From Kiritimatiellia bacterium (GTDB lineage Bacteria; Verrucomicrobiota; Kiritimatiellia; PWTM01), in assembly GCA_026417735.1 (NCBI GenBank), contig JAOACR010000011.1, forward strand, positions 1 through 64,000: a stretch of 64,000 nt of DNA, in the 5' to 3' direction. Each line of letters starts with the position of its first letter. The first letter of the stretch is position 1. The translations under genes were made by a program, and so were the position numbers. This document shows, piece by piece, positions 1 to 64,000 of this stretch. The notes below the pieces were generated by a model. That model did no database searches and was not told the DNA's origin. It saw only the letters and a program-made list of their open reading frames with translations.

Positions 1-19
1 AGATGTGTATAAGAGACAG
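1..19 (+). other. Tn5 mosaic-end / Nextera adapter remnant (artefact)
   Basis: The first 19 bases are exactly the 19-bp Tn5 mosaic end found in Nextera tagmentation adapters (AGATGTGTATAAGAGACAG). The match is exact and sits at the very first base of the window, so it is untrimmed library adapter at a contig end and not a genomic transposon. The reading frame of the neighbouring histidine kinase runs straight into it. The residues it would encode after position 20 of the window are artificial. Confidence 0.96.
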
Positions 20-1172
20 GAATCAGGCGGTCCTCCCGCGGCAGGTACACCGTCACCGCGGTGCCGCCGCCCGGCTCGCTGTGAATCTCGATCTCGCCGC
101 CGTGGTCGCGCACGATCCGCTGCACGATCATCATCCCCAGCCCCGTGCCGCCGGGCTTCGTCGTGTAGTACGGATCAAAAATCCGGCTCATCTGTTCAGC
201 GGTCATCCCATGTCCGGTGTCCCGAATTGTGCAGCGAAGGAACCGGTCGGTCGCGCCGACCGTCACCCTCAGCACACCGCCGCCGCTCATCGCCTCCGCC
301 GCGTTCTTGATCACGTTGAACAGAAGCTGCCGGATCTGGCCCCGGTCCACCCGGGCGGTCGGCAGGTCGGGCGGAATCTCGGTCTCGACCAGAATCCGGC
401 GGTCGGACAGCTCGGGCCCGAGAAACGCGAGCGCGTCGCGCAGTAGCTCGCCAAAATCTGCCGACTCCAGCTGCGGCTTCACCGGCCGCACCGCCTGCAG
501 AAACTCTGTGATGATCCGGTCCAGCCGCTCGACCTCCGTCCGCGCGACGCGCACCAGCTCCGCCAGCTCCTGCGCGGTGGCGCCACCGGGCCGTGCGATC
601 GCGCGCTCGATCAGCTGCAGATGAATGTGCAGCGAATTCAGCGGATTGCCGATCTCGTGCGCGACGCCGGCCGCCAGCAGCGTCACCGCGCGCAGCCGCT
701 CCGATTCCAACGACTGCGCCGCGTTCTCGCGTTCCCGCGTCACATCGCGCAGAATCAGCACCGCTCCCGAGGAGGGCGGCGCACCGTCCGCACTATCCCG
801 CCGCAACGGCACGACATAGAACGCGAGAAACCGGTGCTCGGGGTAGTTCACCTCGATTTCGCGGCTCAACAGCCGCGACCACTCCGCCGCGTCCAGACTG
901 AGCACCTGTTCCCAGTCCACCTCCCGCAAATACCGCCCAATGCGCGTGCCGTGGGCCTCCTCCATGGAAAACCCCAACAGCCGTTCCGCGGCGCGGTTCG
1001 CAAACTCGATGCGCCCCCGCGCGTCCAGCACCACCAGCCCCTCCTGCATCGAATGAAAAATTGTCTCCAGCAACCCCTTTTCGCGCGCCAGATGCAGGAT
1101 CTGCAGCTGCAAACTGCCGGGATCCACACGGCCAAGACGATCGATCAGACGGTCGAGAAACTTGTTCTTCAT
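20..1172 (-). CDS. PAS-domain sensor histidine kinase, 3' end cut by contig edge
   Basis: This is a two-component sensor kinase of the NtrB/AtoS type, which autophosphorylates on His and passes the phosphate to a response regulator not seen here. About 384 codons are present. Residues 35-150 form a PAS domain (MQEGLVVLD, RIEFANRAAERLLGFS). The HisKA helix has the H-box VAHEIGNPLNS with phospho-acceptor His172. The ATPase domain has an N-box (FNVIKNAAEAM, Asn290), G1 (DTGHG, 318-322), an F-box (FDPYYTTK) and G2 (GGTGLG, 341-346). No membrane segment is visible, so it is probably cytosolic. The catalytic domain is almost complete, and only the last few residues and the stop are lost to the adapter at bases 1-19. 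I chose the ATG at 1172; the frame stays open upstream. Confidence 0.9.
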
Positions 1173-1197
1173 GAAGACGGCGCGATGATAGAGAGCC

Positions 1198-2049
1198 GTG
1201 CCACCCCCCCGCAAGCAACCGGGCACCGATCCCGCCGCCGTGACCCTCCGCCATCACGCCGCGCGGGTCGGCCCCTCAAGCCCGCCGCGGGATGATCCGC
1301 CCCTGCCGCGGAGCGGCCGGCTCCGTCGCGTCATCGCGGCGGCAGCGCTCCTCGCCATCTCCGCACGCGCAGCGGAGTGTCCGCCAGTGGTACTGATTCA
1401 CGGTCTCGGCCGAACCTCGCGCTCGATGAGCTGGCTTGCGCGCCGGCTGGGTGAGGCCGGCTTTCGGCCGGTCCTCTTCGACTACCCCTCGCAGCGCGAG
1501 CCATTGGACCGGCTCGTGGAGCGCCTGCACCCGTTCTGGAGCAACGCCGCGGGGGACGGTCCGCCGCACGCGGTCACCCACTCGATGGGCGGCGTGTTGT
1601 TGTGGATGTACGCGGCGAGGCATCCGGAGATGCTCATCGGCCGCGTCGTGATGCTCGCCCCGCCCGGCCGCGGTTCCGAGCTGGCCGACCGCCTCGCCGC
1701 GTCCAACCTCGGCCGCCGCCTGCTCGGACCGGCCGGCTGCGCGCTGGGCACCCTGCCCTCCTCACCGCTGCGAGCGCTCGAACCGGTGCGGTTCGAGCTC
1801 GGCGTCATCGCCGGCCGGCACTCCCTCAACCCGCTCTTTTCCGCATGGATCCCCGGCGCCGACGACGGCAAGGTCGCAGTCGCCCGTGCGCACGTCCCCG
1901 GGATGAAGGAGTTCCTTCTCGTGCCCTGCTCGCACACCTGGATCATGTTCGACGAAGAGGTGATTCGCCTCACGGTGCACTTTCTGCGCAACGGCAGCTT
2001 TCGTTCCACGCCCGGCTCCGCGCGCGCTGCGGCCGGCTTGGCCCGCTAG
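1198..2049 (+). CDS. secreted alpha/beta-hydrolase (lipase/esterase-like)
   Basis: A 283-residue alpha/beta-hydrolase. The early LIHGLGRT loop is the oxyanion region of triacylglycerol lipases. The nucleophile elbow is THSMGG with Ser129. His246 in CSHTWIM fits the catalytic His, and Asp222 or Asp223 the acid. Residues 43-58 (VIAAAALLAISARA) look like the core of a Sec signal peptide, so it is probably exported, but the N-terminus before it is long. The start used is GTG at 1198, and I see no better in-frame start or clear ribosome site. It diverges from the histidine kinase with only 25 bases between them. The substrate cannot be read from the sequence. Confidence 0.75.
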   Translation: MPPPRKQPGTDPAAVTLRHHAARVGPSSPPRDDPPLPRSGRLRRVIAAAALLAISARAAECPPVVLIHGLGRTSRSMSWLARRLGEAGFRPVLFDYPSQREPLDRLVERLHPFWSNAAGDGPPHAVTHSMGGVLLWMYAARHPEMLIGRVVMLAPPGRGSELADRLAASNLGRRLLGPAGCALGTLPSSPLRALEPVRFELGVIAGRHSLNPLFSAWIPGADDGKVAVARAHVPGMKEFLLVPCSHTWIMFDEEVIRLTVHFLRNGSFRSTPGSARAAAGLAR

Positions 2050-2064
2050 CGGTCATCGCCGACA

Positions 2065-2778
2065 ATGGCACCCATGTCATCGAGCCGCCAACATTCGATC
2101 CGCTGCCCGCGCTGTCGCGACGAGTTCGAGGTCGAGCTGTGGGACGCGGTCAATCTCGTGGACCGTCCCTCCGCCCGCGACGAGGTGTTGCAGAACCGCC
2201 TGAACGTGGTGAAGTGCCCCACCTGCGAGCTGTCGTTCCGGGTGGACAAGCCGCTGCTCTATCTCGACCCCGGCCGCGGATTCGGCATCTGGTGGGCGCC
2301 GGAAGGGGTGCGCGATCCGGAACGGGTCGCGAAGGAGTTCCGCTTGCTCGAGTCGCAAATCGAACAGCACACCGGCGGTCTGCCACTGCGGCTGTTGCTG
2401 GTGCATGAGCGGCGTGAGCTCGTTGAGCGGATCTTCATCGCAGAGGCGGGACTGGACGAGAGGCTGGTCGAATACGTGAAGTACCTGATGCTCTCGCGCA
2501 ATCCGAAACGGCTCGATCCCGCCCGGCATCGCCTCCGGTTCGCGGGGCGACCGGCCGACGGCGGCGACGACGTTGATTTCGTGGTTGAGGACTCGTCAAC
2601 GGGTCGGCTCGAAGGGGTGCTCCGGTATCCCCGTGCCGCGTTCAACGAGGTGGAACGGATGTTCGGACGCTCGCCGGCCGAGGCGCTGGCGGAACTGTTC
2701 CCGGGTCCCCGTGCGGACGCGGCGCAGCTGTTTCAGGATGGCCCCGACGGCGAAGCGGCCGAACAGCGCCAGAGCTGA
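2065..2778 (+). CDS. CpXC domain protein
   Basis: A 237-residue protein with two CPxC pairs, Cys14/Cys17 and Cys51/Cys54, which would form one zinc ribbon. This is the layout of the CpXC family (PF14353), whose function is not known. The second pair is followed by the typical hydrophobic stretch (FRVDKPLLYLD). The C-terminal two thirds are acidic and mostly helical with no motif I recognise. There is no signal peptide. It lies 15 bases after the hydrolase and 34 bases before purN, so it may be co-transcribed with both. An alternative ATG three codons downstream (2074) is equally possible. Confidence 0.75.
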   Translation: MAPMSSSRQHSIRCPRCRDEFEVELWDAVNLVDRPSARDEVLQNRLNVVKCPTCELSFRVDKPLLYLDPGRGFGIWWAPEGVRDPERVAKEFRLLESQIEQHTGGLPLRLLLVHERRELVERIFIAEAGLDERLVEYVKYLMLSRNPKRLDPARHRLRFAGRPADGGDDVDFVVEDSSTGRLEGVLRYPRAAFNEVERMFGRSPAEALAELFPGPRADAAQLFQDGPDGEAAEQRQS

Positions 2779-2812
2779 AGCGGGGCGACCACCGGGATGC
2801 GAGGAGAGAGCG

Positions 2813-3421
2813 ATGCTGTCGCTGGCAGTACTGGGATCGGGGAAGGGCAGCAACTTCCAGTCCATTCTCGACGCGATCGCGGCGGGCCGGTTGCATGCGC
2901 GGGTCGTCTGCGCGTTGTCGGACGTGCCGGACGCGTTCATCCTCGAGCGCGCGCGACGCGCGGGCATACCCGCCGAACACATCGACTGCGGGCCGTGGCG
3001 CACGAAGGTGGAGGGCGAAGCGGAGCAGCGGCTGCTGGCACGGCTGCGCGCGTACGGCGCAGATACCATCGCGCTGGCCGGTTTCATGCGGCTACTGAAA
3101 CGCGGTGTGATCGCCGCGTATCCGGGCCGCATCGTGAACATTCATCCCTCCCTGCTGCCAGCGTTCCCAGGGCTGCGCGCCTGGCAGCAGGCGCTCGAGT
3201 ACGGCGTACGGGTGACCGGCTGCACCGTGCATTTCGTGGACGAGGGCATGGACACCGGCCCGATCATCCTGCAGCGCACCGTGCCAGTGTTCGACGACGA
3301 CACGCCCGAAACGCTGCATGCCCGCATCCAAGAACAGGAGCACCTCGCCTACCCGGAGGCGCTCGAACTGCTCGCGCAGGGTCGCCTGCGCATCGAGGGC
3401 CGCCGGGTGCGCTGGATTTGA
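2813..3421 (+). CDS. purN: phosphoribosylglycinamide formyltransferase
   Basis: PurN transfers a formyl group from 10-formyl-tetrahydrofolate to GAR in de novo purine synthesis. The 202 residues match the usual length. The nucleotide-binding start is VLGSGKGSNFQ (residues 6-16). The catalytic set is Asn109 and His111 in NIHPSLLPAFPG plus Asp147 in DEGMDTGPI, equivalent to Asn106/His108/Asp144 of E. coli. The ATG at 2813 follows a GAGGAGAG ribosome site, which settles the start although the frame is open further upstream. No other pur gene is present in the window. Confidence 0.95.
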   Translation: MLSLAVLGSGKGSNFQSILDAIAAGRLHARVVCALSDVPDAFILERARRAGIPAEHIDCGPWRTKVEGEAEQRLLARLRAYGADTIALAGFMRLLKRGVIAAYPGRIVNIHPSLLPAFPGLRAWQQALEYGVRVTGCTVHFVDEGMDTGPIILQRTVPVFDDDTPETLHARIQEQEHLAYPEALELLAQGRLRIEGRRVRWI

Positions 3422-3475
3422 CAAGCCGCCGCCGCGCGCGCACTCTGCGCGGCCAAGCGGCCGGGAGACCAGACG

Positions 3476-4369
3476 ATGAGCGACGCGACCGAAAACCGAC
3501 CCGTGCTGTCCCTCGGGCTGCCGAAGGGCAGCCTGCAGGAGGCGACCTTCGCACTGTTCGAAAAGGCGGGTTTTCCAATTCGCGCCACCGAGCGCTCCTA
3601 CATTCCAGAAATTGAGGACGAGGAGATCCGCGCCCGACTGATCCGCGCACAGGAGATTAGCCGGTACGTCGAAAACGGCCACCTCGATGCCGGCATCACC
3701 GGGTACGACTGGATCCAGGAGAACGGGTCCGACGTGATCGAGGTCTGCGAGCTCTGCTACGCGAAGCGCGGCTTCCGGGCCGTCCGCTGGGTGCTCGCGG
3801 TGCCGGAAGACTCCCCCATCCGCTCCGTCCGCGACCTCGAGGGCCGCCGCATCGCGACCGAGGCGGTCGGCCTGACGCGCCGCTACCTCGAGCGGCACGG
3901 CGTGCATGCGGAGGTCGAGTTCTCCTGGGGCGCAACCGAAGTGAAGGCGCCGGAGCTGGTGGACGCGATCGTCGAACTCACCGAGAGCGGCGCCTCGCTG
4001 CGCGCGAACCGCCTGCGGATCGTGGACACGGTGCTGGAGTCCACCACCCGGCTGATCGCCAACCGCACCGCTTGGGCCGACCCGTGGAAGCGCCGAAAGA
4101 TCGAGCAGATCGCAATGCTGCTGCAGGGCGTGCTGCGCGCCCAGGGCCGCGTGCTGCTGAAGTTGAACGTCCCCGCCGAGCGGCTCGACGCGGTGCTGCG
4201 GCAGCTGCCCGCTCTCCATGCCCCGACCGTCAGCCGGTTGAGCGACGAACAGTGGCGCTCCGTGGAGACCGTCGTCGAAGAGCGGCAAGTCCGCGACCTG
4301 CTGCCCGCGTTGAAGGCCGCCGGCGCGGAAGGTATCATCGAGATCGGGCTGAACAAGATTGTGCCCTAG
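3476..4369 (+). CDS. hisG: ATP phosphoribosyltransferase (long form)
   Basis: HisG catalyses the first step of histidine synthesis, condensing ATP and PRPP to phosphoribosyl-ATP. The N-terminal motif [10 protein letters not shown] and the signature [19 protein letters not shown] are both present. At 297 residues it is the long form: residues from about 215 onward ([19 protein letters not shown]...) form the C-terminal regulatory domain that binds histidine for feedback inhibition, so no separate HisZ is needed. It follows purN by 54 bases on the same strand. No other his gene is nearby, so the pathway genes are scattered. Confidence 0.95.
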
Positions 4370-4406
4370 GGCGCGGTCCCAACGGCCCGACTGCGAAGAG
4401 GCATCC

Positions 4407-4496
4407 ATGGGCAGCATCAAAAAGAAGCGGCGCAAGAAGATGAACAAGCACAAGCAGCGCAAGCGCCGCCGTCTTCTGCGCCACAAGAAGAGCTGA
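4407..4496 (+). CDS. AURKAIP1/COX24-domain small basic protein (bS22-like)
   Basis: A 29-codon gene whose product begins MGSIKKKRRKKMNKHKQRKR and ends RRRLLRHKKS. This is the tiny lysine/arginine-rich AURKAIP1/COX24 (DUF1713) family, whose mycobacterial member bS22 was found in the 30S subunit. The N-terminal MGS and the KKxRRKKMxKHKxRKR core are diagnostic and make a chance frame unlikely. It starts 37 bases after hisG and ends 26 bases before the TPR lipoprotein. No strong ribosome site is visible (GAAGAGG lies about 6-7 bases upstream). Standard gene callers often skip genes this short. Confidence 0.85.
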   Translation: MGSIKKKRRKKMNKHKQRKRRRLLRHKKS

Positions 4497-4522
4497 CCGG
4501 CGCCGGGCCCCGCCCGCCGCAG

Positions 4523-7048
4523 ATGAGCTCCGTCCCCTGGAAGCGGCCGTGGCGCGCGCTGCCAATGCTGGCGGTCGCCGCAGTGGCGGCGGGATGCGTG
4601 TCGGCCCCGCGCGCGCCGCAAGGCCCCGATCCTACTGCGCTCGCCGCCTACGGCGCCGCGGTCGTCGCGCTCGGCGAGCAGCGCGCCGACGAGGCGGAAC
4701 AGCAGCTTCGCCGAGCAATTGAACGGGACCCGGCTGCGCCCACCCCCGTGCGGGACCTCGCCCGCCTGCAGTGGGGCCGGCGCGACCTGGCCGGCGCCAC
4801 CGCAACGCTCGAACAGTTCCAGCGCCGGCATCCGGGCCACCGCGAAATCGTCGCGCTGCTCGCCGCGATCTATGCGATGCAGGGACGCGCCGAGGACGCC
4901 ATCCGTGCGCTCGAGACGGGGCTGGCCCGCGCACCGGCGGACGCGCAGCTGGTCGCGCTCGCGGTGGAGCTGCTGGCCGACCGAGACCGCGCCGCGGATG
5001 CGATCTCGACGTTGCGCCGCGCCGCATCGGCTGCGCCGCCTACCCCCGAGCTGATCCGCGCCGCCGGCCGGCTCGCGGTGCGATTGCGAGACGCGAACAC
5101 CAACTCCCCTGCTGCGCGCGAGGCGCGCACCACGTTCGATGCGATCGCGTGCAGCGCCAGCAACTCTGTCGAGGCCGGTCTGAGTGCCGCCAATGTGTAC
5201 CTCGCGCTCAACGACGCGGACGCCGCCCTGCGCCTGCTCGAAACGCTGTGGCGCCGCGAACCCGGCCGGCCGGAGGTCGCCAGCCGACTGGTTCGCCTCC
5301 TCCTGCAGCGCAACGACATGGCCGCGGCGCTGCGCGTGCTGGAAACGATGAGCGCCCAGGGCGACCCCGCCTGGACCGTCGCACACGCGGAGACGCTGCT
5401 GCGCCGTGCCGATCAGTCCAACGATCCTTCCGCCGCTCGAGGCGACCGCGAGCGCGCGGTGGCGCTGCTGCAACCGCTGGCATCGATGGAGCCCCCGCAG
5501 TGGCGCGTGTTGGCCGCGCTGGGCCGCGCGCTCCTCGCACTGGATCGGATGGAGGAGGCGCTGCGAGCACTCGGCGGCCTGCCGCAGGACGACATGACCG
5601 TCCGCGCCCGCCTGGCGCAGCGCCTGATCGCGCGCGGCCCCACCAACGAGGTGCTCCGCCGTATCGCGTCGCTGCGCGCCGACCCGCAAGTCGGCCGACT
5701 CGCGCGGTATCTGGTGGCGGAGATCCGTCTTGCGATCGGCGAGCGCGAGGCCGGCCGGGCGGAGCTGGAGGCGTTGTGCGCCGCGGACGCGCCGCACGAG
5801 GCGGCGCCATACGTGCGGCTGGCCGCGCTCGACTGGGAGGACGGACGCGCCGAAGCGGCGCACCGGCGGCTTCTGGATGGGCTGGCACGGCTGCCCGACC
5901 ACGTCGGGCTGTTGCGCGCACGCGCGACGCTGCTGATGCTCGACCGGCAGTTTTCCGAGGCGCTGCGGACCTACGAGGAAATCGAGTCGCGACTCGCCGC
6001 GGAAGACCTGCGCGGCCGGTTGTTGGTGAAAATAGAACAGGCGCTTGCGCTGCAGCATCAGGGGCGCGCCGCGCTCGCCGCCCGCCGGCTCGCCGAGGTC
6101 TGGGAACCTCCACCCCTGGCCGCAGAACTGTTCGTGCGGCTGGCCTACGACATCGGCCGCCGGCTGCGCGACCACACGCCCACCGAGGCCACCTTTGCGG
6201 AGCTCGCTCGGCTACGCCCCGACGACCCTCTGGTGCCGATGTACGATGCGCTGCACGCGCTCAGCGCCGACCGGTTCGCGCGCGCGGTGGACATGTTCGC
6301 ACAGGCCGAAGCGCTCGCGCTGCAAAGCGATGAAGGCCGCGAGCTCCTCACTGCGCAGTTTCACTTTTCCTACGGCAGCGCCCTCGAGCGGAGCGGGCGC
6401 CGCGCGGAGGCGGAAGAGCGCCTCGAAACCGCGCTGCGGCTCGATCCAGACCTCGCCGTCGCCTGGAACTACCTCGCCTACATGTGGGCAGAGCGCGGGG
6501 AACGACTCGACACCGCGCTGCGCTACGTGCGCGAGGCGCTGAAGCGCGAGCCGAATAACGGCGCGTTTCTCGACACGCTCGGCTGGATCTACTACCAGCA
6601 AGGCCGGTACGCGGAGGCGGAGGCGGAACTGCGCCGCGCGCTCGCCGCACTGCCGGAGGAGGACCCCACCGTGCTCGACCACCTCGGCGACACCGCCGCG
6701 CGGCTCGGGCGCGAAACCGAGGCGGTGCAGTACTGGTCGCGCGCCTGGGTGCTCGAGTCCACTAACGACACCATCCGCGCGAAGCTGGAGCAACGCGGCG
6801 TGGACCTCGCGCCGCTGCGCCGGCAGGCCGCCGAAGTGGAGCGGCGGCGCGAACAGGAACTCCGACGGTTGACCCCGCTGACCTCCGAGAGCCTCGACGA
6901 AGAAAGCGAAGACGAGACCCCCTTGCCGCCCGAGGACGATGCCGACGAGGAGGACAGCGCCGCTGGCTATCCGAGCCGTGTCCCCGTTGCAATCCGGCAC
7001 CCCCGCGCAAATTCGCCGCCGCTCATCTCCGCCCGGCCCTCGGGCTGA
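4523..7048 (+). CDS. large tetratricopeptide-repeat lipoprotein
   Basis: An 841-residue protein with a lipoprotein leader: charged KRPWR, a hydrophobic stretch, then lipobox VAAGC with Cys25 as the predicted lipidated residue. Nearly all the rest is TPR helices. The clearest units are near residues 50-120 and at 640-760 (AVAWNYLAYMWAERGERLDTA, FLDTLGWIYYQQGRYAEAEAEL). The tail from about 785 is acidic (many Glu/Asp) and proline-containing. TPR lipoproteins of this kind scaffold envelope or secretion assemblies, but no partner is evident here. Its 3' end overlaps the convergent fmt gene by 82 bases. Confidence 0.85.
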   Translation: MSSVPWKRPWRALPMLAVAAVAAGCVSAPRAPQGPDPTALAAYGAAVVALGEQRADEAEQQLRRAIERDPAAPTPVRDLARLQWGRRDLAGATATLEQFQRRHPGHREIVALLAAIYAMQGRAEDAIRALETGLARAPADAQLVALAVELLADRDRAADAISTLRRAASAAPPTPELIRAAGRLAVRLRDANTNSPAAREARTTFDAIACSASNSVEAGLSAANVYLALNDADAALRLLETLWRREPGRPEVASRLVRLLLQRNDMAAALRVLETMSAQGDPAWTVAHAETLLRRADQSNDPSAARGDRERAVALLQPLASMEPPQWRVLAALGRALLALDRMEEALRALGGLPQDDMTVRARLAQRLIARGPTNEVLRRIASLRADPQVGRLARYLVAEIRLAIGEREAGRAELEALCAADAPHEAAPYVRLAALDWEDGRAEAAHRRLLDGLARLPDHVGLLRARATLLMLDRQFSEALRTYEEIESRLAAEDLRGRLLVKIEQALALQHQGRAALAARRLAEVWEPPPLAAELFVRLAYDIGRRLRDHTPTEATFAELARLRPDDPLVPMYDALHALSADRFARAVDMFAQAEALALQSDEGRELLTAQFHFSYGSALERSGRRAEAEERLETALRLDPDLAVAWNYLAYMWAERGERLDTALRYVREALKREPNNGAFLDTLGWIYYQQGRYAEAEAELRRALAALPEEDPTVLDHLGDTAARLGRETEAVQYWSRAWVLESTNDTIRAKLEQRGVDLAPLRRQAAEVERRREQELRRLTPLTSESLDEESEDETPLPPEDDADEEDSAAGYPSRVPVAIRHPRANSPPLISARPSG

Positions 7049-7902
7049 ACCCGCAGCAGCCGCAGCGCCTGCTCGCCCGTCGCCACCAGCGGGCCTTCAC
7101 GCCCCAGCTCCAGCAGTTCCCCCGGCACGCCCCGCCCCGACTCGACGCGCGCCGCCAGCACCTGCAGCCGCATCGGCGGAGAGCCGGGCAGCCAAGTGAA
7201 CGCGCGCGGCCATGGCACGAAGGCACGAATCCGGTTCCGAAGCTCTTCGGCCGGACGGTTCCAGTCCAAGAGCCCGTCCTCCTTACGGATCTTTGGCGCG
7301 TAGGTTGCGGCGGACTCGTCCTGCGGCGTGCGCGGCACCGGCGGCCGCTCGAACAGCGCCAGCGCCCGCAGCAGCAACCTGGCTCCCAGCGCCGCCAACC
7401 GCGGCTGCAGCGTTGCAGCGGTGTCGTCCGGCCCGATCGGCTCGGACTCCGCCAAAATGATGTCGCCGGCGTCCATGCGCTCCGCCAGAAACTGCACGGT
7501 GACCCCGGTGAGGGTCTCGCCGTTCGCAATTGCCCATGGGATTGGTGCCGCGCCCCGATACTTCGGCAGCAACGAAGGATGGACGTTGATTCCGCCGAGA
7601 CGCGGCAGCGACAGCAGCGGCGGTTTCAGAATCGCTCCGTAGTCCGCCACCACCACAAGGTCCGGCGCCCACTCTCCGATCGCGGCGACCTCCTCCGGCA
7701 CATTCACCCGTTCCGGCGTCCGCACCGGTACCCGCTGCGCTTCGGCCAGCACCCGCACCGCACACGGAGTCGGCCGCCGCCCACGCCCCGCGGGACGATC
7801 TGGCCGCGTGACGACCCCCACCACCTCCTCCCTACGGTCGCTCAGCAGCGCCTCCAGGATCGGGCACGCGAAGTCCCCCGAGCCGAAGAACACGATCCGC
7901 AC
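6967..7902 (-). CDS. fmt: methionyl-tRNA formyltransferase
   Basis: Fmt formylates Met-tRNA(fMet) for translation initiation. It has 311 residues, the normal length. Catalytic Asn106, His108 (INVHPSLLPKYRGAAPI) and Asp144 (ERMDAGDIIL) fall at the same numbers as in E. coli. The FGSGDFACP start and the KIRKEDGLLDW junction to the C-terminal OB-like tRNA-binding domain are clear. It lies downstream of the ACT gene with a 13-base gap, probably in one transcript. No peptide deformylase gene (def), its common partner, is adjacent. Its last 82 bases overlap the convergent TPR gene. Confidence 0.96.
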   Translation of the reverse strand: MRIVFFGSGDFACPILEALLSDRREEVVGVVTRPDRPAGRGRRPTPCAVRVLAEAQRVPVRTPERVNVPEEVAAIGEWAPDLVVVADYGAILKPPLLSLPRLGGINVHPSLLPKYRGAAPIPWAIANGETLTGVTVQFLAERMDAGDIILAESEPIGPDDTAATLQPRLAALGARLLLRALALFERPPVPRTPQDESAATYAPKIRKEDGLLDWNRPAEELRNRIRAFVPWPRAFTWLPGSPPMRLQVLAARVESGRGVPGELLELGREGPLVATGEQALRLLRVQPEGRAEMSGGEFARGCRIATGTRLG

Positions 7903-7915
7903 CCCAACGGCCCCC

Positions 7916-8317
7916 TCAGCCGGCCGGCGTCCTCGCCGGCGGCTCCACCTTCACCACCACCAGCGGGCGGCCCTCCGGCGTCGCGCCTGTGTAGCAATAC
8001 TCCACGTTGAGTCCTGCCCGCCCCCATTCCCCGAGCAGTTCCCCCAAGCGCCCCGGCCGATGCTCCAGCTCCACCAGCCGCACCTCCCGCGTGAAAAACA
8101 TATGCCGCCGCTCGGCCAGCACCGCGGTGGCCACCTCCGGCTGATCCACCACCACCCGCACGTACCCGTGATCCAAGCCTTCCGCCAAACTCAACGCCAG
8201 GATGTTCACTCCACGCGCGCCCAGCTCTGCGGCGACCTCCGCCAACGACCCCGGCCGGTTGTCCACAAAAACGGAGATCTGGGTTGCGGTTTGAACGTTG
8301 GTGGACGTCGTGCTCAT
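7916..8317 (-). CDS. tandem ACT-domain protein
   Basis: A 133-residue protein made of two ACT domains: residues 12-70 (ISVFVDNRPGSLAEVAAELGARGVNI) and 77-130 (LVELEHRPGRLGELLGEWGRAGLNV). Stand-alone double-ACT proteins of this length are small-molecule (often amino acid) sensors found in many anaerobes. No catalytic domain is attached. The NRPGSL and HRPGRL loops are the usual ligand-binding turns. It is upstream of fmt on the same strand. The ligand cannot be inferred from the sequence. Confidence 0.85.
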   Translation of the reverse strand: MSTTSTNVQTATQISVFVDNRPGSLAEVAAELGARGVNILALSLAEGLDHGYVRVVVDQPEVATAVLAERRHMFFTREVRLVELEHRPGRLGELLGEWGRAGLNVEYCYTGATPEGRPLVVVKVEPPARTPAG

Positions 8318-8387
8318 CTGCTCGCCTCTCCATCACGACTATACCCGCAGCCGTGATTCGCCGCGACGCGCCCGTCAGTCTCCCCTC

Positions 8388-9788
8388 TCAGCACGATGCC
8401 AGATACGCGACGTCTCTGTCCTGGGATCTCTTGAACGAAACCAACACCTCGCACCTGTCGCGCTGGATCCGGTAATACAACCGCCCACTGTCGTCCTCCC
8501 CGGTCGAAAAGCGAGCCTCCCACCACGACGGCGCCCGTTGAACCCGTTTGCAATTCGGCGGATGCTCGCCGCCATCGAGTTGGTGCACAAGACGGAGAGC
8601 GTGCCGGTGCTCTTTCAGCTCCGTGAAAAGAACATCGAGGGAATCCCGAACGAACGTGGTCCTCGGGCAGAGAACGCAAAGCAGCTCAATCATTTCAGCA
8701 TTGTGGCGTTTCTGTCGGTCTTCCAGTTCCCTCTTTTTTTCGAGTTCGCGCTCCGCCTCCGTCCGCCACTGTTCAAGTTGTTTGACCTGCTCCTCCGCTT
8801 TCAGTCTGAGCTCTCGCTCCGAATCAGTTTTCTTTTCCGCCGCCGCAATCTCCTCCTCCATCATCGTAAGCAGCTTGCCGGCCTCAGTCATCTTTCTTTG
8901 CGCGGCGGTTTGAAGCTGCCGGCACTGTTCCGCAAGCTGGTGATTCTCTCTTCCCAAGCGCTCATTGTGGGCGCGCAATTCATCGCGTTCGCGGGTCATG
9001 TCCTCCAGGGAACGCCGAAGCTGTTGCAGCTCGGCCGCCTCGTGGTCTGGGGCAGCGGTCCCGCGCTCGGCCGGTTGCGACCAGCCGAGCGTGCCGGTGA
9101 AAAACTCCCGAATCTTCGCTTCATCAAACGCGTCTTCGAGCGCGATGTACCATTTGTAATGCCGGCCGTCGCTCGCGCAGCGGTATGAATAGCCGTGGCG
9201 CAACACCCGAAAACGGGAGGACATCGCCGCGACAATTTCGTGAATCGTCTGCTCCTCGCAATCGGCAAACACATACGCGCCACCATCCTGTCGGGGCTCG
9301 CAGGTAAAGCCCCGAATGCGGCCGACGCCGAGTTGCCCCTTCAACCAGTCCGACGGCACCACGAGCGTGACCGACGCGCCGACCACACCGCCGGCAAGAT
9401 CCGCTTGCAGCAAGGTCAGATAAGCTTGGTGGGGCCGGCCGTCAGCATCCAGGTGGGGCGCCAGCCGGGCCGCGCAATCCCGGGCAACATAGCCGAGCTT
9501 TTGACCTTTGGAATCCAAAATTGCGATCGCGTTCGAGTCGTGTGCGTTCCAGGACTCGCGACGCAACCACACCTCCTGACCCAACCGGCAGCGCCGAAGG
9601 ATTTCGGCTCGCCCCTCGAATGCGACCCCCGCTATGCTCAAGTTCAATACAACATGGTCCGGCGGTACGGTTCTCCGCGTTCGATGTCCGTTTCCTGGGA
9701 CTCGGTCACCCCACGGCCACCACCACCGCCACCAACGCCGCCGCGTTCGATGTCCGTTTTCTGGGACTCGGTCACCCTCTGGGCTCAT
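8388..9788 (-). CDS. HIRAN-domain protein with coiled coil and C-terminal small domain
   Basis: A 466-codon frame. Residues 48-135 fit a HIRAN domain (LSIAGVAFEGRAEIL, then NAHDSNAIAILDSKGQKLGYV), a DNA-end-binding OB fold known from Rad5/HLTF-type proteins. A middle region of about 100 residues follows. Residues 245-375 are a long coiled coil rich in Glu/Arg/Leu. The last 50 residues (ARFSTGEDDSGRLYYRI, VLVSFKRSQDRDVAYL) resemble the beta core of RelE/ParE-type toxins; this is my inference. The start is uncertain: the ATG at 9788 would translate two copies of a 37-bp DNA repeat, whereas the TTG at 9647 begins just before the HIRAN domain. It may act in DNA repair or defence. Confidence 0.65.
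   Translation of the reverse strand: MSPEGDRVPENGHRTRRRWWRWWWPWGDRVPGNGHRTRRTVPPDHVVLNLSIAGVAFEGRAEILRRCRLGQEVWLRRESWNAHDSNAIAILDSKGQKLGYVARDCAARLAPHLDADGRPHQAYLTLLQADLAGGVVGASVTLVVPSDWLKGQLGVGRIRGFTCEPRQDGGAYVFADCEEQTIHEIVAAMSSRFRVLRHGYSYRCASDGRHYKWYIALEDAFDEAKIREFFTGTLGWSQPAERGTAAPDHEAAELQQLRRSLEDMTRERDELRAHNERLGRENHQLAEQCRQLQTAAQRKMTEAGKLLTMMEEEIAAAEKKTDSERELRLKAEEQVKQLEQWRTEAERELEKKRELEDRQKRHNAEMIELLCVLCPRTTFVRDSLDVLFTELKEHRHALRLVHQLDGGEHPPNCKRVQRAPSWWEARFSTGEDDSGRLYYRIQRDRCEVLVSFKRSQDRDVAYLASC
9675..9777. repeat. two 37-bp direct repeats, 29-bp spacer
   Basis: Copies at 9675-9711 and 9741-9777 match at 36 of 37 bases. They begin CCGCGTTCGATGTCCGTTT and end CTGGGACTCGGTCACCC; the one difference is C or T in the middle. 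The 29-bp spacer is a low-complexity CCACCA tract. They cover the 5' end of the HIRAN gene, or its leader if that gene starts at the internal TTG. In the minus-strand frame each copy encodes GDRVPxNGHRTRR. No third copy was seen by eye in the window. Confidence 0.9.
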
Positions 9789-9839
9789 CGGTCATCCTCC
9801 CGGCGCGATGACGCCTGACCCGCCTTTGGCTCCACGGCT

Positions 9840-9859
9840 CTCCGATTGTTTCATCGGAG
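9840..9859. repeat. inverted repeat, 7-bp arms, 6-base loop
   Basis: CTCCGAT, six bases (TGTTTC), then ATCGGAG make a perfect stem-loop in the divergent spacer between the HIRAN gene and the ThuA gene. It is about 90 bases upstream of the ThuA start codon. It has no poly-T tail on either strand, so it is more likely an operator-like or RNA element than a terminator. Confidence 0.45.
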
Positions 9860-9946
9860 CTATCTGCGTGCAAGCGCACCGCTTTTCGACTTGCCCGCGC
9901 GGCGGCCGCGTGCGAAGGTTGAAGTAGTGGATTTTCGGAGGTGGTC

Positions 9947-10699
9947 ATGTTCAGTCTTCGCTCATCGATTCGTTTGCGCTATCTCCCCCTTGCGCTCTAT
10001 CTGGTTCCGATTGCGGACGCACCGGCGGAGGAGCCCGTCCGTGCACTGCTTCTCTACGGCGGCCACGGCTTCCCGACCAATGCGTTCTTCGAAACGATGC
10101 GATCGCTGCCGGGGGTCCGCATCGAGATTGACCGCCTACCGGACGCGCTGCAGCGGCTGAAAGCCGGCCTCGAGCGCGAGTTCGATGTGATCGTCCGCTA
10201 CGACATGTTCCGCGGCACCGCCGAGCACGCACGGGCCGTCCGGGATCTCGTTGCCGGCGGCATGGGTCTCGTCGCGCTCCATCATGCGATCGGCGCCCAC
10301 CCCGACTCCATGGACCATGCCCGGCTGATCGGCGGTAAGTTCCTGCTGAAGGCCGAAACCATCGACGGCCGCCAGCTACCTAAATCCACCTACTCCCACG
10401 GCGAAGAGGTGCACGTGCGCATCGCCGACCGCGACCACCCCATCACCCAGGGACTCGACGACTTCGTCATTCGCGACGAAACATACGGTGGGCTCTGGAT
10501 CGCGCCGGACGTGCATGTGCTGCTGACCACAACCCACCCCAAAGCCAGTCCGGCGATCGCATGGGTCCGCGAGGAGGGCCGCGGCAGAGTGGTGTACGTG
10601 CAGCTCGGCCACGACGAGAAGGCCTATGACCACCCTTCGTTCCGAACCCTGGTGGGCCGCGCGATACTTTGGGCCGCGCGCCGCGAGCCCTCGCGGTAA
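9947..10699 (+). CDS. secreted ThuA-like protein
   Basis: A 250-residue protein with an N-terminal signal peptide (basic SIRLRY, hydrophobic LPLALYLVPIADA, then AEEP). The body is a ThuA-like, glutamine-amidotransferase-like fold: ALLLYGGHGFPT, a FDVIVRYDMF strand, GLVALHHAIGAHPD, and the C-terminal GRGRVVYVQLGHDEKAYDHPSFRTLVGRAILWA that is typical of the family. ThuA proteins are linked to sugar metabolism, but their chemistry is unsettled. The ATG at 9947 is chosen because GGAGG lies five bases upstream; the GTG at 9941 would overlap that ribosome site. It is followed by a secreted hypothetical protein on the same strand. Confidence 0.85.
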   Translation: MFSLRSSIRLRYLPLALYLVPIADAPAEEPVRALLLYGGHGFPTNAFFETMRSLPGVRIEIDRLPDALQRLKAGLEREFDVIVRYDMFRGTAEHARAVRDLVAGGMGLVALHHAIGAHPDSMDHARLIGGKFLLKAETIDGRQLPKSTYSHGEEVHVRIADRDHPITQGLDDFVIRDETYGGLWIAPDVHVLLTTTHPKASPAIAWVREEGRGRVVYVQLGHDEKAYDHPSFRTLVGRAILWAARREPSR

Positions 10700-10712
10700 C
10701 GCGGCGCCCGGG

Positions 10713-11723
10713 GTGTCACCGCCCGGGGCCGTCCAAGCGTTGGACGCCCGCCCCGGTTCACCCTCCAACCCTTGGACATTGCAGACCGCCGCGCTGCTTG
10801 CCCTGGGTCTTCTCTGGGGGCTCACGTGTTGGGGCGGCGAGCTGCAGCTCGGAATCGCAGCCCGCCACCCCGACGATGCCGGCATCGCCAGCGATCCAGC
10901 GGTGCTGTTCGCGGACAACTTTGAGACCGGCACGATGGAACGCTGGGACCATCTGCGCGGGGTGACGGAGGTTGTGGAGGATGCGCCGAACTCGGGCCGG
11001 TTCTGCGCGCGGATGACCATGATCCGAGGACAAAACACCGGCCAGGACGCAAAGAAGTGGTTCCGCGGCGCCGATCGCGTGCACGCGCGCTTCTATGTGC
11101 GCTTCTCCGCGGACTATCGCTATCCGCACCACTTCGTCACGCTGCTGGCGAACTCGCCGACCAACCGCTGGTCGGCCTTCGGAAAGGCGGGGTTGCGCCC
11201 GGATGGCACCTGGTTCTGCAGTGGCATGGAGCCGTGGTTCGCCTGGGGCCGCAACCCCCCGCCCGGTGAGCTGGCGATGTACACCTATTTCCTCGACATG
11301 GAACTCGACCGCCCCACGGGCCGATACTATGGAAACTTTTTCTTCCCGCCGGGCCCGGAGCGCGGCGCCGCCGCCGGACCGGCCCGCGTGCTGCCCGCGC
11401 TGGACCGATGGCAGTGCTGGGAGTTCATGATCGAGGCCAACTCCGCGCCCGACCGCGCCGACGGCCGGCAGGCGATGTGGCTGGACGGCCGCCGGATTGC
11501 GGAGTTCACCGGCCTGCGCTGGCGTCTCTCGCCGGATCTGAAAATCAACTGCTTCTGGCTTCAGCACTACGGCATGGACCAGTCCGACCCGACGCGTGCG
11601 CACTGGCCCGAGCGTCAGACGGTATGGTTTGACGACGTCGTCGTCGCCACCGAGTACATCGGCCCGAAGGTGACGCGAACGGGCGGCGGCTCTACGCCCA
11701 CCGCAGCGGGGACCGGCCGCTGA
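10713..11723 (+). CDS. secreted protein of unknown function, polysaccharide-lyase-like
   Basis: About 336 residues. A hydrophobic leader (LQTAALLALGLLWGLT) is followed by a body with the pattern FADNFETGTMERWDHLRG, RFYVRFSADYRYPHHF, and a C-terminal LKINCFWLQHYGMDQSDPT with VWFDDVVVATEYIG. The last motif is common in concanavalin-like jelly-roll polysaccharide lyases and laminarinase-like proteins, so a carbohydrate-related beta-sandwich is plausible, but I cannot assign a family. The start is doubtful: the GTG at 10713 places a paired palindrome (10731-10777) inside the coding region, while the TTG at 10779 avoids it but leaves a leader without a basic start. The 3' end overlaps the convergent PHP gene by 32 bases. 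Confidence 0.6.
   Translation: MSPPGAVQALDARPGSPSNPWTLQTAALLALGLLWGLTCWGGELQLGIAARHPDDAGIASDPAVLFADNFETGTMERWDHLRGVTEVVEDAPNSGRFCARMTMIRGQNTGQDAKKWFRGADRVHARFYVRFSADYRYPHHFVTLLANSPTNRWSAFGKAGLRPDGTWFCSGMEPWFAWGRNPPPGELAMYTYFLDMELDRPTGRYYGNFFFPPGPERGAAAGPARVLPALDRWQCWEFMIEANSAPDRADGRQAMWLDGRRIAEFTGLRWRLSPDLKINCFWLQHYGMDQSDPTRAHWPERQTVWFDDVVVATEYIGPKVTRTGGGSTPTAAGTGR
10731..10777. repeat. paired TCCAA-N3-TTGGA palindrome element, copy 1
   Basis: Two 15-base palindromes, GTCCAAGCGTTGGAC (10731-10745) and CTCCAACCCTTGGAC (10763-10777), are separated by 17 bases. A second element with the same 15-17-15 geometry lies at 41684-41730. This copy starts 32 bases after the ThuA stop codon. It could be a terminator, a protein-binding site or a dispersed repeat. 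Both palindromes here are complete. Confidence 0.75.
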
Positions 11724-12564
11724 GCCGGGCGCGCCGCGCGTCCATTTCCGCGAGCACCTCATCCGGCACCGGCACACCCCCCACCGTGCCGGCGTCACTC
11801 GCGTTGCGGGCGTCCGGTCCGTGAAAGTCTGATCCACCAGTCGCCACCAGCCCGTAGCGCTTCGCCAGCGCGTGAAACCGGGCGACCTGTTCGGAACCGT
11901 GCCGGGAGTGGATCGCCTCAAGGCCGTCGAGTCCCTCGGCGGCCAGCTCACGGACGATCTGCTCCAACCGCGCCTCGCCCGCCGGGATCAGACCGGGATG
12001 CGCGAGCACCGCAAGCCCGCCGGCGCGGTGGAACACCCGAATGACCTGCGCCACGGGAAAGCGGAACCGCTCGACGTACGCGGGCCGGCCCCGCCCCAGC
12101 CACCGATCAAACGCCTCCTGCGTCGTCGCGGCGTGTCCGGCCGCAACGAGCGCGCGCGCAAAATGCACCCGCCCGATCTGGCCGCCCTCACCGCCAAGTG
12201 CGCGGACCTCCTCCATCCGCACCCCCGCTCCCAACCGGTCCAGCCGCTCCGCAATCTGGCGGTTGCGCTCCTCCCGGCCACGCTGCAACTGCTCAAGCAT
12301 TCTGCACAGCTCTCCGAGCTCGCCAGCAAAACCATAGCCGAGGATGTGCAACGGACCGTCCGCGTGCGCGGCGCTGACTTCGACACCGCGGACCGGCCGA
12401 ATGCCCGCGGCCAGCGCCGAAGACTCCAGCCGCGCCCAGCCCGCGATCGTATCGTGGTCCGTCAGCGCAATCGCCGTCAGTCCGGCCGTCACCGCATCGC
12501 GCACCAGTTCCTCGGGCGTGTGCTGGCCGTCGGAGAACGTCGAGTGAAGATGTAAATCAATCAT
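11692..12564 (-). CDS. PHP-domain phosphoesterase
   Basis: A 290-residue metal-dependent phosphoesterase of the PHP superfamily, close to the YciV/RNase AM type that hydrolyses 3',5'-nucleoside bisphosphates or short RNA. Metal-ligand motifs run in order: DLHLHSTFSDG (residues 3-13), ALTDHDT, RGVEVSA, VLAHPG, IHSRHG and GGSDFHG. The ATG at 12564 overlaps the topA stop by 8 bases, so it is translationally coupled at the end of the aroB-dprA-topA operon. Codons further upstream encode only arginine-rich sequence out of topA and are not used. Confidence 0.9.
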   Translation of the reverse strand: MIDLHLHSTFSDGQHTPEELVRDAVTAGLTAIALTDHDTIAGWARLESSALAAGIRPVRGVEVSAAHADGPLHILGYGFAGELGELCRMLEQLQRGREERNRQIAERLDRLGAGVRMEEVRALGGEGGQIGRVHFARALVAAGHAATTQEAFDRWLGRGRPAYVERFRFPVAQVIRVFHRAGGLAVLAHPGLIPAGEARLEQIVRELAAEGLDGLEAIHSRHGSEQVARFHALAKRYGLVATGGSDFHGPDARNASDAGTVGGVPVPDEVLAEMDARRARLSGRSPLRWA

Positions 12565-15079
12565 TCTGCGCCGCCGGCGGAGGCACCTCTTTGCCCGCGG
12601 TGCGGCCATACCGCGCCAGCAGACGCCTCAGCGCGCTGGTTTGCCGCGGCGACAGCCGGCCTTTTTCTCGAAACTGGCGTTCGAGCGACTCGAAGAACTG
12701 CCGGTCGTCCCATGTGCGGCCGCGGGACTGACTGGGCGCCTTCCACTCACGGATCTCCCGAGCGGCCTGCAGCAGCGACTCCCACTCGGCGCGTTCCTCC
12801 GCGCTGCTCGGCGCATCCCCCGCCGCGGGCGGCGCTCCAGCCGACGGTTCAACGCCGTAGCGGCGGGCGATCTGCACCAGCGCGTCCATTTGCCGCGCGC
12901 TCAGCGGCCGGCCGCCCTCGAACTGCCGCTTGAGCGAGGCGACGAACTTCGCGTCATCGAACGAGCGCCCACGCGTCCGGCGGGCCGGTTCGAACCTGAC
13001 GCCCTCCAACGCCGCGAAGAGCTGCTTGACGCGATCCTGCTCGGCCGGGCTGGGTGGTGCCGGCTCCGCGGCGGGCGATGGCCAGCCGAGCTCCTTCAAC
13101 AGCGCGGCCAGCTCGGGCACCTGGTCCGCATAGGTCCATGCGATCCGCCGCAGCACGCCGGCCTGACGCTCCGTCAGAGCGCCGCCCTCCTCGAGCCGGC
13201 GGCGGAGCGATTCGACAAACTTGCGTTCATCGAAGGCGCGCCGACCCGGCACTCTGGGGGGTATCCACTCGCGCACCTGTCCGAGCAGCTCCAGCACGCG
13301 GCGGGTCGCATCGGGGTGAGGATCCGCGCCGCGCGCTTCCGTCAGCCACGCCTGAAATTGCTCGTGAAACCGGCGCAGCATCTCGCGCCAGTCCACGCGT
13401 CCCTCCTCCACTTCATCGAGCTGCTCTTCCATCGCGGCCGTGAACCCGATGTCGAACAGTTCCGGAAGGCGCTCTGCCAAGTAGTCGTTGACCGCCATGC
13501 CCAGCTCGGTCGGCGCGATCGTGCGTTTTTCCCGCTGCACGTAGCGCCGGTCGTAGAGCAGCTGCACCGTGGCCGCATAGGTGCTGGGCCGGCCGATGCC
13601 GCGCTCCTCCATCGCGCGCACGAGCGTCGCGTCCGAGTAGCGGCGCGGTGGCTTCGTGAACTTCTGTTCCGCAAGCCAGTCACCGACCCGGTCCAGCCAT
13701 TCCCCCTCCTCCAGCGGCGGCAGCGTCTGCGCCTCCTCCGCCTCCTCCTCGCCCTCCGCCCCCGGCGTCGGCGCAGCGACCGCCTCCGTGCCGGCCGCCG
13801 CCAGGTACCCGGGAAATTCGACGTTCGAGGCGGATGCGCGGAATATGATCGGCCGCCCCCCGCTAGCCGGCGGGACTGCCTCAATCTCGACCTGCAGCTG
13901 TGCCAGCCGCGCCGGTGCCATCTGGCTGGCGACGAAACGACGCCAGATCAGCTCATACAGCCGCCGCTCTTCGGGCTTCAGGCGCGCCGCCACCGATTCC
14001 GGCGTGCGGCTGACGTCGGTCGGCCGGATCGCCTCGTGCGCCTGCTGCGCGTGTGCTTTGCTGCGAAACACGTTCGGCGTCGCCGGCACATAGTCGGGAC
14101 CGTACCGCTCCGCGATCAGTCGCCGGCACGCCTCGCGCGCCTCCGCCGCCACCGCGACCGAGTCGGTGCGCATGTAGGTGATCAATCCGACCGGTCCGTC
14201 ACCGAGGTCGACGCCCTCATACAGCGTCTGCGCAATCCGCATCGTCTTCGACGGCGAGAAGCCGGCCTCCCGACTTGCCGCCTGTTGCAGAGTGCTGGTC
14301 ACAAACGGGGGCGGCGCACGCCGTTCGACGGTCTTCCGCTCGATCGTCACGACGCGCAGCGGCCGGTCGTCCAGCTCGCGCCGCAGCGCGTCGGCGTCCG
14401 CCGCGGTGCGAATCGCCGGTTTCTCCCCGCCGACCTTCGCGAGCCGCGCGATGAACGGCGTGCGCGGCTCGACCCGTTTCGCTGCCCGCACGCCGATGAC
14501 CCAGTACTCCTCCGGGCGGAAGTTGCGGATTTCCTTCTCGCGGTCGCAAACCAGCCGCAACGCGGCGGTCTGTACCCGACCGGCGCTGGCGGCGCCGGCG
14601 ATACGGCGCCGCAGAAACGGACTCACCCGGTAGCCCACAATGCGGTCCAGAATCCGCCGCGCCTGCTGCGCGTTCACCATCGCCATGTCGATGTCGCGCG
14701 GCGCGGCGAGCGCCTGCCGGATCGCCCGCTCCGTGATCTCGTGGTAGCTGACCCGGACGAACTCCAACCCTTCCGCCGCCGGCGCCAACACCTCGCGCAG
14801 ATGCCAGGCGATTGCCTCCCCTTCCCGATCCGGGTCGGGCGCCAGCACGACCCGTCGCGCCGTCTTCACCGCCGCCTTCAGCTCGCGCACCACTTTTGCT
14901 CGCGAGGGAATCACCACGTACGTCGGCCGGAATCCCTTCTCGATGTCCACGCCGAACTCCGACTCGGGCAGATCGCGGATGTGCCCCATCGAAGCGCGCA
15001 CCGTTACGTCGCGGCCCAAAAATCGGGCCAGCGTACGCGCCTTCGCCGGCGACTCGACAATGACCAGCGTTGAACTCAT
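12557..15079 (-). CDS. topA: DNA topoisomerase I with repeat-type C-terminus
   Basis: A type IA topoisomerase that relaxes negative supercoils, 840 residues. The TOPRIM domain has Glu9 (VESPAKA) and PDPDREGEAIAWHL (81-94). The active-site tyrosine is Tyr302 in LITYMRTDS, and SAGRVQTAALRLVC (165-178) and GIGRPSTYA (494-502) are present. The core ends near residue 595. The usual C-terminal Cys4 zinc fingers are absent. Instead three copies of a roughly 50-residue unit occur near 602-650, 692-741 and 778-825, each with a basic linker, FxxSLxRxF and LSxRQxxAL. The start codon overlaps the dprA stop (ATGA) and its own stop overlaps the PHP gene. Confidence 0.96.
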   Translation of the reverse strand: MSSTLVIVESPAKARTLARFLGRDVTVRASMGHIRDLPESEFGVDIEKGFRPTYVVIPSRAKVVRELKAAVKTARRVVLAPDPDREGEAIAWHLREVLAPAAEGLEFVRVSYHEITERAIRQALAAPRDIDMAMVNAQQARRILDRIVGYRVSPFLRRRIAGAASAGRVQTAALRLVCDREKEIRNFRPEEYWVIGVRAAKRVEPRTPFIARLAKVGGEKPAIRTAADADALRRELDDRPLRVVTIERKTVERRAPPPFVTSTLQQAASREAGFSPSKTMRIAQTLYEGVDLGDGPVGLITYMRTDSVAVAAEAREACRRLIAERYGPDYVPATPNVFRSKAHAQQAHEAIRPTDVSRTPESVAARLKPEERRLYELIWRRFVASQMAPARLAQLQVEIEAVPPASGGRPIIFRASASNVEFPGYLAAAGTEAVAAPTPGAEGEEEAEEAQTLPPLEEGEWLDRVGDWLAEQKFTKPPRRYSDATLVRAMEERGIGRPSTYAATVQLLYDRRYVQREKRTIAPTELGMAVNDYLAERLPELFDIGFTAAMEEQLDEVEEGRVDWREMLRRFHEQFQAWLTEARGADPHPDATRRVLELLGQVREWIPPRVPGRRAFDERKFVESLRRRLEEGGALTERQAGVLRRIAWTYADQVPELAALLKELGWPSPAAEPAPPSPAEQDRVKQLFAALEGVRFEPARRTRGRSFDDAKFVASLKRQFEGGRPLSARQMDALVQIARRYGVEPSAGAPPAAGDAPSSAEERAEWESLLQAAREIREWKAPSQSRGRTWDDRQFFESLERQFREKGRLSPRQTSALRRLLARYGRTAGKEVPPPAAQND

Positions 15080-16209
15080 TCCGGTTGCGCCTTCCGCCGC
15101 ACCTTCACCGTCAGCGCGACGAGCCGGCCCGGCAGCATACGGACCACCCGTTTGATTTCCAATCCCACCAGCAGCGGCCCGAGCTTCGCCGGCGGCAGCC
15201 CCGCTCGGCGCGCGAGCGAGTCCGCATCCAGCTCCCCCTCGCTCAACACCTCGACAATTCGCGCTTCCTCGTCGCTGAACGCAAACGCGGCGGGCGCCGG
15301 CTCCTCCGCGGTGGGCGTCGTTGTCGCGCCGGGTGGAAAGAGATATTCAAACTCCTCCAAGACGTCCCGCGCGTCCTCGACCAACCGTGCGCCCTGCCGG
15401 ATCAGCTGGTGAGGCCCTCGCGACATCGGCTGGTCCACCCGTCCGGGCACCGCGAACACCAGCCGCCCCTGCTCCAGCGCCTGCGCCGCGGTGATCATCG
15501 CCCCGCTCTGCCGGTCCGCCTCGACGATCACCACACCCATTGAAAGACCGCTGATCAGCCGGTTGCGGTAGGGAAAGGTGGTGCGGTCCGGCTCCCGCCC
15601 CAGTGGATATTCGGAGATCACCGCGCCCCGCTCCGCAATCCGGTCCGCGAGTGGTCCGGCTTCAGCCGGGTACAACCGGTCCAGCGCGCCGCCGAGCACC
15701 GCGATCGTCCGCCCGCCGCCGCGCAGCGCCCCCTCATGCGCCGCCATGTCGATGCCGCGCGCCAGCCCGCTGACCACCGTCACGCCCGCGCCGGCAAGCT
15801 GCGCGGCGAGCCGGTCGGCGGTGGAGCGGCCGTAGTGCGTGCAGCGGCGCGAACCCACCACCGCAATCGCATGCCGGTCGGCGGCCGTCCACTCCCCCAC
15901 CACGTAGAGCGCCAGCGGCGGGTCGTGGATCGTGCGCAGCGGCTCGGGATAGCCCGCGTCCGCCGGCGTCACAATGCGCGCCCCCAGCCCGCGAGCCGCC
16001 TCCTCCTCGCGCACCGGCTCCACCTCTCCACGACGACGCACAATGTGCGCCGCCAGCTCCGGACCGATGCCATCCGCCGAGCACAGCTCGCGCTCGGATG
16101 CTTCAAAAATCGCGGCCAGCGACCCCAGCCGGGCGGCCAGCGATCGCGCGCGCACCGGCCCGATCTGGCCCATCAGGTTGAGCGCAATGTACGCTTCGCG
16201 CTCGGTCAC
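15076..16209 (-). CDS. dprA: DNA-processing protein DprA
   Basis: DprA loads RecA on incoming single-stranded DNA during natural transformation. There are 377 residues from the GTG at 16209. An N-terminal SAM/HhH-like region (residues 1-70, ARSLAARLG, ADGIGPELAAHI) leads to the Rossmann-like DprA core: VVGSRRCTHYG, VSGLARGIDMAAHEGAL, AVLGGALDRLYPAE and FPYRNRLISGLS. A C-terminal winged-helix region (from about 300) is present. GTG overlaps the stop of the upstream gene (GTGA), and its own stop overlaps the topA ATG. The dprA-topA order is widely conserved in bacteria. The frame is open far upstream, but that part carries no DprA sequence. Confidence 0.93.
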   Translation of the reverse strand: MTEREAYIALNLMGQIGPVRARSLAARLGSLAAIFEASERELCSADGIGPELAAHIVRRRGEVEPVREEEAARGLGARIVTPADAGYPEPLRTIHDPPLALYVVGEWTAADRHAIAVVGSRRCTHYGRSTADRLAAQLAGAGVTVVSGLARGIDMAAHEGALRGGGRTIAVLGGALDRLYPAEAGPLADRIAERGAVISEYPLGREPDRTTFPYRNRLISGLSMGVVIVEADRQSGAMITAAQALEQGRLVFAVPGRVDQPMSRGPHQLIRQGARLVEDARDVLEEFEYLFPPGATTTPTAEEPAPAAFAFSDEEARIVEVLSEGELDADSLARRAGLPPAKLGPLLVGLEIKRVVRMLPGRLVALTVKVRRKAQPE

Positions 16210-16853
16210 GGGCCGCCGTTCTCCGACCTCGCCGCACCCCGCTCGGGACGCGTCGTCGCACGGCGGCGCGCAGGCCGAACACGGAACAGCTCGGGCTGCG
16301 GGTCCCGCAACAGCCCCGAGGCGCGCACCATGCGCAGCAACTGCAGCACGTCCGACCGGTCGTAGTCGAGCCGGCGCCCCGCCACCGCCGCCAGCTCCAC
16401 CAGGACCGTGCGGAACAGCACCACGCCCGCGATTCCATGGCCGGTCAAAATCTCCAGCGTGCGACGCCGCAGCTCCGCCGAGGCCGGCAACGCCGGCAAA
16501 CACAACACCGCAACCACATCGTCCGCGCCCAACCGTCGCGCCGCCGCCCGCCGCACGTCCGGCGCCCCCAGCCGCAACAACTCCGCCGAATCCTGAAATG
16601 CCGAGGGCCCGAACCGCTCGGTAAACCAGCCCTTCACGCCCACCGCCACCGCCTTGACCCGGCGCAGCGTCGAACCGGTCCACACGCCCGGCTCCGGCGG
16701 TGGCCCTGCAGCCGCCGGATTCCATCCCAAAAGGTCCGGTTCTTCCTCCGGCCGCTTCGCCCGGGCCACCACCTGGTATTTTCGGGGCTGGCACACCAGA
16801 AACCCGAGATGCTCCAGCCAGTCGCGGACCACCGTTTCACTGAGCGAGGGCAT
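16206..16853 (-). CDS. conserved hypothetical protein between aroB and dprA
   Basis: A 215-residue protein I do not recognise. It has no signal peptide and no membrane span. The first 80 residues have the outline of a restriction-endonuclease-like fold: SETVVRDWLEHLGFLVCQP (helix and GF-V strand), EEEPDLLGW (possible catalytic Asp), then VKAVAVGVKGWFTERFG (possible strand with VxVKGW). The residues after it (VVAVLCLPALPASAELRRRTLEILTGHGIAGVVLF) read as alternating strands and helices. A PD-(D/E)XK nuclease is only an inference. Its start overlaps the aroB stop by 17 bases and its stop overlaps the dprA GTG, so all three are translated as a unit. Confidence 0.75.
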   Translation of the reverse strand: MPSLSETVVRDWLEHLGFLVCQPRKYQVVARAKRPEEEPDLLGWNPAAAGPPPEPGVWTGSTLRRVKAVAVGVKGWFTERFGPSAFQDSAELLRLGAPDVRRAAARRLGADDVVAVLCLPALPASAELRRRTLEILTGHGIAGVVLFRTVLVELAAVAGRRLDYDRSDVLQLLRMVRASGLLRDPQPELFRVRPARRRATTRPERGAARSENGGP

Positions 16854-17931
16854 CCCATGCCTCCTTCAGTTCCGCCGCCGGCACCTCAACGCCGGGCCGG
16901 ACCCGCCCGATCGTCTCGGCCAGCACGAACCGCGGCACCCGGTCTGCCGCCTTCTTGTCCAGCCCCATCGCCGCTTCCACACGCTCCCACTCCACACCCA
17001 GACCCGCCACTGTCACTGGCAGACCCACCGCGCGCAGCAGGCGCACCAGCCGGTCGCACTCCTCCCGCCGTAGTCCGGCCCGCCGCACCGAGAGTTCGGC
17101 GGCATACACCATCCCAATCGCGACGGCCTCCCCATGCAACAGCCGCTCGTAGCCTGTCGCGGCCTCCAATGCATGGCCGAGCGTATGGCCATAGTTCAGA
17201 ATCGCCCGAAGTCCTCCCTCCCGCTCGTCCGCCGCGACCACCCGAGCCTTCAGCCGGCAACAGGCTGCAATCACCTCGTCCAGGCCCGACCAGGCCGGAT
17301 CCATCAACCTCGCCGCGCTGGCCTCGAGCCGCTCGAACAGCGCGGCATCCAGAATTACACCGTACTTGATCACCTCCGCCAGGCCCGCCCGATGCTCCCG
17401 CTCCGGCAGAGTGCGCAGCGTTTCCAGGTCCGCCACCACCAGCGAGGGCTGATGAAATGCGCCGACCAGGTTCTTCCCACATCGCAGATCGAGCCCGGTC
17501 TTCCCGCCTACCGAGCTGTCCACCATCGCCAGCAGCGACGTCGGCACCTGCACATAGCGAATACCTCGCAGAAAGGTCGCCGCCACAAACCCCGCCAGAT
17601 CCCCGATCACTCCCCCACCCAACGCCACGATCGCGGAGCGGCGATCCAACCCCGCTTCCACCGCCGCGTACAGCAGCTCGCTCCACCGCTCGATGGTTTT
17701 CGAACCCTCCCCCGCCGCCACCGTCGCCAGCGCGGCGCTCACGCCCGCCTGCGCAAGTTGCGCCCGCACCGCCTCGCCGTAGAGCGGCCCGACGTTCGAG
17801 TCCGTCACCACCAGCGAGCGCCGGCCCAGTCCCGCCTCCTGCCACCAGCGACCGAGATCACACAGCACACCACGACCAATCGCGATCGGATACCCGCGCT
17901 CCCCCAGCTCAACGTGAACCACCGATGTCAT
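16837..17931 (-). CDS. aroB: 3-dehydroquinate synthase
   Basis: AroB converts DAHP to 3-dehydroquinate in the shikimate pathway. It has 364 residues from the ATG at 17931. NAD and substrate motifs are intact: TDSNVGPLYG, GEGSKTIERW, GGGVIGDLAGFVAATFLRGI, VPTSLLAMVDSSVGGKTG, EVIKYGVI, NYGHTLGHALE and LHGEAVAIGM, which together hold the zinc ligands (Glu and two His). It is the first gene of the five-gene minus-strand operon. The frame extends well upstream of 17931, but that part contains nothing AroB-like. Confidence 0.95.
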   Translation of the reverse strand: MTSVVHVELGERGYPIAIGRGVLCDLGRWWQEAGLGRRSLVVTDSNVGPLYGEAVRAQLAQAGVSAALATVAAGEGSKTIERWSELLYAAVEAGLDRRSAIVALGGGVIGDLAGFVAATFLRGIRYVQVPTSLLAMVDSSVGGKTGLDLRCGKNLVGAFHQPSLVVADLETLRTLPEREHRAGLAEVIKYGVILDAALFERLEASAARLMDPAWSGLDEVIAACCRLKARVVAADEREGGLRAILNYGHTLGHALEAATGYERLLHGEAVAIGMVYAAELSVRRAGLRREECDRLVRLLRAVGLPVTVAGLGVEWERVEAAMGLDKKAADRVPRFVLAETIGRVRPGVEVPAAELKEAWDALAQ

Positions 17932-18147
17932 CCGGCTCCGAATAGACGGCACGGCCGACCGTGTCAAACCACGCGCAGGGCGTCCCAGCGCCCAATCACG
18001 CCGGCAAGGGGCGTGCATGCCACACGCATCGAGGGCGCCGTTCCACCGGCGCCGCGAAGAACTCCATCGGCACCAGACAGGCGCGGTCTCTCGGCTCGCC
18101 GAACGCGAGGTTCCTCTCCTCGACAACGGACGGGCGTCAGCGCCTCC

Positions 18148-19503
18148 TCACGGCGGCAGCGGCACGTGCCCCAATCGCATCGCATCGGCCGCCATCGCCC
18201 GCGCACGCCGAATCGTGGCGGTCGCGATCGCGTGCGCCTCCTCGCGCGCGAGTCGACGCCGCGCCACACCCTCCGCCTGCGCCTGCATCGCCACCGCCGC
18301 CGCCTCCGCCGGGAACACCTCCCAGTCCTCCATCGTCGGCAGAATCCGGTCCGCCCGTAGCGAGGAACCCACCGACTCCGCCAGCGAACGGGCCGCCGCC
18401 AGACACATGCCGTCGGTGATCGTCGTCGCCCGCACGTCGAGCACGCCGCGAAACAGCCCCGGGAAACACAGCGAGTTGTTCACCTGGTTCGGAAAGTCCG
18501 ACCGTCCCGTCGCAAACACCGCCACCCCCGCCTCCGCCGCCTCCCACGGCCAGATCTCGGGCACCGGATTTGCACACGCAAACACGATCGCCCCCTCCCG
18601 CATCCGCCGGACCCATTCCGGCCGGATCGTCCCCGGTCCCGGCGTCGAACAGGCGATCACGACGTCCGCCCCCTCGATCGCTTCCGCGGCGCCCCCTGTC
18701 GCTCCGTCCGCGTTGGTCATTTCGCAGAGTCGCCACTTCGCCGCATATTCACCCCGCTGCCGCGCGATATCCGATCGATGCCGGCCGAGGATCCCACCGC
18801 GGTCCACGACGCGGCAACGCGCAGGGTCCGCGCCCGCCGCAAATGCGAGCCGCGCCGCCGCCGTGTTGGAGGCGCCCGCGCCGATAAAGGCAATCCGGAC
18901 CTCCTCCAGCCGCTTGCCGACCACCTTCAACGCGTTGATCAGCCCCGCGAGGATCACGGTCGCGGTGCCCTGCTGGTCGTCGTGCCACACCGGGATCGCC
19001 GCTTCTGCCCGCAGCCGATCCAGCACCTCAAAACATTTGGGCTGCGCGATGTCCTCCAAGTTGATCCCACCGAACGATGGCTGCACCGCCAGCACCAACC
19101 GAACAAGGCTCTCCGGTTCGTGCACATCCACCACCAGCGGCACCGCATCCACCCCGCCCAGGTACTTGAACAGCAGCGCCTTGCCCTCCATCACCGGCAG
19201 CGCAGCGAGCGGACCGATGTCCCCCAGCCCTAGTACGCGGCTCCCGTCGCTGACCACGGCGACAGTGTTCCAGCGGTTCGTATGTTCATCGGCCGCGGCC
19301 GGGTCCGCCGCAATCGCCCGGCACGGTGCCGCAACGCCGGGCGAATACCAAATCGCAAAGTCCTCCATGCTGCGGACCGCACACTTGATCCCCGTTTCGA
19401 TCTTTCCGCGATAAAAAGGATGCAGTCGCATTGCCTGGCGCGCGGGCTCGTCCGCGCGCGCCGCCGCCCCCGGCGGGGGGACGGAACTGGACGGTGTCGT
19501 CAT
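18148..19503 (-). CDS. NAD(P)-dependent malic enzyme
   Basis: Oxidative decarboxylation of malate to pyruvate. The 451 residues are the size of the short bacterial enzyme. Motifs seen: HPFYRGKIE, AIWYSPGVAAPCRAI (tyrosine region), LGLGDIGPLAALPVMEGKALLFKYLGGVDAVPL with the catalytic lysine, WHDDQQGTATVILAGLINALK, and the dinucleotide loop FIGAGASNTAAARL. The ATG at 19503 has GGAG 9 bases upstream; the longer frame (to 19665) adds non-homologous residues. There is no phosphotransacetylase-like extension, so it is not the MaeB fusion type. It diverges from the pseudopilin gene. Confidence 0.92.
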   Translation of the reverse strand: MTTPSSSVPPPGAAARADEPARQAMRLHPFYRGKIETGIKCAVRSMEDFAIWYSPGVAAPCRAIAADPAAADEHTNRWNTVAVVSDGSRVLGLGDIGPLAALPVMEGKALLFKYLGGVDAVPLVVDVHEPESLVRLVLAVQPSFGGINLEDIAQPKCFEVLDRLRAEAAIPVWHDDQQGTATVILAGLINALKVVGKRLEEVRIAFIGAGASNTAAARLAFAAGADPARCRVVDRGGILGRHRSDIARQRGEYAAKWRLCEMTNADGATGGAAEAIEGADVVIACSTPGPGTIRPEWVRRMREGAIVFACANPVPEIWPWEAAEAGVAVFATGRSDFPNQVNNSLCFPGLFRGVLDVRATTITDGMCLAAARSLAESVGSSLRADRILPTMEDWEVFPAEAAAVAMQAQAEGVARRRLAREEAHAIATATIRRARAMAADAMRLGHVPLPP

Positions 19504-19631
19504 GCGTTCGCTCTCCAAAGGATCGTCACCGAAAGCCCACAGTATGCGCGCCTCGCGAACCGCGCGCGAACCGCATCGGCACCGCGGCGCGTGACAACTC
19601 AACCGGCTGATGGCATCTTCTCCGCAAAGGC

Positions 19632-20345
19632 ATGCAGGCCATGAACGCGACACGACCGATCGCACCCCGCCGCGGCGTCACGCTGGTCGAAATGCTGGTG
19701 ATCATCGGCATCATCGCCATCCTGATGATGCTGATTGTGCCCACGCTCGGGCCGGCGCTCGAAAAAGCACGGCAGGCCGCGTGCAGCAATCATCTCACGC
19801 AGTGCTACAAGGTCGTGATGCAGTATGCCGCCGACAATGCCGGCCGTCTTCCCCCCGCCAACGCAGACAACCCCGCGACGTTTCATCTCGGCGAAAACGA
19901 GATCATCACCGCCTACATGACCCGACAGGGCCTGCCTCCGCTGATCTGGTACTGCCCCTCGTTGATGCGCCAGGACCCCGTCAACCGCGGCCCGCAGAAC
20001 TGGATGAACCCCAACACCTCCCAGGCCCAGTACAACGAGTTCCGCATCGGCTACGCCTACAATGGCGCGCCCGAAGGCGCGGTCGAAAAATACAAGACCC
20101 CCTATCCGCAAAGCAGCACCGATCTCAATGAAAGCATGGTGCTGCTGGCAGACGTTTGCTCCGCCCCGCGCCCCTCGCCGCTGGAGGGCGACAAGGTGCG
20201 GTTCTGGCTGACCTTCCCGCACGCCGGCCCCGCTCGCCCCCAGGTCTGCAAGATCTGCACCGGCGGTGGCGGCGTGATCGACAAGCCGCGGCAAACAATG
20301 TATCGCACCTACTCCTATATCGCGGCGGTGGACCTCTATTGGTAG
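19632..20345 (+). CDS. type II secretion/pilin-like protein with prepilin leader
   Basis: A 237-residue protein with a class III leader: RRG followed by VTLVEMLVIIGIIAILMMLIVP, cut by prepilin peptidase after Gly with Glu at +5. The mature part has the usual single hydrophobic helix, then a globular domain with several Cys (CSNHLTQCYK, WYCPSLM, VCKICTGGGG). This is the large H-X9-DG/DUF1559-like secreted pseudopilin style abundant in PVC bacteria, though I do not see the H-X9-DG motif clearly. No other secretion gene is nearby. A second ATG at 19641 could also serve as start. Confidence 0.85.
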   Translation: MQAMNATRPIAPRRGVTLVEMLVIIGIIAILMMLIVPTLGPALEKARQAACSNHLTQCYKVVMQYAADNAGRLPPANADNPATFHLGENEIITAYMTRQGLPPLIWYCPSLMRQDPVNRGPQNWMNPNTSQAQYNEFRIGYAYNGAPEGAVEKYKTPYPQSSTDLNESMVLLADVCSAPRPSPLEGDKVRFWLTFPHAGPARPQVCKICTGGGGVIDKPRQTMYRTYSYIAAVDLYW

Positions 20346-20363
20346 CGCGCCCGGAGACCTGTG

Positions 20364-20969
20364 ATGAAGCTGCTCCCCCTCTCACTTCGCCGGCTCGGAA
20401 CACTGGGCGTGGTCCTGCTGGTGGCGCTCGCCGCCGCGCCGGGGTGCCGGCGCAAGCCGTCCGTCCCGGCCGAAGTCCACCAGGCCGCCGATGCGCTCAC
20501 CGCCGCCGCGCTGGATGAGGCCGTCGCGCTCGCCGGCGCCGGTGGCGATGTCGTGTTGGTGGACGTGGAGCGGACGCCCGAGCTCACGGATCCATTTTCC
20601 GCGCGCGCGATCGCGGGCATTCGCGCGGGGCTGGCAGCACGGGGCCTGACGCTTCGCGCCGAAGAGCGCCTCCCGATCAACCCGCAGATCGAACGCACGG
20701 GCGAGGCGCTTCGCAAGAACGACTTTCTAGAGCTGTTGCGGCGTCACGCCTCTGCGAAGCTGGTGGTGTTGTTCGTCCCGCCGCCGCTGCTCGCCGCCGG
20801 CGAGATGAGCGCACTGCCGACTCCGCGCCCGAAGATCCTGCTGGTGACCAACTGGCAGGCACCGCAGCTCGCGAAACTGCCGAAGGGGTTGATCCAAGTG
20901 GCGATCATCCCGCGGGCGGCCGGTGCCAGTTCCGTCGACTTCACCTCCCAGTTCGAAATTCTCAAGTGA
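20364..20969 (+). CDS. putative lipoprotein of unknown function
   Basis: A 201-residue protein with a basic N-terminus (SLRRLG), a hydrophobic stretch and AAPGC at about residue 28. This is a possible but imperfect lipobox because of the Pro before Gly. The rest has alternating strands and helices (VVLVDVERTPELTD, LVVLFVPPPLLAAG, ILLVTNWQAPQLAKLPKG) that may form a small alpha/beta domain. No family recognised. It lies 18 bases after the pseudopilin with GGAG upstream of GTG-ATG at 20361/20364, so the two are probably co-transcribed. Confidence 0.65.
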   Translation: MKLLPLSLRRLGTLGVVLLVALAAAPGCRRKPSVPAEVHQAADALTAAALDEAVALAGAGGDVVLVDVERTPELTDPFSARAIAGIRAGLAARGLTLRAEERLPINPQIERTGEALRKNDFLELLRRHASAKLVVLFVPPPLLAAGEMSALPTPRPKILLVTNWQAPQLAKLPKGLIQVAIIPRAAGASSVDFTSQFEILK

Positions 20970-21160
20970 AGCACATGCGGGAGCTCCTCGTGCGCCGGCG
21001 CGGCGGCCTCTCCGCAGGATGACCCCGCCGAGCGGGTTGATCGCGCTCCCCCCTGCGCTGCGGTGGAGCGCCCTTGTGTGCGCTGCCGGGCCGCCAGCGC
21101 TGGACCACAACCTGGCCCCCTTCTGCCGCGCATGAGGACCAGATGAAATCTGCCGGATTT

Positions 21161-21685
21161 CTACTGCGACGGCGGAGCAGCGGGTTTCCAGTCGAGGCGG
21201 ATCTCGCGGAAGGGACCGGTGTCCGGAAGGGTGACCTGCTGCGGCGATGGCCCCTTCGTGAACTTCAAGTTGTCCACCCGCGGCCCCGCACCATTCCACC
21301 AGGTCGTCTCGATCCGGACACGGTACTCACCGTCCGGCGCGGGCGTTCCACCCGCCATCAAACCGTCCCAACTGGCCGTGAGGCGACCCCAGTCGGTCCT
21401 CGTCGCGCCGGTTACCGCGTCCGGGCCGGCCAGGCGGCCCGCCGCCGCCCGCCACGCCTCCAGCCGCCGCCACTGTTTGCGCCCTTCGACCGCCAGCGTC
21501 CGCACCCACCGCCCCTGCGCATCCTCGATCCAGACCGCCACCACGTGGCGCGGCCCGAACCCGGTCGAGTCGCCGCGGATCGTCACGCCGAGCTCCAACG
21601 TGCCGCCAGTTGGTGCCGCAAGCGCCACGCGCACGCCCCACAGCAGCAGCGTCACCGCCGCAAACGCCGCTGCATGCTCTCGCAT
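21161..21685 (-). CDS. DUF2271-like secreted protein
   Basis: A 174-residue exported protein: the leader MREHAAAFAAVTLLLWGVRVALA is followed by a beta-sandwich resembling DUF2271 (RHVVAVWIEDAQGRWVRTLAVEGR, AVTGATRTDWGRLTASWDGL, PAPDGEYRVRIETTW, FREIRLDW). The family is periplasmic and often found with redox or flavin-transfer proteins; none is adjacent here. The start at 21685 is chosen because GGAGGTG sits about seven bases upstream; the ATG six codons earlier precedes that site. It is downstream of pgk on the same strand by 23 bases. Confidence 0.7.
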   Translation of the reverse strand: MREHAAAFAAVTLLLWGVRVALAAPTGGTLELGVTIRGDSTGFGPRHVVAVWIEDAQGRWVRTLAVEGRKQWRRLEAWRAAAGRLAGPDAVTGATRTDWGRLTASWDGLMAGGTPAPDGEYRVRIETTWWNGAGPRVDNLKFTKGPSPQQVTLPDTGPFREIRLDWKPAAPPSQ

Positions 21686-21708
21686 CCGAACACCTCCACC
21701 CATTGGAC

Positions 21709-22968
21709 TCAGGCGCGATCCGTGAGCGCGGCGACGCCCGGCAGCTCCTTCCCTTCCAGAAACTCCAGACTCGCGCCGCCGCCGGTGCTAATGTGACTCA
21801 TCTTGTCGGCCAGACCGCTACGGTTGACCGCGCTGACGCTGTCACCGCCCCCGATGATGCTCAGACACTTCGTCTCCGCGATCGCGCGCGCAATCGCAAA
21901 GGTGCCCTTTGCGAACGGCTCCATCTCAAAGCATCCCATCGGGCCGTTCCACACCACCGTCTTCGCGCCCCGAATCACCTCGGAAAACTTGCGGACCGTC
22001 TCCGGCCCGATGTCGAGCGCGCGCCAGCCGTCGCGGATGCCGCGCTCGCCGACGATCTCGGTCGCCGCCGCCGCATCGAACTTGTCCGCGATCACGTGGT
22101 CGACCGGCAGCAACAACTTCACGTTGGCCGCAGCGGCGCGGTCCAAGAGCTCACGCGCCAGCTCGGTCTTGTCTGCTTCCACTAACGAATCGCCGGTCGG
22201 CAGGCCGCGCGCGCGGTAGAACGTGTAGGCCATCGCACCACCGATCAGCAGTGCGTCCACCTTCGTCAACAGGTTCTGGATCACATTCACCTTGTCGCTG
22301 ACCTTCGCGCCGCCGAGAATCGCCACAAACGGCCGCTCCGGATTGGTGAGCGCGCGGCTCAGGTACTCGATCTCCTTCTCCATCAGGAAACCGGCGACGT
22401 TGTACCGGTAGTATTTGCATACCAGCGCGGTCGATGCGTGCGCGCGATGGGCGGATCCGAACGCGTCGTTCACAAACACCTCGCCGTCGCCCAGTTTCGC
22501 GAGCTTCTCCGCCAGCTCCGCCTGTTGCTGCTTCGCTTTCGCCTTAGCCGCCTTCGTTTCCTCCTCGGTGGCGGTGTCGGGCAGCTTCACCTTGCCCTCA
22601 TCGGGATAGAACCGCGTGTTTTCCACCAGCATCACCTCACCGGGCCTCAACGCGCGCGCCATCGCGAGCGTTTCCTCCGCAACGCAGTCCGGCCCGAACT
22701 TCACCGGCCGCCCCAGCAGCTCGGCGAGCCGGTCGGCCACCGGCCGCAGCGAGAACGCCGCCTCGAATCCCTTGCCCTTCGGCCGGCCGAGATGGCTCAT
22801 CAGCACCAACGAGGCGCCGTGGTCCAGAATGTACTGGATGGTCGGTAGCGCGCCGCGGATGCGCGTATCGTCCGCCACGCGGCCATCTTGAATGGGCACA
22901 TTGAAATCGACCCGCGAGAGCACACGCCGCCCGCGGACATCCACATCGCGAACCGTCAGCTTGTTCAT
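21709..22968 (-). CDS. pgk: phosphoglycerate kinase
   Basis: Pgk makes ATP from 1,3-bisphosphoglycerate. It has 419 residues. Typical motifs: [87 protein letters not shown] and the C-terminal GGGDSVSA. An Ala/Lys-rich insertion ([20 protein letters not shown], about residues 135-155) in the N-domain is longer than in most homologues. The ATG at 22968 follows GGAGG. It is downstream of gap, with a strong hairpin in the 88-base spacer. Confidence 0.96.
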
Positions 22969-23005
22969 GCCTGTCGCCTCCGTCCGCCGCCCCCCGAAAC
23001 GCGTC

Positions 23006-23036
23006 GCGGGATGCCGACGCGCGGCCGGCATCCCGC
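23006..23036 (-). terminator. stem-loop between gap and pgk (11-bp perfect stem)
   Basis: GCGGGATGCCG, a nine-base loop, then CGGCATCCCGC. On the minus strand it begins 21 bases after the gap stop and ends 37 bases before the pgk ATG. Only TTT follows some nine bases later, so a canonical Rho-independent terminator is doubtful. It may partly terminate transcription or protect the 3' end of gap mRNA, giving unequal gap and pgk expression. Confidence 0.55.
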
Positions 23037-23056
23037 TTCCGCCGGGGCCGGCAGTC

Positions 23057-24178
<1,122 letters not shown>

Positions 24179-24195
24179 TCAAACCCTCCGGCGCC

Positions 24196-25632
24196 TCAGG
24201 GGCCTGCGCCGCACGGCGCTGCAATCTGCAGCGGCACCGGCGGCCGGTGCCGCGGCCAGATCACGCGGAAGTCCGCAAGATTGTACTTCAAATACCGCGC
24301 GGCGAGATCAATCTCCGCAAAGGCGAGCGTACCCCATTGCTCGGCGGCCGCCACCACCTCCCCGCGCGGATCCCATACCGCGGTGCGCATCCAACCGTCG
24401 CCGCTGTTCATGTAGGTGCTGCTGACGATCCAGACGCGGTTCTCGCATGCGCGCGCGGCCGCCAACAGCGGATCGCAGCCCCATACCGGCCACGCGATGA
24501 TCTCGGCCCCGCTGTGCGCCAGCGCGCGCGCGACCTCCGGATAAAAACCGTCGTAGCACACCATCATGCCGACCCGGCCAAACCGCGTGTCGAACACCGG
24601 GAACGTACCGCCGGGTTCGACGCCCTGCGCGATCTCCTCTTGCGGCAGCGTCACTTTCCGGTAGCGTCCGACGACCTCGCCGTCGGGGCCGATCAGCACC
24701 GCGACGTTGTACACAAGAGCGCCTTCGCGCTCCACCAGCCCCGCCACAATGTAGAGATCATGTCGCCGGGCGAGCTCGCCGAAATAACGCGTGGACGGAC
24801 CGGGGATCGGTTCCGCGCAGTCCGCGATCGTTCTGCCAGTTCCGTAGTACGTCAGCACTTCCGGCAGCACCACCAGATCCGCACCGCGTCGGGCGGCCTC
24901 CTCAATCAGCGGTGCAAACTGAGGCGGCTTGTCTGCGGGGTTTCGACCGGCGGATGGTCGCAGATGGACCGCAGCCACGCGCACCGGCCGCCGGGCGGGT
25001 GCCGCGGCTGGCTCCAGCTCGACACCACTCCAGCGAACCATCCCCTCCGGCGCCCAGCGCATCTGCAGCTCAATGACGGCGGACGCCGCATTGGAAGGTG
25101 CCCAGTAGACGCCGGAGAGCTCCTCCCAACCCGGCTCGTCTGCCGGTCGAGCCGGCCAAGGCGTCTCGGCCGGGGCCTCCGATACCTTGAACGCCCACAC
25201 CCTTGCCTCCGGCGGAACATCAAAGGAAGCAGCGCGCCCGTCAGCGCCATGCCAGGAGATCCGCGCCATGAGGTTGCGATCGGGATGGGGCAAATTCCGC
25301 GCCTGATAGACCGCACGGAAGCGATACCAGCGGCCGCCCGTGATCGGAAAAGCGCGCCGCCACCATCCGTTGACGCCAGTTCGGCCACCACCCGCCAGCA
25401 CCCAGACCTGGCCGCGCCGATAACCCCCAGTGGGCGCAAACGAGAAGATCGGTGCGATTTCTGCACGGGCGGCAATCGCAGTCCAGCCGCCGGCCTCCGC
25501 GCCGGGCGCGACAACGTCCGCAGATTGTGCGCTCGCAGCCACAGCGGCGGTGAATCCGAACCAAAGAGCACGCCAGAACACCCGGCCTCCCGATCGTCCC
25601 CCCTCGTCTGTTCGCATGATCGATGCCTTCAT
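24196..25632 (-). CDS. secreted carbon-nitrogen hydrolase (nitrilase superfamily)
   Basis: A 478-residue exported protein. The N-terminus has a basic/hydrophobic leader (FWRALWFGFTAAVAASA). Residues 45-215 form a beta-sandwich of carbohydrate-binding-module type (GGRWYRFRAVYQARN, WEELSGVYWAP, VRWSGVELEPA). Residues 218-470 are a nitrilase-superfamily amidase with the Glu-Lys-Cys triad in VLPEVLT, GRYRKVTLP and MMVCYDGFYPE. CBM-plus-nitrilase architectures occur in secreted proteins of PVC and Bacteroidetes bacteria. The substrate is unknown. The ATG at 25632 has GGGAG upstream; an ATG five codons later is possible. Confidence 0.85.
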   Translation of the reverse strand: MKASIMRTDEGGRSGGRVFWRALWFGFTAAVAASAQSADVVAPGAEAGGWTAIAARAEIAPIFSFAPTGGYRRGQVWVLAGGGRTGVNGWWRRAFPITGGRWYRFRAVYQARNLPHPDRNLMARISWHGADGRAASFDVPPEARVWAFKVSEAPAETPWPARPADEPGWEELSGVYWAPSNAASAVIELQMRWAPEGMVRWSGVELEPAAAPARRPVRVAAVHLRPSAGRNPADKPPQFAPLIEEAARRGADLVVLPEVLTYYGTGRTIADCAEPIPGPSTRYFGELARRHDLYIVAGLVEREGALVYNVAVLIGPDGEVVGRYRKVTLPQEEIAQGVEPGGTFPVFDTRFGRVGMMVCYDGFYPEVARALAHSGAEIIAWPVWGCDPLLAAARACENRVWIVSSTYMNSGDGWMRTAVWDPRGEVVAAAEQWGTLAFAEIDLAARYLKYNLADFRVIWPRHRPPVPLQIAAPCGAGP

Positions 25633-25705
25633 TGATCGGCTCCCATCGGTTCACAGCACACCGGCGGACAACGGCTGCCGGACACGCAATCCGTCCGAAC
25701 TAAGA

Positions 25706-25729
25706 CATTGGGCGTCCTCACGCCCAATG
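25706..25729. repeat. perfect inverted repeat, 10-bp arms, 4-base loop
   Basis: CATTGGGCGT, CCTC, ACGCCCAATG. This is the strongest stem-loop in the gene-free stretch, about 75 bases upstream of the nitrilase gene. Neither strand has a T-run after it, which argues against a simple terminator. It could be a protein-binding site or a leader-RNA hairpin. Confidence 0.7.
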
Positions 25730-25941
25730 CCGACTGTAGTGCATTCGTCCGCCCTTTGCCGCCCGATCCGGCCGCCAAACTCTGCAGTCTCACTGACTCA
25801 AGCAGCCCGAAGCCGCGCTCATGGCCGGCCTTGTGCAGGCGAGCGAAACACACCTGTGCGCGAGTCGCTTTCAGGTATCGCGCGTGCCGGAAGGTCGCGG
25901 GTGCCCCCCTTGGAGAGCGCAACCACCGCCCCTCGGACTCA

Positions 25942-25964
25942 CCGATGGGTTGATCGCCCATCGG
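25942..25964. repeat. perfect inverted repeat, 8-bp arms, 7-base loop
   Basis: CCGATGGG, seven bases (TTGATCG), then CCCATCGG. It lies in the middle of the gene-free stretch upstream of the nitrilase gene. Function unknown. The arms share no sequence with the stem-loop at 25706. Confidence 0.6.
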
Positions 25965-26342
25965 AGGGGCAAACTCCCGCCTGGCCAATCAGTGCGAACC
26001 ACGGGCAACCGGGTGGTTACGCGGCGGAAGACGAATCGGTCGGCGTCGAAGCCGCCCCTCCTCTACGTGCAGGCATGACGGCAAGGGAGCTGCACACGGC
26101 GCGTCTGGAGGACCGCGTCCACGCGGGCCGTGAAGGCGAATGCCACGGAATCACGAACATGCGAGCGGGCCAGTCGCGAGCCGCCACCCTCCCGCGCGGG
26201 CAACCGGAGGGGTACACTCCGAGGAGAACGGTCACTGCGAAGAGCGGGCAACGTCGAATGCTGACCAATGAGCGGGCGATCCTTGGGTACGGCGGGCTAC
26301 TCCCACCCTCGCGGATGGATTCACCGCCTGCCGGAACACGCG

Positions 26343-26389
26343 GTCCGATGCGCTCGAAATCGGACGCGCGCACCGGTGCTCCTCACCGG
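26343..26389 (-). terminator. two stem-loops directly after the giant surface-protein gene
   Basis: On the minus strand, immediately after the TGA of the giant gene, come CCGGTG/CACCGG (26373-26389, five-base loop) and then GTCCGAT/ATCGGAC (26343-26365, nine-base loop). No T-run follows. Their position one base after the stop codon makes a role in transcription termination or 3'-end stability likely. Confidence 0.45.
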
Positions 26390-26390
26390 C

Positions 26391-29300
26391 TCAATAGAAG
26401 CCGTAGGTGCGAGTTTTCTGGTTGTTGCCCTCGCTCTTTTCGGCCACCGCGCCGTCCGCGTCAATAAACGCGCGGAAGGTATAGGTGCCTTTCGCGGTCG
26501 GCGCCACCAGGCCGGGGAACTCAATCGTGCGGCTCTCGCCCTTGGCCATCACGCCGACACTCACCGACGCGTCCGAGACTTCGCCCGGAACCGCGGCGGC
26601 AGGCTTGTGGATCCAGACCGCCAGCCGGCCGGGCGCGCCGGCGGCGCCCGCATTTTCAATCGTCACGCGCGCGGTGAACGTACCGCCGCGCGTCAGCGGG
26701 TCCGGCACGAAGGCGATGCTGTTGACCTTGAAGTCCGGCGGTTCGACGTACCCACCACCTCCCGACGGCGGCGGGCTTGATGTGCCCGGCACCGCGGCAG
26801 AGGCCTGATCGTCCTCACCCGGCAGGCCGTTGTTCGGCGTCGAATCCGGATCCGCAATGCCCGCCGATACAACCTCGGCGGTGTTCGTCACCGTCCCGCT
26901 CACCCGGCGGTCCACCTCGATGTGAAGCGTCGCAGAGCGGCCGGGTGGCAGGCTGCCGACAATCCACAGGCCGTTGGAGGGGTTGTACGCGCCGGCGCTC
27001 GCGGTCGAGCCCAGATACCGCAGCTCGGACGGCAGCAGGTCCGCAACCGCAACGAGCGGCGCGGTGGCGGGGCCGCCGTTCGCAACGGTCAATCGGAACG
27101 TGTGCTGCGCCTCGAGCGCCGAGCGGTTGAACCAGGCTTCGATCGTGAAGCTCGTCGTGTCCAAATGCAGGCTGGCGCTGTCTGGAATCACGATCTTGTC
27201 CGACGTGCCGTTGAACCGGTACGCGGGGCCCGCCAGCCCCAGCTCGGTGCGCGAGGCCCCGTACGCGGTGCCGTGGTTCGCGAACGCGGTGGAGTCCTGC
27301 ACCGGCCCGACGAGCTCGTCAAAGTGCTGGACCAACACGAAGTCGCCGTCCCAAACCGCGGAGGGGTTCGCGAGCGACAGGGCGCCGGGGTTGCCGTACT
27401 GCAGCAGGAACGGCATGTCCATACCCGCCTGCAACAGCGGCAGCGCGACCCACGCCGTCAGGCGGCCGGTCGTCGCGTCGAACAGCTCGATCTCAAACGG
27501 CAGCACCTCACCGCTCGGCAGCGTGAAGACCAGATCCGATCCATCCGCCTTCGCCACCTGCAGTGCCGCGTTCGTTAGCTGCACCAGCACCGGGAACTGC
27601 GCAAGGGTACCGGCCACCTGCGCGCCGCGCACGGTGATCGGCAGCTGCCGCGCATAGCCCGGCAGCGTACCCGGCTGCTCCGGCCCCACCTGGACGAACT
27701 CGCCCGCCCGTGCGATCGAACGCCAGGTCGTCAACAGCCACGCGGTCGACCGCGCCCGCTTCGAGATCCGAACTTCATCCATCCGCCCGCCGAACCAGTG
27801 GCTGTTGCCGAGATAGGCCCCGAGGATCAACGGCGCGGTAGAGTGGTCGATCGTTCCCGACGCGGTGCGCGTCGCGACGACCACGCCATCCACGAGGATT
27901 TCGAGTTTGTGCGGACCCCAGGCCGCCGGGCCACGGGTGAGCCGGCCGACCACATGGTGCCAGCCGCGGGTGATCTCTATGCCGCTCTTCAGGTTACCTG
28001 GCCCCCACACATCGAAGCTCGGCTCGTTGTGTTCGAGGCGCAGCCAGTAATCGCCGTCGACAAACTGCTCGCCCTTCGAAATCGGGATGCACCACTGCAC
28101 CGGCGGCACGAGGTTCGTCACGACCTCCTTCCGCAGCGAGAGGTCCGCGCCGCTCGGCGCAACGACGACCACCGCCGCATCGTCCTGCGCGCTGACGGTG
28201 GTCGGGCCGTACTGCCCGGTCGCCGTTGCGACGTTCACCACATCCGCCTGCACGTTCAGCGCGGTCTTCGTCAACACCGCCTGGCCACCGACCGGCAGCG
28301 ACGCCACCGTGCCCACCGTCCCGAGCTTGTCGTCGGTGACGGTCACGTTGCTCAGCGGCACGTTGCCGATGTTGCGGACGGTGTACGAATAGGTCACGTT
28401 CGCGCCGGCCTCGACGCTCAGCACCGCCCCGTCCGCGGCCCCCAGCGCAATCTTCACCACCTGGATCGCGGGCGCCGGATCGGTAACGCGCACCACCGCA
28501 TCATCCCGCGCGGTGAGGGTCTGCGCTCCATACTGCGCGGTGACGGCGACGACGTTCGTCACGTCAGCCGTGGCGCTGTCCAGCCGCGCGGTCCAACTGA
28601 GGCTGCCGCCGGCCGGCAGCGAGGGCACGGAGCCGACCGCGCCAAGCTTGTCGTCGGTCGCAACGATGTTCGTCAGCGCCACGTTGCCGGTGTTACGCAC
28701 CGTGTAGATGTAGGTCACCGGCGATCCGTTCACCACCGTGAGCACCGCGCCGTCCGCCGCCCCCACCGCAATCTTCACGACCGACAGTCCCGGCGTCGGC
28801 GGTGGTGGCACCGCGATGTGCACGATCGCATCGTCTGTCGCGCTCACCGGCCCGGTGTCGCACGGCAGCTCGACACCTCCCGGCCCGACCGGTCGCGCAG
28901 TGACGCTGCCCACATTCGTGACCGCTTCCGAAACCGACGCGACCGTCGCGGTCAGCGTCACACTCGCGTTGGGCGCCAGCGGCCCCAGAATCGTGCCGAT
29001 CGAGCCCAGCCGGCTGTCAGTGACGGCGATGTCCGCCAGATGCGCCGAGCCGGTGTTGCGAACCTGATAGGTGTACACCACCGGATCGCCAGCCGGGATG
29101 GTCAGGATCTGCCCGTCTGCAGCCGCACCGGCGCGAACGATCAACTGCACCCGGGCCAGCGCTCCGGTCGGCCCCGGCACCACCACGGAGGCCAGATCGT
29201 CCTCACCCGGCGCGCGGTTGTTGGGCGTCGAGTCCGGGTCCGGTGTCTGCTGCGCCGCGACCTCGGCGAGATTCGTCAGCGGTCCGCAGCCGCGGGCGCT

Positions 29301-32300
29301 GGCCGCGATCCACAGCGTCGCAGTTTCGCCAACGCCGAGCGTGCCGATCGTCCAGAGCCCCGGCGGCTCCGCGTAAACGCCGCGCGTCGCCGTCGCGCTG
29401 ACGAGGCGGAACGCCGGCGCCAGCGGGTCGGCAATCACGACCCCATCGGCCGGATCAGGTCCGTCGTTGCGGACGGTGAGCTGGAACAAGTAGTCCGCCG
29501 CCACCGCGCGTCGGCTGACCCACAGCTCAATCGTGAAATCGGTGCTGTTCAACTGGAGCGTCGGGTGGTCCGGAATCGTGATCTTGTCGTCCAGGCCGTC
29601 GAACGCGAACGCGCCGTCCGTGATGCCCCACGGCGTCGGCGTGGCGCCGGAAACGACACCGTGGTTGCCGTTCGTGGTTGAGTCGCGGACCGGGCCGGAG
29701 GCCTCGTTCAGGTGTTGCACCATCATGAAGCCGTCGTCCCAGACCGCGCTGGGCGCGTACGCGGGCGGCGGCGGGCTCGAATGGCCGTAGTGGATCACGA
29801 AATCGGTCGGCGTGCCCGACGCGAGCAGCGGCAGGCGGACCCACGCGACGAGCCGGCCGCTGTCGCGCGAGAAGAGCTCGATCTCGTGTGCAAGCGGCGT
29901 GCCGTCCGGCAACGTGAAGGAGATGTCAGCACCGTCGGGCCGTTGCACCTTTGTCATCAGGAACGGATCGGTCAAGCTCACCAGCACCGGGAAGTTCGTC
30001 AGCGGCGAGCTAACGAGCGCACCGTTCACGGTCAACACCCGGCGGTGCGCATAGCCCGGCAGCGAGCCCGGCTGCTCGGCTCCGAGCGCGACGAACGCCG
30101 CCGGGTCGCGCTGCTGCGCCACCGTCGCGCGCAGCCATGCATCGCTGCGCGCGCCGCGCGATAGCCGCACCTCGTCCATCAGCCCTGCGAACCAGTAACT
30201 GTTGCCCAGGTACGCACCCAGCACCAGCGGTGCGGTGGAAGGATCCGTCGTACCGGTGGCAGTTCGTGTCGCGACGACGACCCCATCCACCAGAATCTCC
30301 ATCGTGTGCGGACCCCACGAATTGGGGCCTCGGCGGAACCGGCCGGCGAGGTGATGCCAGCCCTTCGAGATGTTCACACCGCTCTTCAGGTTGCCCGGTC
30401 CCCACACGTCGAAACTCGGCTGGTCATATTCGAGACGCAGCCAGTAGTCGCCGTCCACGAACTGCTGACCCTTGGAGAGCGGAATCGTCCACTTGTTCGG
30501 ATACTCGGCGATGGGCTGCCGCTGCTTCGTCAGCGACACGTCCGCGGAGCGCGGCACGATGCCGAGGTCCCAGCTGGGATCGTGCTGGCCCCAGCTCAGC
30601 GTGATCGGCCCGGTGCGGCCGGTGTTCACGTCCGCGTCGCTGTCCGTCGGATCGGGACCGCCGATCGGACCGCGGACGGTCGGCTTGTACTGCGCGGGCA
30701 ACGTCGAGAGGTCGAACTCGACCTCGTACGTTCCTGCCTGCAGCAGATCGAAGCGGTACAGACCGTTCACGTCGGTCACCGTCGAGGCGATCGGCACACC
30801 GCCCTGCAGCAGCACCACGCGCACCCCCGGCACGCCGGGCTCGCCCGCGTCCTGCACACCGTTCTGGTTCACGTCGAACCACACGAAGTCGCCCAGCGAG
30901 GCCGGCTGCCAGATGCCGGCGTCCCAGGTCAGATCGTTTTCACCCGGCTCCAGCGTCGTCACGATCGTGCGACCGGTAGAGGGGTCGGCGTCGCTGTCCT
31001 GCGCGTCATTGCCGCCCTGGTCGCGCGCGCTGAACGCGTAGCCCGGCGGCAGCGTGAAGCCCACCGAGTAGTCACCCGGCGTCAACTCGCTGAAGAGGTA
31101 GTTCCCGTTCGCATCGGTGGTGGTGGTGGCCACCACGTTGCTGTTCGCGTCGTACAACCGCACCGTGACGCCGGGCACGCCGGGCTCACCTGCGTCCTGC
31201 ACACCGTTCGCATTGAGATCGTGCCACACCCGGTCGCCGAGCGAGGCCGGCCGCAGATAGAGACCCGCATCCCACGTGCGGTCCGTCTCGCCCGGGTCCA
31301 GCCGTGTCAGAATGGTCCGGCCGGTGGTCACGTCGGCATCGCTGTCCTTCGCATCGTCGCCACCCTGGTCGCGCGGGCTGAACGCATAGCCCGGCGGCGG
31401 CGTGAAGCCGAGGGAGTAGTCGCCCGGCACGAGCTGATCGAAGAGATAGTTCCCGCTCCCATCGGTGGTGGTGGTGGCCACCACGTTGCCGCTGCCGTCA
31501 TACAGCGTCACCGTCACGCCCGGGATCCCAGGCTCGCCCGGATCCTGCACGCCGTCGCGGTCCGTATCGAGCCACACCCGGTCCCCGATCGCCGCCGGCC
31601 GCCAGAGGCCCGCGTCCCAGCTGCGGTCGTACTCTCCGGCCTCCAGGTTCGTCAGAACCGTCCGGCCGGTGGAGGTGTCCGCGTCGCTATCGCGCGCGTC
31701 ATCGCCGCCCTGATCGCGCAGCGTAAACGCGTAACCGGCCGGCAGCACAAATCCCACCGAGTAGTCGCCCGGCATCAGGCCTTCGAAGAGGTAGAGGCCG
31801 CTCGCGTCGGTGGTGTTGGTGGCGACGGGCGCGCCGAGCGCGTTGTAGAGCACCACCGTAACGCCCGGCACCCCGGACTCGCCCGCGTCCTGCACGCCAT
31901 TGCGGTTCACGTCATACCACACCCGGTCGCCGATCGCGGCCAGCGGCATCACCACCGCCGGGTCATTCGAGCGGACCGGCGGCGCGCCGGGAATTTCGCG
32001 CCCCTGCGGATCCGCCGGGTGGCCCACCACCGAGCCGATGTTCGTGACCCCCGCCGAGAGCGGGCCGGACACCTTGGTCAACACCGAGGTGGCCCCCGGC
32101 ATGAGCGGGCCGGCAATCGTCCCCACCACGCCAAGCCGGTCATCTGTCACCGTCAGCCGCACCAGCGGAAGTTCGCCGGTGTTGATCACCACGTACCGGT
32201 ACGTCACCGCCGTTCCGGGCACGAACCAGTGCACCCCGCCGTCCGGCGCGGTGCCCGCAGTCTTCATAATCTTCACCGCCGTCGGCGGCAGCCAGAGACC

Positions 32301-35243
32301 AAGGTCCCAGCTCAGGTCGGTCTCCTCCTGCGCCAGCCAGGTGATCGGCGTGAAGCCGGTCGCCGCATCCACATCCGAGTCCACCTCATCATCGCCGCCC
32401 TGGTCACGCGGGCTGACCGTGTAGGCGGACGGAATCTCAAACACGGCGTAGTAGTTGCCGCGGTCCAGGTTCGGGAACACGTAGTAGCCGGGCTGGCCGT
32501 AGAAATCGTCCGCGGTGACAGTGAACCCAACGTAGCGGTCCTCGTTCGTGTTGATGATGCCGTCCGGGAAACCGCCCGGTCCGCTGTCCTCGTAGAACCG
32601 CACGCGGATGCCATTCACGCCGACCTCGCCGGGGTCCTGGATGCCGTTCTTGTTCAGATCAAACCAGACGCGGTTCCCATAGACCGCGTTCGTATCCGGC
32701 CGCACCCAGATGCCGACTTTGATCGGTTCCGACGGCAGCAGCTTCGATCCGGTGTCCACTCGCGTGCCGGAATACCCGAACGAGTTCCACGCCACGCGGC
32801 CGTCGGTCGGCGTTCCCACCGGCGAGCGCATTGGCCAGGAGAGCTCAAACTCCTGCCCCGGCTGAATCACGATGTTAGTGAACACGAACAGCAGCGAGCG
32901 GGCGTCGGTGATCGTCGCCGGCGGATTTGTGCTCCAGCCGGGGGGCATCGAGCCCGGCGGGCCAGACGGCACAAAGTCGGGCCGCGCCGGATTCATCTCG
33001 CGGCTGTAATAGACGACGACACCCGTCGGCGCCACCACCGGGCCTGCCAGCGCGGCTTTCCACTGCGTGTCGCGAGCGGAGAGGTCAATCACGCCGGTGT
33101 CGCCAATCGCCGGCAGGATATCGAGCACCTGCACGTCTCGAATCGGCACGTTGCCGGTGTTCTTCACAATCAGCCGGTAGTCGGCCCGCCCTCCCGGCAC
33201 CGTCATGCCGGCGTCCGGATATCTGGACCAGTCGCTGTCGAGCTCGCCGCGGACCCATTTCACCGAATCCATCGAGGCCCGCGCGCGGATGGTGACGGTC
33301 GCCCGCCGATAGTACACGGTCTCGGTTTTGTTGCCGTCACTGTCGAGGTCAAAGGTGTCCGGCGTGCCGGTCAGGTTGGCGTTGTCCAGCGCGCTGTTCG
33401 CCCATTGCGCGAGCGTCGCATCGTTGGTGACGGTGCCATAGAGTGCGCCGGAGGGAATCCGCGCCCGGAACCGCAACTCGATGAAGCTGTTGATCGGCAG
33501 CGAATACGCGGAAGCGCCCGTCCACTTCCACCGCAAAAGCATTCGACCGCTCCCCCCGTGGTTCGGGACCGTTTCGAACACCGGATCCGGTGCGCCCGCC
33601 GGCTTGCTGACAATCGTATAGCTGCCGACCTCGTACACGAGACGCGGATCCAGTAGATCGGCGAGCACCGGATTGACCAGCGGCTCTGCGGCCTCCGATC
33701 GGTTGGTCAACCGAATCGTGAAGGTCGCGGTGTCGCCATCGTTGTACGTCGAGTTGTCCGCGCTTTTCGTTATCTCTGCCACAGGCCGCTGCGTCAGCAC
33801 CGGCAGCGTCGCCACCGCGACACGGCTGGTCGCAGTACCCAACGGCGCCTCGTATGAGAGCCGCGCGGTGTTCGTGATCACCGTGCCGGCAGTAACGGGT
33901 TGCCCATCCCGATTCGTCGCGAGAATCGTCGAAGCAAACTGCAGACTTCCAATCGAATATCCAGGCGGCAGAGTGCCGAAGTTCCACATGATCGCCGTCA
34001 CATCCTCGCCCGGCCCCAGTCCAAGGCTCGATACCGCAATCGTCACCGAGGAGGTGCCCGGATAAGGATTGCCCGGCGCCGGCAGCCAGGTGCTGCCACC
34101 AGTTTTCATGTAGAACACGCTGATCGGACTGTGCAATCCGGGCGGCGTACCGCTCGGCTGACCCACATTGATCGAGGTCACTCGAACTTCCCGCGGAATC
34201 GCATCCGTCACGACCACATTGTGTATCGGCATGGTGCCGGTGTTCTGCAGCGTGAAGGTCCAGTTCTTTGCAACCGGCTTACCTTCATACACGTAGCTCT
34301 GATTGACACCTTTCGAGAACGACGAGGACGCCTGAGCCAGCGCGGCCGTATGAACCGCGATCGCCGTCAGATTGGTCGGCGGCCGGCCCAACGGCGTCAC
34401 TGTGGCGGAGACCTGGTTGGTGATCCGCGCACCCAGCGGAAACGCTCCGGATGGATACCGCACTGTCAGTGTTCGCGAAAGCGAAGATCCCGCGCTGAGA
34501 GTTGCAGCCGTCCACGTGACCATCTGGGGGGGGCCGGCGCTGTACATGCCTCCACCGCTCGCCGCCACAAACACGGCGCCGGAAGGCAGCGCATCCACTA
34601 GTGTCACGTTGGTGAGATTGAGCGATCCCACTGTCTGATTGTTGTTCAGCGTGATCGTGTAGGTCACGTTCTCGTCCAGCGGCACTGTCCCCCCCGCCAG
34701 AGTTTTCGACAACGTCGCCCGGTTGGTCGCCAGCGCGGTAATCGTCACCGGTGGAGCGGTCGCGGGCGGCGCATTACTGGAACTCATTGTCGCTGTGTTG
34801 GTGGCAATCGTACCGGATAGGGTGGAACCGGGTGTGAAACGCACCTGCACCTCAATCTCGCCCGTGCTTCCTGCCGGCAGCGGGTTGATGAAGCGAATGC
34901 GCAGCAGCCGGTTGGATGCGGTGTACGTATAGGAGTCCACATGGACGGTACCGGTCAATCCTTGAAACTCAAGGCCCGGAGGCAACACATCGTCGAGGAT
35001 CACACCGTGAAAGTTGGTCACAGTGCTCGCAGCCCGGTATCGCAGGATGTAGGCAAACGATTGACCCGTGGGAACCGTCGTCAGCCCATCCTTTACCAGC
35101 TTGGTGATCTCGAGGCCCGTTTGTGCGCTGCTGGTTAGCGCCAACGCTCCAATCGCCGCCGTAACGCGGATACGCCACCCCACCGCGGCGCCGCAGCCCA
35201 CTCCCCGCGCCGTCCCCTCGTTCTTCAGCTCCAGTGTTTGCAT
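26391..35243 (-). CDS. giant secreted surface protein: DUF11, SdrD_B, DUF2341/LamG, CARDB
   Basis: 2950 residues. A leader (VTAAIGALALTSSAQ, residues 28-42) is followed by several DUF11-type Ig-like domains with ITK/LSK starts and LPPGLEF or LPSGAVF cores up to about 840. Next come an SdrD_B (Cna-B-like) domain near 850 and four more at about 1100-1560 (GDRVWxDxNxNGVQDxGExGVPGV). Two DUF11 domains are interrupted by a DUF2341 plus split-LamG module (about 1584-1915 and 2383-2713), with three DUF11-like repeats between them. The C-terminus is a CARDB domain (about 2832-2950). There is no sortase, PEP-CTERM or T9SS tail. It is probably an adhesin or S-layer-like protein. GGAGAGG lies upstream of the ATG. 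Confidence 0.88.
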   Translation of the reverse strand: MQTLELKNEGTARGVGCGAAVGWRIRVTAAIGALALTSSAQTGLEITKLVKDGLTTVPTGQSFAYILRYRAASTVTNFHGVILDDVLPPGLEFQGLTGTVHVDSYTYTASNRLLRIRFINPLPAGSTGEIEVQVRFTPGSTLSGTIATNTATMSSSNAPPATAPPVTITALATNRATLSKTLAGGTVPLDENVTYTITLNNNQTVGSLNLTNVTLVDALPSGAVFVAASGGGMYSAGPPQMVTWTAATLSAGSSLSRTLTVRYPSGAFPLGARITNQVSATVTPLGRPPTNLTAIAVHTAALAQASSSFSKGVNQSYVYEGKPVAKNWTFTLQNTGTMPIHNVVVTDAIPREVRVTSINVGQPSGTPPGLHSPISVFYMKTGGSTWLPAPGNPYPGTSSVTIAVSSLGLGPGEDVTAIMWNFGTLPPGYSIGSLQFASTILATNRDGQPVTAGTVITNTARLSYEAPLGTATSRVAVATLPVLTQRPVAEITKSADNSTYNDGDTATFTIRLTNRSEAAEPLVNPVLADLLDPRLVYEVGSYTIVSKPAGAPDPVFETVPNHGGSGRMLLRWKWTGASAYSLPINSFIELRFRARIPSGALYGTVTNDATLAQWANSALDNANLTGTPDTFDLDSDGNKTETVYYRRATVTIRARASMDSVKWVRGELDSDWSRYPDAGMTVPGGRADYRLIVKNTGNVPIRDVQVLDILPAIGDTGVIDLSARDTQWKAALAGPVVAPTGVVVYYSREMNPARPDFVPSGPPGSMPPGWSTNPPATITDARSLLFVFTNIVIQPGQEFELSWPMRSPVGTPTDGRVAWNSFGYSGTRVDTGSKLLPSEPIKVGIWVRPDTNAVYGNRVWFDLNKNGIQDPGEVGVNGIRVRFYEDSGPGGFPDGIINTNEDRYVGFTVTADDFYGQPGYYVFPNLDRGNYYAVFEIPSAYTVSPRDQGGDDEVDSDVDAATGFTPITWLAQEETDLSWDLGLWLPPTAVKIMKTAGTAPDGGVHWFVPGTAVTYRYVVINTGELPLVRLTVTDDRLGVVGTIAGPLMPGATSVLTKVSGPLSAGVTNIGSVVGHPADPQGREIPGAPPVRSNDPAVVMPLAAIGDRVWYDVNRNGVQDAGESGVPGVTVVLYNALGAPVATNTTDASGLYLFEGLMPGDYSVGFVLPAGYAFTLRDQGGDDARDSDADTSTGRTVLTNLEAGEYDRSWDAGLWRPAAIGDRVWLDTDRDGVQDPGEPGIPGVTVTLYDGSGNVVATTTTDGSGNYLFDQLVPGDYSLGFTPPPGYAFSPRDQGGDDAKDSDADVTTGRTILTRLDPGETDRTWDAGLYLRPASLGDRVWHDLNANGVQDAGEPGVPGVTVRLYDANSNVVATTTTDANGNYLFSELTPGDYSVGFTLPPGYAFSARDQGGNDAQDSDADPSTGRTIVTTLEPGENDLTWDAGIWQPASLGDFVWFDVNQNGVQDAGEPGVPGVRVVLLQGGVPIASTVTDVNGLYRFDLLQAGTYEVEFDLSTLPAQYKPTVRGPIGGPDPTDSDADVNTGRTGPITLSWGQHDPSWDLGIVPRSADVSLTKQRQPIAEYPNKWTIPLSKGQQFVDGDYWLRLEYDQPSFDVWGPGNLKSGVNISKGWHHLAGRFRRGPNSWGPHTMEILVDGVVVATRTATGTTDPSTAPLVLGAYLGNSYWFAGLMDEVRLSRGARSDAWLRATVAQQRDPAAFVALGAEQPGSLPGYAHRRVLTVNGALVSSPLTNFPVLVSLTDPFLMTKVQRPDGADISFTLPDGTPLAHEIELFSRDSGRLVAWVRLPLLASGTPTDFVIHYGHSSPPPPAYAPSAVWDDGFMMVQHLNEASGPVRDSTTNGNHGVVSGATPTPWGITDGAFAFDGLDDKITIPDHPTLQLNSTDFTIELWVSRRAVAADYLFQLTVRNDGPDPADGVVIADPLAPAFRLVSATATRGVYAEPPGLWTIGTLGVGETATLWIAASARGCGPLTNLAEVAAQQTPDPDSTPNNRAPGEDDLASVVVPGPTGALARVQLIVRAGAAADGQILTIPAGDPVVYTYQVRNTGSAHLADIAVTDSRLGSIGTILGPLAPNASVTLTATVASVSEAVTNVGSVTARPVGPGGVELPCDTGPVSATDDAIVHIAVPPPPTPGLSVVKIAVGAADGAVLTVVNGSPVTYIYTVRNTGNVALTNIVATDDKLGAVGSVPSLPAGGSLSWTARLDSATADVTNVVAVTAQYGAQTLTARDDAVVRVTDPAPAIQVVKIALGAADGAVLSVEAGANVTYSYTVRNIGNVPLSNVTVTDDKLGTVGTVASLPVGGQAVLTKTALNVQADVVNVATATGQYGPTTVSAQDDAAVVVVAPSGADLSLRKEVVTNLVPPVQWCIPISKGEQFVDGDYWLRLEHNEPSFDVWGPGNLKSGIEITRGWHHVVGRLTRGPAAWGPHKLEILVDGVVVATRTASGTIDHSTAPLILGAYLGNSHWFGGRMDEVRISKRARSTAWLLTTWRSIARAGEFVQVGPEQPGTLPGYARQLPITVRGAQVAGTLAQFPVLVQLTNAALQVAKADGSDLVFTLPSGEVLPFEIELFDATTGRLTAWVALPLLQAGMDMPFLLQYGNPGALSLANPSAVWDGDFVLVQHFDELVGPVQDSTAFANHGTAYGASRTELGLAGPAYRFNGTSDKIVIPDSASLHLDTTSFTIEAWFNRSALEAQHTFRLTVANGGPATAPLVAVADLLPSELRYLGSTASAGAYNPSNGLWIVGSLPPGRSATLHIEVDRRVSGTVTNTAEVVSAGIADPDSTPNNGLPGEDDQASAAVPGTSSPPPSGGGGYVEPPDFKVNSIAFVPDPLTRGGTFTARVTIENAGAAGAPGRLAVWIHKPAAAVPGEVSDASVSVGVMAKGESRTIEFPGLVAPTAKGTYTFRAFIDADGAVAEKSEGNNQKTRTYGFY
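30890..31960 (-). repeat. tandem SdrD_B-coding repeats, period about 345 bp
   Basis: Four consecutive domains within the giant gene begin near 31940, 31590, 31245 and 30905. Stretches such as the one coding DQGGDDAxDSDADxxTGRT are nearly identical in DNA between copies, including wobble positions, which indicates recent duplication or gene conversion. A fifth, more diverged copy lies near 32690. Confidence 0.8.
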
Positions 35244-35360
35244 GCTGTCCTCTCCTCGCGGCGGTCGCCCGCAGCGCGGCTCTTCAACGCCTCTGGCCCC
35301 TCTATGAAACAGTCGAAGCAGTTTCCGTGCCTCCGGACCAGGCTCGGGCTTGAGAGTTCA

Positions 35361-35389
35361 ATCTTCCCACTCCACAGATCACCTGTCAA
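35361..35389 (-). promoter_or_regulatory. possible sigma-70-like promoter of the giant gene
   Basis: On the minus strand a perfect TTGACA (35384-35389) is followed after 17 bases by GAAGAT (35361-35366). This hexamer is only a 3-of-6 match to TATAAT. The flanking DNA is the most AT-rich intergenic segment of the window, and the hexamers lie about 110 bases upstream of the start codon. Confidence 0.4.
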
Positions 35390-35507
35390 ATATTTCGGAG
35401 CAAAATTTTTCAACGAGAAGCTTCCCGCTCCGCAGCCATTGACCATTTCTGCAAAACTGGCAATCTAAAACGCCGTTCGCGATCCCAATCGATGGGCAGC
35501 CGCAACC

Positions 35508-38393
35508 TCATGGCAAGGTGACGCGAATGCGAAAGAACAGCGGTGCGCCAACATTTTCAGGCACCTCCACGACCCACTCGCCACCGGTACCGGGACGGTT
35601 AGTCTGGGCAGTCCACGAGGCGGCGGCCAGACTGACGCAGAGCTCCAAATGGTATCTGCGCTGCAACGAGGTGGGATTGAGCGACAGTCTCCAGCCAACC
35701 GGCGCGCGAGAAATCTGCAGACGTGGAATCGCGCTCTGCGCATTCGTCGGCGAAGTGTCCGCAATGAATTCCGCCCAGTTCGCATCGCCATCGCCATCAG
35801 AATCCTCCCCTTCGAGCTCCGTCCACGTTTGCGGCGGCGTCGGCAGCAGCCCATGCTGAGCAAACCACTCCAGCGGAACCTGCCGCGCCGTGTGGAACTC
35901 TGCGAGCACCTGGAACGAGTTGGTCACGGGGCCGTCGCGCCTTGGATTGTCCACCCGCCCGTCGCTCCAACGGTGGAACTGCGCGCCTGCCGGCGCCACG
36001 GCCAGCACCGGAGTGCCTGTGGTCGCGTGAGGGATCGACTGCGTCGCCACTCCTGAAATTGAACCACTTACGCTGACCCCATACCGGACCACGTAAACGT
36101 TCGTCCCAAACAGAGCGATCAGTGTCCGATGGCGATCGGCTTCGAACGCAATGACCGGATTGGTCGCAACGGCGGCGCCGTTTTCGGTCCACCTGCGGAA
36201 GTGGTAGCCGTAAGAGGGCGTTGCATTCAATTGTACCGTGTCGCCGGGCAAATACCGCCCTGCGCCGGCGACAGAGCCTGCATTCGAATCGTTCGGCGAC
36301 GCAGCGATATCGAAAAAGGAAGCCAGCTTCGCCAGGTAGGCGGACGGACGGCCCCCGGCCAGCCCGAAGGCACCGCCCACCAGGATGCCTCCATTGCCGT
36401 CCGATGCCAGCGCGTAGACATAGAGGGCGGTGAAGTCAGGCGCACCAAAGGGGGCTTCATCTTGAACGCCCGACCCCCGTCCCGACCACTGCAAACCATC
36501 CCATCGCGCGATGTTGTTCGCCGGGACACCGCCGGCCTCGGAAAACTGCCCTCCCGCGTATAGCGCCCCAGATGGACAGCGGCGCAACGCGAACACCCCG
36601 TCACCCTCAATCCCCGCTCCCAGCGCCTGCCAGACGCCGTCACGCCAGAGCGCCACCCGCTCCGCCGGCTGTCCGCCCGCCTGCGAAAACTTCCCCGCCA
36701 CAACAAGCCCTCCGCCCGGTGCGCGTTCGATCGCCCAGACCTCGCCGTCCAGTCCGCCTCCGACCGGCGCCCACTGCACGCCATTCCAACGGGCGATCCG
36801 GTTTGCCGCCGTCCCACCCGCGGTCGTGAAACTCCCCCCCGCATACAGGTCGCCATTGTCATCCACAAAAAGGGTATACACCGGCCCGTTCATCCCCGTT
36901 CCGAGCGGCCGCCATCGCGTGCCATCCCATTCCGCCACGCGCGCCGCATTCGTGCCGCCTGCCGTTGTAAACACCCCCCCGGCGTAGAGCCGGTTGGTCG
37001 CCGGCACCGCCAGCGCATACACCGCGCCGTTCATTCCGCTGCCGAGCGCGCGCCACCCTCCCCCCTCGAGCACCGCGACACGGTTGACGCTCGCCGTGCC
37101 GGAAGCCAAGAAGTCCCCCCCCGCATACAGTCGCCGGTCGGCCCCCATCGCCAGAGCGTACACCCAGCCATCGAACCCCTCGCCCACCGGGCTCCACACG
37201 CCCCCCGACCACTTCGCCACATGCCGAACCCGCCGCTCGTCCAGCACCTGAAACCCACCTCCCGCGAACACATCCAGACTCACCGGATCGGTCACCAACG
37301 TCAGCACTGGCCCATCAAAACCCGTCCCGAACGGAACCCAGTCTGTGCCGTTTCTCACCATCACGTGCGGCATGAACACACCGTCGGCGCTGCGGAAGGG
37401 ACCCGCCGCATGCAGCCGGCCGGTGAGCGGACAGACCGCCAACGCATGCACCGGATCGTCACACTGCGCCACCGTGTTCCACTGCACGCCGTCCCAGACC
37501 GCAATGACACCGGAACCCGGCGCCATCCCCCCGCCGAGCCAGAGACGGCCGTCCAACCCCACCGCAACCGCCCGCACCGTCGCCGGCGCCCCACCCCCGA
37601 TCGCCGACCAGCCCGTCTGGTTCCACCGCGCCACACGGTTGGCCGCCGCACCGCCTGCGCTCGTAAACTCGCCACCCGCCACAAGATGTCCGTTCGTATC
37701 CAGCACGAGCGCCCGCACGGGCCCGTTCATCCCGCTCCCCAACGAACTCCACGACGTCCCGTTCCACCGCGCCACCCGCGCCGCAGCGACGCCACCAATG
37801 TTCGTGAACGCCCCGCCCGCATACAGTGTACCGTCCGCCGCCACCACCAGTGCCCAAACTTCCGCACCAGCGGTGCCAATCGTCGTCCACGCGACGCCAT
37901 TCCACATCGAGACCGACGCCGGAGTGCCATGCGCTGCAAACACGCGTCCGAGCCCGTCCACCGCGATCGCATGCACCGCGCCCGAGACCCCGGCGCCCAG
38001 CGCCTCCCACATCGCGCCATTCCATCGCGCAATGCCGTTTGCAGAGACGCCGCCGGCGCTGGTCAGTGCCCCCCCCACCAGCAGCCGCCCCTGCCCGTCG
38101 AGCGCAACTGCCCGGATCTCCCCATTCACACCGCTTCCCAGCGGCTGCCACCGGCCCCCCTCCCAACGGGCCACCCGGCTGACGCTCTCATTACCAATGA
38201 GCGTGAAACTTCCGCCGATGAACACCGTGCCGTCCGCCGCGACCGCAACTCCGTTCACCGGTCCGTTGATGTCGGGACGTATCGGCCCCCCGAGCGGCGT
38301 CCAGTGTTCATCGCGAAAACCGGCCATCGCCCCGAGCGCGCCCCACAACGCGCCCGCGAGCGCGGCTCTCCACCATGCCCGCTCCCCCAACAT
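35508..38393 (-). CDS. secreted beta-propeller protein with InlB-type repeat region
   Basis: 961 residues from the ATG at 38393, chosen for GAGAGG four bases upstream and because it opens directly on a signal peptide (ERAWWRAALAGALWGALGAMA). The frame also stays open for 46 codons upstream. The body contains about 14 units of roughly 45-50 residues with the pattern NGxVxALxxxxxGxLYxGGxFTxAGGxxAxRVARWNGxxWxxLGxG, which would make two seven-bladed propellers. After them come Listeria-Bacteroides/InlB-like repeats (YHFRRWTENG, FHRWSDG), a calcium-type DSDGDGDAN, and a Verrucomicrobia-style tail ending FFRIRVTLP. It is next to the giant surface protein on the same strand, so both may build the cell surface. 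Confidence 0.8.
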   Translation of the reverse strand: MLGERAWWRAALAGALWGALGAMAGFRDEHWTPLGGPIRPDINGPVNGVAVAADGTVFIGGSFTLIGNESVSRVARWEGGRWQPLGSGVNGEIRAVALDGQGRLLVGGALTSAGGVSANGIARWNGAMWEALGAGVSGAVHAIAVDGLGRVFAAHGTPASVSMWNGVAWTTIGTAGAEVWALVVAADGTLYAGGAFTNIGGVAAARVARWNGTSWSSLGSGMNGPVRALVLDTNGHLVAGGEFTSAGGAAANRVARWNQTGWSAIGGGAPATVRAVAVGLDGRLWLGGGMAPGSGVIAVWDGVQWNTVAQCDDPVHALAVCPLTGRLHAAGPFRSADGVFMPHVMVRNGTDWVPFGTGFDGPVLTLVTDPVSLDVFAGGGFQVLDERRVRHVAKWSGGVWSPVGEGFDGWVYALAMGADRRLYAGGDFLASGTASVNRVAVLEGGGWRALGSGMNGAVYALAVPATNRLYAGGVFTTAGGTNAARVAEWDGTRWRPLGTGMNGPVYTLFVDDNGDLYAGGSFTTAGGTAANRIARWNGVQWAPVGGGLDGEVWAIERAPGGGLVVAGKFSQAGGQPAERVALWRDGVWQALGAGIEGDGVFALRRCPSGALYAGGQFSEAGGVPANNIARWDGLQWSGRGSGVQDEAPFGAPDFTALYVYALASDGNGGILVGGAFGLAGGRPSAYLAKLASFFDIAASPNDSNAGSVAGAGRYLPGDTVQLNATPSYGYHFRRWTENGAAVATNPVIAFEADRHRTLIALFGTNVYVVRYGVSVSGSISGVATQSIPHATTGTPVLAVAPAGAQFHRWSDGRVDNPRRDGPVTNSFQVLAEFHTARQVPLEWFAQHGLLPTPPQTWTELEGEDSDGDGDANWAEFIADTSPTNAQSAIPRLQISRAPVGWRLSLNPTSLQRRYHLELCVSLAAASWTAQTNRPGTGGEWVVEVPENVGAPLFFRIRVTLP

Positions 38394-38489
38394 CAATCCT
38401 CTCTTTCGCGCTACCGATTCGACTCGCATGCGCAACATACGCCCATCGGCCACCGACTGCAATGCCCCCCCTGCAGCTGCATCTTCAGC

Positions 38490-38518
38490 TTGACCGGGCA
38501 CCGGCGACGCAATAGATT
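38490..38518 (+). promoter_or_regulatory. sigma-70-like promoter of rpsU
   Basis: TTGACC (38490-38495), a 17-base spacer and TAGATT (38513-38518) match the consensus hexamers at 5 and 4 of 6 positions with ideal spacing. Transcription would start near 38525 and give a leader of about 54 bases before the rpsU start codon. It lies in the divergent spacer with the propeller gene. Confidence 0.6.
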
Positions 38519-38578
38519 CGTGGCTTAGCACGGACCTCGCGCGTGTGGGGCGCGCTTGGGAAAGGGGTGACCGCTACT

Positions 38579-38773
38579 GTGACGGAAGTCAAGGTTCGTA
38601 AAGGCGAAACCATTGATAAGGCGATCCGGCGGCTCAAGAAAAAGCTCGACCGGGAAGGTGTGCTGCGCGAACTTCGCGCCCGGCGGCACTACGAGAAGCC
38701 GTCGGAGCAGCGCCGGCGCAAGGCCGCACGGGCCCGGAGCCGGGCCGCCGCCGCTGCAAACGCCGCAAAGTAA
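38579..38773 (+). CDS. rpsU: 30S ribosomal protein bS21
   Basis: 64 residues beginning [21 protein letters not shown] (GTG start), then [25 protein letters not shown]. This is the characteristic S21 sequence, with an Ala/Arg-rich tail. S21 sits on the platform of the 30S subunit near the 3' end of 16S rRNA and helps mRNA binding. The GTG at 38579 is chosen because S21 proteins begin at this residue; another in-frame GTG at 38567 would add four residues. It is probably the first gene of a transcript continuing into the TIM-barrel gene and gmd-rmd. Confidence 0.93.
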
Positions 38774-38824
38774 GCTGTCGGTCGCCTCCCCCGCTGCCGG
38801 TGCGAGACCGCCGCGGGTGGGCCG

Positions 38825-41669
<2,845 letters not shown>

Positions 41670-41683
41670 ACGCCCTCCCGCTC

Positions 41684-41730
41684 GTCCAACGATGGGAACC
41701 CCGCCTCCCGCAGTTCTCCAAATCTTGGAC
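41684..41730. repeat. paired TCCAA-N3-TTGGA palindrome element, copy 2
   Basis: GTCCAACGATGGGAA (41684-41698, one arm mutated) and CTCCAAATCTTGGAC (41716-41730) are separated by 17 bases, the same 32-base period as the element at 10731-10777. It fills most of the 83-base spacer between the convergent rmd gene and the small gene at 41753, starting 15 bases after the rmd stop. A bidirectional terminator or a dispersed repeat is possible. Confidence 0.7.
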
Positions 41731-41752
41731 GCCGCGCTCCTCCCTCTGCCGC

Positions 41753-42157
41753 CTATGCGCGCCCCAACGAAAGGTCCCCGACGATCTTCCACACCGGCCC
41801 GTCCCGAACGAGCCGGAGCTCGCGATCCTGAAACGCCGCGGCCAGTTCGCGCTGCAACAACTCGAGCGCGCGATCCTCGATTTGCCGCCTCAGCGCCAAC
41901 GGCACCGGTCCGACCGTCCGCACGTCAAGCGTCACCACATATCCCGGCCCTGCCGCCGAACCTAATCCCGCGCTGAACGACGCGCTCAAATGGAACAGAC
42001 CCTCCGCGGTGTGGTCCACAATCGAGCCTGCGGGCGGTCGGCGCGGATCCCGCACCCCGACGGACCCGAACTCCGCTTCAAGCGCGCGGTCCACCCGGCC
42101 GAACATCTCGTGCAGCCGCCGTTCAAACTCCTCAACGGCGTGGTGCCGCAGTGTCAT
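41753..42157 (-). CDS. conserved hypothetical protein downstream of rlmB
   Basis: A 134-residue protein I do not recognise. It starts MTLRHHAVEEFERRLHEMFGRVD with an amphipathic helix, followed by strands (GYVVTLDVRTVG) and a helix (LRRQIEDRALELLQRELAAAF), ending VWKIVGDLSLGRA. There are no Cys pairs, signal or membrane segment, so it is probably a small cytosolic protein. Its ATG overlaps the methyltransferase stop (ATGA), so the two are translationally coupled. The frame is open far upstream, but that region is antisense to sense of the methyltransferase and is not used. Confidence 0.65.
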   Translation of the reverse strand: MTLRHHAVEEFERRLHEMFGRVDRALEAEFGSVGVRDPRRPPAGSIVDHTAEGLFHLSASFSAGLGSAAGPGYVVTLDVRTVGPVPLALRRQIEDRALELLQRELAAAFQDRELRLVRDGPVWKIVGDLSLGRA

Positions 42158-42942
42158 TGAGGCGGGAGCGACGCGTCGCGCTGCCGGCGCACCTCGTACA
42201 TCGCGATCGCCGCCGCGACCGCGGCATTGTAGGAGGCCACCTTCCCACGCATCGGAATTGCGACCGAGCCCGAACATGCCGCGCGAACCCGCTTCTGCAC
42301 GCCGTGTCCCTCCGCGCCCACCACGACCGCCAAGCCTCCGCGCAAATCCCATGCGTAGATCGGCCGCGCGTCCTCCGCCGCCTCGAGCGCCCAGCAGCGA
42401 ATGCCCCGCCGCTCCATCTCCGTCACTGCGTTCGCGAGGTTCGCGACCCGCGTCACCGCCAGGTGTTCCACCGCACCCGAAGAGGCCCGCACCACCGCCG
42501 GCGTGACGCCGCAGGCCCGGTCGCGAGCCAGCACCACGCCGTGCACCCCGGCCGCCTCCGCGGAGCGCATGATCGAACCGACGTTCTGCGGATCCTGCAG
42601 ATGATCCAGCACCACCAAAAACGGGGGCTCGTCCCTGTGACGCGTCGCCTCCAGCACCTCCTCGAACTCCGCCTCCTGAAACGGTTCCGCCTCGAGCACC
42701 ACGCCCTGATGATTCGCACTGGCGGTGCGACGGTCCAGCTCGGACTTCGGACACCGCCGCACCGGCACGCCGCGCCGCCGCGCCCACCCTTCAAGCGCCG
42801 ACACCGTCGGCCCCTCCCGCACCCCCTCGGCCACCCACAACGCGCGGCATCGGCGCCGCCCCGCCCTCAGCACCTCCAGCAGCACCTGCCGCCCGTACAG
42901 CCACTCCACTTCAGCCGGGCCCGATTCGCGTTGATGCATCAC
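42154..42942 (-). CDS. rlmB: SpoU-family 23S rRNA 2'-O-methyltransferase (RlmB/TrmH-like)
   Basis: A 262-residue SPOUT methyltransferase that probably methylates a guanosine ribose in 23S rRNA. The N-terminal substrate-binding domain has VEWLYGRQVLLEVLRAGRRR and the HQGVVLEA boundary. The SpoU motifs follow: QDPQNVGSIMRSAEAAG (motif 1, Asn and Arg), VVVGAEGHGV (motif 2) and IPMRGKVASYNAAVAAAIAMYE (motif 3, with SYN in place of the usual SLN). RlmB is likelier than TrmH because of the N-terminal domain, but the exact target base cannot be read. Two adjacent ATGs (42942 and 42939) are possible starts. Confidence 0.85.
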   Translation of the reverse strand: MMHQRESGPAEVEWLYGRQVLLEVLRAGRRRCRALWVAEGVREGPTVSALEGWARRRGVPVRRCPKSELDRRTASANHQGVVLEAEPFQEAEFEEVLEATRHRDEPPFLVVLDHLQDPQNVGSIMRSAEAAGVHGVVLARDRACGVTPAVVRASSGAVEHLAVTRVANLANAVTEMERRGIRCWALEAAEDARPIYAWDLRGGLAVVVGAEGHGVQKRVRAACSGSVAIPMRGKVASYNAAVAAAIAMYEVRRQRDASLPPQ

Positions 42943-42980
42943 GCGGTCTTCCTATAGCATCAGCGCAGGTCTCGCAACCG

Positions 42981-44462
42981 ATGCCTCACACCAGTGCCAG
43001 TGGCCGGATCGCCGCCTTCACCGCCGTCCTCTGGCTGGCGCGCGGCGTCGCCGCGGACCCCGACACGACGCCCCCGCGCGATCCGGCCCCCACCGCGACC
43101 GACCCGATGGCGGAAATCGAGTCCGCGGTCGCCCGCATCCGCGCCAGCTACGAGCAGCTGCGGCTGCGCATGGACGAACAGGACCGCGAACTCCGCCGCG
43201 CGCGCGCGGCGCGACAAGCGGCCGAAGCGCGCCACCGCGAGCTGGAAGGCCGCGTGCGCGAGCTGGAGGCCGAGAACATCTCGCTGCAGGCGCGCATCAG
43301 CCGGCTGCAAACCGATCTGGAAGAAGCCCATCGCCGCGCAGAGCTGGCCACCACGGAGGCGCGCGGGCTGGACGAGCGGCTGCAAACCGTGCAGCGCGAC
43401 CTGCGGCGCCTCACGCAGGAACGCGACGAGCTTGCCGCCTCGCTGCAACGCGAACGCGCCCGCGCGGACGAGGCGGAGAGCGACCGCCTTCGTCTGCGCG
43501 CGGTCGTCCGCGATCTCGAGCGGCGCGTGCGCAGCGCCACCGAGCCGGACGCCCCGCCGCCCGAAGCCGCCGAGCCCGCGCAGGAAGTCACGATGCCGCC
43601 TCCCGCCCCTCCGCCCACCGCCGAGCCGGCGGTGGAGGCCACGACCACCACCCTCACCGTCGCACCGCGGCCGGTACCGGAGCCGCCCGCCAGCATCGTC
43701 GCCACCACGTCGAGCGGCACCGCGCTCCTGCCGATGCCGCCGGCCGGATGGACGAATCCTCCGCCCGTTCCTGTGCCCGTCCTCTCCGCCACCGGCGGGG
43801 CAACGGCCGTCGCCGTGCTCACCACCGCCGCCCCGCCCTCCGAGGCCGCCCCTGTGCCGATGCGGCTAGTTCCGGTTGAAGAGGTCGATGAGTCCCGGCT
43901 CACTCAACTGCTTCTTCAGGCGGCGACTGCCCGCGAGGAGCGCCGCTGGGAGGAGGCCCGCACACTCTACGAGGAAGCTCTGCGGCTGCGCCCGGGTGAT
44001 CCCTCGGCCGCCACGGGCTTGGCGGAAACGTTGCTGGCGCTCGGCGATCTGGCCGCCGCCGAGCGGCAGGCACAGCAGCTGCTCGCCGCCGCGCCGGACC
44101 ACCCCGACCGGCTGCTGCTGGCCGGCACTGTCGCCGCGCGCCGCAGCCGCCACGATGAGGCGGTCCGATACCTGCGCCGCGCCCGCGAGCTCGCACCGCT
44201 GCGCGCGGACATCGCGCGGGAACTCGGCTCCGCGCTCCACGATGCGGGCCGCTACGACGAAGCCGCCGCCACCTTCATCGCCGCCGCCGGCCTGGAGCCG
44301 GACGACTCCCTCTCGTGGTTCAACGCCGCGGTGTGTCTGCTCAAAACCGATCCCCCCAAACGACAGCGCGCGGCTGAATGCTACCGCCGTGCGATCGAAC
44401 TTGGAGAGCCCAAAGATGAACGGATCGAACAACGATTGCGGGAACCGGATGTGGCGCCCTGA
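42981..44462 (+). CDS. secreted coiled-coil and TPR protein, first of three
   Basis: 493 residues. A weak signal peptide (GRIAAFTAVLWLARGVAA, residues 8-25) is followed by a coiled coil (about 45-190) of Arg/Glu-rich heptads. A proline/threonine linker (190-300, with PPPAPPPTAEP) leads to about four TPR units at the C-terminus (TQLLLQAATAREERRWEEARTLYEEALRLRPGDP, ADIARELGSALHDAGRYDEAAATF). The last residues ELGEPKDERIEQRL resemble the end of the next protein. It diverges from rlmB. The three-gene set probably builds an envelope scaffold; no function is known. Confidence 0.75.
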   Translation: MPHTSASGRIAAFTAVLWLARGVAADPDTTPPRDPAPTATDPMAEIESAVARIRASYEQLRLRMDEQDRELRRARAARQAAEARHRELEGRVRELEAENISLQARISRLQTDLEEAHRRAELATTEARGLDERLQTVQRDLRRLTQERDELAASLQRERARADEAESDRLRLRAVVRDLERRVRSATEPDAPPPEAAEPAQEVTMPPPAPPPTAEPAVEATTTTLTVAPRPVPEPPASIVATTSSGTALLPMPPAGWTNPPPVPVPVLSATGGATAVAVLTTAAPPSEAAPVPMRLVPVEEVDESRLTQLLLQAATAREERRWEEARTLYEEALRLRPGDPSAATGLAETLLALGDLAAAERQAQQLLAAAPDHPDRLLLAGTVAARRSRHDEAVRYLRRARELAPLRADIARELGSALHDAGRYDEAAATFIAAAGLEPDDSLSWFNAAVCLLKTDPPKRQRAAECYRRAIELGEPKDERIEQRLREPDVAP

Positions 44463-46476
44463 CCTGCTGCGCCGCGGCGCCGCGCTCGCGCTGCTTGTGC
44501 TGCTGCCCCTCGCCGCGAACGCACAGTCGGGCGAGCTGCCGGAAAAACCCGCCTATCAGCAAATGCTGGCCGGCGACCGCGCGCTGGAGGCCGGCGACGC
44601 GCCCCGTGCGCTCGGCGCCTACCAGGAGGCGCTCACGCTGTTCGAGCGGCTCCGCCGCGAGCGGCCGAATTACAAGCCGGCCGCCATCGAATACCGGATG
44701 GACTACTGCCGCAAGCGAATCGCAGCACTGCTCGGTGATCCCGCGGTGCAGGCCGCCGCCGCTCAGCCGCGCGCGCCCGCGCCGGCCGACCGGCTGCGCG
44801 AACTGCAGGCCTCCCTCGAACAGCTCCAACGTGAACGCGAGAGCCTCCAGCACGAGCTCGCCGAACTCCGCCGGCAGCTCGAGCGCGCAACCTCACGGGC
44901 CGACAGCGCGGAGGCGAATCTGGCGGAGCTTCGCGCCCAGCTCGCCGCCACGCAGCAACAGTCCGCCGCACTGGAGCGCGAGCTGGCCGCCGCTCGCGCG
45001 AATGTGCCGGTCGCGGAACACCGCGAAGCGCTCGCCGCACTGCGCGCCGCCGAAACCGAGCGCGCCGCGCTCCAGCGCCGCGTCGAGGCCGCCGAACGCA
45101 CCACCACCGCGCTGCAGGAGCGCCTCGCCGCCGCCGAGTCGCGGGCGCGCGAACTGGAGGCCACCGTGGCGGACCCCGCCCGGCTCACCGCGCCCTACGA
45201 GCAGCAGCTGCGCGAGGCGCGCGAGCGCGCCGACGCCGCCGCGCGTCGCGAGGCGGCCACCGCCGCCCGCGCGGAATCGCTCGCGGCGCAGCTCCACGCC
45301 GCACGCGAGGAAATCGCCGCGCTGAAAGCCTCCGCCACCTCCGCAGCGCGCGGCGGCGACACCGCACCCGCCCGCGAACTGCAGCAGGTCACCGCCGAAC
45401 GCGACGCGGCCGCCGCGGAGGTCGCACGGCTGCGCACCGAGCTGGAGCGCCTCGAGGCGGAACGCCGCGACGACCGCGAACGCATCCGCGAACTTGGCCG
45501 CGCGCTGAAAAGCGCCGCGGAACCGGCAGCGCGCGCGGAACAGGAACTGCGAGCACTGCTGGAAAAAACGATCGCAGAGCGCGACGCCGCCCGCGAACAG
45601 GCCGCCACGCTCCAGCTCCGCGTGCGCGAGCTCGAGGCGGCCCGAACCGAATCGCCGGAGCCCGCCGCCAACACCGATGCCGCACTCGCGGAAACACGCG
45701 AGCAGCTTCGCCGCTCCGAAGCCCGCCTCCAGGCGCTCGCCGCGAAACTCGATCTGCGCGACCGCGAAGCTCGTGAGGCGGAACGCGAACGCGACGCGCT
45801 CCGCCAGGAGCTTGAACGCGTGCGCGCGGAACGCGACCGCCTTCAGGAATCTGCCACGCGCCGCCCCCCGGAGTCGTCCCCCACCACGACCGCGACGCCG
45901 CCGCCCATCCCAGAGTTGCCGCCCGAACTGCAGCAGCAGCTGGAGACCGCCGTCTCCCTGCTGGCCTCCAACCAGGTCGCGCCGGCGCTGGACCTCTTCG
46001 ATCGCGTGCTGAGTGCCGCGCCCGATCACCCGGACGCGCTGCTCGGCTACGGCCGCGCCGCGCTCGCGCTCGGCCAGCTGCGCCCCGCCCGCGCCGCCGC
46101 CGAGCGTCTGACCGACCGCCACCCCCAGCTCGCCGCCGGTCACCATCTGCTGGGACTCGTCGAGGCGCGCGACAACAACCGCCGCGCCGCCGGCCGCGCG
46201 TTCGCAAAAGCCGTCGCGCTGGAGCCGAACAACCCGACCTACCACCGCGATTTCGCGATCGCCTGCTACAAGCTCAACCGACTCGACGACGCGATCGCGG
46301 AATACCGCGAGGTGATCCGGCTTCATCCGAACGACGGCCAAGCGCACTTCAACCTCGCCGCGCTGCTGATGAGCCTGCCCAACCCGCCGCTGGAAGAGAT
46401 CCGCGCACTGTACCGCCGCGCCCGCGAGCTGGGAGAGCCGCCAGATGCGCAGCTCGAACAACGCCTCGGGCTCTGA
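44416..46476 (+). CDS. secreted coiled-coil and TPR protein, second of three
   Basis: 686 residues from the ATG at 44416 (GGAG nine bases upstream), overlapping the previous gene by 47 bases in another frame. The leader is DLLRRGAALALLVLLPLAANA, then QSGELPEK; an ATG at 44449 would give a more classical signal peptide. Residues 35-105 look like a TPR pair (AYQQMLAGDRALEAGDAPRALGAYQEAL), residues 120-480 a very long coiled coil, and 500-680 contain TPR units (HLLGLVEARDNNRRAAGRAFAKAVALEPNNPTYHRD). It ends RRARELGEPPDAQLEQRLGL. It is paralogous in layout to its upstream neighbour. Confidence 0.75.
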   Translation: MNGSNNDCGNRMWRPDLLRRGAALALLVLLPLAANAQSGELPEKPAYQQMLAGDRALEAGDAPRALGAYQEALTLFERLRRERPNYKPAAIEYRMDYCRKRIAALLGDPAVQAAAAQPRAPAPADRLRELQASLEQLQRERESLQHELAELRRQLERATSRADSAEANLAELRAQLAATQQQSAALERELAAARANVPVAEHREALAALRAAETERAALQRRVEAAERTTTALQERLAAAESRARELEATVADPARLTAPYEQQLREARERADAAARREAATAARAESLAAQLHAAREEIAALKASATSAARGGDTAPARELQQVTAERDAAAAEVARLRTELERLEAERRDDRERIRELGRALKSAAEPAARAEQELRALLEKTIAERDAAREQAATLQLRVRELEAARTESPEPAANTDAALAETREQLRRSEARLQALAAKLDLRDREAREAERERDALRQELERVRAERDRLQESATRRPPESSPTTTATPPPIPELPPELQQQLETAVSLLASNQVAPALDLFDRVLSAAPDHPDALLGYGRAALALGQLRPARAAAERLTDRHPQLAAGHHLLGLVEARDNNRRAAGRAFAKAVALEPNNPTYHRDFAIACYKLNRLDDAIAEYREVIRLHPNDGQAHFNLAALLMSLPNPPLEEIRALYRRARELGEPPDAQLEQRLGL

Positions 46477-47356
46477 GCCGGCCGCGCTCGCGATCGCACT
46501 GCGCCTCATGCTCGCGATCGCGACGCTCGCGCGGGCGCAGGCGCCCTCGGACGGCGCCGGGAGTGACCCGCTCGCGTTTCGGCTGCAGGCCGTCGAACAG
46601 GCCGCCGCCGCGCTGCGGCGCAGGGCCGCCGACCTGGCGGAGGAGCTCGAACGCCTCCGCGCCGACAATGAAACGCTGCGGCGACGGCTCGACGAGGCGA
46701 ACACCCGCCTGGCCGCGGTCACCCGCGTCGCGGCGGCCGCGGAGGCCGAACGCGCCGATCTGCTTCGGCAAGCGCGCGACGACGCTGCTCGGATCCGCGC
46801 ACTGGAAGCCCGCCTGGCCGCCGCCCCCGCCGCCGAATCGCCCGGCACCCGCGAGCTCCGATCCCTGCTCGAACAGCGAACCCGCGAGCTGGCCGAACTC
46901 CGTCGGCGCGTCGCAGAACTCGAACGCGACAGCCGCCAGTCGGGCGCCCCCGAGCGCTCGCCGCCGGCCGCGCCGCAGCCGGAGGAGATCCAACGTCTGC
47001 ACCAAATGTTCGCGGCGGAAAAGCAGACGTGGAAATCGCTTCACGAGCTTGCCGAACAGCAGCGCCTTGAAGCGGAGGCCGAGCGGGACCGCCTCCGGGA
47101 GGAACTGCGCCGCACGCTCGCCCGGCTGGACGACCTTGAGAACCGGCTGCGCGCTCGTGACGAGGCCCGCACCGCCGGGCCCGAAAAGGGCGACAGCGCG
47201 CTGCGGGAGCAGCTCGATCGCGAGCGTGCAGCCAGGGAACTGGCGGAAATCAAGGCGGAAGCGTTTCGCCGCGCCTGGATGAACGCGCGAGCCGCCGGCG
47301 CCGAGGCCACGAATCCGCCCGCTCCACCCCCCGACGCCCCCCGCCGCCTGCGCTGA
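46445..47356 (+). CDS. secreted coiled-coil protein, third of three
   Basis: 303 residues. The leader (ALAIALRLMLAIATLARAQ, to about residue 32) is followed by a coiled coil over almost the whole length (VEQAAAALRRRAADLAEELERLRADNETLRRRLDEA, ELRSLLEQRTRELAELRRRVAELERD, LREQLDRERAARELAEIKAEAF) and a short proline tail. No TPR is present. Its first codons MRSSNNASG overlap the preceding gene by 32 bases and match MNGSNNDCG of the second gene, which also lies in an overlap. Hence the start at 46445 is likely correct. Function unknown. Confidence 0.7.
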   Translation: MRSSNNASGSEPAALAIALRLMLAIATLARAQAPSDGAGSDPLAFRLQAVEQAAAALRRRAADLAEELERLRADNETLRRRLDEANTRLAAVTRVAAAAEAERADLLRQARDDAARIRALEARLAAAPAAESPGTRELRSLLEQRTRELAELRRRVAELERDSRQSGAPERSPPAAPQPEEIQRLHQMFAAEKQTWKSLHELAEQQRLEAEAERDRLREELRRTLARLDDLENRLRARDEARTAGPEKGDSALREQLDRERAARELAEIKAEAFRRAWMNARAAGAEATNPPAPPPDAPRRLR

Positions 47357-47444
47357 GCCGGACAGCGCGCGATGCGCCAGTGGTCAGGCACCGACGCTCT
47401 CGACGCAGAGACCCGCTGCCCCTCCACGTGCGCCGGTCCAAGGT

Positions 47445-48491
47445 CTAGCGCTGGCCGTCCAGCTCAATCATCGCCTTCAGCACGCCGTCGCGCAGCCCTT
47501 CGACCAGCTCGAACGCCTCTGCGGCGCGCTCGAGCGGATAGCGGTGCGTGATCATCCAGCGCGCGTCGACGCGGCCGCTCGCCAGCATCTGCAGTGCCGG
47601 TTCCGCACAGTGCGCCTGACGGCGCACGTTCTGAAACCGAATCTCCCGGCGGCGCGCCAGATCAATCTGCAGGGAGATTCGCTCCACCGACGGAATACCA
47701 ATCATCGAGAGCGTCCCGCCCGGGCCGAGCATCCGCAGGGCCTGGTCCACCGCGGACTGCTGACCGCAGCACTCGAACACCACATCCAGCCCCAGCGGCT
47801 CGCGCCGCGCCAACTCGCCCACTGGATCGTCGCGCTCCGGGTCGCCCGCCCACACCGCGCCCGCCCGCCTCGCCGCCGCGCGCCGCTCTGGCACCGGATC
47901 GGTCGCGTACACCACCGCCGCCCCCTCGGCCCGCGCCGCCAGAATCACCGAAAGCCCGATCGGACCCGCGCCCAGCACCGCAACCCGGCGCCCCACCATC
48001 GGTCCGCTCTGGCGCACTGCATACACCGCGATCGCGAACGGCTCGGACAACGCACCCAGATCCTCGTCGGCCCCGGGCGGCAACGGAAGGCAGTTCGACT
48101 CGGGCATCACGATCATCTCCGCGAGGCAGCCTTCCAACTGGTCGGGACAGCCAAGAAACTTCAGTGCCCGGCAGGTGTTGGGCCGCCCGCAACGGCACTG
48201 ATCACACGCACCGCAGGACACCGCCGGCTCCACCGCGACGCGGTCACCCGGCCTCACGCCGCGCACCGCGGGCCCCACCGCGTCGACCACGCCGGCGCAT
48301 TCGTGGCCCACCGCGAAGGGATAGCGAACCACCTGGCTGCCGATCCGTCCCTCCGCATAGTAGTGAATGTCGGAGCCGCACACTCCCACCCGCGTGATCC
48401 GGATGCGGACGTCGCGCGGTGTGCGCAGCTCAGGCAGCGGGGCGGACTGCAGTTCCAGCTGCCGAATGCCGGTCAGGCGAAGAATTTTCAT
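47445..48491 (-). CDS. zinc-dependent alcohol/polyol dehydrogenase
   Basis: A 348-residue medium-chain dehydrogenase of the sorbitol/xylitol/threonine dehydrogenase group. Catalytic zinc ligands: Cys38 (GVCGSD), His63 and Glu64 (GHECAGVV). The structural zinc Cys are at 93, 96, 99 and 107. The Rossmann motif is AVLGAGPIGLSVILAARAEGA. It oxidises a polyol or secondary alcohol with NAD(P). Its ATG overlaps the hydE stop by four bases (ATGA), so it is the last gene of a coupled dnaE-hydE-adh transcript. The substrate cannot be fixed from sequence. Confidence 0.9.
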   Translation of the reverse strand: MKILRLTGIRQLELQSAPLPELRTPRDVRIRITRVGVCGSDIHYYAEGRIGSQVVRYPFAVGHECAGVVDAVGPAVRGVRPGDRVAVEPAVSCGACDQCRCGRPNTCRALKFLGCPDQLEGCLAEMIVMPESNCLPLPPGADEDLGALSEPFAIAVYAVRQSGPMVGRRVAVLGAGPIGLSVILAARAEGAAVVYATDPVPERRAAARRAGAVWAGDPERDDPVGELARREPLGLDVVFECCGQQSAVDQALRMLGPGGTLSMIGIPSVERISLQIDLARRREIRFQNVRRQAHCAEPALQMLASGRVDARWMITHRYPLERAAEAFELVEGLRDGVLKAMIELDGQR

Positions 48492-49558
48492 CGCGAGGGC
48501 GCTTCCCTCCGCTCGCTGGCGGCGGTGGTGCGCGGTTCGCGGAGCGCGTCGCCGCGGCCGATGCCAATGCGCCGCCCCATCGCGGCGAGCCGCAGCGCGA
48601 CACAAGCGGCGCAGTCGCCCGGCTCCTCGTCCACGCACGGTTTGTTCGGGTAGAGCAAGTAGTGCCGCCGATAGCGCCGCGGCGTCATGTTGGGCATGAA
48701 CACGTTCGCGCCACACTGCAGCGCACGGTCGCGACCGCCCGGCAACGCCGCGTCGAACGCGGTCGTTGCGGGGATGTGCGCGCGCGGCTGCAGCCGCCGC
48801 AGCGCAGCGATCGCCAGAAACCACATGTCCGGATCGTGCGCCCATGCGTTGGGCTGGCCGGCCAGCGGCGTGTTCGGATGCGGCAGGAACGGTCCGATGC
48901 CGGCCATGTCCAGGTCGAGCGCGCGGCACAACAGCAGGTTGTCCGCGAGCCGCTCCACCGTTTCGCCGGGCAGACCGATCATGAATCCGCTGCCCACCTG
49001 CACCCCCAGCTCGCGCAGGTGCTCGAGGCAGCGCAGCCGGTCCGCCAGCGTGCTGCCGGGATGCAGTCGCGCAAACGCGTCCGCATCGGAAGTTTCAAAC
49101 CGCAGTAGGTAGCGATCCATGCCCGCATCGCGCCAGCGAGCGTACACGTCGCGCGGGCGATTGCCGACCGAGACCGTGATCGCCAGCGGCGTCGTCGAGC
49201 GGATTTGCCGGATGATGTCGGCCAGACGCCGGTCGCCCTCGGCCGACGGCGCCTCACCAGACTGCAGCACGATCGTGCTGGCGCCGCGTGCGGCCATCGC
49301 CCGAGCCGCCTCGAGGATCTCCCCCGCGTCCATCGTGTATCGGTGCACCAGGCGGTTCGACCGGCGCAGCCCGCAGTAGAGGCAGTCGTTGGCACAAACG
49401 TTCGAGAACTCCACGATGCCGCGCAGCCACACCTCGTCGCCCATCCACTGCCGTCGAACGCGGTCCGCCTCGCGCCACACCGCCTCTCGTTCCGCGCCGC
49501 GCGCCCGGAGCCAGCCGAGCACATCGGCACGGGTCGGCACCGAGGGGGGCGCCCTCAT
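48488..49558 (-). CDS. hydE: HydE-like radical SAM protein
   Basis: HydE takes part in building the diiron subcluster of [FeFe]-hydrogenase with HydF and HydG. 356 residues. The radical SAM cysteines Cys55, Cys59 and Cys62 (NVCANDCLYCGLRRSN) keep the CX3CX2C spacing, and HRYTMDAGEILEAARAMAARG, IVLQSGEAP and VGSGFMIGLPGET are family-like. A C-terminal set of Cys (CVDEEPGDCAACVAL) may hold a second cluster. PylB-type methylornithine synthase is the main alternative, but there are no pyl genes nearby. Its ends overlap dnaE and the dehydrogenase gene by four bases each. No hydF, hydG or hydrogenase gene lies in the window. Confidence 0.8.
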   Translation of the reverse strand: MRAPPSVPTRADVLGWLRARGAEREAVWREADRVRRQWMGDEVWLRGIVEFSNVCANDCLYCGLRRSNRLVHRYTMDAGEILEAARAMAARGASTIVLQSGEAPSAEGDRRLADIIRQIRSTTPLAITVSVGNRPRDVYARWRDAGMDRYLLRFETSDADAFARLHPGSTLADRLRCLEHLRELGVQVGSGFMIGLPGETVERLADNLLLCRALDLDMAGIGPFLPHPNTPLAGQPNAWAHDPDMWFLAIAALRRLQPRAHIPATTAFDAALPGGRDRALQCGANVFMPNMTPRRYRRHYLLYPNKPCVDEEPGDCAACVALRLAAMGRRIGIGRGDALREPRTTAASERREAPSR

Positions 49559-52500
49559 GCGACCGGCTCCGTGCGCGCAGGCCGCACAGGGCGGGGAGCC
49601 GGCGTCTCCACCGGCATCGGCATGGCGCGGATGGCAGCCTCGCCCACCAACCCCGCCAGTCGCTCGACAAGCGGCTTCCCCACCGTGACGCTCCAGGCGG
49701 GCCCCGCGCGGATACGCAGACGGCGGGGCGAATCGCTCCACTCGACCTCGAACTCCACCGGGCGCGTGCCGTGGTGGGCGCGCAGCGCATCTTCGAGCGC
49801 CGACAGCGCCTCCGCGTCGTCCAGCATCGCCGCCGGCAACCGCACCGTGAGCCTGCCGACACAGCGGTTCAGCGCCTCTTCCACCGACATCACCCGCTCC
49901 GCCGCCAGACTCACACGGTTCTGGTAGTTCGCTTGCACCATGCCCTCCACCACCACCACCGCGCCCTCGCGCAACAGCTCAGGCGCACAGCGCTCCAGCG
50001 CATCCGGAAACAGCACCACCTCGAGCTCGCCCGTTGCGCCGTCCTCGATCGTGAACACCGCCATCCGCCGCCCCATCGTGCGGCCGCGCTTCACCGTCTG
50101 ATACGTGAGCCGCGCGATCGCACCACCGACTCTCACCGGCGGTCCGTCACCGGGCGGCGGCGGGTGCGCCAGCGAGAGCGATACCGGCCAGCGCAGCGCG
50201 GCCAGCGCCCAACGGTGTTCTTCCGTCGGATGGCCGGTCAGGCTCAGCCCGAGCGTCTCCCGCTCCGCCGCGAGCAGCTCCGCCAGCGACCACCGCGGCA
50301 CCTCCGGCCAGCGGCGCATGCCGGTGAGCTCCTCGGCGCCGAACAGCGAGAGCTGCCCGCTGGCGCGGTCCTGTGCGGCGTCCGCGGCGGAGGCGAGCAC
50401 CGCGTCCAGCGCCGCCAGCATCTGCGCGCGGTGCGACCCTCCGCAGCGGTCGAACGCGCCGCAGCGGATCAGCGCCTCGATCGCGGCGCGGTTCACCGCG
50501 CGGCGATCCACCACGCGGCAAAAGTGGTCCAGGTCCGCAAATCGACCCACCTTCCGCCGCGCCTCGAGGATCGCCCGCACCGCCGCCTCGCCAACCCCTT
50601 TCACCGCCGCCAGCCCGAACCGCACCGCCCCATCGTTCACCGAAAACTCCACGTCGCTCAGATTGATGTCCGGCGGCAGCACCGGTACGCCGGACTTCAC
50701 CGCGATCGCGATGTACTGGCCGAGCTTTTCGATCTTGTCGCACTCGAAGGTCAGGGTTGCGGCCCAGAACTCGGCGGGATGATGCCGTTTGAACCAGGCC
50801 GTCTGATAGGCGAGGATCGCGTAGCCGGTGGAGTGCGCCTTGTTGAAGCCGTAGCCGGCGAAGCGGCTGATCAATTCAAACAGCCGCTGCGCCTCCGCCG
50901 CGCCGATGCCATTGCGCCGCGCGCCCTCGATGAACGCCGCCCGCTCGCTCTCGATCACGTCGCGCTTCTTTTTCGAGATCGCCTTGATCAGCGTCAGCGC
51001 GCGGCCCAGCGGCAACCCGCCGAGCCGGTTGAGCACCTGCATCACCTGCTCCTGGTAAATCATCACGCCATACGTCTCGGCGAGGATGTCGTCCACCAGC
51101 GGATGAATGCGCTCGACCGGCTCGTGGCCCGCCTTGCGGCGGCAGTAGCTGGGGATCAGCTCCATCGGTCCGGGACGGAACATCGCGTTCGCGGCGATCA
51201 AATCCTCGATGCGCGTCGGCTGCATCTCGATCAGCACGCGCTTCATCCCGGGCGACTCAAACTGGAAGACCGCGTCGGTGTCGCCAGCGCGGAACAGCGC
51301 ATACACCGCGTCGTCGTCGAGCGGCAGTTGGTCGGGATCCACATCCACACCGGTGCGCTGACGGACCAGCTCCCGGGCCCGCTGGAGCACGCTGAGCGTC
51401 TTCAGCCCCAGCAGGTCCATCTTCATCAGACCGACCTTTTCACAGGTCGGCCCGTCCCACTGCGTGATCGTGTCTGGCCGGTCGCTCGGCCGGCATAGCG
51501 GCACAATCTCCTCCAGCGGGCGGTCGCAGACCACGACCCCGGCCGCGTGCACGCCGGCGTGCCGTTGAGCCCCTTCGATTTCCCGCGCCAGGTCAATCAG
51601 CCGCCGAGCCTCGGGATCTCGGTCGTACTCCGCGCGCAGCTCCGGCGCGGACGGTGGCGCGCCGCTGTCCTCCTCGTCGCCCTCGTCCTCGTCACCCTCG
51701 GTCAGCCCCAGCAGCGCCGCCAGCGACGTGCGCGCTCCCTCCGGAATCAGTTTGACGATCTTCTCCACCCGGTCGAGCGGCCACTTGAACACGCGCGCAA
51801 CATCCCGGACCACCGCGCGCGGTTTCAGCGTGCCGTACGTGATGATCTGCGCAACGTGGCCGTACTTCTGCCGCACATACTGCAGCACGCGCGCACGGCC
51901 GACCTGGCAGATGTCAATATCCACATCGGGGTCTTCCTTCCGCTGCGGGTCGGTGAAACGCTCGAACAACAGCCCGTAGCGGATCGGATCAACATTCGCG
52001 ATACCGAGCGCCCAGCCGAGCAACGTTGCCACGCCGCTGCCGCGCGGGGCGGCCGGAATGCCGTTGCGCCGGGCAAACTGAACGAAGTCGTTGACGATCA
52101 AGAAATACGAACTGTATCCCTTGCCGGCGATCACCGCGAGCTCCCGATCGAGCCGCTCGCGATAGGGCGCGGGGGGCTCGCGGCCGCCGAAGCGGGCGCG
52201 CAGCCCTTCGTGCGCGAGCCGGCGCAGGTACTCGTCGGGCGAGCTGCCATCCGGAGTGGGAAACTGGGGCAGATGCTTGCGCGAGAAGTCGAGCCGCAAA
52301 TCGCACATCTCCGCAATGCGCAGCGTGTTCGCCACCGCCTCGGGCCACTCCCCCAGCGCCTCGGCCATTTCGCTGGGGCTCTTCAGGTACAGTTCCTCGG
52401 GATGGTCGAGCGCATCAGGATCGTCCGCGGTGCGTTTCGTCGAGATGCAGGTGAGCGTGTGGTGGGCCTCTTTGTCGCAACGGCGGAGAAAGTGCACGTC

Positions 52501-53115
52501 GTTGGTGCCCACCAGCCCCAGCCCCAGATCGCGCGCCAGCCGCACCAGTTCGGGGTTGATCCGGGTCTGGTCCGCAACGCCCTGGTTCTGAATCTCAATG
52601 AAGAAACGATCGCGCCCGAAAATGTCGCGGTACTCGCCCGCGATGCGACGTGCCTCGTCCTCGCGACCGGCGAGCAGCGCGCGCGGGATCTCCCCGCTCA
52701 GACACGCAGAGGTGCAGATCAGCCCTTCGTGGTGCCGCGCCAGCAGCTCCCGGTCGATCCGGGGTTTGTAGTAGAACCCTTCAAGAAACGCCTGCGTGCT
52801 GAGCGTGCGGAGGTTCGCCCAACCCCGCTCGTTCATCGCCAGCAGCACCAGGTGCGCGGCCGCATCGCGCGCGCTGCCGTCGCGCGAAAAGCGCCCGCGC
52901 GGCGCCACGTACGCCTCCATCCCCAGAATCGGCCGCACGCCAGCCTTTTGCGCCGCGAGATAAAACTCGATCGCCCCGTACAAGTTGCCGTGATCAGTCA
53001 GCGCGATCGCCCGCATGCCCAACTCGGAGGCCTTCGCCACCAGCGAGCTGATGCGGTTGCCGCCGTCCAGCAACGAATAAAACGAGTGAACGTGGAGATG
53101 AACGAAGTCCGCCAT
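49555..53115 (-). CDS. dnaE: DNA polymerase III alpha subunit
   Basis: The replicative polymerase, 1186 residues. The PHP domain has HLHVHSFYSLLDG and ALTDHGNLYGAIEFY. The catalytic acidic residues are PDVDIDIC (two Asp) and KPRAVVRDVARV (third Asp). Further family motifs are RGSGVATLLGWALGI, HAAGVVVCD, FNKAHSTGYAILAYQTAWFKRHHP and an OB domain near 1000 (AVFTIEDGATGELEVVLFPDALE). An acidic stretch (GDEDEGDEEDSG) is an unusual insertion near residue 485. Start at MADFVHLHVHS (53115) by homology; the frame is open six codons upstream. The stop overlaps the hydE ATG. Confidence 0.95.
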   Translation of the reverse strand: MADFVHLHVHSFYSLLDGGNRISSLVAKASELGMRAIALTDHGNLYGAIEFYLAAQKAGVRPILGMEAYVAPRGRFSRDGSARDAAAHLVLLAMNERGWANLRTLSTQAFLEGFYYKPRIDRELLARHHEGLICTSACLSGEIPRALLAGREDEARRIAGEYRDIFGRDRFFIEIQNQGVADQTRINPELVRLARDLGLGLVGTNDVHFLRRCDKEAHHTLTCISTKRTADDPDALDHPEELYLKSPSEMAEALGEWPEAVANTLRIAEMCDLRLDFSRKHLPQFPTPDGSSPDEYLRRLAHEGLRARFGGREPPAPYRERLDRELAVIAGKGYSSYFLIVNDFVQFARRNGIPAAPRGSGVATLLGWALGIANVDPIRYGLLFERFTDPQRKEDPDVDIDICQVGRARVLQYVRQKYGHVAQIITYGTLKPRAVVRDVARVFKWPLDRVEKIVKLIPEGARTSLAALLGLTEGDEDEGDEEDSGAPPSAPELRAEYDRDPEARRLIDLAREIEGAQRHAGVHAAGVVVCDRPLEEIVPLCRPSDRPDTITQWDGPTCEKVGLMKMDLLGLKTLSVLQRARELVRQRTGVDVDPDQLPLDDDAVYALFRAGDTDAVFQFESPGMKRVLIEMQPTRIEDLIAANAMFRPGPMELIPSYCRRKAGHEPVERIHPLVDDILAETYGVMIYQEQVMQVLNRLGGLPLGRALTLIKAISKKKRDVIESERAAFIEGARRNGIGAAEAQRLFELISRFAGYGFNKAHSTGYAILAYQTAWFKRHHPAEFWAATLTFECDKIEKLGQYIAIAVKSGVPVLPPDINLSDVEFSVNDGAVRFGLAAVKGVGEAAVRAILEARRKVGRFADLDHFCRVVDRRAVNRAAIEALIRCGAFDRCGGSHRAQMLAALDAVLASAADAAQDRASGQLSLFGAEELTGMRRWPEVPRWSLAELLAAERETLGLSLTGHPTEEHRWALAALRWPVSLSLAHPPPPGDGPPVRVGGAIARLTYQTVKRGRTMGRRMAVFTIEDGATGELEVVLFPDALERCAPELLREGAVVVVEGMVQANYQNRVSLAAERVMSVEEALNRCVGRLTVRLPAAMLDDAEALSALEDALRAHHGTRPVEFEVEWSDSPRRLRIRAGPAWSVTVGKPLVERLAGLVGEAAIRAMPMPVETPAPRPVRPARTEPVA

Positions 53116-53192
53116 CGTCGAACTCCGGGGCACCGCCCGGCCGGTCCACTATACCCCGCCGGGCGTCGCGGTCCAGCACCGCCAACGCCGGC

Positions 53193-53630
53193 TCAGACCA
53201 GATGGTGAACGAGCCGCCACATCCAGTTCGCCAGCAGAACGCCGAGCGCAACCCACCCCGCCTGTCGCAGCCGCCGCCGCCGCACCGCCGGCTCCACCGG
53301 AATCGCCACCGGCCGCCCGCGCAGGAGCGCAGCCGCGCCGGCCAGCGCCGCCCCGCCCAGCCCCATCGTCACGCCGAACGCCGCCGGACAGTCCCGCGCC
53401 GCTCGCCCCCACTGCCCCCGCAACACCGCCTGCACGCCGCGCGTGTAGCCGCAGGTCGGGCACGGCCAGCCCGTCCACCGCCGAAAACGACACTCCAGCG
53501 CCGGCACACCCCCCGCCGGCAGCCAGTACGCTGCTCCCAGCGCCGCAAGGCTGAGCCCCAGCGCCACCGCGGCGCTGCGCCTCACCCTCCGCGCGGCCGC
53601 GCCCCAACACGAGCGCCCCGCATCACACAC
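53193..53630 (-). CDS. DUF2752 membrane protein
   Basis: 145 residues with the DUF2752 signature CPTCGYTRGVQAVLRGQW and preceding CRFRRWTGWPCP. Two or three hydrophobic segments are predicted (VALGLSLAALGAAYWL, TMGLGGAALAGAAALL, GWVALGVLLANWMW), so it is a small inner-membrane protein of unknown function. The GTG start overlaps the end of the DUF6485 gene by eight bases. It is upstream of dnaE with 77 bases between. Confidence 0.8.
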   Translation of the reverse strand: MCDAGRSCWGAAARRVRRSAAVALGLSLAALGAAYWLPAGGVPALECRFRRWTGWPCPTCGYTRGVQAVLRGQWGRAARDCPAAFGVTMGLGGAALAGAAALLRGRPVAIPVEPAVRRRRLRQAGWVALGVLLANWMWRLVHHLV

Positions 53631-53826
53631 GTCCGTCCCTCACCAGCCGCGCAAACGCCTCAAAGCTCCGGTCCCACGTCCGCTCCGCATCGGGCGGAAA
53701 ACAACACGCCGGCAGCTCCCGCGCCGCCAAATGGGCGCGCAGACATTCGCAACAGACGCCCTTACGCGAACAGGGTTCATACGTGCAGTTGCAGTTGCGT
53801 CGGTTCGCACTGGTCCGGCATTCCAT
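53623..53826 (-). CDS. DUF6485 cysteine-rich small protein
   Basis: 67 residues starting MECRTSANRRNCNCTYEPCSRKG and continuing with CCECLRAHLAARELPACCFPP and a helical end RTWDRSFEAFARLV. This is the DUF6485 family, with eight Cys that may bind zinc or a cluster. GGAG lies about nine bases before the ATG at 53826, which fixes the start; a TTG six codons upstream is in frame but overlaps that site. Its stop overlaps the DUF2752 GTG, so the two are coupled. Function unknown. Confidence 0.8.
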   Translation of the reverse strand: MECRTSANRRNCNCTYEPCSRKGVCCECLRAHLAARELPACCFPPDAERTWDRSFEAFARLVRDGRV

Positions 53827-53978
53827 CGCTCGATTCTCCTGCAACAGATCTTAGCATGCGGAACCTGCCGGCGCGGAGAACACACGACTCCTTGTGCGCG
53901 ACGAGCACCTCTCCTATGCTGCAGCCAGGACCGGCCGCGCGGACGCCGCAGTCGCGGTTGGGCGAAGGGGGCCACACC

Positions 53979-55430
53979 ATGTGCCGGGCAGTCTGGCTGG
54001 CGACAGCGCTGGCGGGTGTTGCCGGATCGCAGAGTCCGGTACCCGCGGCCGAACGTCCCCACATCATCTTCGTGATGGCCGACGATCTCGGCTGGGCACA
54101 GACCGGCTATCGGGGCCATCCGGTCTTGAAGACCCCCCACCTCGACGCCATGGCGGCCGCCGGGCTGCGGTTCGAACGCTTCTACGCAGGTGGTCCCGTC
54201 TGTTCCCCCACCCGCGCCACAGTGCTGACCGGCCGCACCCACGACCGCTGCGGAACGTTGAACCACGGCCATGCGCTGCGGCGCCAGGAGAAAACGATCG
54301 CACAGGCGCTGGCTGCGGCCGGCTACCGCACCGCCCACTTCGGCAAGTGGCACCTCAACGGTTTGGCCGGTCCCGGCGTGCCGGTGCTCGCCAGCGATGA
54401 ATACCATCCGGGCGTCTTCGGTTTCGAGGAGTGGGTGTCGTCCTCGAACTACTTCGACCGCGACCCGCTGCTCGGCCGTCGCGGAACGGTCGAGCAGTTT
54501 CAGGGGGACTCCTCAGAAGTGATCGTCGCGGAAGCGATCCGCTACCTTCGCGAGCAGGTCGGCACCGGCCGTCCGCTGTTTCTGGTGATCTGGTACGGCT
54601 CGCCGCACAGCCCCTGGCGCGCCTCGCCGCCGGACCGCGCCGCGTTTGCATCGCTTGGGCCGGACTCGGCCGAGCACCACGGCGAGATCGTCGCGATGGA
54701 CCGCAGCCTCGGTGCGCTGCGCGCCGCGCTCCGCGAACTGCGGATCGCGGAGAATACGCTGCTGGTGTTCTGCAGCGACAATGGAGGCCTGCCGAAGATC
54801 CGGCCCGACACCGTCGGCGGATTGCGCGGGCACAAGGGCACGCTGTACGAGGGCGGTATCCGCGTGCCGGGCATCATCGAGTGGCCGGCGGTGATCCGGC
54901 CACGCGTCACGAAGTTCCCCGCCTGCACGATGGATCTGTTCCCCACCGTCGCCGACATCCTCGGGCTGGCGCCGGAGGTGTTCATTCAACCCATCGACGG
55001 CATCAGCCTCCGACCGCTGTTTGAGCGCGAGCTCCCCTCCCGTTCCCGCCCGATCGGCTTCCGCTATCAGCGCCAGGCCGCCTGGATCGCGGACCGATGG
55101 AAGCTCGTGGTGCCGAAGTTTCCAGACGGGCCCGCCGAGCTCTACGACCTGGAGACGGATCCGGCGGAGAGCCGCGATCTCAGCGCTGAGCAGCCGGCGA
55201 TCGCGGAGCGGATGAAGGTGGAGCTGCTGCAGTGGCTGGCCAGCGTCGAGGCGAGCTTTGCCGGCCGCGACTACCCCCAGCGGCAGCTCGAGCGCCCCGA
55301 TCCACCGCGGACGATGTGGTGGAACTCGCCACTCTACCAGCCCTATCTCGAGGCGTGGCGCGCGCGCTGGGAATACGCGAAGGTGCTCGCCACACCGCGC
55401 CGCGGTCCGCGCGAGGATGAACCGCCGTGA
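53979..55430 (+). CDS. secreted sulfatase 1 (S1 family)
   Basis: 483 residues with a signal peptide (VWLATALAGVAGSQSPVPAA). The sulfatase signature is CSPTRATVLTG with Cys75 as the formylglycine precursor and Arg79; metal ligands are Asp35/Asp36 (MADDLGWA) and CSDNGG, and GKWHL holds the conserved Lys and His. The C-terminal subdomain has AAWIADRWKLVVPKFPDGPAELYDLETDPAESRDL. It hydrolyses a sulfate ester, presumably on a sulfated polysaccharide, outside the cytoplasm. The maturation enzyme is not in the window. The ATG at 53979 follows AAGGGG; longer frames upstream are not sulfatase. Confidence 0.93.
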   Translation: MCRAVWLATALAGVAGSQSPVPAAERPHIIFVMADDLGWAQTGYRGHPVLKTPHLDAMAAAGLRFERFYAGGPVCSPTRATVLTGRTHDRCGTLNHGHALRRQEKTIAQALAAAGYRTAHFGKWHLNGLAGPGVPVLASDEYHPGVFGFEEWVSSSNYFDRDPLLGRRGTVEQFQGDSSEVIVAEAIRYLREQVGTGRPLFLVIWYGSPHSPWRASPPDRAAFASLGPDSAEHHGEIVAMDRSLGALRAALRELRIAENTLLVFCSDNGGLPKIRPDTVGGLRGHKGTLYEGGIRVPGIIEWPAVIRPRVTKFPACTMDLFPTVADILGLAPEVFIQPIDGISLRPLFERELPSRSRPIGFRYQRQAAWIADRWKLVVPKFPDGPAELYDLETDPAESRDLSAEQPAIAERMKVELLQWLASVEASFAGRDYPQRQLERPDPPRTMWWNSPLYQPYLEAWRARWEYAKVLATPRRGPREDEPP

Positions 55431-55448
55431 AACTGCGCGCACACTGCG

Positions 55449-55952
55449 GTGCTGCCGCAGACCACCGCGTGCAGCGCAACGACCCCGCCCACGACGCGAC
55501 CGAATTTCCTCATTGTGCTCCGGGACGATGACACCGCGCACAACCTGCCGCCCCTGGCGGACCGATCGCCCGCACGCCGTCGCCGGAGCGTCTTGCGCGC
55601 GAGGGGCGCGTGCTCGACCGCGCCGACGTCAGCAGAGCGATGTGCCGGCCGCACCGCGCAGAGCTCCGCTCGGGCCTGTTTCCGCGGCCCAACGCATGTG
55701 CCTGGAACCACCCCGCTTCGTCGCCCGGCCCCCCTCTGCCTCCCCACCGCGGCGCGGCTGTGGCCGATGGGGCGCCACATGCGCCGGCTGGCTGAGGAGT
55801 TCTGCAACACTGCCGCGGAATCGCCGGACTTGAACCCCCGCGCCGAAGACCCCGTCTGCGTGACGATCCGCGTGCCTCGCCACAGGACACGCGACCGGTC
55901 GGATTTTGATGCCGCAGTGGATAGAATGAGGGCGGTCACGGCCGCTTGCTAA
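55449..55952 (+). pseudogene. degraded sulfatase gene
   Basis: In one frame at 55493-55540 the sequence reads RPNFLIVLRDDDTA, the N-terminal strand and metal-binding DDD of a sulfatase. From about 55570 the continuation is found in the next frame: AREGRVLDRADVSRAMCRPHRAELRSGLFPRPNACAWNH, where CRPHR is the CxPxR formylglycine motif. That frame hits a stop at 55793-55795. The downstream 150 bases keep only unalignable sequence. The gene has therefore lost its frame and most of its C-terminus and cannot make an active enzyme. It lies between two intact sulfatase genes and was probably one of them or a paralogue. Confidence 0.8.
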
Positions 55953-56008
55953 GCGGCACGACCACAGCGGCAGGGAGACTCGGAACCGCCGGATCGGAGG
56001 AATCGACG

Positions 56009-57511
56009 ATGAAGCACATGCGGACGTTGTGCCCGGTGATCGTCGCGTTCGTCAGCTCGGTCGCCGTCGCAGGTGCGGCGGAACGACCAAACTTTCTGGT
56101 GATCCTCTGTGACGATCTCGGCTGGGGCGACCTGGCCTGCTACGGGCACCCTCACATCCGAACTCCGAACCTCGACCGCCTCGCGCGGGAGGGCGTGCGC
56201 CTCACTAGCTGCTATTGCGCGGCGCCGGTCTGTTCGCCGTCCCGCGTCGGCCTGCTCACCGGCCGCGTGCCGGACCGGGCGGGCGTCTACGACTGGATCC
56301 CCGAGGCCCGGACGGACGGGCGGCCGCGCGCGGATGGGCGGGACGCCGTCCACCTGCGCCGCGGCGAGGTCACGCTGCCGAGCGTGCTGAAGCAGGTCGG
56401 GTATGCGACCGCGATGAGCGGCAAATGGCACTGCAACTCCATGTTCAACCGCCCCGAACAACCGCAGCCGGGCGACGCGGGCTTCGACCACTGGTTCGCG
56501 ACACAGAACAACGCCACGCCCTCGCACGAAAATCCGGTGAACTTCGTTCGCAACGGTGTGCCGGTGGGGCCGCTGACCGGATTCAGTTGCCGACTCGTCG
56601 CCCGCGAGGTGATCAATTGGCTCGACGATCTGCGGCGTCGGGAGCCGGCACGCCCATTCTTTGCCTACGTCGCGTTCCATGAACCCCACGAGCCCGTCGC
56701 CTCGCCGCCCGACCTCGTGCGGCACTACGCGGACGTAGCGCGAAACGACAACGAGGCGCAGTACTTCGCCAATGTCGAAAACATGGACGGGGCGGTCGGC
56801 GAACTGCTCGACGCGCTGGAGCGCCTGCGCGTCGCGACGAACACGCTCGTATTCTTCTCCAGCGACAACGGCCCGGAGACGCTGAACCGCTATCAGGCGG
56901 CGAGCCGCTGCTACGGTTCGGCCGGGCCGCTGCGCGGCCGCAAATTGTGGACCACCGAGGGCGGCATCCGCGTACCCGGCATCCTGCGCTGGCCGGCCCG
57001 CGTCGCGCCGGGTCGGGTCTGCGACGAGCCGATCAGCTCGCTCGACCTGCTGCCGACCTTTGCGCGCCTGGCCGGCGCCGTGCTGCCCGCGGGCCTGGAA
57101 CTGGATGGCACCGATCTCACGGGCTGGCTCGCCGGCGCCCCCCTCGAGCGCCGAAAACCGCTCTACTGGGCGTACTACAACGCGATCAACGACCAGCGCA
57201 TCGCCATGCGGGACGGTCCGTGGAAGGTGCTCGCTCGTCTGGAGGATGCCAACGGGGCGGTGGTGCCGAGAATGGAGAACATCACCGAGGCGACGGTCGG
57301 TCGCGTTCGCGCCGCGCGACTTGGTGGAGTGTCCGTGTTTCGGCTCCCCGACGATGTTGGTGAGTCCCGCGATCTCTCGCGCGACCTCGGAGCGCAGCGC
57401 GACGAGCTGCAACGCCGGCTCGAACAGCTGCATCAGGAAATCGTCGCGTCGATGCACGTCTGGCCAGCGCCGAAAGCCGCCATCGGCGCAGCGACCGGGT
57501 CGCGGCATTGA
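56009..57511 (+). CDS. secreted sulfatase 2 (S1 family)
   Basis: 500 residues with leader MRTLCPVIVAFVSSVAVAGA. Asp35/Asp36 (LCDDLGWG), the signature CSPSRVGLLTG with Cys75 and Arg79, GKWHC, AFHEPHEPV and FSSDNGPE are present. The C-terminus has RIAMRDGPWKVLARL and DVGESRDLSRDL. The long DEx insertion (PEARTDGRPRADGRDAVHL, about 100-125) is typical of extended loops in exo-acting sulfatases. The ATG at 56009 has GGAGGAA upstream. Its stop overlaps the start of sulfatase 3, so they are coupled. The substrate is unknown. Confidence 0.93.
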   Translation: MKHMRTLCPVIVAFVSSVAVAGAAERPNFLVILCDDLGWGDLACYGHPHIRTPNLDRLAREGVRLTSCYCAAPVCSPSRVGLLTGRVPDRAGVYDWIPEARTDGRPRADGRDAVHLRRGEVTLPSVLKQVGYATAMSGKWHCNSMFNRPEQPQPGDAGFDHWFATQNNATPSHENPVNFVRNGVPVGPLTGFSCRLVAREVINWLDDLRRREPARPFFAYVAFHEPHEPVASPPDLVRHYADVARNDNEAQYFANVENMDGAVGELLDALERLRVATNTLVFFSSDNGPETLNRYQAASRCYGSAGPLRGRKLWTTEGGIRVPGILRWPARVAPGRVCDEPISSLDLLPTFARLAGAVLPAGLELDGTDLTGWLAGAPLERRKPLYWAYYNAINDQRIAMRDGPWKVLARLEDANGAVVPRMENITEATVGRVRAARLGGVSVFRLPDDVGESRDLSRDLGAQRDELQRRLEQLHQEIVASMHVWPAPKAAIGAATGSRH

Positions 57512-59586
57512 CCGCCGCACCGTCCACCCCGCGTGTGCGCGCGCTGGTGATCCTCGCGTTGCTGGTGTGCGGCGCCGCGGTCAGCTCGCCGCCGAACTTC
57601 GTGCTGATCGTCGCCGACGACCTCGGTTTCTCGGACCCCGGCTTCATGGGCGGAGAGATCGAGACACCTGTCCTCGATGCGCTGGCCGCCGGGGGCCTCC
57701 GGTTCGTGCAGTTCTATAACAGCGCCCGCTGCTGTCCCACCCGTGCCGCGCTACTCACCGGGCTGCACCCCCATCAGACCGGCATCGGCTGGATGACCAT
57801 CGCCTCGGAGGAGCCGGCCGCGCCGGATGAACCACCCGCCTACCAGGGTTTCCTGAACGACCGCTGTGTGACGATCGCGGAAGTGCTCCGCGCGCACGGA
57901 TACACGACGCTGATGACCGGCAAATGGCACCTGGGGAGGCATCGCCGCGATGTCTGGCCGTTGCAGCGCGGCTTCGATCGCTTCTACGGTTGCCTGGACG
58001 GCGCGCTGCGCTACTTCCAGCCGGAGCATCCGCGCGGCATCATGCTGGACAACGATCCCGTCGCTCATCCGCACAGCACGACCGAGCGCGAGTTCTACAC
58101 CACCGACGCGTTCACCGACTGGGCGATCCGCTTCCTTCGCGAGGGCCCGCTTCGCACCTCGCAGCCGTTTTTCCTGTATCTGGCCTACACCGCGCCCCAC
58201 TGGCCGCTGCAGGCGTTCGAGGATCTCATCGCAAAATATTGGGACCGCTACCGGCTCGGCTGGGATCACGTGCGCGAGGAGCGCTGGCGCCGGCAGCAGG
58301 CGGCGGGGCTGTGGCCGCCCGGCACCCGTTCGCCGCCGCGCCCGGCCGAGATCCCCGCCTGGGATAGCCTTCCGGCCGACCGCCGGGACGAGATGGCGCT
58401 GAAGATGGCAGTTTATGCGGCGATGGTGGACCGGATGGACTGGAACATCGGGCGGCTGGTCGAGTGCTTGAAAACGTCCGGTGTCTACTCGAACACGGTG
58501 ATTCTCTTCATGTCCGACAACGGCGCCTGTGCCGAGGGTGGCATGTTTGGCCGCGGCGAGTTCCGCGACGTCACGAAGCGCAACCGGGAGTTTGCCAACG
58601 CCTATGGCGAGGCGTGGGCGTGGGCCTGCAATACCCCGCTCCGACTCTACAAGCGCTATCTGCACGAGGGCGGGAGCGCCTCACCGTTTGTCGTGCACTG
58701 GCCCGCCGGCCTCCGACCGCAGGCGGAATGGTGCCGCGAACCGGCCAGCGTGCTTTACATCCTGCCGACGCTGCTGGACCTGGCCGGCGCGGTATACCCG
58801 CGCGAACGTCGCGGCGTGCCGCTGCCCCCGCCGGAGGGCATTTCGCTGCGGCCGCTGCTGGAGGGCCGTCCGCTTCAGCGGGTGGCGCGGATCGCGTTCG
58901 AACATGAAGGCAATGCCTCGCTCCGCGACGGCGTCTGGAAGCTTGTCGGCCGCGACCTGGTGCAGCCGGCGGGCTTGGCGGCGGAACGCTGGGAGCTGTA
59001 CCGCATCGGCGAGGACCCGACGGAGACGCTGGACCTCGCCCGCGCGGAACCGGAGCGGCTGCGCGCGATGCACGCCCTGTGGATGGACTGGGCGCACCGG
59101 GTGGGGGTCTGGCCCAAGGGCGATCGCGGCCCGCTCCCCTCCCGCGTGCCGCACGCACCGCAAGTCGCCGGCCGGACGCTGGGGGTGGACCTCGAGGTCG
59201 AATCCCCCGCACCTCGCGGCGTGGTGCTCTCGCACGGCGGCACCAATCTCGGCTGGGCCGTGTACTTCGATGCGGAGTCCCGCCCATGCTTTGCGGTCCG
59301 TCATCGCGGCCGGCTTCACGAGCTTCGAGCAGACCGCCCGGTGCGCGGACACCTGAGCGTTCGCGCGGAGCTGACCGCAACCACGCTGACCCTTCGCGTC
59401 CAGGGGACCACCGCCGCCACAGCGCCCTCGCCCGGTCCCTTGCCCGCGGAGCCGGCCGCCGGTCTGCACGTGGGCGAAGGGCCGCAACCGATCGGTTCCT
59501 ACGTTCCGCCGTTCCGTTTTCGCGGCTGGGTTCACCGCTGGGACGTTGTGGCCGAGCCGGCCCCCGGCACCGCCCCCTCGCGCTGA
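57508..59586 (+). CDS. secreted sulfatase 3 (arylsulfatase-like, long form)
   Basis: 692 residues from a TTG that overlaps the preceding stop; a GTG at 57535 is the other option. The leader ALVILALLVCGAAV is clear. The active site has Asp37/Asp38 (VADDLGFSD) and CCPTRAALLTG with Cys75 as the formylglycine residue and Arg79, plus GKWHLGRH and FMSDNGACAEGG. It belongs to the arylsulfatase-A-like S1 group, recognised by DWAIRFLRE and HWPLQAFEDLIAKYWDRY. About 130 residues after the catalytic domain (from about 550) form an extra beta-sandwich, LDLEVESPAPRGVVLSHGG, probably substrate-binding. The gene is the last of the sulfatase cluster. Confidence 0.92.
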   Translation: MTAAPSTPRVRALVILALLVCGAAVSSPPNFVLIVADDLGFSDPGFMGGEIETPVLDALAAGGLRFVQFYNSARCCPTRAALLTGLHPHQTGIGWMTIASEEPAAPDEPPAYQGFLNDRCVTIAEVLRAHGYTTLMTGKWHLGRHRRDVWPLQRGFDRFYGCLDGALRYFQPEHPRGIMLDNDPVAHPHSTTEREFYTTDAFTDWAIRFLREGPLRTSQPFFLYLAYTAPHWPLQAFEDLIAKYWDRYRLGWDHVREERWRRQQAAGLWPPGTRSPPRPAEIPAWDSLPADRRDEMALKMAVYAAMVDRMDWNIGRLVECLKTSGVYSNTVILFMSDNGACAEGGMFGRGEFRDVTKRNREFANAYGEAWAWACNTPLRLYKRYLHEGGSASPFVVHWPAGLRPQAEWCREPASVLYILPTLLDLAGAVYPRERRGVPLPPPEGISLRPLLEGRPLQRVARIAFEHEGNASLRDGVWKLVGRDLVQPAGLAAERWELYRIGEDPTETLDLARAEPERLRAMHALWMDWAHRVGVWPKGDRGPLPSRVPHAPQVAGRTLGVDLEVESPAPRGVVLSHGGTNLGWAVYFDAESRPCFAVRHRGRLHELRADRPVRGHLSVRAELTATTLTLRVQGTTAATAPSPGPLPAEPAAGLHVGEGPQPIGSYVPPFRFRGWVHRWDVVAEPAPGTAPSR

Positions 59587-59603
59587 GCCGTGGGCCATGC
59601 GGC

Positions 59604-59632
59604 TTGATGGAGCTCGCAGGGGCTGATAGGGT
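59604..59632 (+). promoter_or_regulatory. possible promoter of the acyl-CoA synthetase operon
   Basis: TTGATG (59604-59609), 17 bases, then TAGGGT (59627-59632), followed by AAAAT. The -35 fits four of six bases but the -10 only three of six. It lies in the 165-base spacer after the sulfatase cluster, about 120 bases before the start codon. The call is weak. Confidence 0.3.
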
Positions 59633-59751
59633 AAAATGCGGTCGTCTTTTCGGTTCGGTACCGGCCTCCGCCCGCAGTCCCGACGGCCCGCGAAGAGCCC
59701 GCCGATGATCCGCGGTGCGGGGCGAAAGACGGCGACGAGGATTTGACGACG

Positions 59752-61848
59752 ATGCTCGATGCGTTGTTCTCGCCGAAGTCGGTGGCGGTCGTCGGCGCGT
59801 CCAAATCACCGGAGAAGGTCGGCAACCGGATTCTCGCGAATCTGATTCAGTGTGGTTTCCCCGGGCCAGTGGTGCCGATTAATCCGACCGCGACGGAGAT
59901 CCTCGGCCGGCGCTGCTACCCCAGCCTGCGCGAGTACGGGCAGGCGGTGGACTTGGCGGTGATCGTCGTACCGAAAAGCGCGGTGATGGCCGCGGTGGAC
60001 GACTGTCTGGCCGCGGGGGTGCAGGCGCTCATTGTGATCACCGCCGGCTTCAAGGAAACCGGTCCGGATGGCCTGCAGGAGGAACGGGAACTGGTGCGGC
60101 GCTGCCGCGCTCGCGGCGTACGCCTCGTCGGCCCAAACTGTCTGGGGCTGCTGAACACCGAGCGGCAGCTCAACGCGTCGTTCGCGGGCATCTGGCCCGC
60201 GCGCGGTCACATCTCCTTCATGTCGCAGTCTGGCGCGCTGATGTCCGCGATCCTCGACTACGCGGCGCTGCACCGGCTGGGCATCTCGAAAATGATCAGC
60301 CTGGGCAACAAGGCGGACGTGGACGAGAACGACCTACTGGAGGCGCTCGCCGCCGATCCGGACACGAACGTGATCGTCGGCTACCTCGAGAGCATCATGG
60401 ATGGCGACAAGTTCATCCGTGCGGCCGAGGGTGCGGCGTCCCGCAAGCCGGTGATCGTGTTCAAGTCCGGCGTCACCCAGGCCGGCGTGCGCGCGGCCTC
60501 CTCCCACACCGGCAGCCTCGCGGGCGCGGACATCGCCTACGGCGCGGCGTTCCGTCGCGCGGGGGTGATCCGTGCCGAGACATTCGAGCAGATGATCGAC
60601 TACGCGATGGCGTTCACGATGCAGCCGCTGCCCGCCGGCCCGCGGGTTGCGGTCGTCACGAACGCTGGCGGTCCCGGTATCATGGCCGCGGACGCGGTCG
60701 AGCAGATCGGGCTGTCCATGAGTCCGCTCGCGGACGAGACGCGCGCGGCGTTGCGGCCGCACCTGCCCGAAGCGGCAAGCGTTGCGAACCCGATCGACGT
60801 GCTCGGCGATGCGGACCCCGCACGCTATGAGATCGCGGTCCGCACGGCGCTCGCGGACCCGACCGTGGACGCGGTGCTGGTGCTGCTCACGCCGCAGGCG
60901 GTCACGCGCGTGCGCGAGACGGCCGACGCAGTCGTCCGCGCCGCGGACCGGAGTAAGCCTGTGCTCGCCTCCTTCATGGGCGGCCAGGACGTCGCCGCCG
61001 CCGTCGAGGTGTTCATGCGGCAGGGCGTCCCCCACTACCCATCGCCCGAGCGCGCGGTCGCGGCGCTGTGGGCGATGCGCCAGTACGCACAGTGGCGCGC
61101 GCGGCCGCCCCGGGTGGTTGCCCGCTTCCCCGTCAACCGCCGCCGCGCGGAGCGCATCATCAACCGCCAGCTCCGGATGAACCAGCTGCAGGTCGGCGAG
61201 GTCGCCGCAAAGGAGATCCTGCGCGCCTACGAGTTCGACGTGCCGCCCGGCTTCCACGCGCTCACGCGCGAGGAGGCGGTCGAGGCGGCGGAGCGAATCG
61301 GCTTCCCGGTCGCGATGAAAATCGTCTCGCCGGACATCATCCACAAGTCCGACATCGGCGGCGTGCGGCTGAACCTTGACTCCGCCGATGCGGTGCGGGA
61401 CGCGTTCGACCTCATGATGCTGCGGATCCGCCAGCGCGTACCGGAGGCTCGGCTGGACGGCGTGTACGTCGAAAAGATGTGCCCGCGTGGTCGCGAGGTG
61501 ATCCTCGGCATGACGCGCGACCCCCAGTTTGGCCCGATGCTGATGTTCGGGCTCGGCGGCATCTTTGTGGAAGTGCTGAAGGACGTCACCTTCCACATCG
61601 CGCCGATTACGCGCGATGAGGCTCGCCAGATGCTCGAGGGCACCCGCTCGTACGCGCTGCTGCGCGGCGTGCGCGGCCAGGCCCGCGTGGACGTGGACGC
61701 GATCGCGGAAGGCCTTCAGCGCATCAGCCAGCTCGTCACTGACTTCCCGGAAATCCGCGAAATGGACATCAACCCGTTCATTGTCGGGCCGGTCGGCGGT
61801 GTTTCGGTCGCCGCGGACGCCCGCTTCACCCTTCAACCCCGTTCCTGA
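59752..61848 (+). CDS. ADP-forming acyl-CoA (acetyl-CoA) synthetase, fused alpha-beta
   Basis: 698 residues. CoA-binding domain 1-125 (SVAVVGASKSPEKVGN), ligase_CoA/succinyl-CoA-synthetase-like domain (SGALMSAILDY, VIVFKSGVTQAGVRAASSHTGSLAG with phospho-His252), then an ATP-grasp beta part from about 460 (VGFPVAMKIVSPDIIHKSDIGGVRLNL, GLGGIFVEVLKDVTFHIAPI, INPFIVG). It interconverts acetyl-CoA + ADP + Pi with acetate + ATP, giving substrate-level phosphorylation in fermentation, though other short acyls are possible. The ATG at 59752 is preferred to a TTG three codons earlier. It is followed after three bases by the CoA-hydrolase/GNAT gene. Confidence 0.92.
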   Translation: MLDALFSPKSVAVVGASKSPEKVGNRILANLIQCGFPGPVVPINPTATEILGRRCYPSLREYGQAVDLAVIVVPKSAVMAAVDDCLAAGVQALIVITAGFKETGPDGLQEERELVRRCRARGVRLVGPNCLGLLNTERQLNASFAGIWPARGHISFMSQSGALMSAILDYAALHRLGISKMISLGNKADVDENDLLEALAADPDTNVIVGYLESIMDGDKFIRAAEGAASRKPVIVFKSGVTQAGVRAASSHTGSLAGADIAYGAAFRRAGVIRAETFEQMIDYAMAFTMQPLPAGPRVAVVTNAGGPGIMAADAVEQIGLSMSPLADETRAALRPHLPEAASVANPIDVLGDADPARYEIAVRTALADPTVDAVLVLLTPQAVTRVRETADAVVRAADRSKPVLASFMGGQDVAAAVEVFMRQGVPHYPSPERAVAALWAMRQYAQWRARPPRVVARFPVNRRRAERIINRQLRMNQLQVGEVAAKEILRAYEFDVPPGFHALTREEAVEAAERIGFPVAMKIVSPDIIHKSDIGGVRLNLDSADAVRDAFDLMMLRIRQRVPEARLDGVYVEKMCPRGREVILGMTRDPQFGPMLMFGLGGIFVEVLKDVTFHIAPITRDEARQMLEGTRSYALLRGVRGQARVDVDAIAEGLQRISQLVTDFPEIREMDINPFIVGPVGGVSVAADARFTLQPRS

Positions 61849-61851
61849 GCT

Positions 61852-63762
61852 ATGACGAGCCCTTCACCCTCCACCGTCTCCGCCAACCCGTCCGCCCCCA
61901 CCTGGGACCCGGATTGGCTCGAAAAATACCGCGACCGATGCGCAACGCCGGAGGAGGCCGTCCAGCGGCTGCGCCCCGGCCAGCGGATCTTCGTCGGCAC
62001 CGGCTGCGCGCAGCCGGTGGAACTGGTGCGCGCGATGGCCGCGCGCGGCGACCTGCTCGACGTGGAAGTCGTGCACCTGCTCACGCTCGGCGACGCGCCT
62101 TACGCGAACCGGGAACTGGCGGAGAAGTTTCGCGTGAACAGCTTCTTCATCGCCGCAAATGTGCGCGGCATCATCCAGGAGGGCCTCGGCGACTACACGC
62201 CGATTTTTCTCTCCGACATTCCCCGGCTCTTCTCCAGTGGGCGGCTGCCACTCGACGCCGCGCTGATCCAGGTCACCCCGCCGGACGAGCACGGCCGCTG
62301 CAGCCTCGGCATCTCCGTCGACATCGTAAAAAGCGCCGCGGAGAACGCCCGGCTCGTGATCGCGCAGGTGAACCCGAACATGCCCCGCACGCTCGGCAAC
62401 ACCTTTCTCCACGTGCACGACCTCGACGTGCTGGTGCCGGTGAACTCGCCACTGGTGGAGTTCGTGCCGCCGACGCCGGACGAAACCACCCGCCGCATCG
62501 CCGAATACGTTGCCGCGCTGATTGACGACCGCTCCACCGTCGAGCTCGGCATCGGCGGCATTCCTCAGGCGGTCGCAGACGCCCTGAAGACGAAGAAGGA
62601 CCTCGGCATCCACACCGAGATGTTCACCGACTCGATGATCGACCTCATCGAGTCGGGCGCGGTCACCGGCGCCTACAAGACGCTCGACCGCGGAAAAGTC
62701 GTCGCGAGTTTCTGCCTGGGCAGCCGGCGGCTCTACGACTACATCCACAACAACCCGAAGTTCGCGTTCCATCCCACCGAGTACGTGAACGACGTGGAAG
62801 TGATCGGACGGCAGTACCGGCAGGTCGCGGTGAACGTCGCGCTTGAGGTCGACCTCACCGGCCAGGTTTGCGCCGACTCGCTCGGCACCCGTTTCTACTC
62901 CGGCATCGGGGGTCAGCTCGATTTCAACCGCGGCGCCGCGCGCTCGGAGGGTGGCAAGGCGATCATCGCGTTGCGCTCCACCGCGGAAACGCCGGAGGGC
63001 CGCGTCTCGCGCATCGTCACCCGGCTGACGCCCGGCGCGGGCGTGGTGACGACCCGCGGCGACGTGCACTACGTGGTGACCGAGTACGGCGTCGCGTACC
63101 TCCATGGCAAGAGCATCCAGGAGCGCGCGATCGCGCTGATCTCGATCGCGCACCCCGACTTCCGCGGCGACCTGCTCCGCGAGGCGATCGAGGCGCGCTA
63201 TCTGCGGCCGGACATGAAGGACGTCGAGGGGCGGATCGTCGTCGGACCGCCCCAGTTCCGCACCACGATGCTGTTGGAGGACGGCACACAGATCACGTTC
63301 CGGCCGATTCACCCCACCGACGAGCCGAGGATGCGCGAGCTGTTCTATGCGCTCTCGCAGGAGACGATGTACTACCGGTTCATGACGCGCACCTACCACA
63401 TCCCGCGGCGCGAGTTCCACAACTTCGTGTTCATCAACCACCGCAGCGACGTCGCGATTGTCGCGACGCTGCCGGCCGCCTACGGCGAGGAGATCGTCGC
63501 GGTGGGCCGTTACTACCTCGACGAGAAGACCAACTTCGCCGAGGTCGCGTTCGTCGTGCGGGACGACTGGCAGAACCGCGGCATCGGCACCTTTCTGTTG
63601 CGCCACCTGGAAACGATCGCGAAGCGCAACGGCATCGCCGGCTTTACCGCGGAGGTGCTGAAGGAGAACCGCGCGATGCAGCGCGTCTTCCAGAAAAGCC
63701 AGCACAAAGTCACCGCGACACCGAGCGAAGACGTGATCAGCTTCCGGATCGAGTTTTCCTGA
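61852..63762 (+). CDS. acetyl-CoA hydrolase/transferase fused to a GNAT domain
   Basis: 636 residues. Residues 20-460 are an acetyl-CoA hydrolase/CoA-transferase (class I Cat1-like) with GQRIFVGTGCAQPVELVRAM, GYTPIFLSDIPRLF-type strand, TPPDEHGRCSLGISVD, ELGIGGIPQAVADAL, and FYSGIGGQLDFNRGAARSEGGKAIIAL. Residues 475-636 are a GNAT acyltransferase (ITFRPIHPTDEPRMRELFYALS, AEVAFVVRDDWQNRGIGTFLLRHLETIAKRNGI, where QNRGIG is the acetyl-CoA pyrophosphate loop). Such fusions are known. The GNAT part could acetylate protein lysines and tie acetyl-CoA level to enzyme control. The gene is three bases after the ADP-forming synthetase. Confidence 0.9.
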   Translation: MTSPSPSTVSANPSAPTWDPDWLEKYRDRCATPEEAVQRLRPGQRIFVGTGCAQPVELVRAMAARGDLLDVEVVHLLTLGDAPYANRELAEKFRVNSFFIAANVRGIIQEGLGDYTPIFLSDIPRLFSSGRLPLDAALIQVTPPDEHGRCSLGISVDIVKSAAENARLVIAQVNPNMPRTLGNTFLHVHDLDVLVPVNSPLVEFVPPTPDETTRRIAEYVAALIDDRSTVELGIGGIPQAVADALKTKKDLGIHTEMFTDSMIDLIESGAVTGAYKTLDRGKVVASFCLGSRRLYDYIHNNPKFAFHPTEYVNDVEVIGRQYRQVAVNVALEVDLTGQVCADSLGTRFYSGIGGQLDFNRGAARSEGGKAIIALRSTAETPEGRVSRIVTRLTPGAGVVTTRGDVHYVVTEYGVAYLHGKSIQERAIALISIAHPDFRGDLLREAIEARYLRPDMKDVEGRIVVGPPQFRTTMLLEDGTQITFRPIHPTDEPRMRELFYALSQETMYYRFMTRTYHIPRREFHNFVFINHRSDVAIVATLPAAYGEEIVAVGRYYLDEKTNFAEVAFVVRDDWQNRGIGTFLLRHLETIAKRNGIAGFTAEVLKENRAMQRVFQKSQHKVTATPSEDVISFRIEFS

Positions 63763-63774
63763 GCCGTCAGTCGC

Positions 63775-64000
63775 TCAACTGAGGAGCCGTCCCCATCGCC
63801 GGAGCGTGTCCTCGGCCTCGCGGATGTTCTTCGCGTCGTTCACCGAGATCCACTCCTCGCCCGGCCCCAGCATGCAGCCCGCCAGCCGCCCTTCGCCGGC
63901 GAGCGGCGCGAAGAGCAGATCCTCGATCGAGCCCCGTTCGGGCAGCCGCGGCCGCAGTGCCGCATTGAAGATGTAGATGCCGGTGCTGACCGGCACCTGC
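63775..64000 (-). CDS. sugar nucleotidyltransferase, C-terminal fragment
   Basis: The gene enters from the right edge and ends at 63775, with at least 74 codons visible. The sequence STGIYIFNAALRPRLPERGSIEDLLFAPLAGEGRLAG, GPGEEWISVNDAKNIREAEDTL is the end of a nucleotidyltransferase catalytic domain (RmlA/ManC/GlmU type) with the GSIE and W-I-S-V-N-D landmarks. The rest of the gene, and the exact sugar, lie outside the window. It is convergent with the CoA-hydrolase/GNAT gene at a distance of 12 bases. Confidence 0.75.
   Translation of the reverse strand, partial: QVPVSTGIYIFNAALRPRLPERGSIEDLLFAPLAGEGRLAGCMLGPGEEWISVNDAKNIREAEDTLRRWGRLLS

Follow-up and report, generated by a model that had tools for sequence, protein, structure and literature searches.

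Can a LamG domain whose two halves stand in swapped order, on either side of a second domain and inside a third, still be one domain? The question is raised by a 2950-aa protein encoded on contig JAOACR010000011.1 of a Kiritimatiellia bacterium, within a window (the whole stretch of DNA that was analysed) of 64,000 nucleotides. An earlier note had proposed that a circularly permuted LamG/DUF2341 module is nested in a DUF11 domain of this protein, at the site called copy 2 here.

The 2950-aa protein and the order of its segments

Pfam matches in the 2950-aa protein comprise DUF11-type repeats, five SdrD_B domains, DUF7507 repeats, LamG, DUF2341 and a C-terminal CARDB domain. It begins with what by reading resembles a signal peptide; N-terminal DUF11-like and related Ig-like repeats are followed by the five SdrD_B domains and copy 1 of the permuted module, and then by the DUF7507 repeats, copy 2 and the CARDB domain, which is the sole CARDB match in its genome (Table 1). 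The last residues of the protein (EGNNQKTRTYGFY, 26391-26450) recur as identical C-termini in the G013 relative (L065) and in two G075 proteins (the loci concerned being L065 and L070), and may be a sorting tail.

The next upstream gene (35508-38531, minus strand) encodes a surface-like 1007-aa beta-propeller protein with a divergent InlB B-repeat, for which the Pfam names are Rax2, DUF5122 and Flg_new_2. Farther along, a gene for a GDP-mannose 4,6-dehydratase adjoins one for a second epimerase/dehydratase (39763-41669, plus strand), as for GDP-fucose synthesis. Locus L081 of G001, a genome of the same genus (C3:163725-164225), holds an SdrD_B-like stretch that is 49% identical to the 2950-aa protein, has three in-frame TGA codons and is perhaps a decayed relative of it.

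Table 1. Segments of the 2950-aa gene, by position in the window. The rightmost column gives the match or evidence on which each assignment is based.
Feature	Positions	Strand	Basis
2950-aa multidomain gene	26391..35243	-	single open frame
Copy 1, host DUF11 first strand (RSADVSLTKQRQPIAEYPN)	30495..30551	-	alignment
Copy 1, LamG second half	30063..30494	-	Laminin_G_3 positions 42-149, 63.3 bits
Copy 1, DUF2341	29757..30062	-	PF10102
Copy 1, LamG first half (...FTIELWVSRRAVAAD)	29493..29756	-	re-ordered LamG 2-149/151, 72.5 bits
Copy 1, rest of host DUF11	29193..29492	-	DUF11 18-109, 74.5 bits
Copy 2, host DUF11 first strand (SGADLSLRKEVVTNLVPPV)	28098..28154	-	without insert, DUF11 is a single stretch 1-109/114, 85.5 bits
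Copy 2, LamG second half (QWCIPISKGEQFVDGDYWLRL...FVQVGPEQPGT)	27666..28097	-	Laminin_G_3 positions 43-148
Copy 2, DUF2341	27369..27665	-	PF10102, 33.7 bits; border with LamG first half approximate
Copy 2, LamG first half (AVWDGDFVLVQHF...FTIEAWFNRSALEAQ)	27105..27368	-	placed before second half: Laminin_G_3 1-148/151, 75.2 bits
Copy 2, rest of host DUF11 (HTFRLTVANGG...)	26805..27104	-	DUF11 positions 15-109, 81.5 bits
CARDB domain, C-terminus	26412..26738	-	Pfam

Both copies have the order DUF11 first strand, LamG second half (L2), DUF2341 (D), LamG first half (L1) and rest of DUF11. The landmarks of copy 2 are ADLSLRKEVV at residue 2366 (position 28148), ISKGEQFV at 2388 (28082), GYARQLPI at 2529 (27659), FTIEAWFN at 2699 (27149) and HTFRLTVANGG at 2714 (27104), all five of which share one open frame. 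The segment positions and order claimed for copy 2 are confirmed, the insert within its DUF11 running from 28097 down to 27105, within a codon of the 27105-28095 given in the earlier note. Copy 1 spans 29193-30551 and is 57% identical to copy 2. LamG is broken between its "FTIEAWF" and "ISKG" strands, and DUF11 between its first strand and its second; L2 of copy 2 is homologous to the corresponding half of LamG in normal-order modules.

Profile searches were read against the Pfam cut-offs, which are 27.6 bits for Laminin_G_3 (PF13385) and 23.4 bits for DUF2341 (PF10102). With copy 2 in its native order, the best Laminin_G_3 stretch starts only at profile position 43 (63.5 bits in all), whereas re-ordering the halves gives one near-complete stretch with a higher score (Table 1); for copy 1, re-ordering likewise raises the score from 63.3 to 72.5 bits. 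Near-full-length matches were obtained for six of six re-ordered modules (75.2, 72.5, 68.9, 60.0, 50.4, and 45.3 bits), starting at profile position 1 or 2 and ending at 148 to 150, and a full-length match above the cut-off appears only after re-ordering. The native-order best stretch begins at position 37-44 in the modules tested, G013 excepted, and in three of four relatives re-ordering added 0.9 to 4.4 bits together with full-length LamG coverage. For the G013 module (L065, native 6298-7650) in its native order, Pfam detects no LamG at E<=0.01; re-ordered, the module gives 45.3 bits over 2-150/151. DUF2341 scores 26.0-36.1 bits in the modules of G058, G012, G304 and G013; in copy 1 it scores 21.9 bits from the module alone and 25.3 bits, above the cut-off, in the whole-genome search. 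With its insert removed, the host DUF11 of copy 2 also gives a full-length match (PF01345; Table 1). Because the re-ordered LamG and the insert-free DUF11 each match as single stretches, the module contains a complete copy of both domains and is a circular permutant of LamG with its halves swapped. Native order thus conceals half of LamG from Pfam, and all of it in one genome (G013): permuted LamG domains can escape standard annotation, and such architectures are probably under-counted.

Recurrence and origin of the permuted order

A search of 58 relatives gave matches across the junctions in three further families of the same class. When 346 genomes of the class were searched with a profile, ten permuted modules were found in eight of them (two here, two in G075, and one each in G012, G013, G014, G058, G074 and G304, that of G014 being cut by the contig end). 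These score 486-829 bits, against 172 bits for the best normal-order match, a normal-order array. Looking for the same junctions elsewhere, as the earlier note had suggested, therefore yields eight further modules in seven other genomes, and what had seemed unique to one locus is instead a small family. A pattern scan of 84,980 species returned five loci, all apparently within the same eight genomes, judging by protein sequence; the protein at one of these loci has a score identical to that of the G012 protein. Aligned modules from the other genomes are 41-56% identical to copy 2, and the protein from G058 is 58% identical to the 2950-aa protein across 2328 aa. The contigs were deposited independently, from different sites. 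Frames are intact in all ten modules and LamG core residues are conserved; dN/dS is 0.10-0.15 in close pairs (G074/G075), with low replacement rates in every segment.

Among 388 sampled genomes of the phylum, part of which belong to the class itself, no full-span module was found outside the class. On viral contigs we found no whole module; a query with DUF2341 and L1 retrieved normal-order modules only, and a single-protein LamG query retrieved none. One hit on a Methylosinus plasmid seemed to extend into DUF11, but was read as normal-order DUF2341-LamG-MotA with a spurious extension. At this locus (L091, plasmid pMSC49a) a normal-order DUF2341-LamG is fused to a MotA/TolQ/ExbB channel, with ExbD and TonB genes adjoining, so that here the two domains are put to another use.

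All complete permuted modules read L2-D-L1-DUF11, and that of G014 ends after L2-D at the contig end; about 33 other modules of the class, from sampled loci, are D-L1-L2, many of them in tandem. A maximum-likelihood tree of modules put in common order unites the nine complete permuted ones in a single clade (SH-aLRT 99), whose neighbours are normal-order modules from a tandem array in G163 and from G039. The clade is nested among normal-order modules on this midpoint-rooted tree, in which the forks neighbouring it are less well supported. The last LamG landmark and the DUF2341 landmark lie 64-66 aa apart in permuted modules; in true tandem arrays their separation is 62-73 aa. The permuted modules are thus most likely a small family of single origin. 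A unit taken half a LamG out of register from a tandem array reads exactly L2-D-L1, and we infer a donor array, DUF2341-LamG-DUF2341-LamG, and a donor event by which such a piece would have been excised and dropped once into the DUF11 loop, replacing about ten residues. A CARDB domain lies downstream of the module in all full-length relatives seen (by eye and by homology to the 2950-aa protein), and at least three kinds of N-terminus precede it, which points to a C-terminal cassette; module and CARDB would subsequently have been reused in different proteins.

These results bear on three other explanations. The source genome is assembled in 24 contigs, and repeats are known to lead to assembly errors. 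It must therefore be considered that a normal DUF2341-LamG gene was rearranged or made chimeric in assembly; a rearrangement of this kind is what the earlier note had named as the finding that could overturn its reading. The same junctions in independent assemblies, from seven further genomes and different sites, rule out an assembly fault, and with two diverged copies on one contig and purifying selection across the junctions we leave it practically no probability. Could the fragments be decayed or non-folding remnants of recombination among repeats? The 2950-aa protein is repeat-rich, and the three genomes of the same genus (G001-G003) do not have the permuted module and yielded no full-length homologue of the protein's N-terminal region; yet intact frames and conserved core residues throughout, low dN/dS and replacement rates, and a confident AlphaFold2 model (see below) make this highly improbable. 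The variety of N-termini might suggest several independent origins of the permuted order, but the LamG and DUF11 breakpoints are identical throughout and the modules form one well-supported clade, so we regard separate origins as very unlikely.

Predicted fold and probable role

A first AlphaFold2 run with an alignment of seven rows gave a model too poor for use (pLDDT 58.7). Twelve rows, each a separate half from normal-order modules on viral contigs, were added for the second run, and the resulting model has a pLDDT of 84.9 and a pTM of 0.74. The added rows being separate halves, closure in this model depends on the fold learned by AlphaFold2 and on the six rows that hold both halves. Aligned by VIA-align 2, the model matches 1AJK (the engineered, circularly permuted glucanase CPA16M-84) with Z 12.7 over 159 of 201 residues (model 16..346, chain 1..214) and concanavalin A with Z 9.0 over 152 residues (model 31..348); other jelly-roll matches are PTX3 (Z 11.6) and laminin-511 (Z 10.0). 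Since the LamG second half is about 145 residues long and ends near residue 163 of the model, the ranges matched to 1AJK and concanavalin A can be reached only with both halves, taken in permuted order. Ig-like structures align over the model range 1-435, e.g., 6QFS with 91 of 104 residues (model 4..435, i.e., the first strand plus residues 347-435), so that in the model the first DUF11 strand joins the remainder across the insert. Ig-like matches dominate the Foldseek ranking of the whole model; against viral models Foldseek returned LamG and DUF2341 proteins with low whole-model TM-scores, which do not bear on the order of the segments. Sequence searches of solved structures with the whole module or its DUF2341-L1 part gave nothing significant, and no solved structure resembles DUF2341 by sequence. 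The LamG halves are predicted to make one closed jelly roll and the host DUF11 one closed Ig-like domain. A jelly roll closing across the insertion, suggested in the earlier note, is thus what the model predicts.

In the arrangement DUF11a-LamG2-DUF2341-LamG1-DUF11b, the insert would sit in the loop that joins the first strand of DUF11 to the second, with DUF2341 bridging the original C- and N-termini of LamG. The LamG-DUF2341 head would be held by two chains from the DUF11 loop, an attachment that would mount it sideways and leave the stalk continuous. LamG domains commonly bind sugars or proteins. The signal-peptide-like start of the protein and its Ig-like and SdrD_B repeats most likely indicate a secreted or surface stalk, and the module is probably a lectin-like, DUF2341-bearing head on an adhesin-like stalk of Ig-like repeats.

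The halves might instead find their partners in the other copy or in another molecule, so that a domain-swapped chain or polymer results. L1 of copy 1 does precede L2 of copy 2, the right order for such pairing. Every other protein seen has a single module, however, so pairing between copies is not the general rule, and the model, built for a single chain, is closed and aligns with a permuted jelly roll that is itself a monomer; we consider cross-pairing unlikely. It seems distinctly unlikely that neighbouring modules or molecules exchange L1 and L2 and that the stalk proteins thereby assemble into domain-swapped fibres at the cell surface. A LamG merely split by a long insert between the two copies was ruled out, the relatives being single-copy. 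We hold it very probable that the module is a permuted LamG with its old termini bridged by DUF2341, set in a DUF11 loop, derived once from an array and then reused, and serving as a head on a stalk.

Comparison with known systems

The tandem DUF2341-LamG_3 modules of the class (G163 L040, G174 L043) have the same domains, homologous sequence and the same LamG-to-DUF2341 joint (62-73 aa) as the permuted modules, and DUF2341-LamG in MotA/ExbB-type proteins has the same two domains, again with homologous sequence. Both differ in their order (DUF2341, LamG first half, LamG second half) and in lying outside DUF11. As arrays resembling the likely source persist in the same class, tandem duplication followed by out-of-register excision is a testable route.

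By structure, the top match of the predicted model is N-acetyl-(R)-beta-phenylalanine acylase (8I59, 8HUY), an enzyme, with Z 15.8; the 168 residues aligned extend over a 332-residue span, so the matched part is interrupted there too. The integrin beta subunit, in which an I-like domain is inserted in the Ig-like hybrid domain, likewise carries its binding head on two chains, which attach it to an Ig-like domain within a surface stalk. Its head is neither a jelly roll nor permuted, and no homology is implied.

Natural permutation of the jelly roll is itself known, from concanavalin A versus favin and from the 1,3-1,4-beta-glucanase of Fibrobacter succinogenes (cited in PMC2395249). Permuted jelly rolls, including the engineered 1AJK, are ConA-like sandwiches with termini moved to an inner loop, as here, and our model aligns to 1AJK in sequence order. 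They are free-standing enzymes or lectins, however, whereas here the new termini plug into DUF11 and DUF2341 bridges the old ones. Nested insertions of the form A1-B1-C-B2-A2 are also known, and in bacterial RNA polymerase subunits inserted domains are circularly permuted as well (PMC13114784); those insertions have other folds, and the available part of that account describes no third domain bridging the old termini. The earlier note knew of no example of its nested permutation. Jelly-roll permutation and inserted permuted domains are each on record, but A1-B2-C-B1-A2 with a third domain bridging the old ends was not found for DUF2341, LamG or DUF11 in the accessible portions of the literature searched, and the combination appears undescribed. 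The module thus offers a natural example of circular permutation combined with domain insertion, in which the old termini are linked by a third domain.

Follow-up and report, generated by a model that had tools for sequence, protein, structure and literature searches.

Three consecutive genes for exported coiled-coil proteins (A, B and C) in a 64,000-nucleotide stretch of DNA from a Kiritimatiellia bacterium (the window) are joined by a repeated overlap, in which the start codons of B and C, each preceded by a Shine-Dalgarno (SD) sequence, are written in the +1 frame into codons for a conserved motif at the end of the upstream TPR domain. The overlaps are conserved among relatives, the SD is present in excess at such junctions, and loss of the overlap is accompanied by loss of both SD and ATG. 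We consider it likely that A, B and C form one operon beside the divergent rlmB-like gene, and that B and C are each initiated at a ribosome binding site (RBS) and ATG embedded in the TPR cap, with matched output as the probable result. The features are listed in Table 1.

Table 1. Positions in the window of the A, B and C genes, their junctions and the adjoining gene.
Feature	Position	Strand	Description and basis
SpoU-type rRNA methylase (RlmB-like) gene, divergent	42154..42939	-	Pfam SpoU_methylase; synteny
Gene A	42981..44462	+	Signal peptide, coiled coil, C-terminal TPR; 493 aa; 4 relatives aligned
GGAG, putative ribosome binding site of B	44403..44406	+	Within Leu-Gly-Glu codons of A; sequence, SD scoring
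Gene B	44416..46476	+	Signal peptide, N-terminal TPR-like module, long coiled coil, C-terminal TPR; 686 aa; AlphaFold2 model and N-terminal module HMM
ATG of B	44416..44418	+	+1 frame within A; Asp codon GAT plus next G
A/B overlap, 47 nt	44416..44462	+	
GGAG, putative ribosome binding site of C	46432..46435	+	Within Leu-Gly-Glu codons of B; sequence, SD scoring
Asp677 codon and predicted terminal capping helix (residues 678-684) of B	46444..46467	+	Structure model; embedded ATG on Asp codon
Gene C	46445..47356	+	Signal peptide, coiled coil, without TPR; 303 aa
ATG of C	46445..46447	+	+1 frame within B
B/C overlap, 32 nt	46445..46476	+	

The two junctions are built alike. A ends in ...LGEPKDERIEQRLREPDVAP and B in ...LGEPPDAQLEQRLGL, with the ATG of the next gene 47 nt before the A stop (at 44462) and 32 nt before the B stop (at 46476); an earlier note on this DNA had placed the starts of B and C inside the final codons of the preceding gene, and both are confirmed there, in the +1 frame. 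Each embedded ATG falls on the Asp codon of the conserved C-terminal TPR motif LGExxD, with GGAG in the Leu-Gly-Glu codons: the Gly-Glu codons of LGEP are GGA GAG at both junctions, the Asp codon and the next base read GATG, and 9 nt separate GGAG from ATG. With the motif DNA of the A and B ends set in register (14 codons each), 30 of 42 bases are identical by hand count. These are the two longest overlaps among the 31 same-strand neighbor pairs called in the window, the next longest being 17 and 8 nt with seven pairs at 4 nt, as given by a home-made gene caller that awards starts a bonus for an SD and bars overlaps of more than 60 nt. The longest reading frame of the window, of 2950 aa and with a signal peptide, lies elsewhere (26391-35243, minus strand), as do a gene for a 961-aa exported beta-propeller-like protein (35508-38393, minus strand; Pfam Rax2, DUF5122 and a divergent InlB B-repeat), and three consecutive sulfatase genes (53916-59586, plus strand; Pfam PF00884).

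Comparison of nine species of the order, including that of the window, reveals the locus in eight, with no clear homologue in the ninth (G004, whose genome is 83% complete). There are several consistent features. First, the locus adjoins the divergent rlmB-like gene in all eight genomes. Second, A is present in five (the window, G001, G002, G003 and G006) and absent from G005, G007 and G008, where B adjoins rlmB, and the A/B start is embedded in all five genomes with A, the overlaps being 47, 47, 56, 38 and 65 nt. Third, the B/C start is embedded in six of the seven genomes with a visible C (32, 32, 32, 35, 32 and 32 nt); the seventh junction (G003, L037) is a 4-nt ATGA overlap at which the motif is spelled GGC GAA ... 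GAC, with neither the SD nor the ATG. (The G007 contig, L040, stops 303 nt after B, so that C cannot be judged, yet it was scored as not embedded.) Finally, the ATG is fixed on the motif across relatives and the position of the stop drifts, among B proteins that are 33–69% identical to that of the window. The earlier note had named relatives with downstream starts and unconserved overlaps as the case that would speak against it; none was seen, and the overlaps that it proposed seeking in relatives are kept.

The TPR alignment was also searched against 345 genomes of the class, of which 199 matched at E 1e-12 or better, many through general TPR proteins; the regions examined were 40 of the more than 150 listed matches, taken best first and mostly reaching the end of the model, together with 20 earlier regions and the window. 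These contain 68 reading frames ending in a TPR module, and in 14 of them an embedded +1 ATG leads into a long downstream frame; 11 of the 14 are in the order and the others in G047 (family f17), G022 (f15) and G012 (f5). Among the remaining 54 TPR ends, 44 have a G...[DN] motif and 10 do not. An SD, scored as at least four matching bases 4–12 nt ahead of the ATG position and not used to define the embedded group, is present at all 14 embedded junctions and at 3 of the 44 other motif-bearing ends (Fisher 6.7e-11, a p value that related rows make too small). Six of these 44 have an ATG at the same place, as all 14 embedded junctions do by definition, and none of the six has an SD (Fisher 2.6e-5, likewise made too small by related rows). 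A TPR cap at L109:3600-3750 (G036, family f17) has an AAT-G ATG in the +1 frame, whose frame is short and closed by a stop. The next gene begins immediately beyond the TPR stop, and the arrangement may represent a precursor or a remnant of an embedded start.

Such a motif might also give rise to these junctions by chance, if the codons of LGExxDE readily yield an SD-like string together with a +1 ATG and the resulting overlap is neutral rather than kept for coupling. Synonymous re-draws from each gene's own codon usage yield the ATG and SD in 0.03–0.31 of draws per junction, and passages of PMC3887535 put phase 1 at 31.6% of 400,363 overlapping pairs and hold that long phase 1 overlaps need no selection. 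Nonetheless, a chance by-product seems unlikely: SD and ATG occur together at 14/14 embedded junctions and 0/44 others, with the group defined independently of the SD, and they are conserved across genomes in which the B proteins have diverged as far as noted above.

The 16S rRNA tail GGATCACCTCC, with the usual anti-SD, is present in G003 and G004 (one genome of the genus and one of the family); a pattern search did not find the tail in the window's own genome, where RF00177 was also without a match. An SD precedes 21 of the 32 other starts called in the window (by a caller biased to SDs), and the accessibility of the SD-to-ATG region is 0.45 at the embedded starts and 0.41 at these 32. Masking of the downstream RBS by RNA structure was considered and rejected, as accessibility is ordinary and no masking hairpin demanding coupling was found; the start of B may simply act independently. 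Passages of PMC10666635 argue that termination-reinitiation coupling needs very short overlaps and give overlaps of ~10–60 nt as roughly four times rarer, and parts of that paper and of PMC3887535 describe long overlaps as rarer than short ones, with phase 1 prevailing among the long. Overlaps of similar length couple the coat and lysis genes of phages MS2 (-50 nt) and fr (-38 nt) (PMC12548453). We therefore regard the embedded starts as SD-led and probably coupled, the coupling, the initiation route and the partnership of the proteins being what we infer.

The mechanism may be outlined as follows. A single operon would yield three exported coiled-coil proteins, two of them with TPR domains, and the RBS and ATG of each downstream gene would be written +1 into the codons of the cap that ends the upstream TPR superhelix (LGExxD and a short capping helix). 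The in-frame motif would be kept for the fold of its own protein, and the selection among synonymous codons (for Gly, GGA or a different codon that forms an SD; for Asp, GAT rather than GAC) would make the cap an initiation site. A ribosome on the upstream gene would pass the start by 29–65 nt before stopping and so would clear the site first. Translation of the downstream gene could then be taken up either by the ribosome that has just terminated, after it moves backward, or by a new one loading onto RNA that has been opened locally. Matched output of partner proteins would be the likely purpose.

An AlphaFold2 model of B (pLDDT 82.6, pTM 0.36) predicts an N-terminal helical module, long helices (residues 123-481), a TPR superhelix (503-671) and, last, a capping helix (678-684). 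The codon for Asp677, immediately ahead of the capping helix, carries the embedded ATG, a placement that would give the in-frame LGExxD motif a structural reason. Foldseek matches the C-terminal domain of B to MamA (PDB 3vty, TMt 0.84) and TTC0263 (PDB 2pl2), which have this fold in common with B and align to its TPR part only. These are generic TPR matches, and for A, B and C the Pfam and NCBIfam hits were likewise confined to generic TPR and coiled-coil families; all three proteins fall far short of the NCBIfam equivalog cut-offs, so no function follows for them.

The earlier note had further proposed that the overlap DNA encodes two conserved peptides in two frames. However, in none of 17 comparisons (smallest p 0.088, with few codons in each, such that a weak effect could be missed) do identical residues share a codon significantly more often in the overlap than outside it, and dual coding was rejected on this measure; only the SD and ATG are therefore seen to be kept. 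That B and C begin alike, with MNGSNN and MRSSNN, is a consequence of the in-frame motif, and the out-of-frame peptides appear to be by-products of the conserved TPR cap.

Cassettes of a TPR-ending gene followed by a gene with the B-type N-terminal module were identified with an HMM built from six of the eight B proteins (those of the window and L039 were left out). There are 15 such cassettes, of which eight are embedded (five in the order and three outside), five have a 4-nt overlap (four ATGA and one TTGA, in families f12 and f21), and two have a short gap (L096 and L109). The junctions of L044, L045 and L108 are short gaps at which the next frame runs off the stretch, and these lie outside the module scan. 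The ORF list for the class regions consists of longest ORFs with some wrong-strand calls, and only homology-backed entries were used. The cassette downstream genes at L050:6322-11370 and L046:1576-5670 (minus strand) encode exported coiled-coil proteins of about 1360-1680 aa, with an N-terminal module as in B.

The hhalign alignment of A with B spans 418 columns (E 6e-39) and covers most of their length, and C matches B over 61 coiled-coil columns only; a Pfam search found no TPR domain in C. In a tree of 42 TPR modules, from which the last residues of the match were left out, support is 100/99 for the A rows, 95/88 for the B rows, 98/89 for A plus B of the order and 98/94 for 25 class rows. 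The position of B is not resolved in a smaller TPR tree, and AU tests do not reject grouping A with class A-type modules (p 0.115), or B with class B-type (0.221) or class A-type modules (0.118). The embedded state requires at least 5 changes on the tree, which we read as probably three gains and two losses, one loss being the unjudged G007.

A and B thus look like paralogues, and a local duplication that carried the overlap is favored, though not proven, by these comparisons; the A-B pair may be older than the order, because A-to-B cassettes occur in other families too. The proposal that the trio arose by tandem duplication of a gene together with its overlap holds in part, in that A and B are homologous and their TPR modules group together (98/89), as a local duplication would predict, but it is not supported for C, with its short coiled-coil match and no TPR, and the AU tests leave alternatives for A and B. 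In its full form – a single tandem duplication accounting for the trio and its overlap, with both frames conserved as coding peptides – it accommodates the A-B grouping and the long A-B alignment, and yet is very unlikely in view of the lack of a TPR in C, synonymous conservation that is not significantly raised in the overlap, the other groupings left possible by the AU tests, and the A-to-B cassettes of other families.

It is highly improbable that the true starts lie downstream, at 44449 for B and 46508 for C, and that the overlaps are annotation effects: ATGs do exist at these positions, and that at 44449 would give a short, charged signal-peptide start, but neither has an SD by eye, the 44449 ATG is absent from that place in every relative, and five of the 11 embedded downstream genes of the order (L035 B, L035 C, L036 C, L039 B and L041 C) have no other ATG, GTG or TTG before the signal-peptide core, with the further start codons of L035 B found only inside the hydrophobic core itself. 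The sole other start ahead of the core in L036 B is a TTG at codon 4. Later in-frame ATGs are also present in L037 B, L038 C, L039 C, L050 and L098, and the embedded starts of L050 and L098 are less sure because of them.

The combination of embedded RBS and start codon can be set beside several known systems. CpoB/YbgF proteins are exported and combine a coiled coil with TPRs, as here, but the proteins described here are much larger and their neighbor is rlmB in 8/8 genomes; no tol-pal gene was recognized among the neighbors viewed in the window. The 4-nt ATGA overlaps of termination-reinitiation pairs, which are used instead by the homologous cassettes in f12 and f21 and by L037 B/C, are in phase 2 and lack an SD embedded in the TPR cap. 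Long phase 1 unidirectional overlaps of prokaryotes, as described in portions of PMC3887535 and PMC10666635, share the phase and length class, but here a single conserved protein motif, with the SD inside it, sets the start position in paralogues and families alike. As a working analogue, the coat-lysis overlap of MS2 and fr serves best, and these junctions may work like it rather than be an instance of it. In the phages (PMC12548453) the downstream gene starts out of frame in the upstream end (here at -29 to -65 nt), and the arrangement is experimentally shown with RNA structure involved, whereas ours are cellular genes, in which no masking structure was found and a protein motif anchors the start at each of two successive junctions. 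Literature searches on Kiritimatiellae TPR/coiled-coil proteins, TPR-linked coupled overlaps and Kiritimatiell overlapping genes returned nothing useful on the locus.

Gene overlaps of this type are known, if uncommon; what is unusual is that this one recurs at a single protein motif. Drift is the usual explanation of long same-strand overlaps; in the present case the overlap falls each time on one structural motif, at two successive junctions and in several families, and the RBS is absent from 41 of 44 like motifs at which no gene starts. We tentatively suggest, with rather more reserve than for the operon and its embedded starts, that the TPR cap codons may be a portable initiation and coupling module, one that the class has acquired on at least three occasions and that has been copied with the paralogous TPR end: the fold would demand Leu-Gly-x-x-x-Asp/Asn-Glu, and a few synonymous choices would then suffice to provide an SD and ATG for the next gene. 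If true, the protein cap and the RNA signal would travel together. The motif-bound overlap and the RBS excess make selection on synonymous codons for starting a neighboring gene directly testable, and the locus offers a non-phage system for asking whether overlaps of about 30–65 nt couple translation.
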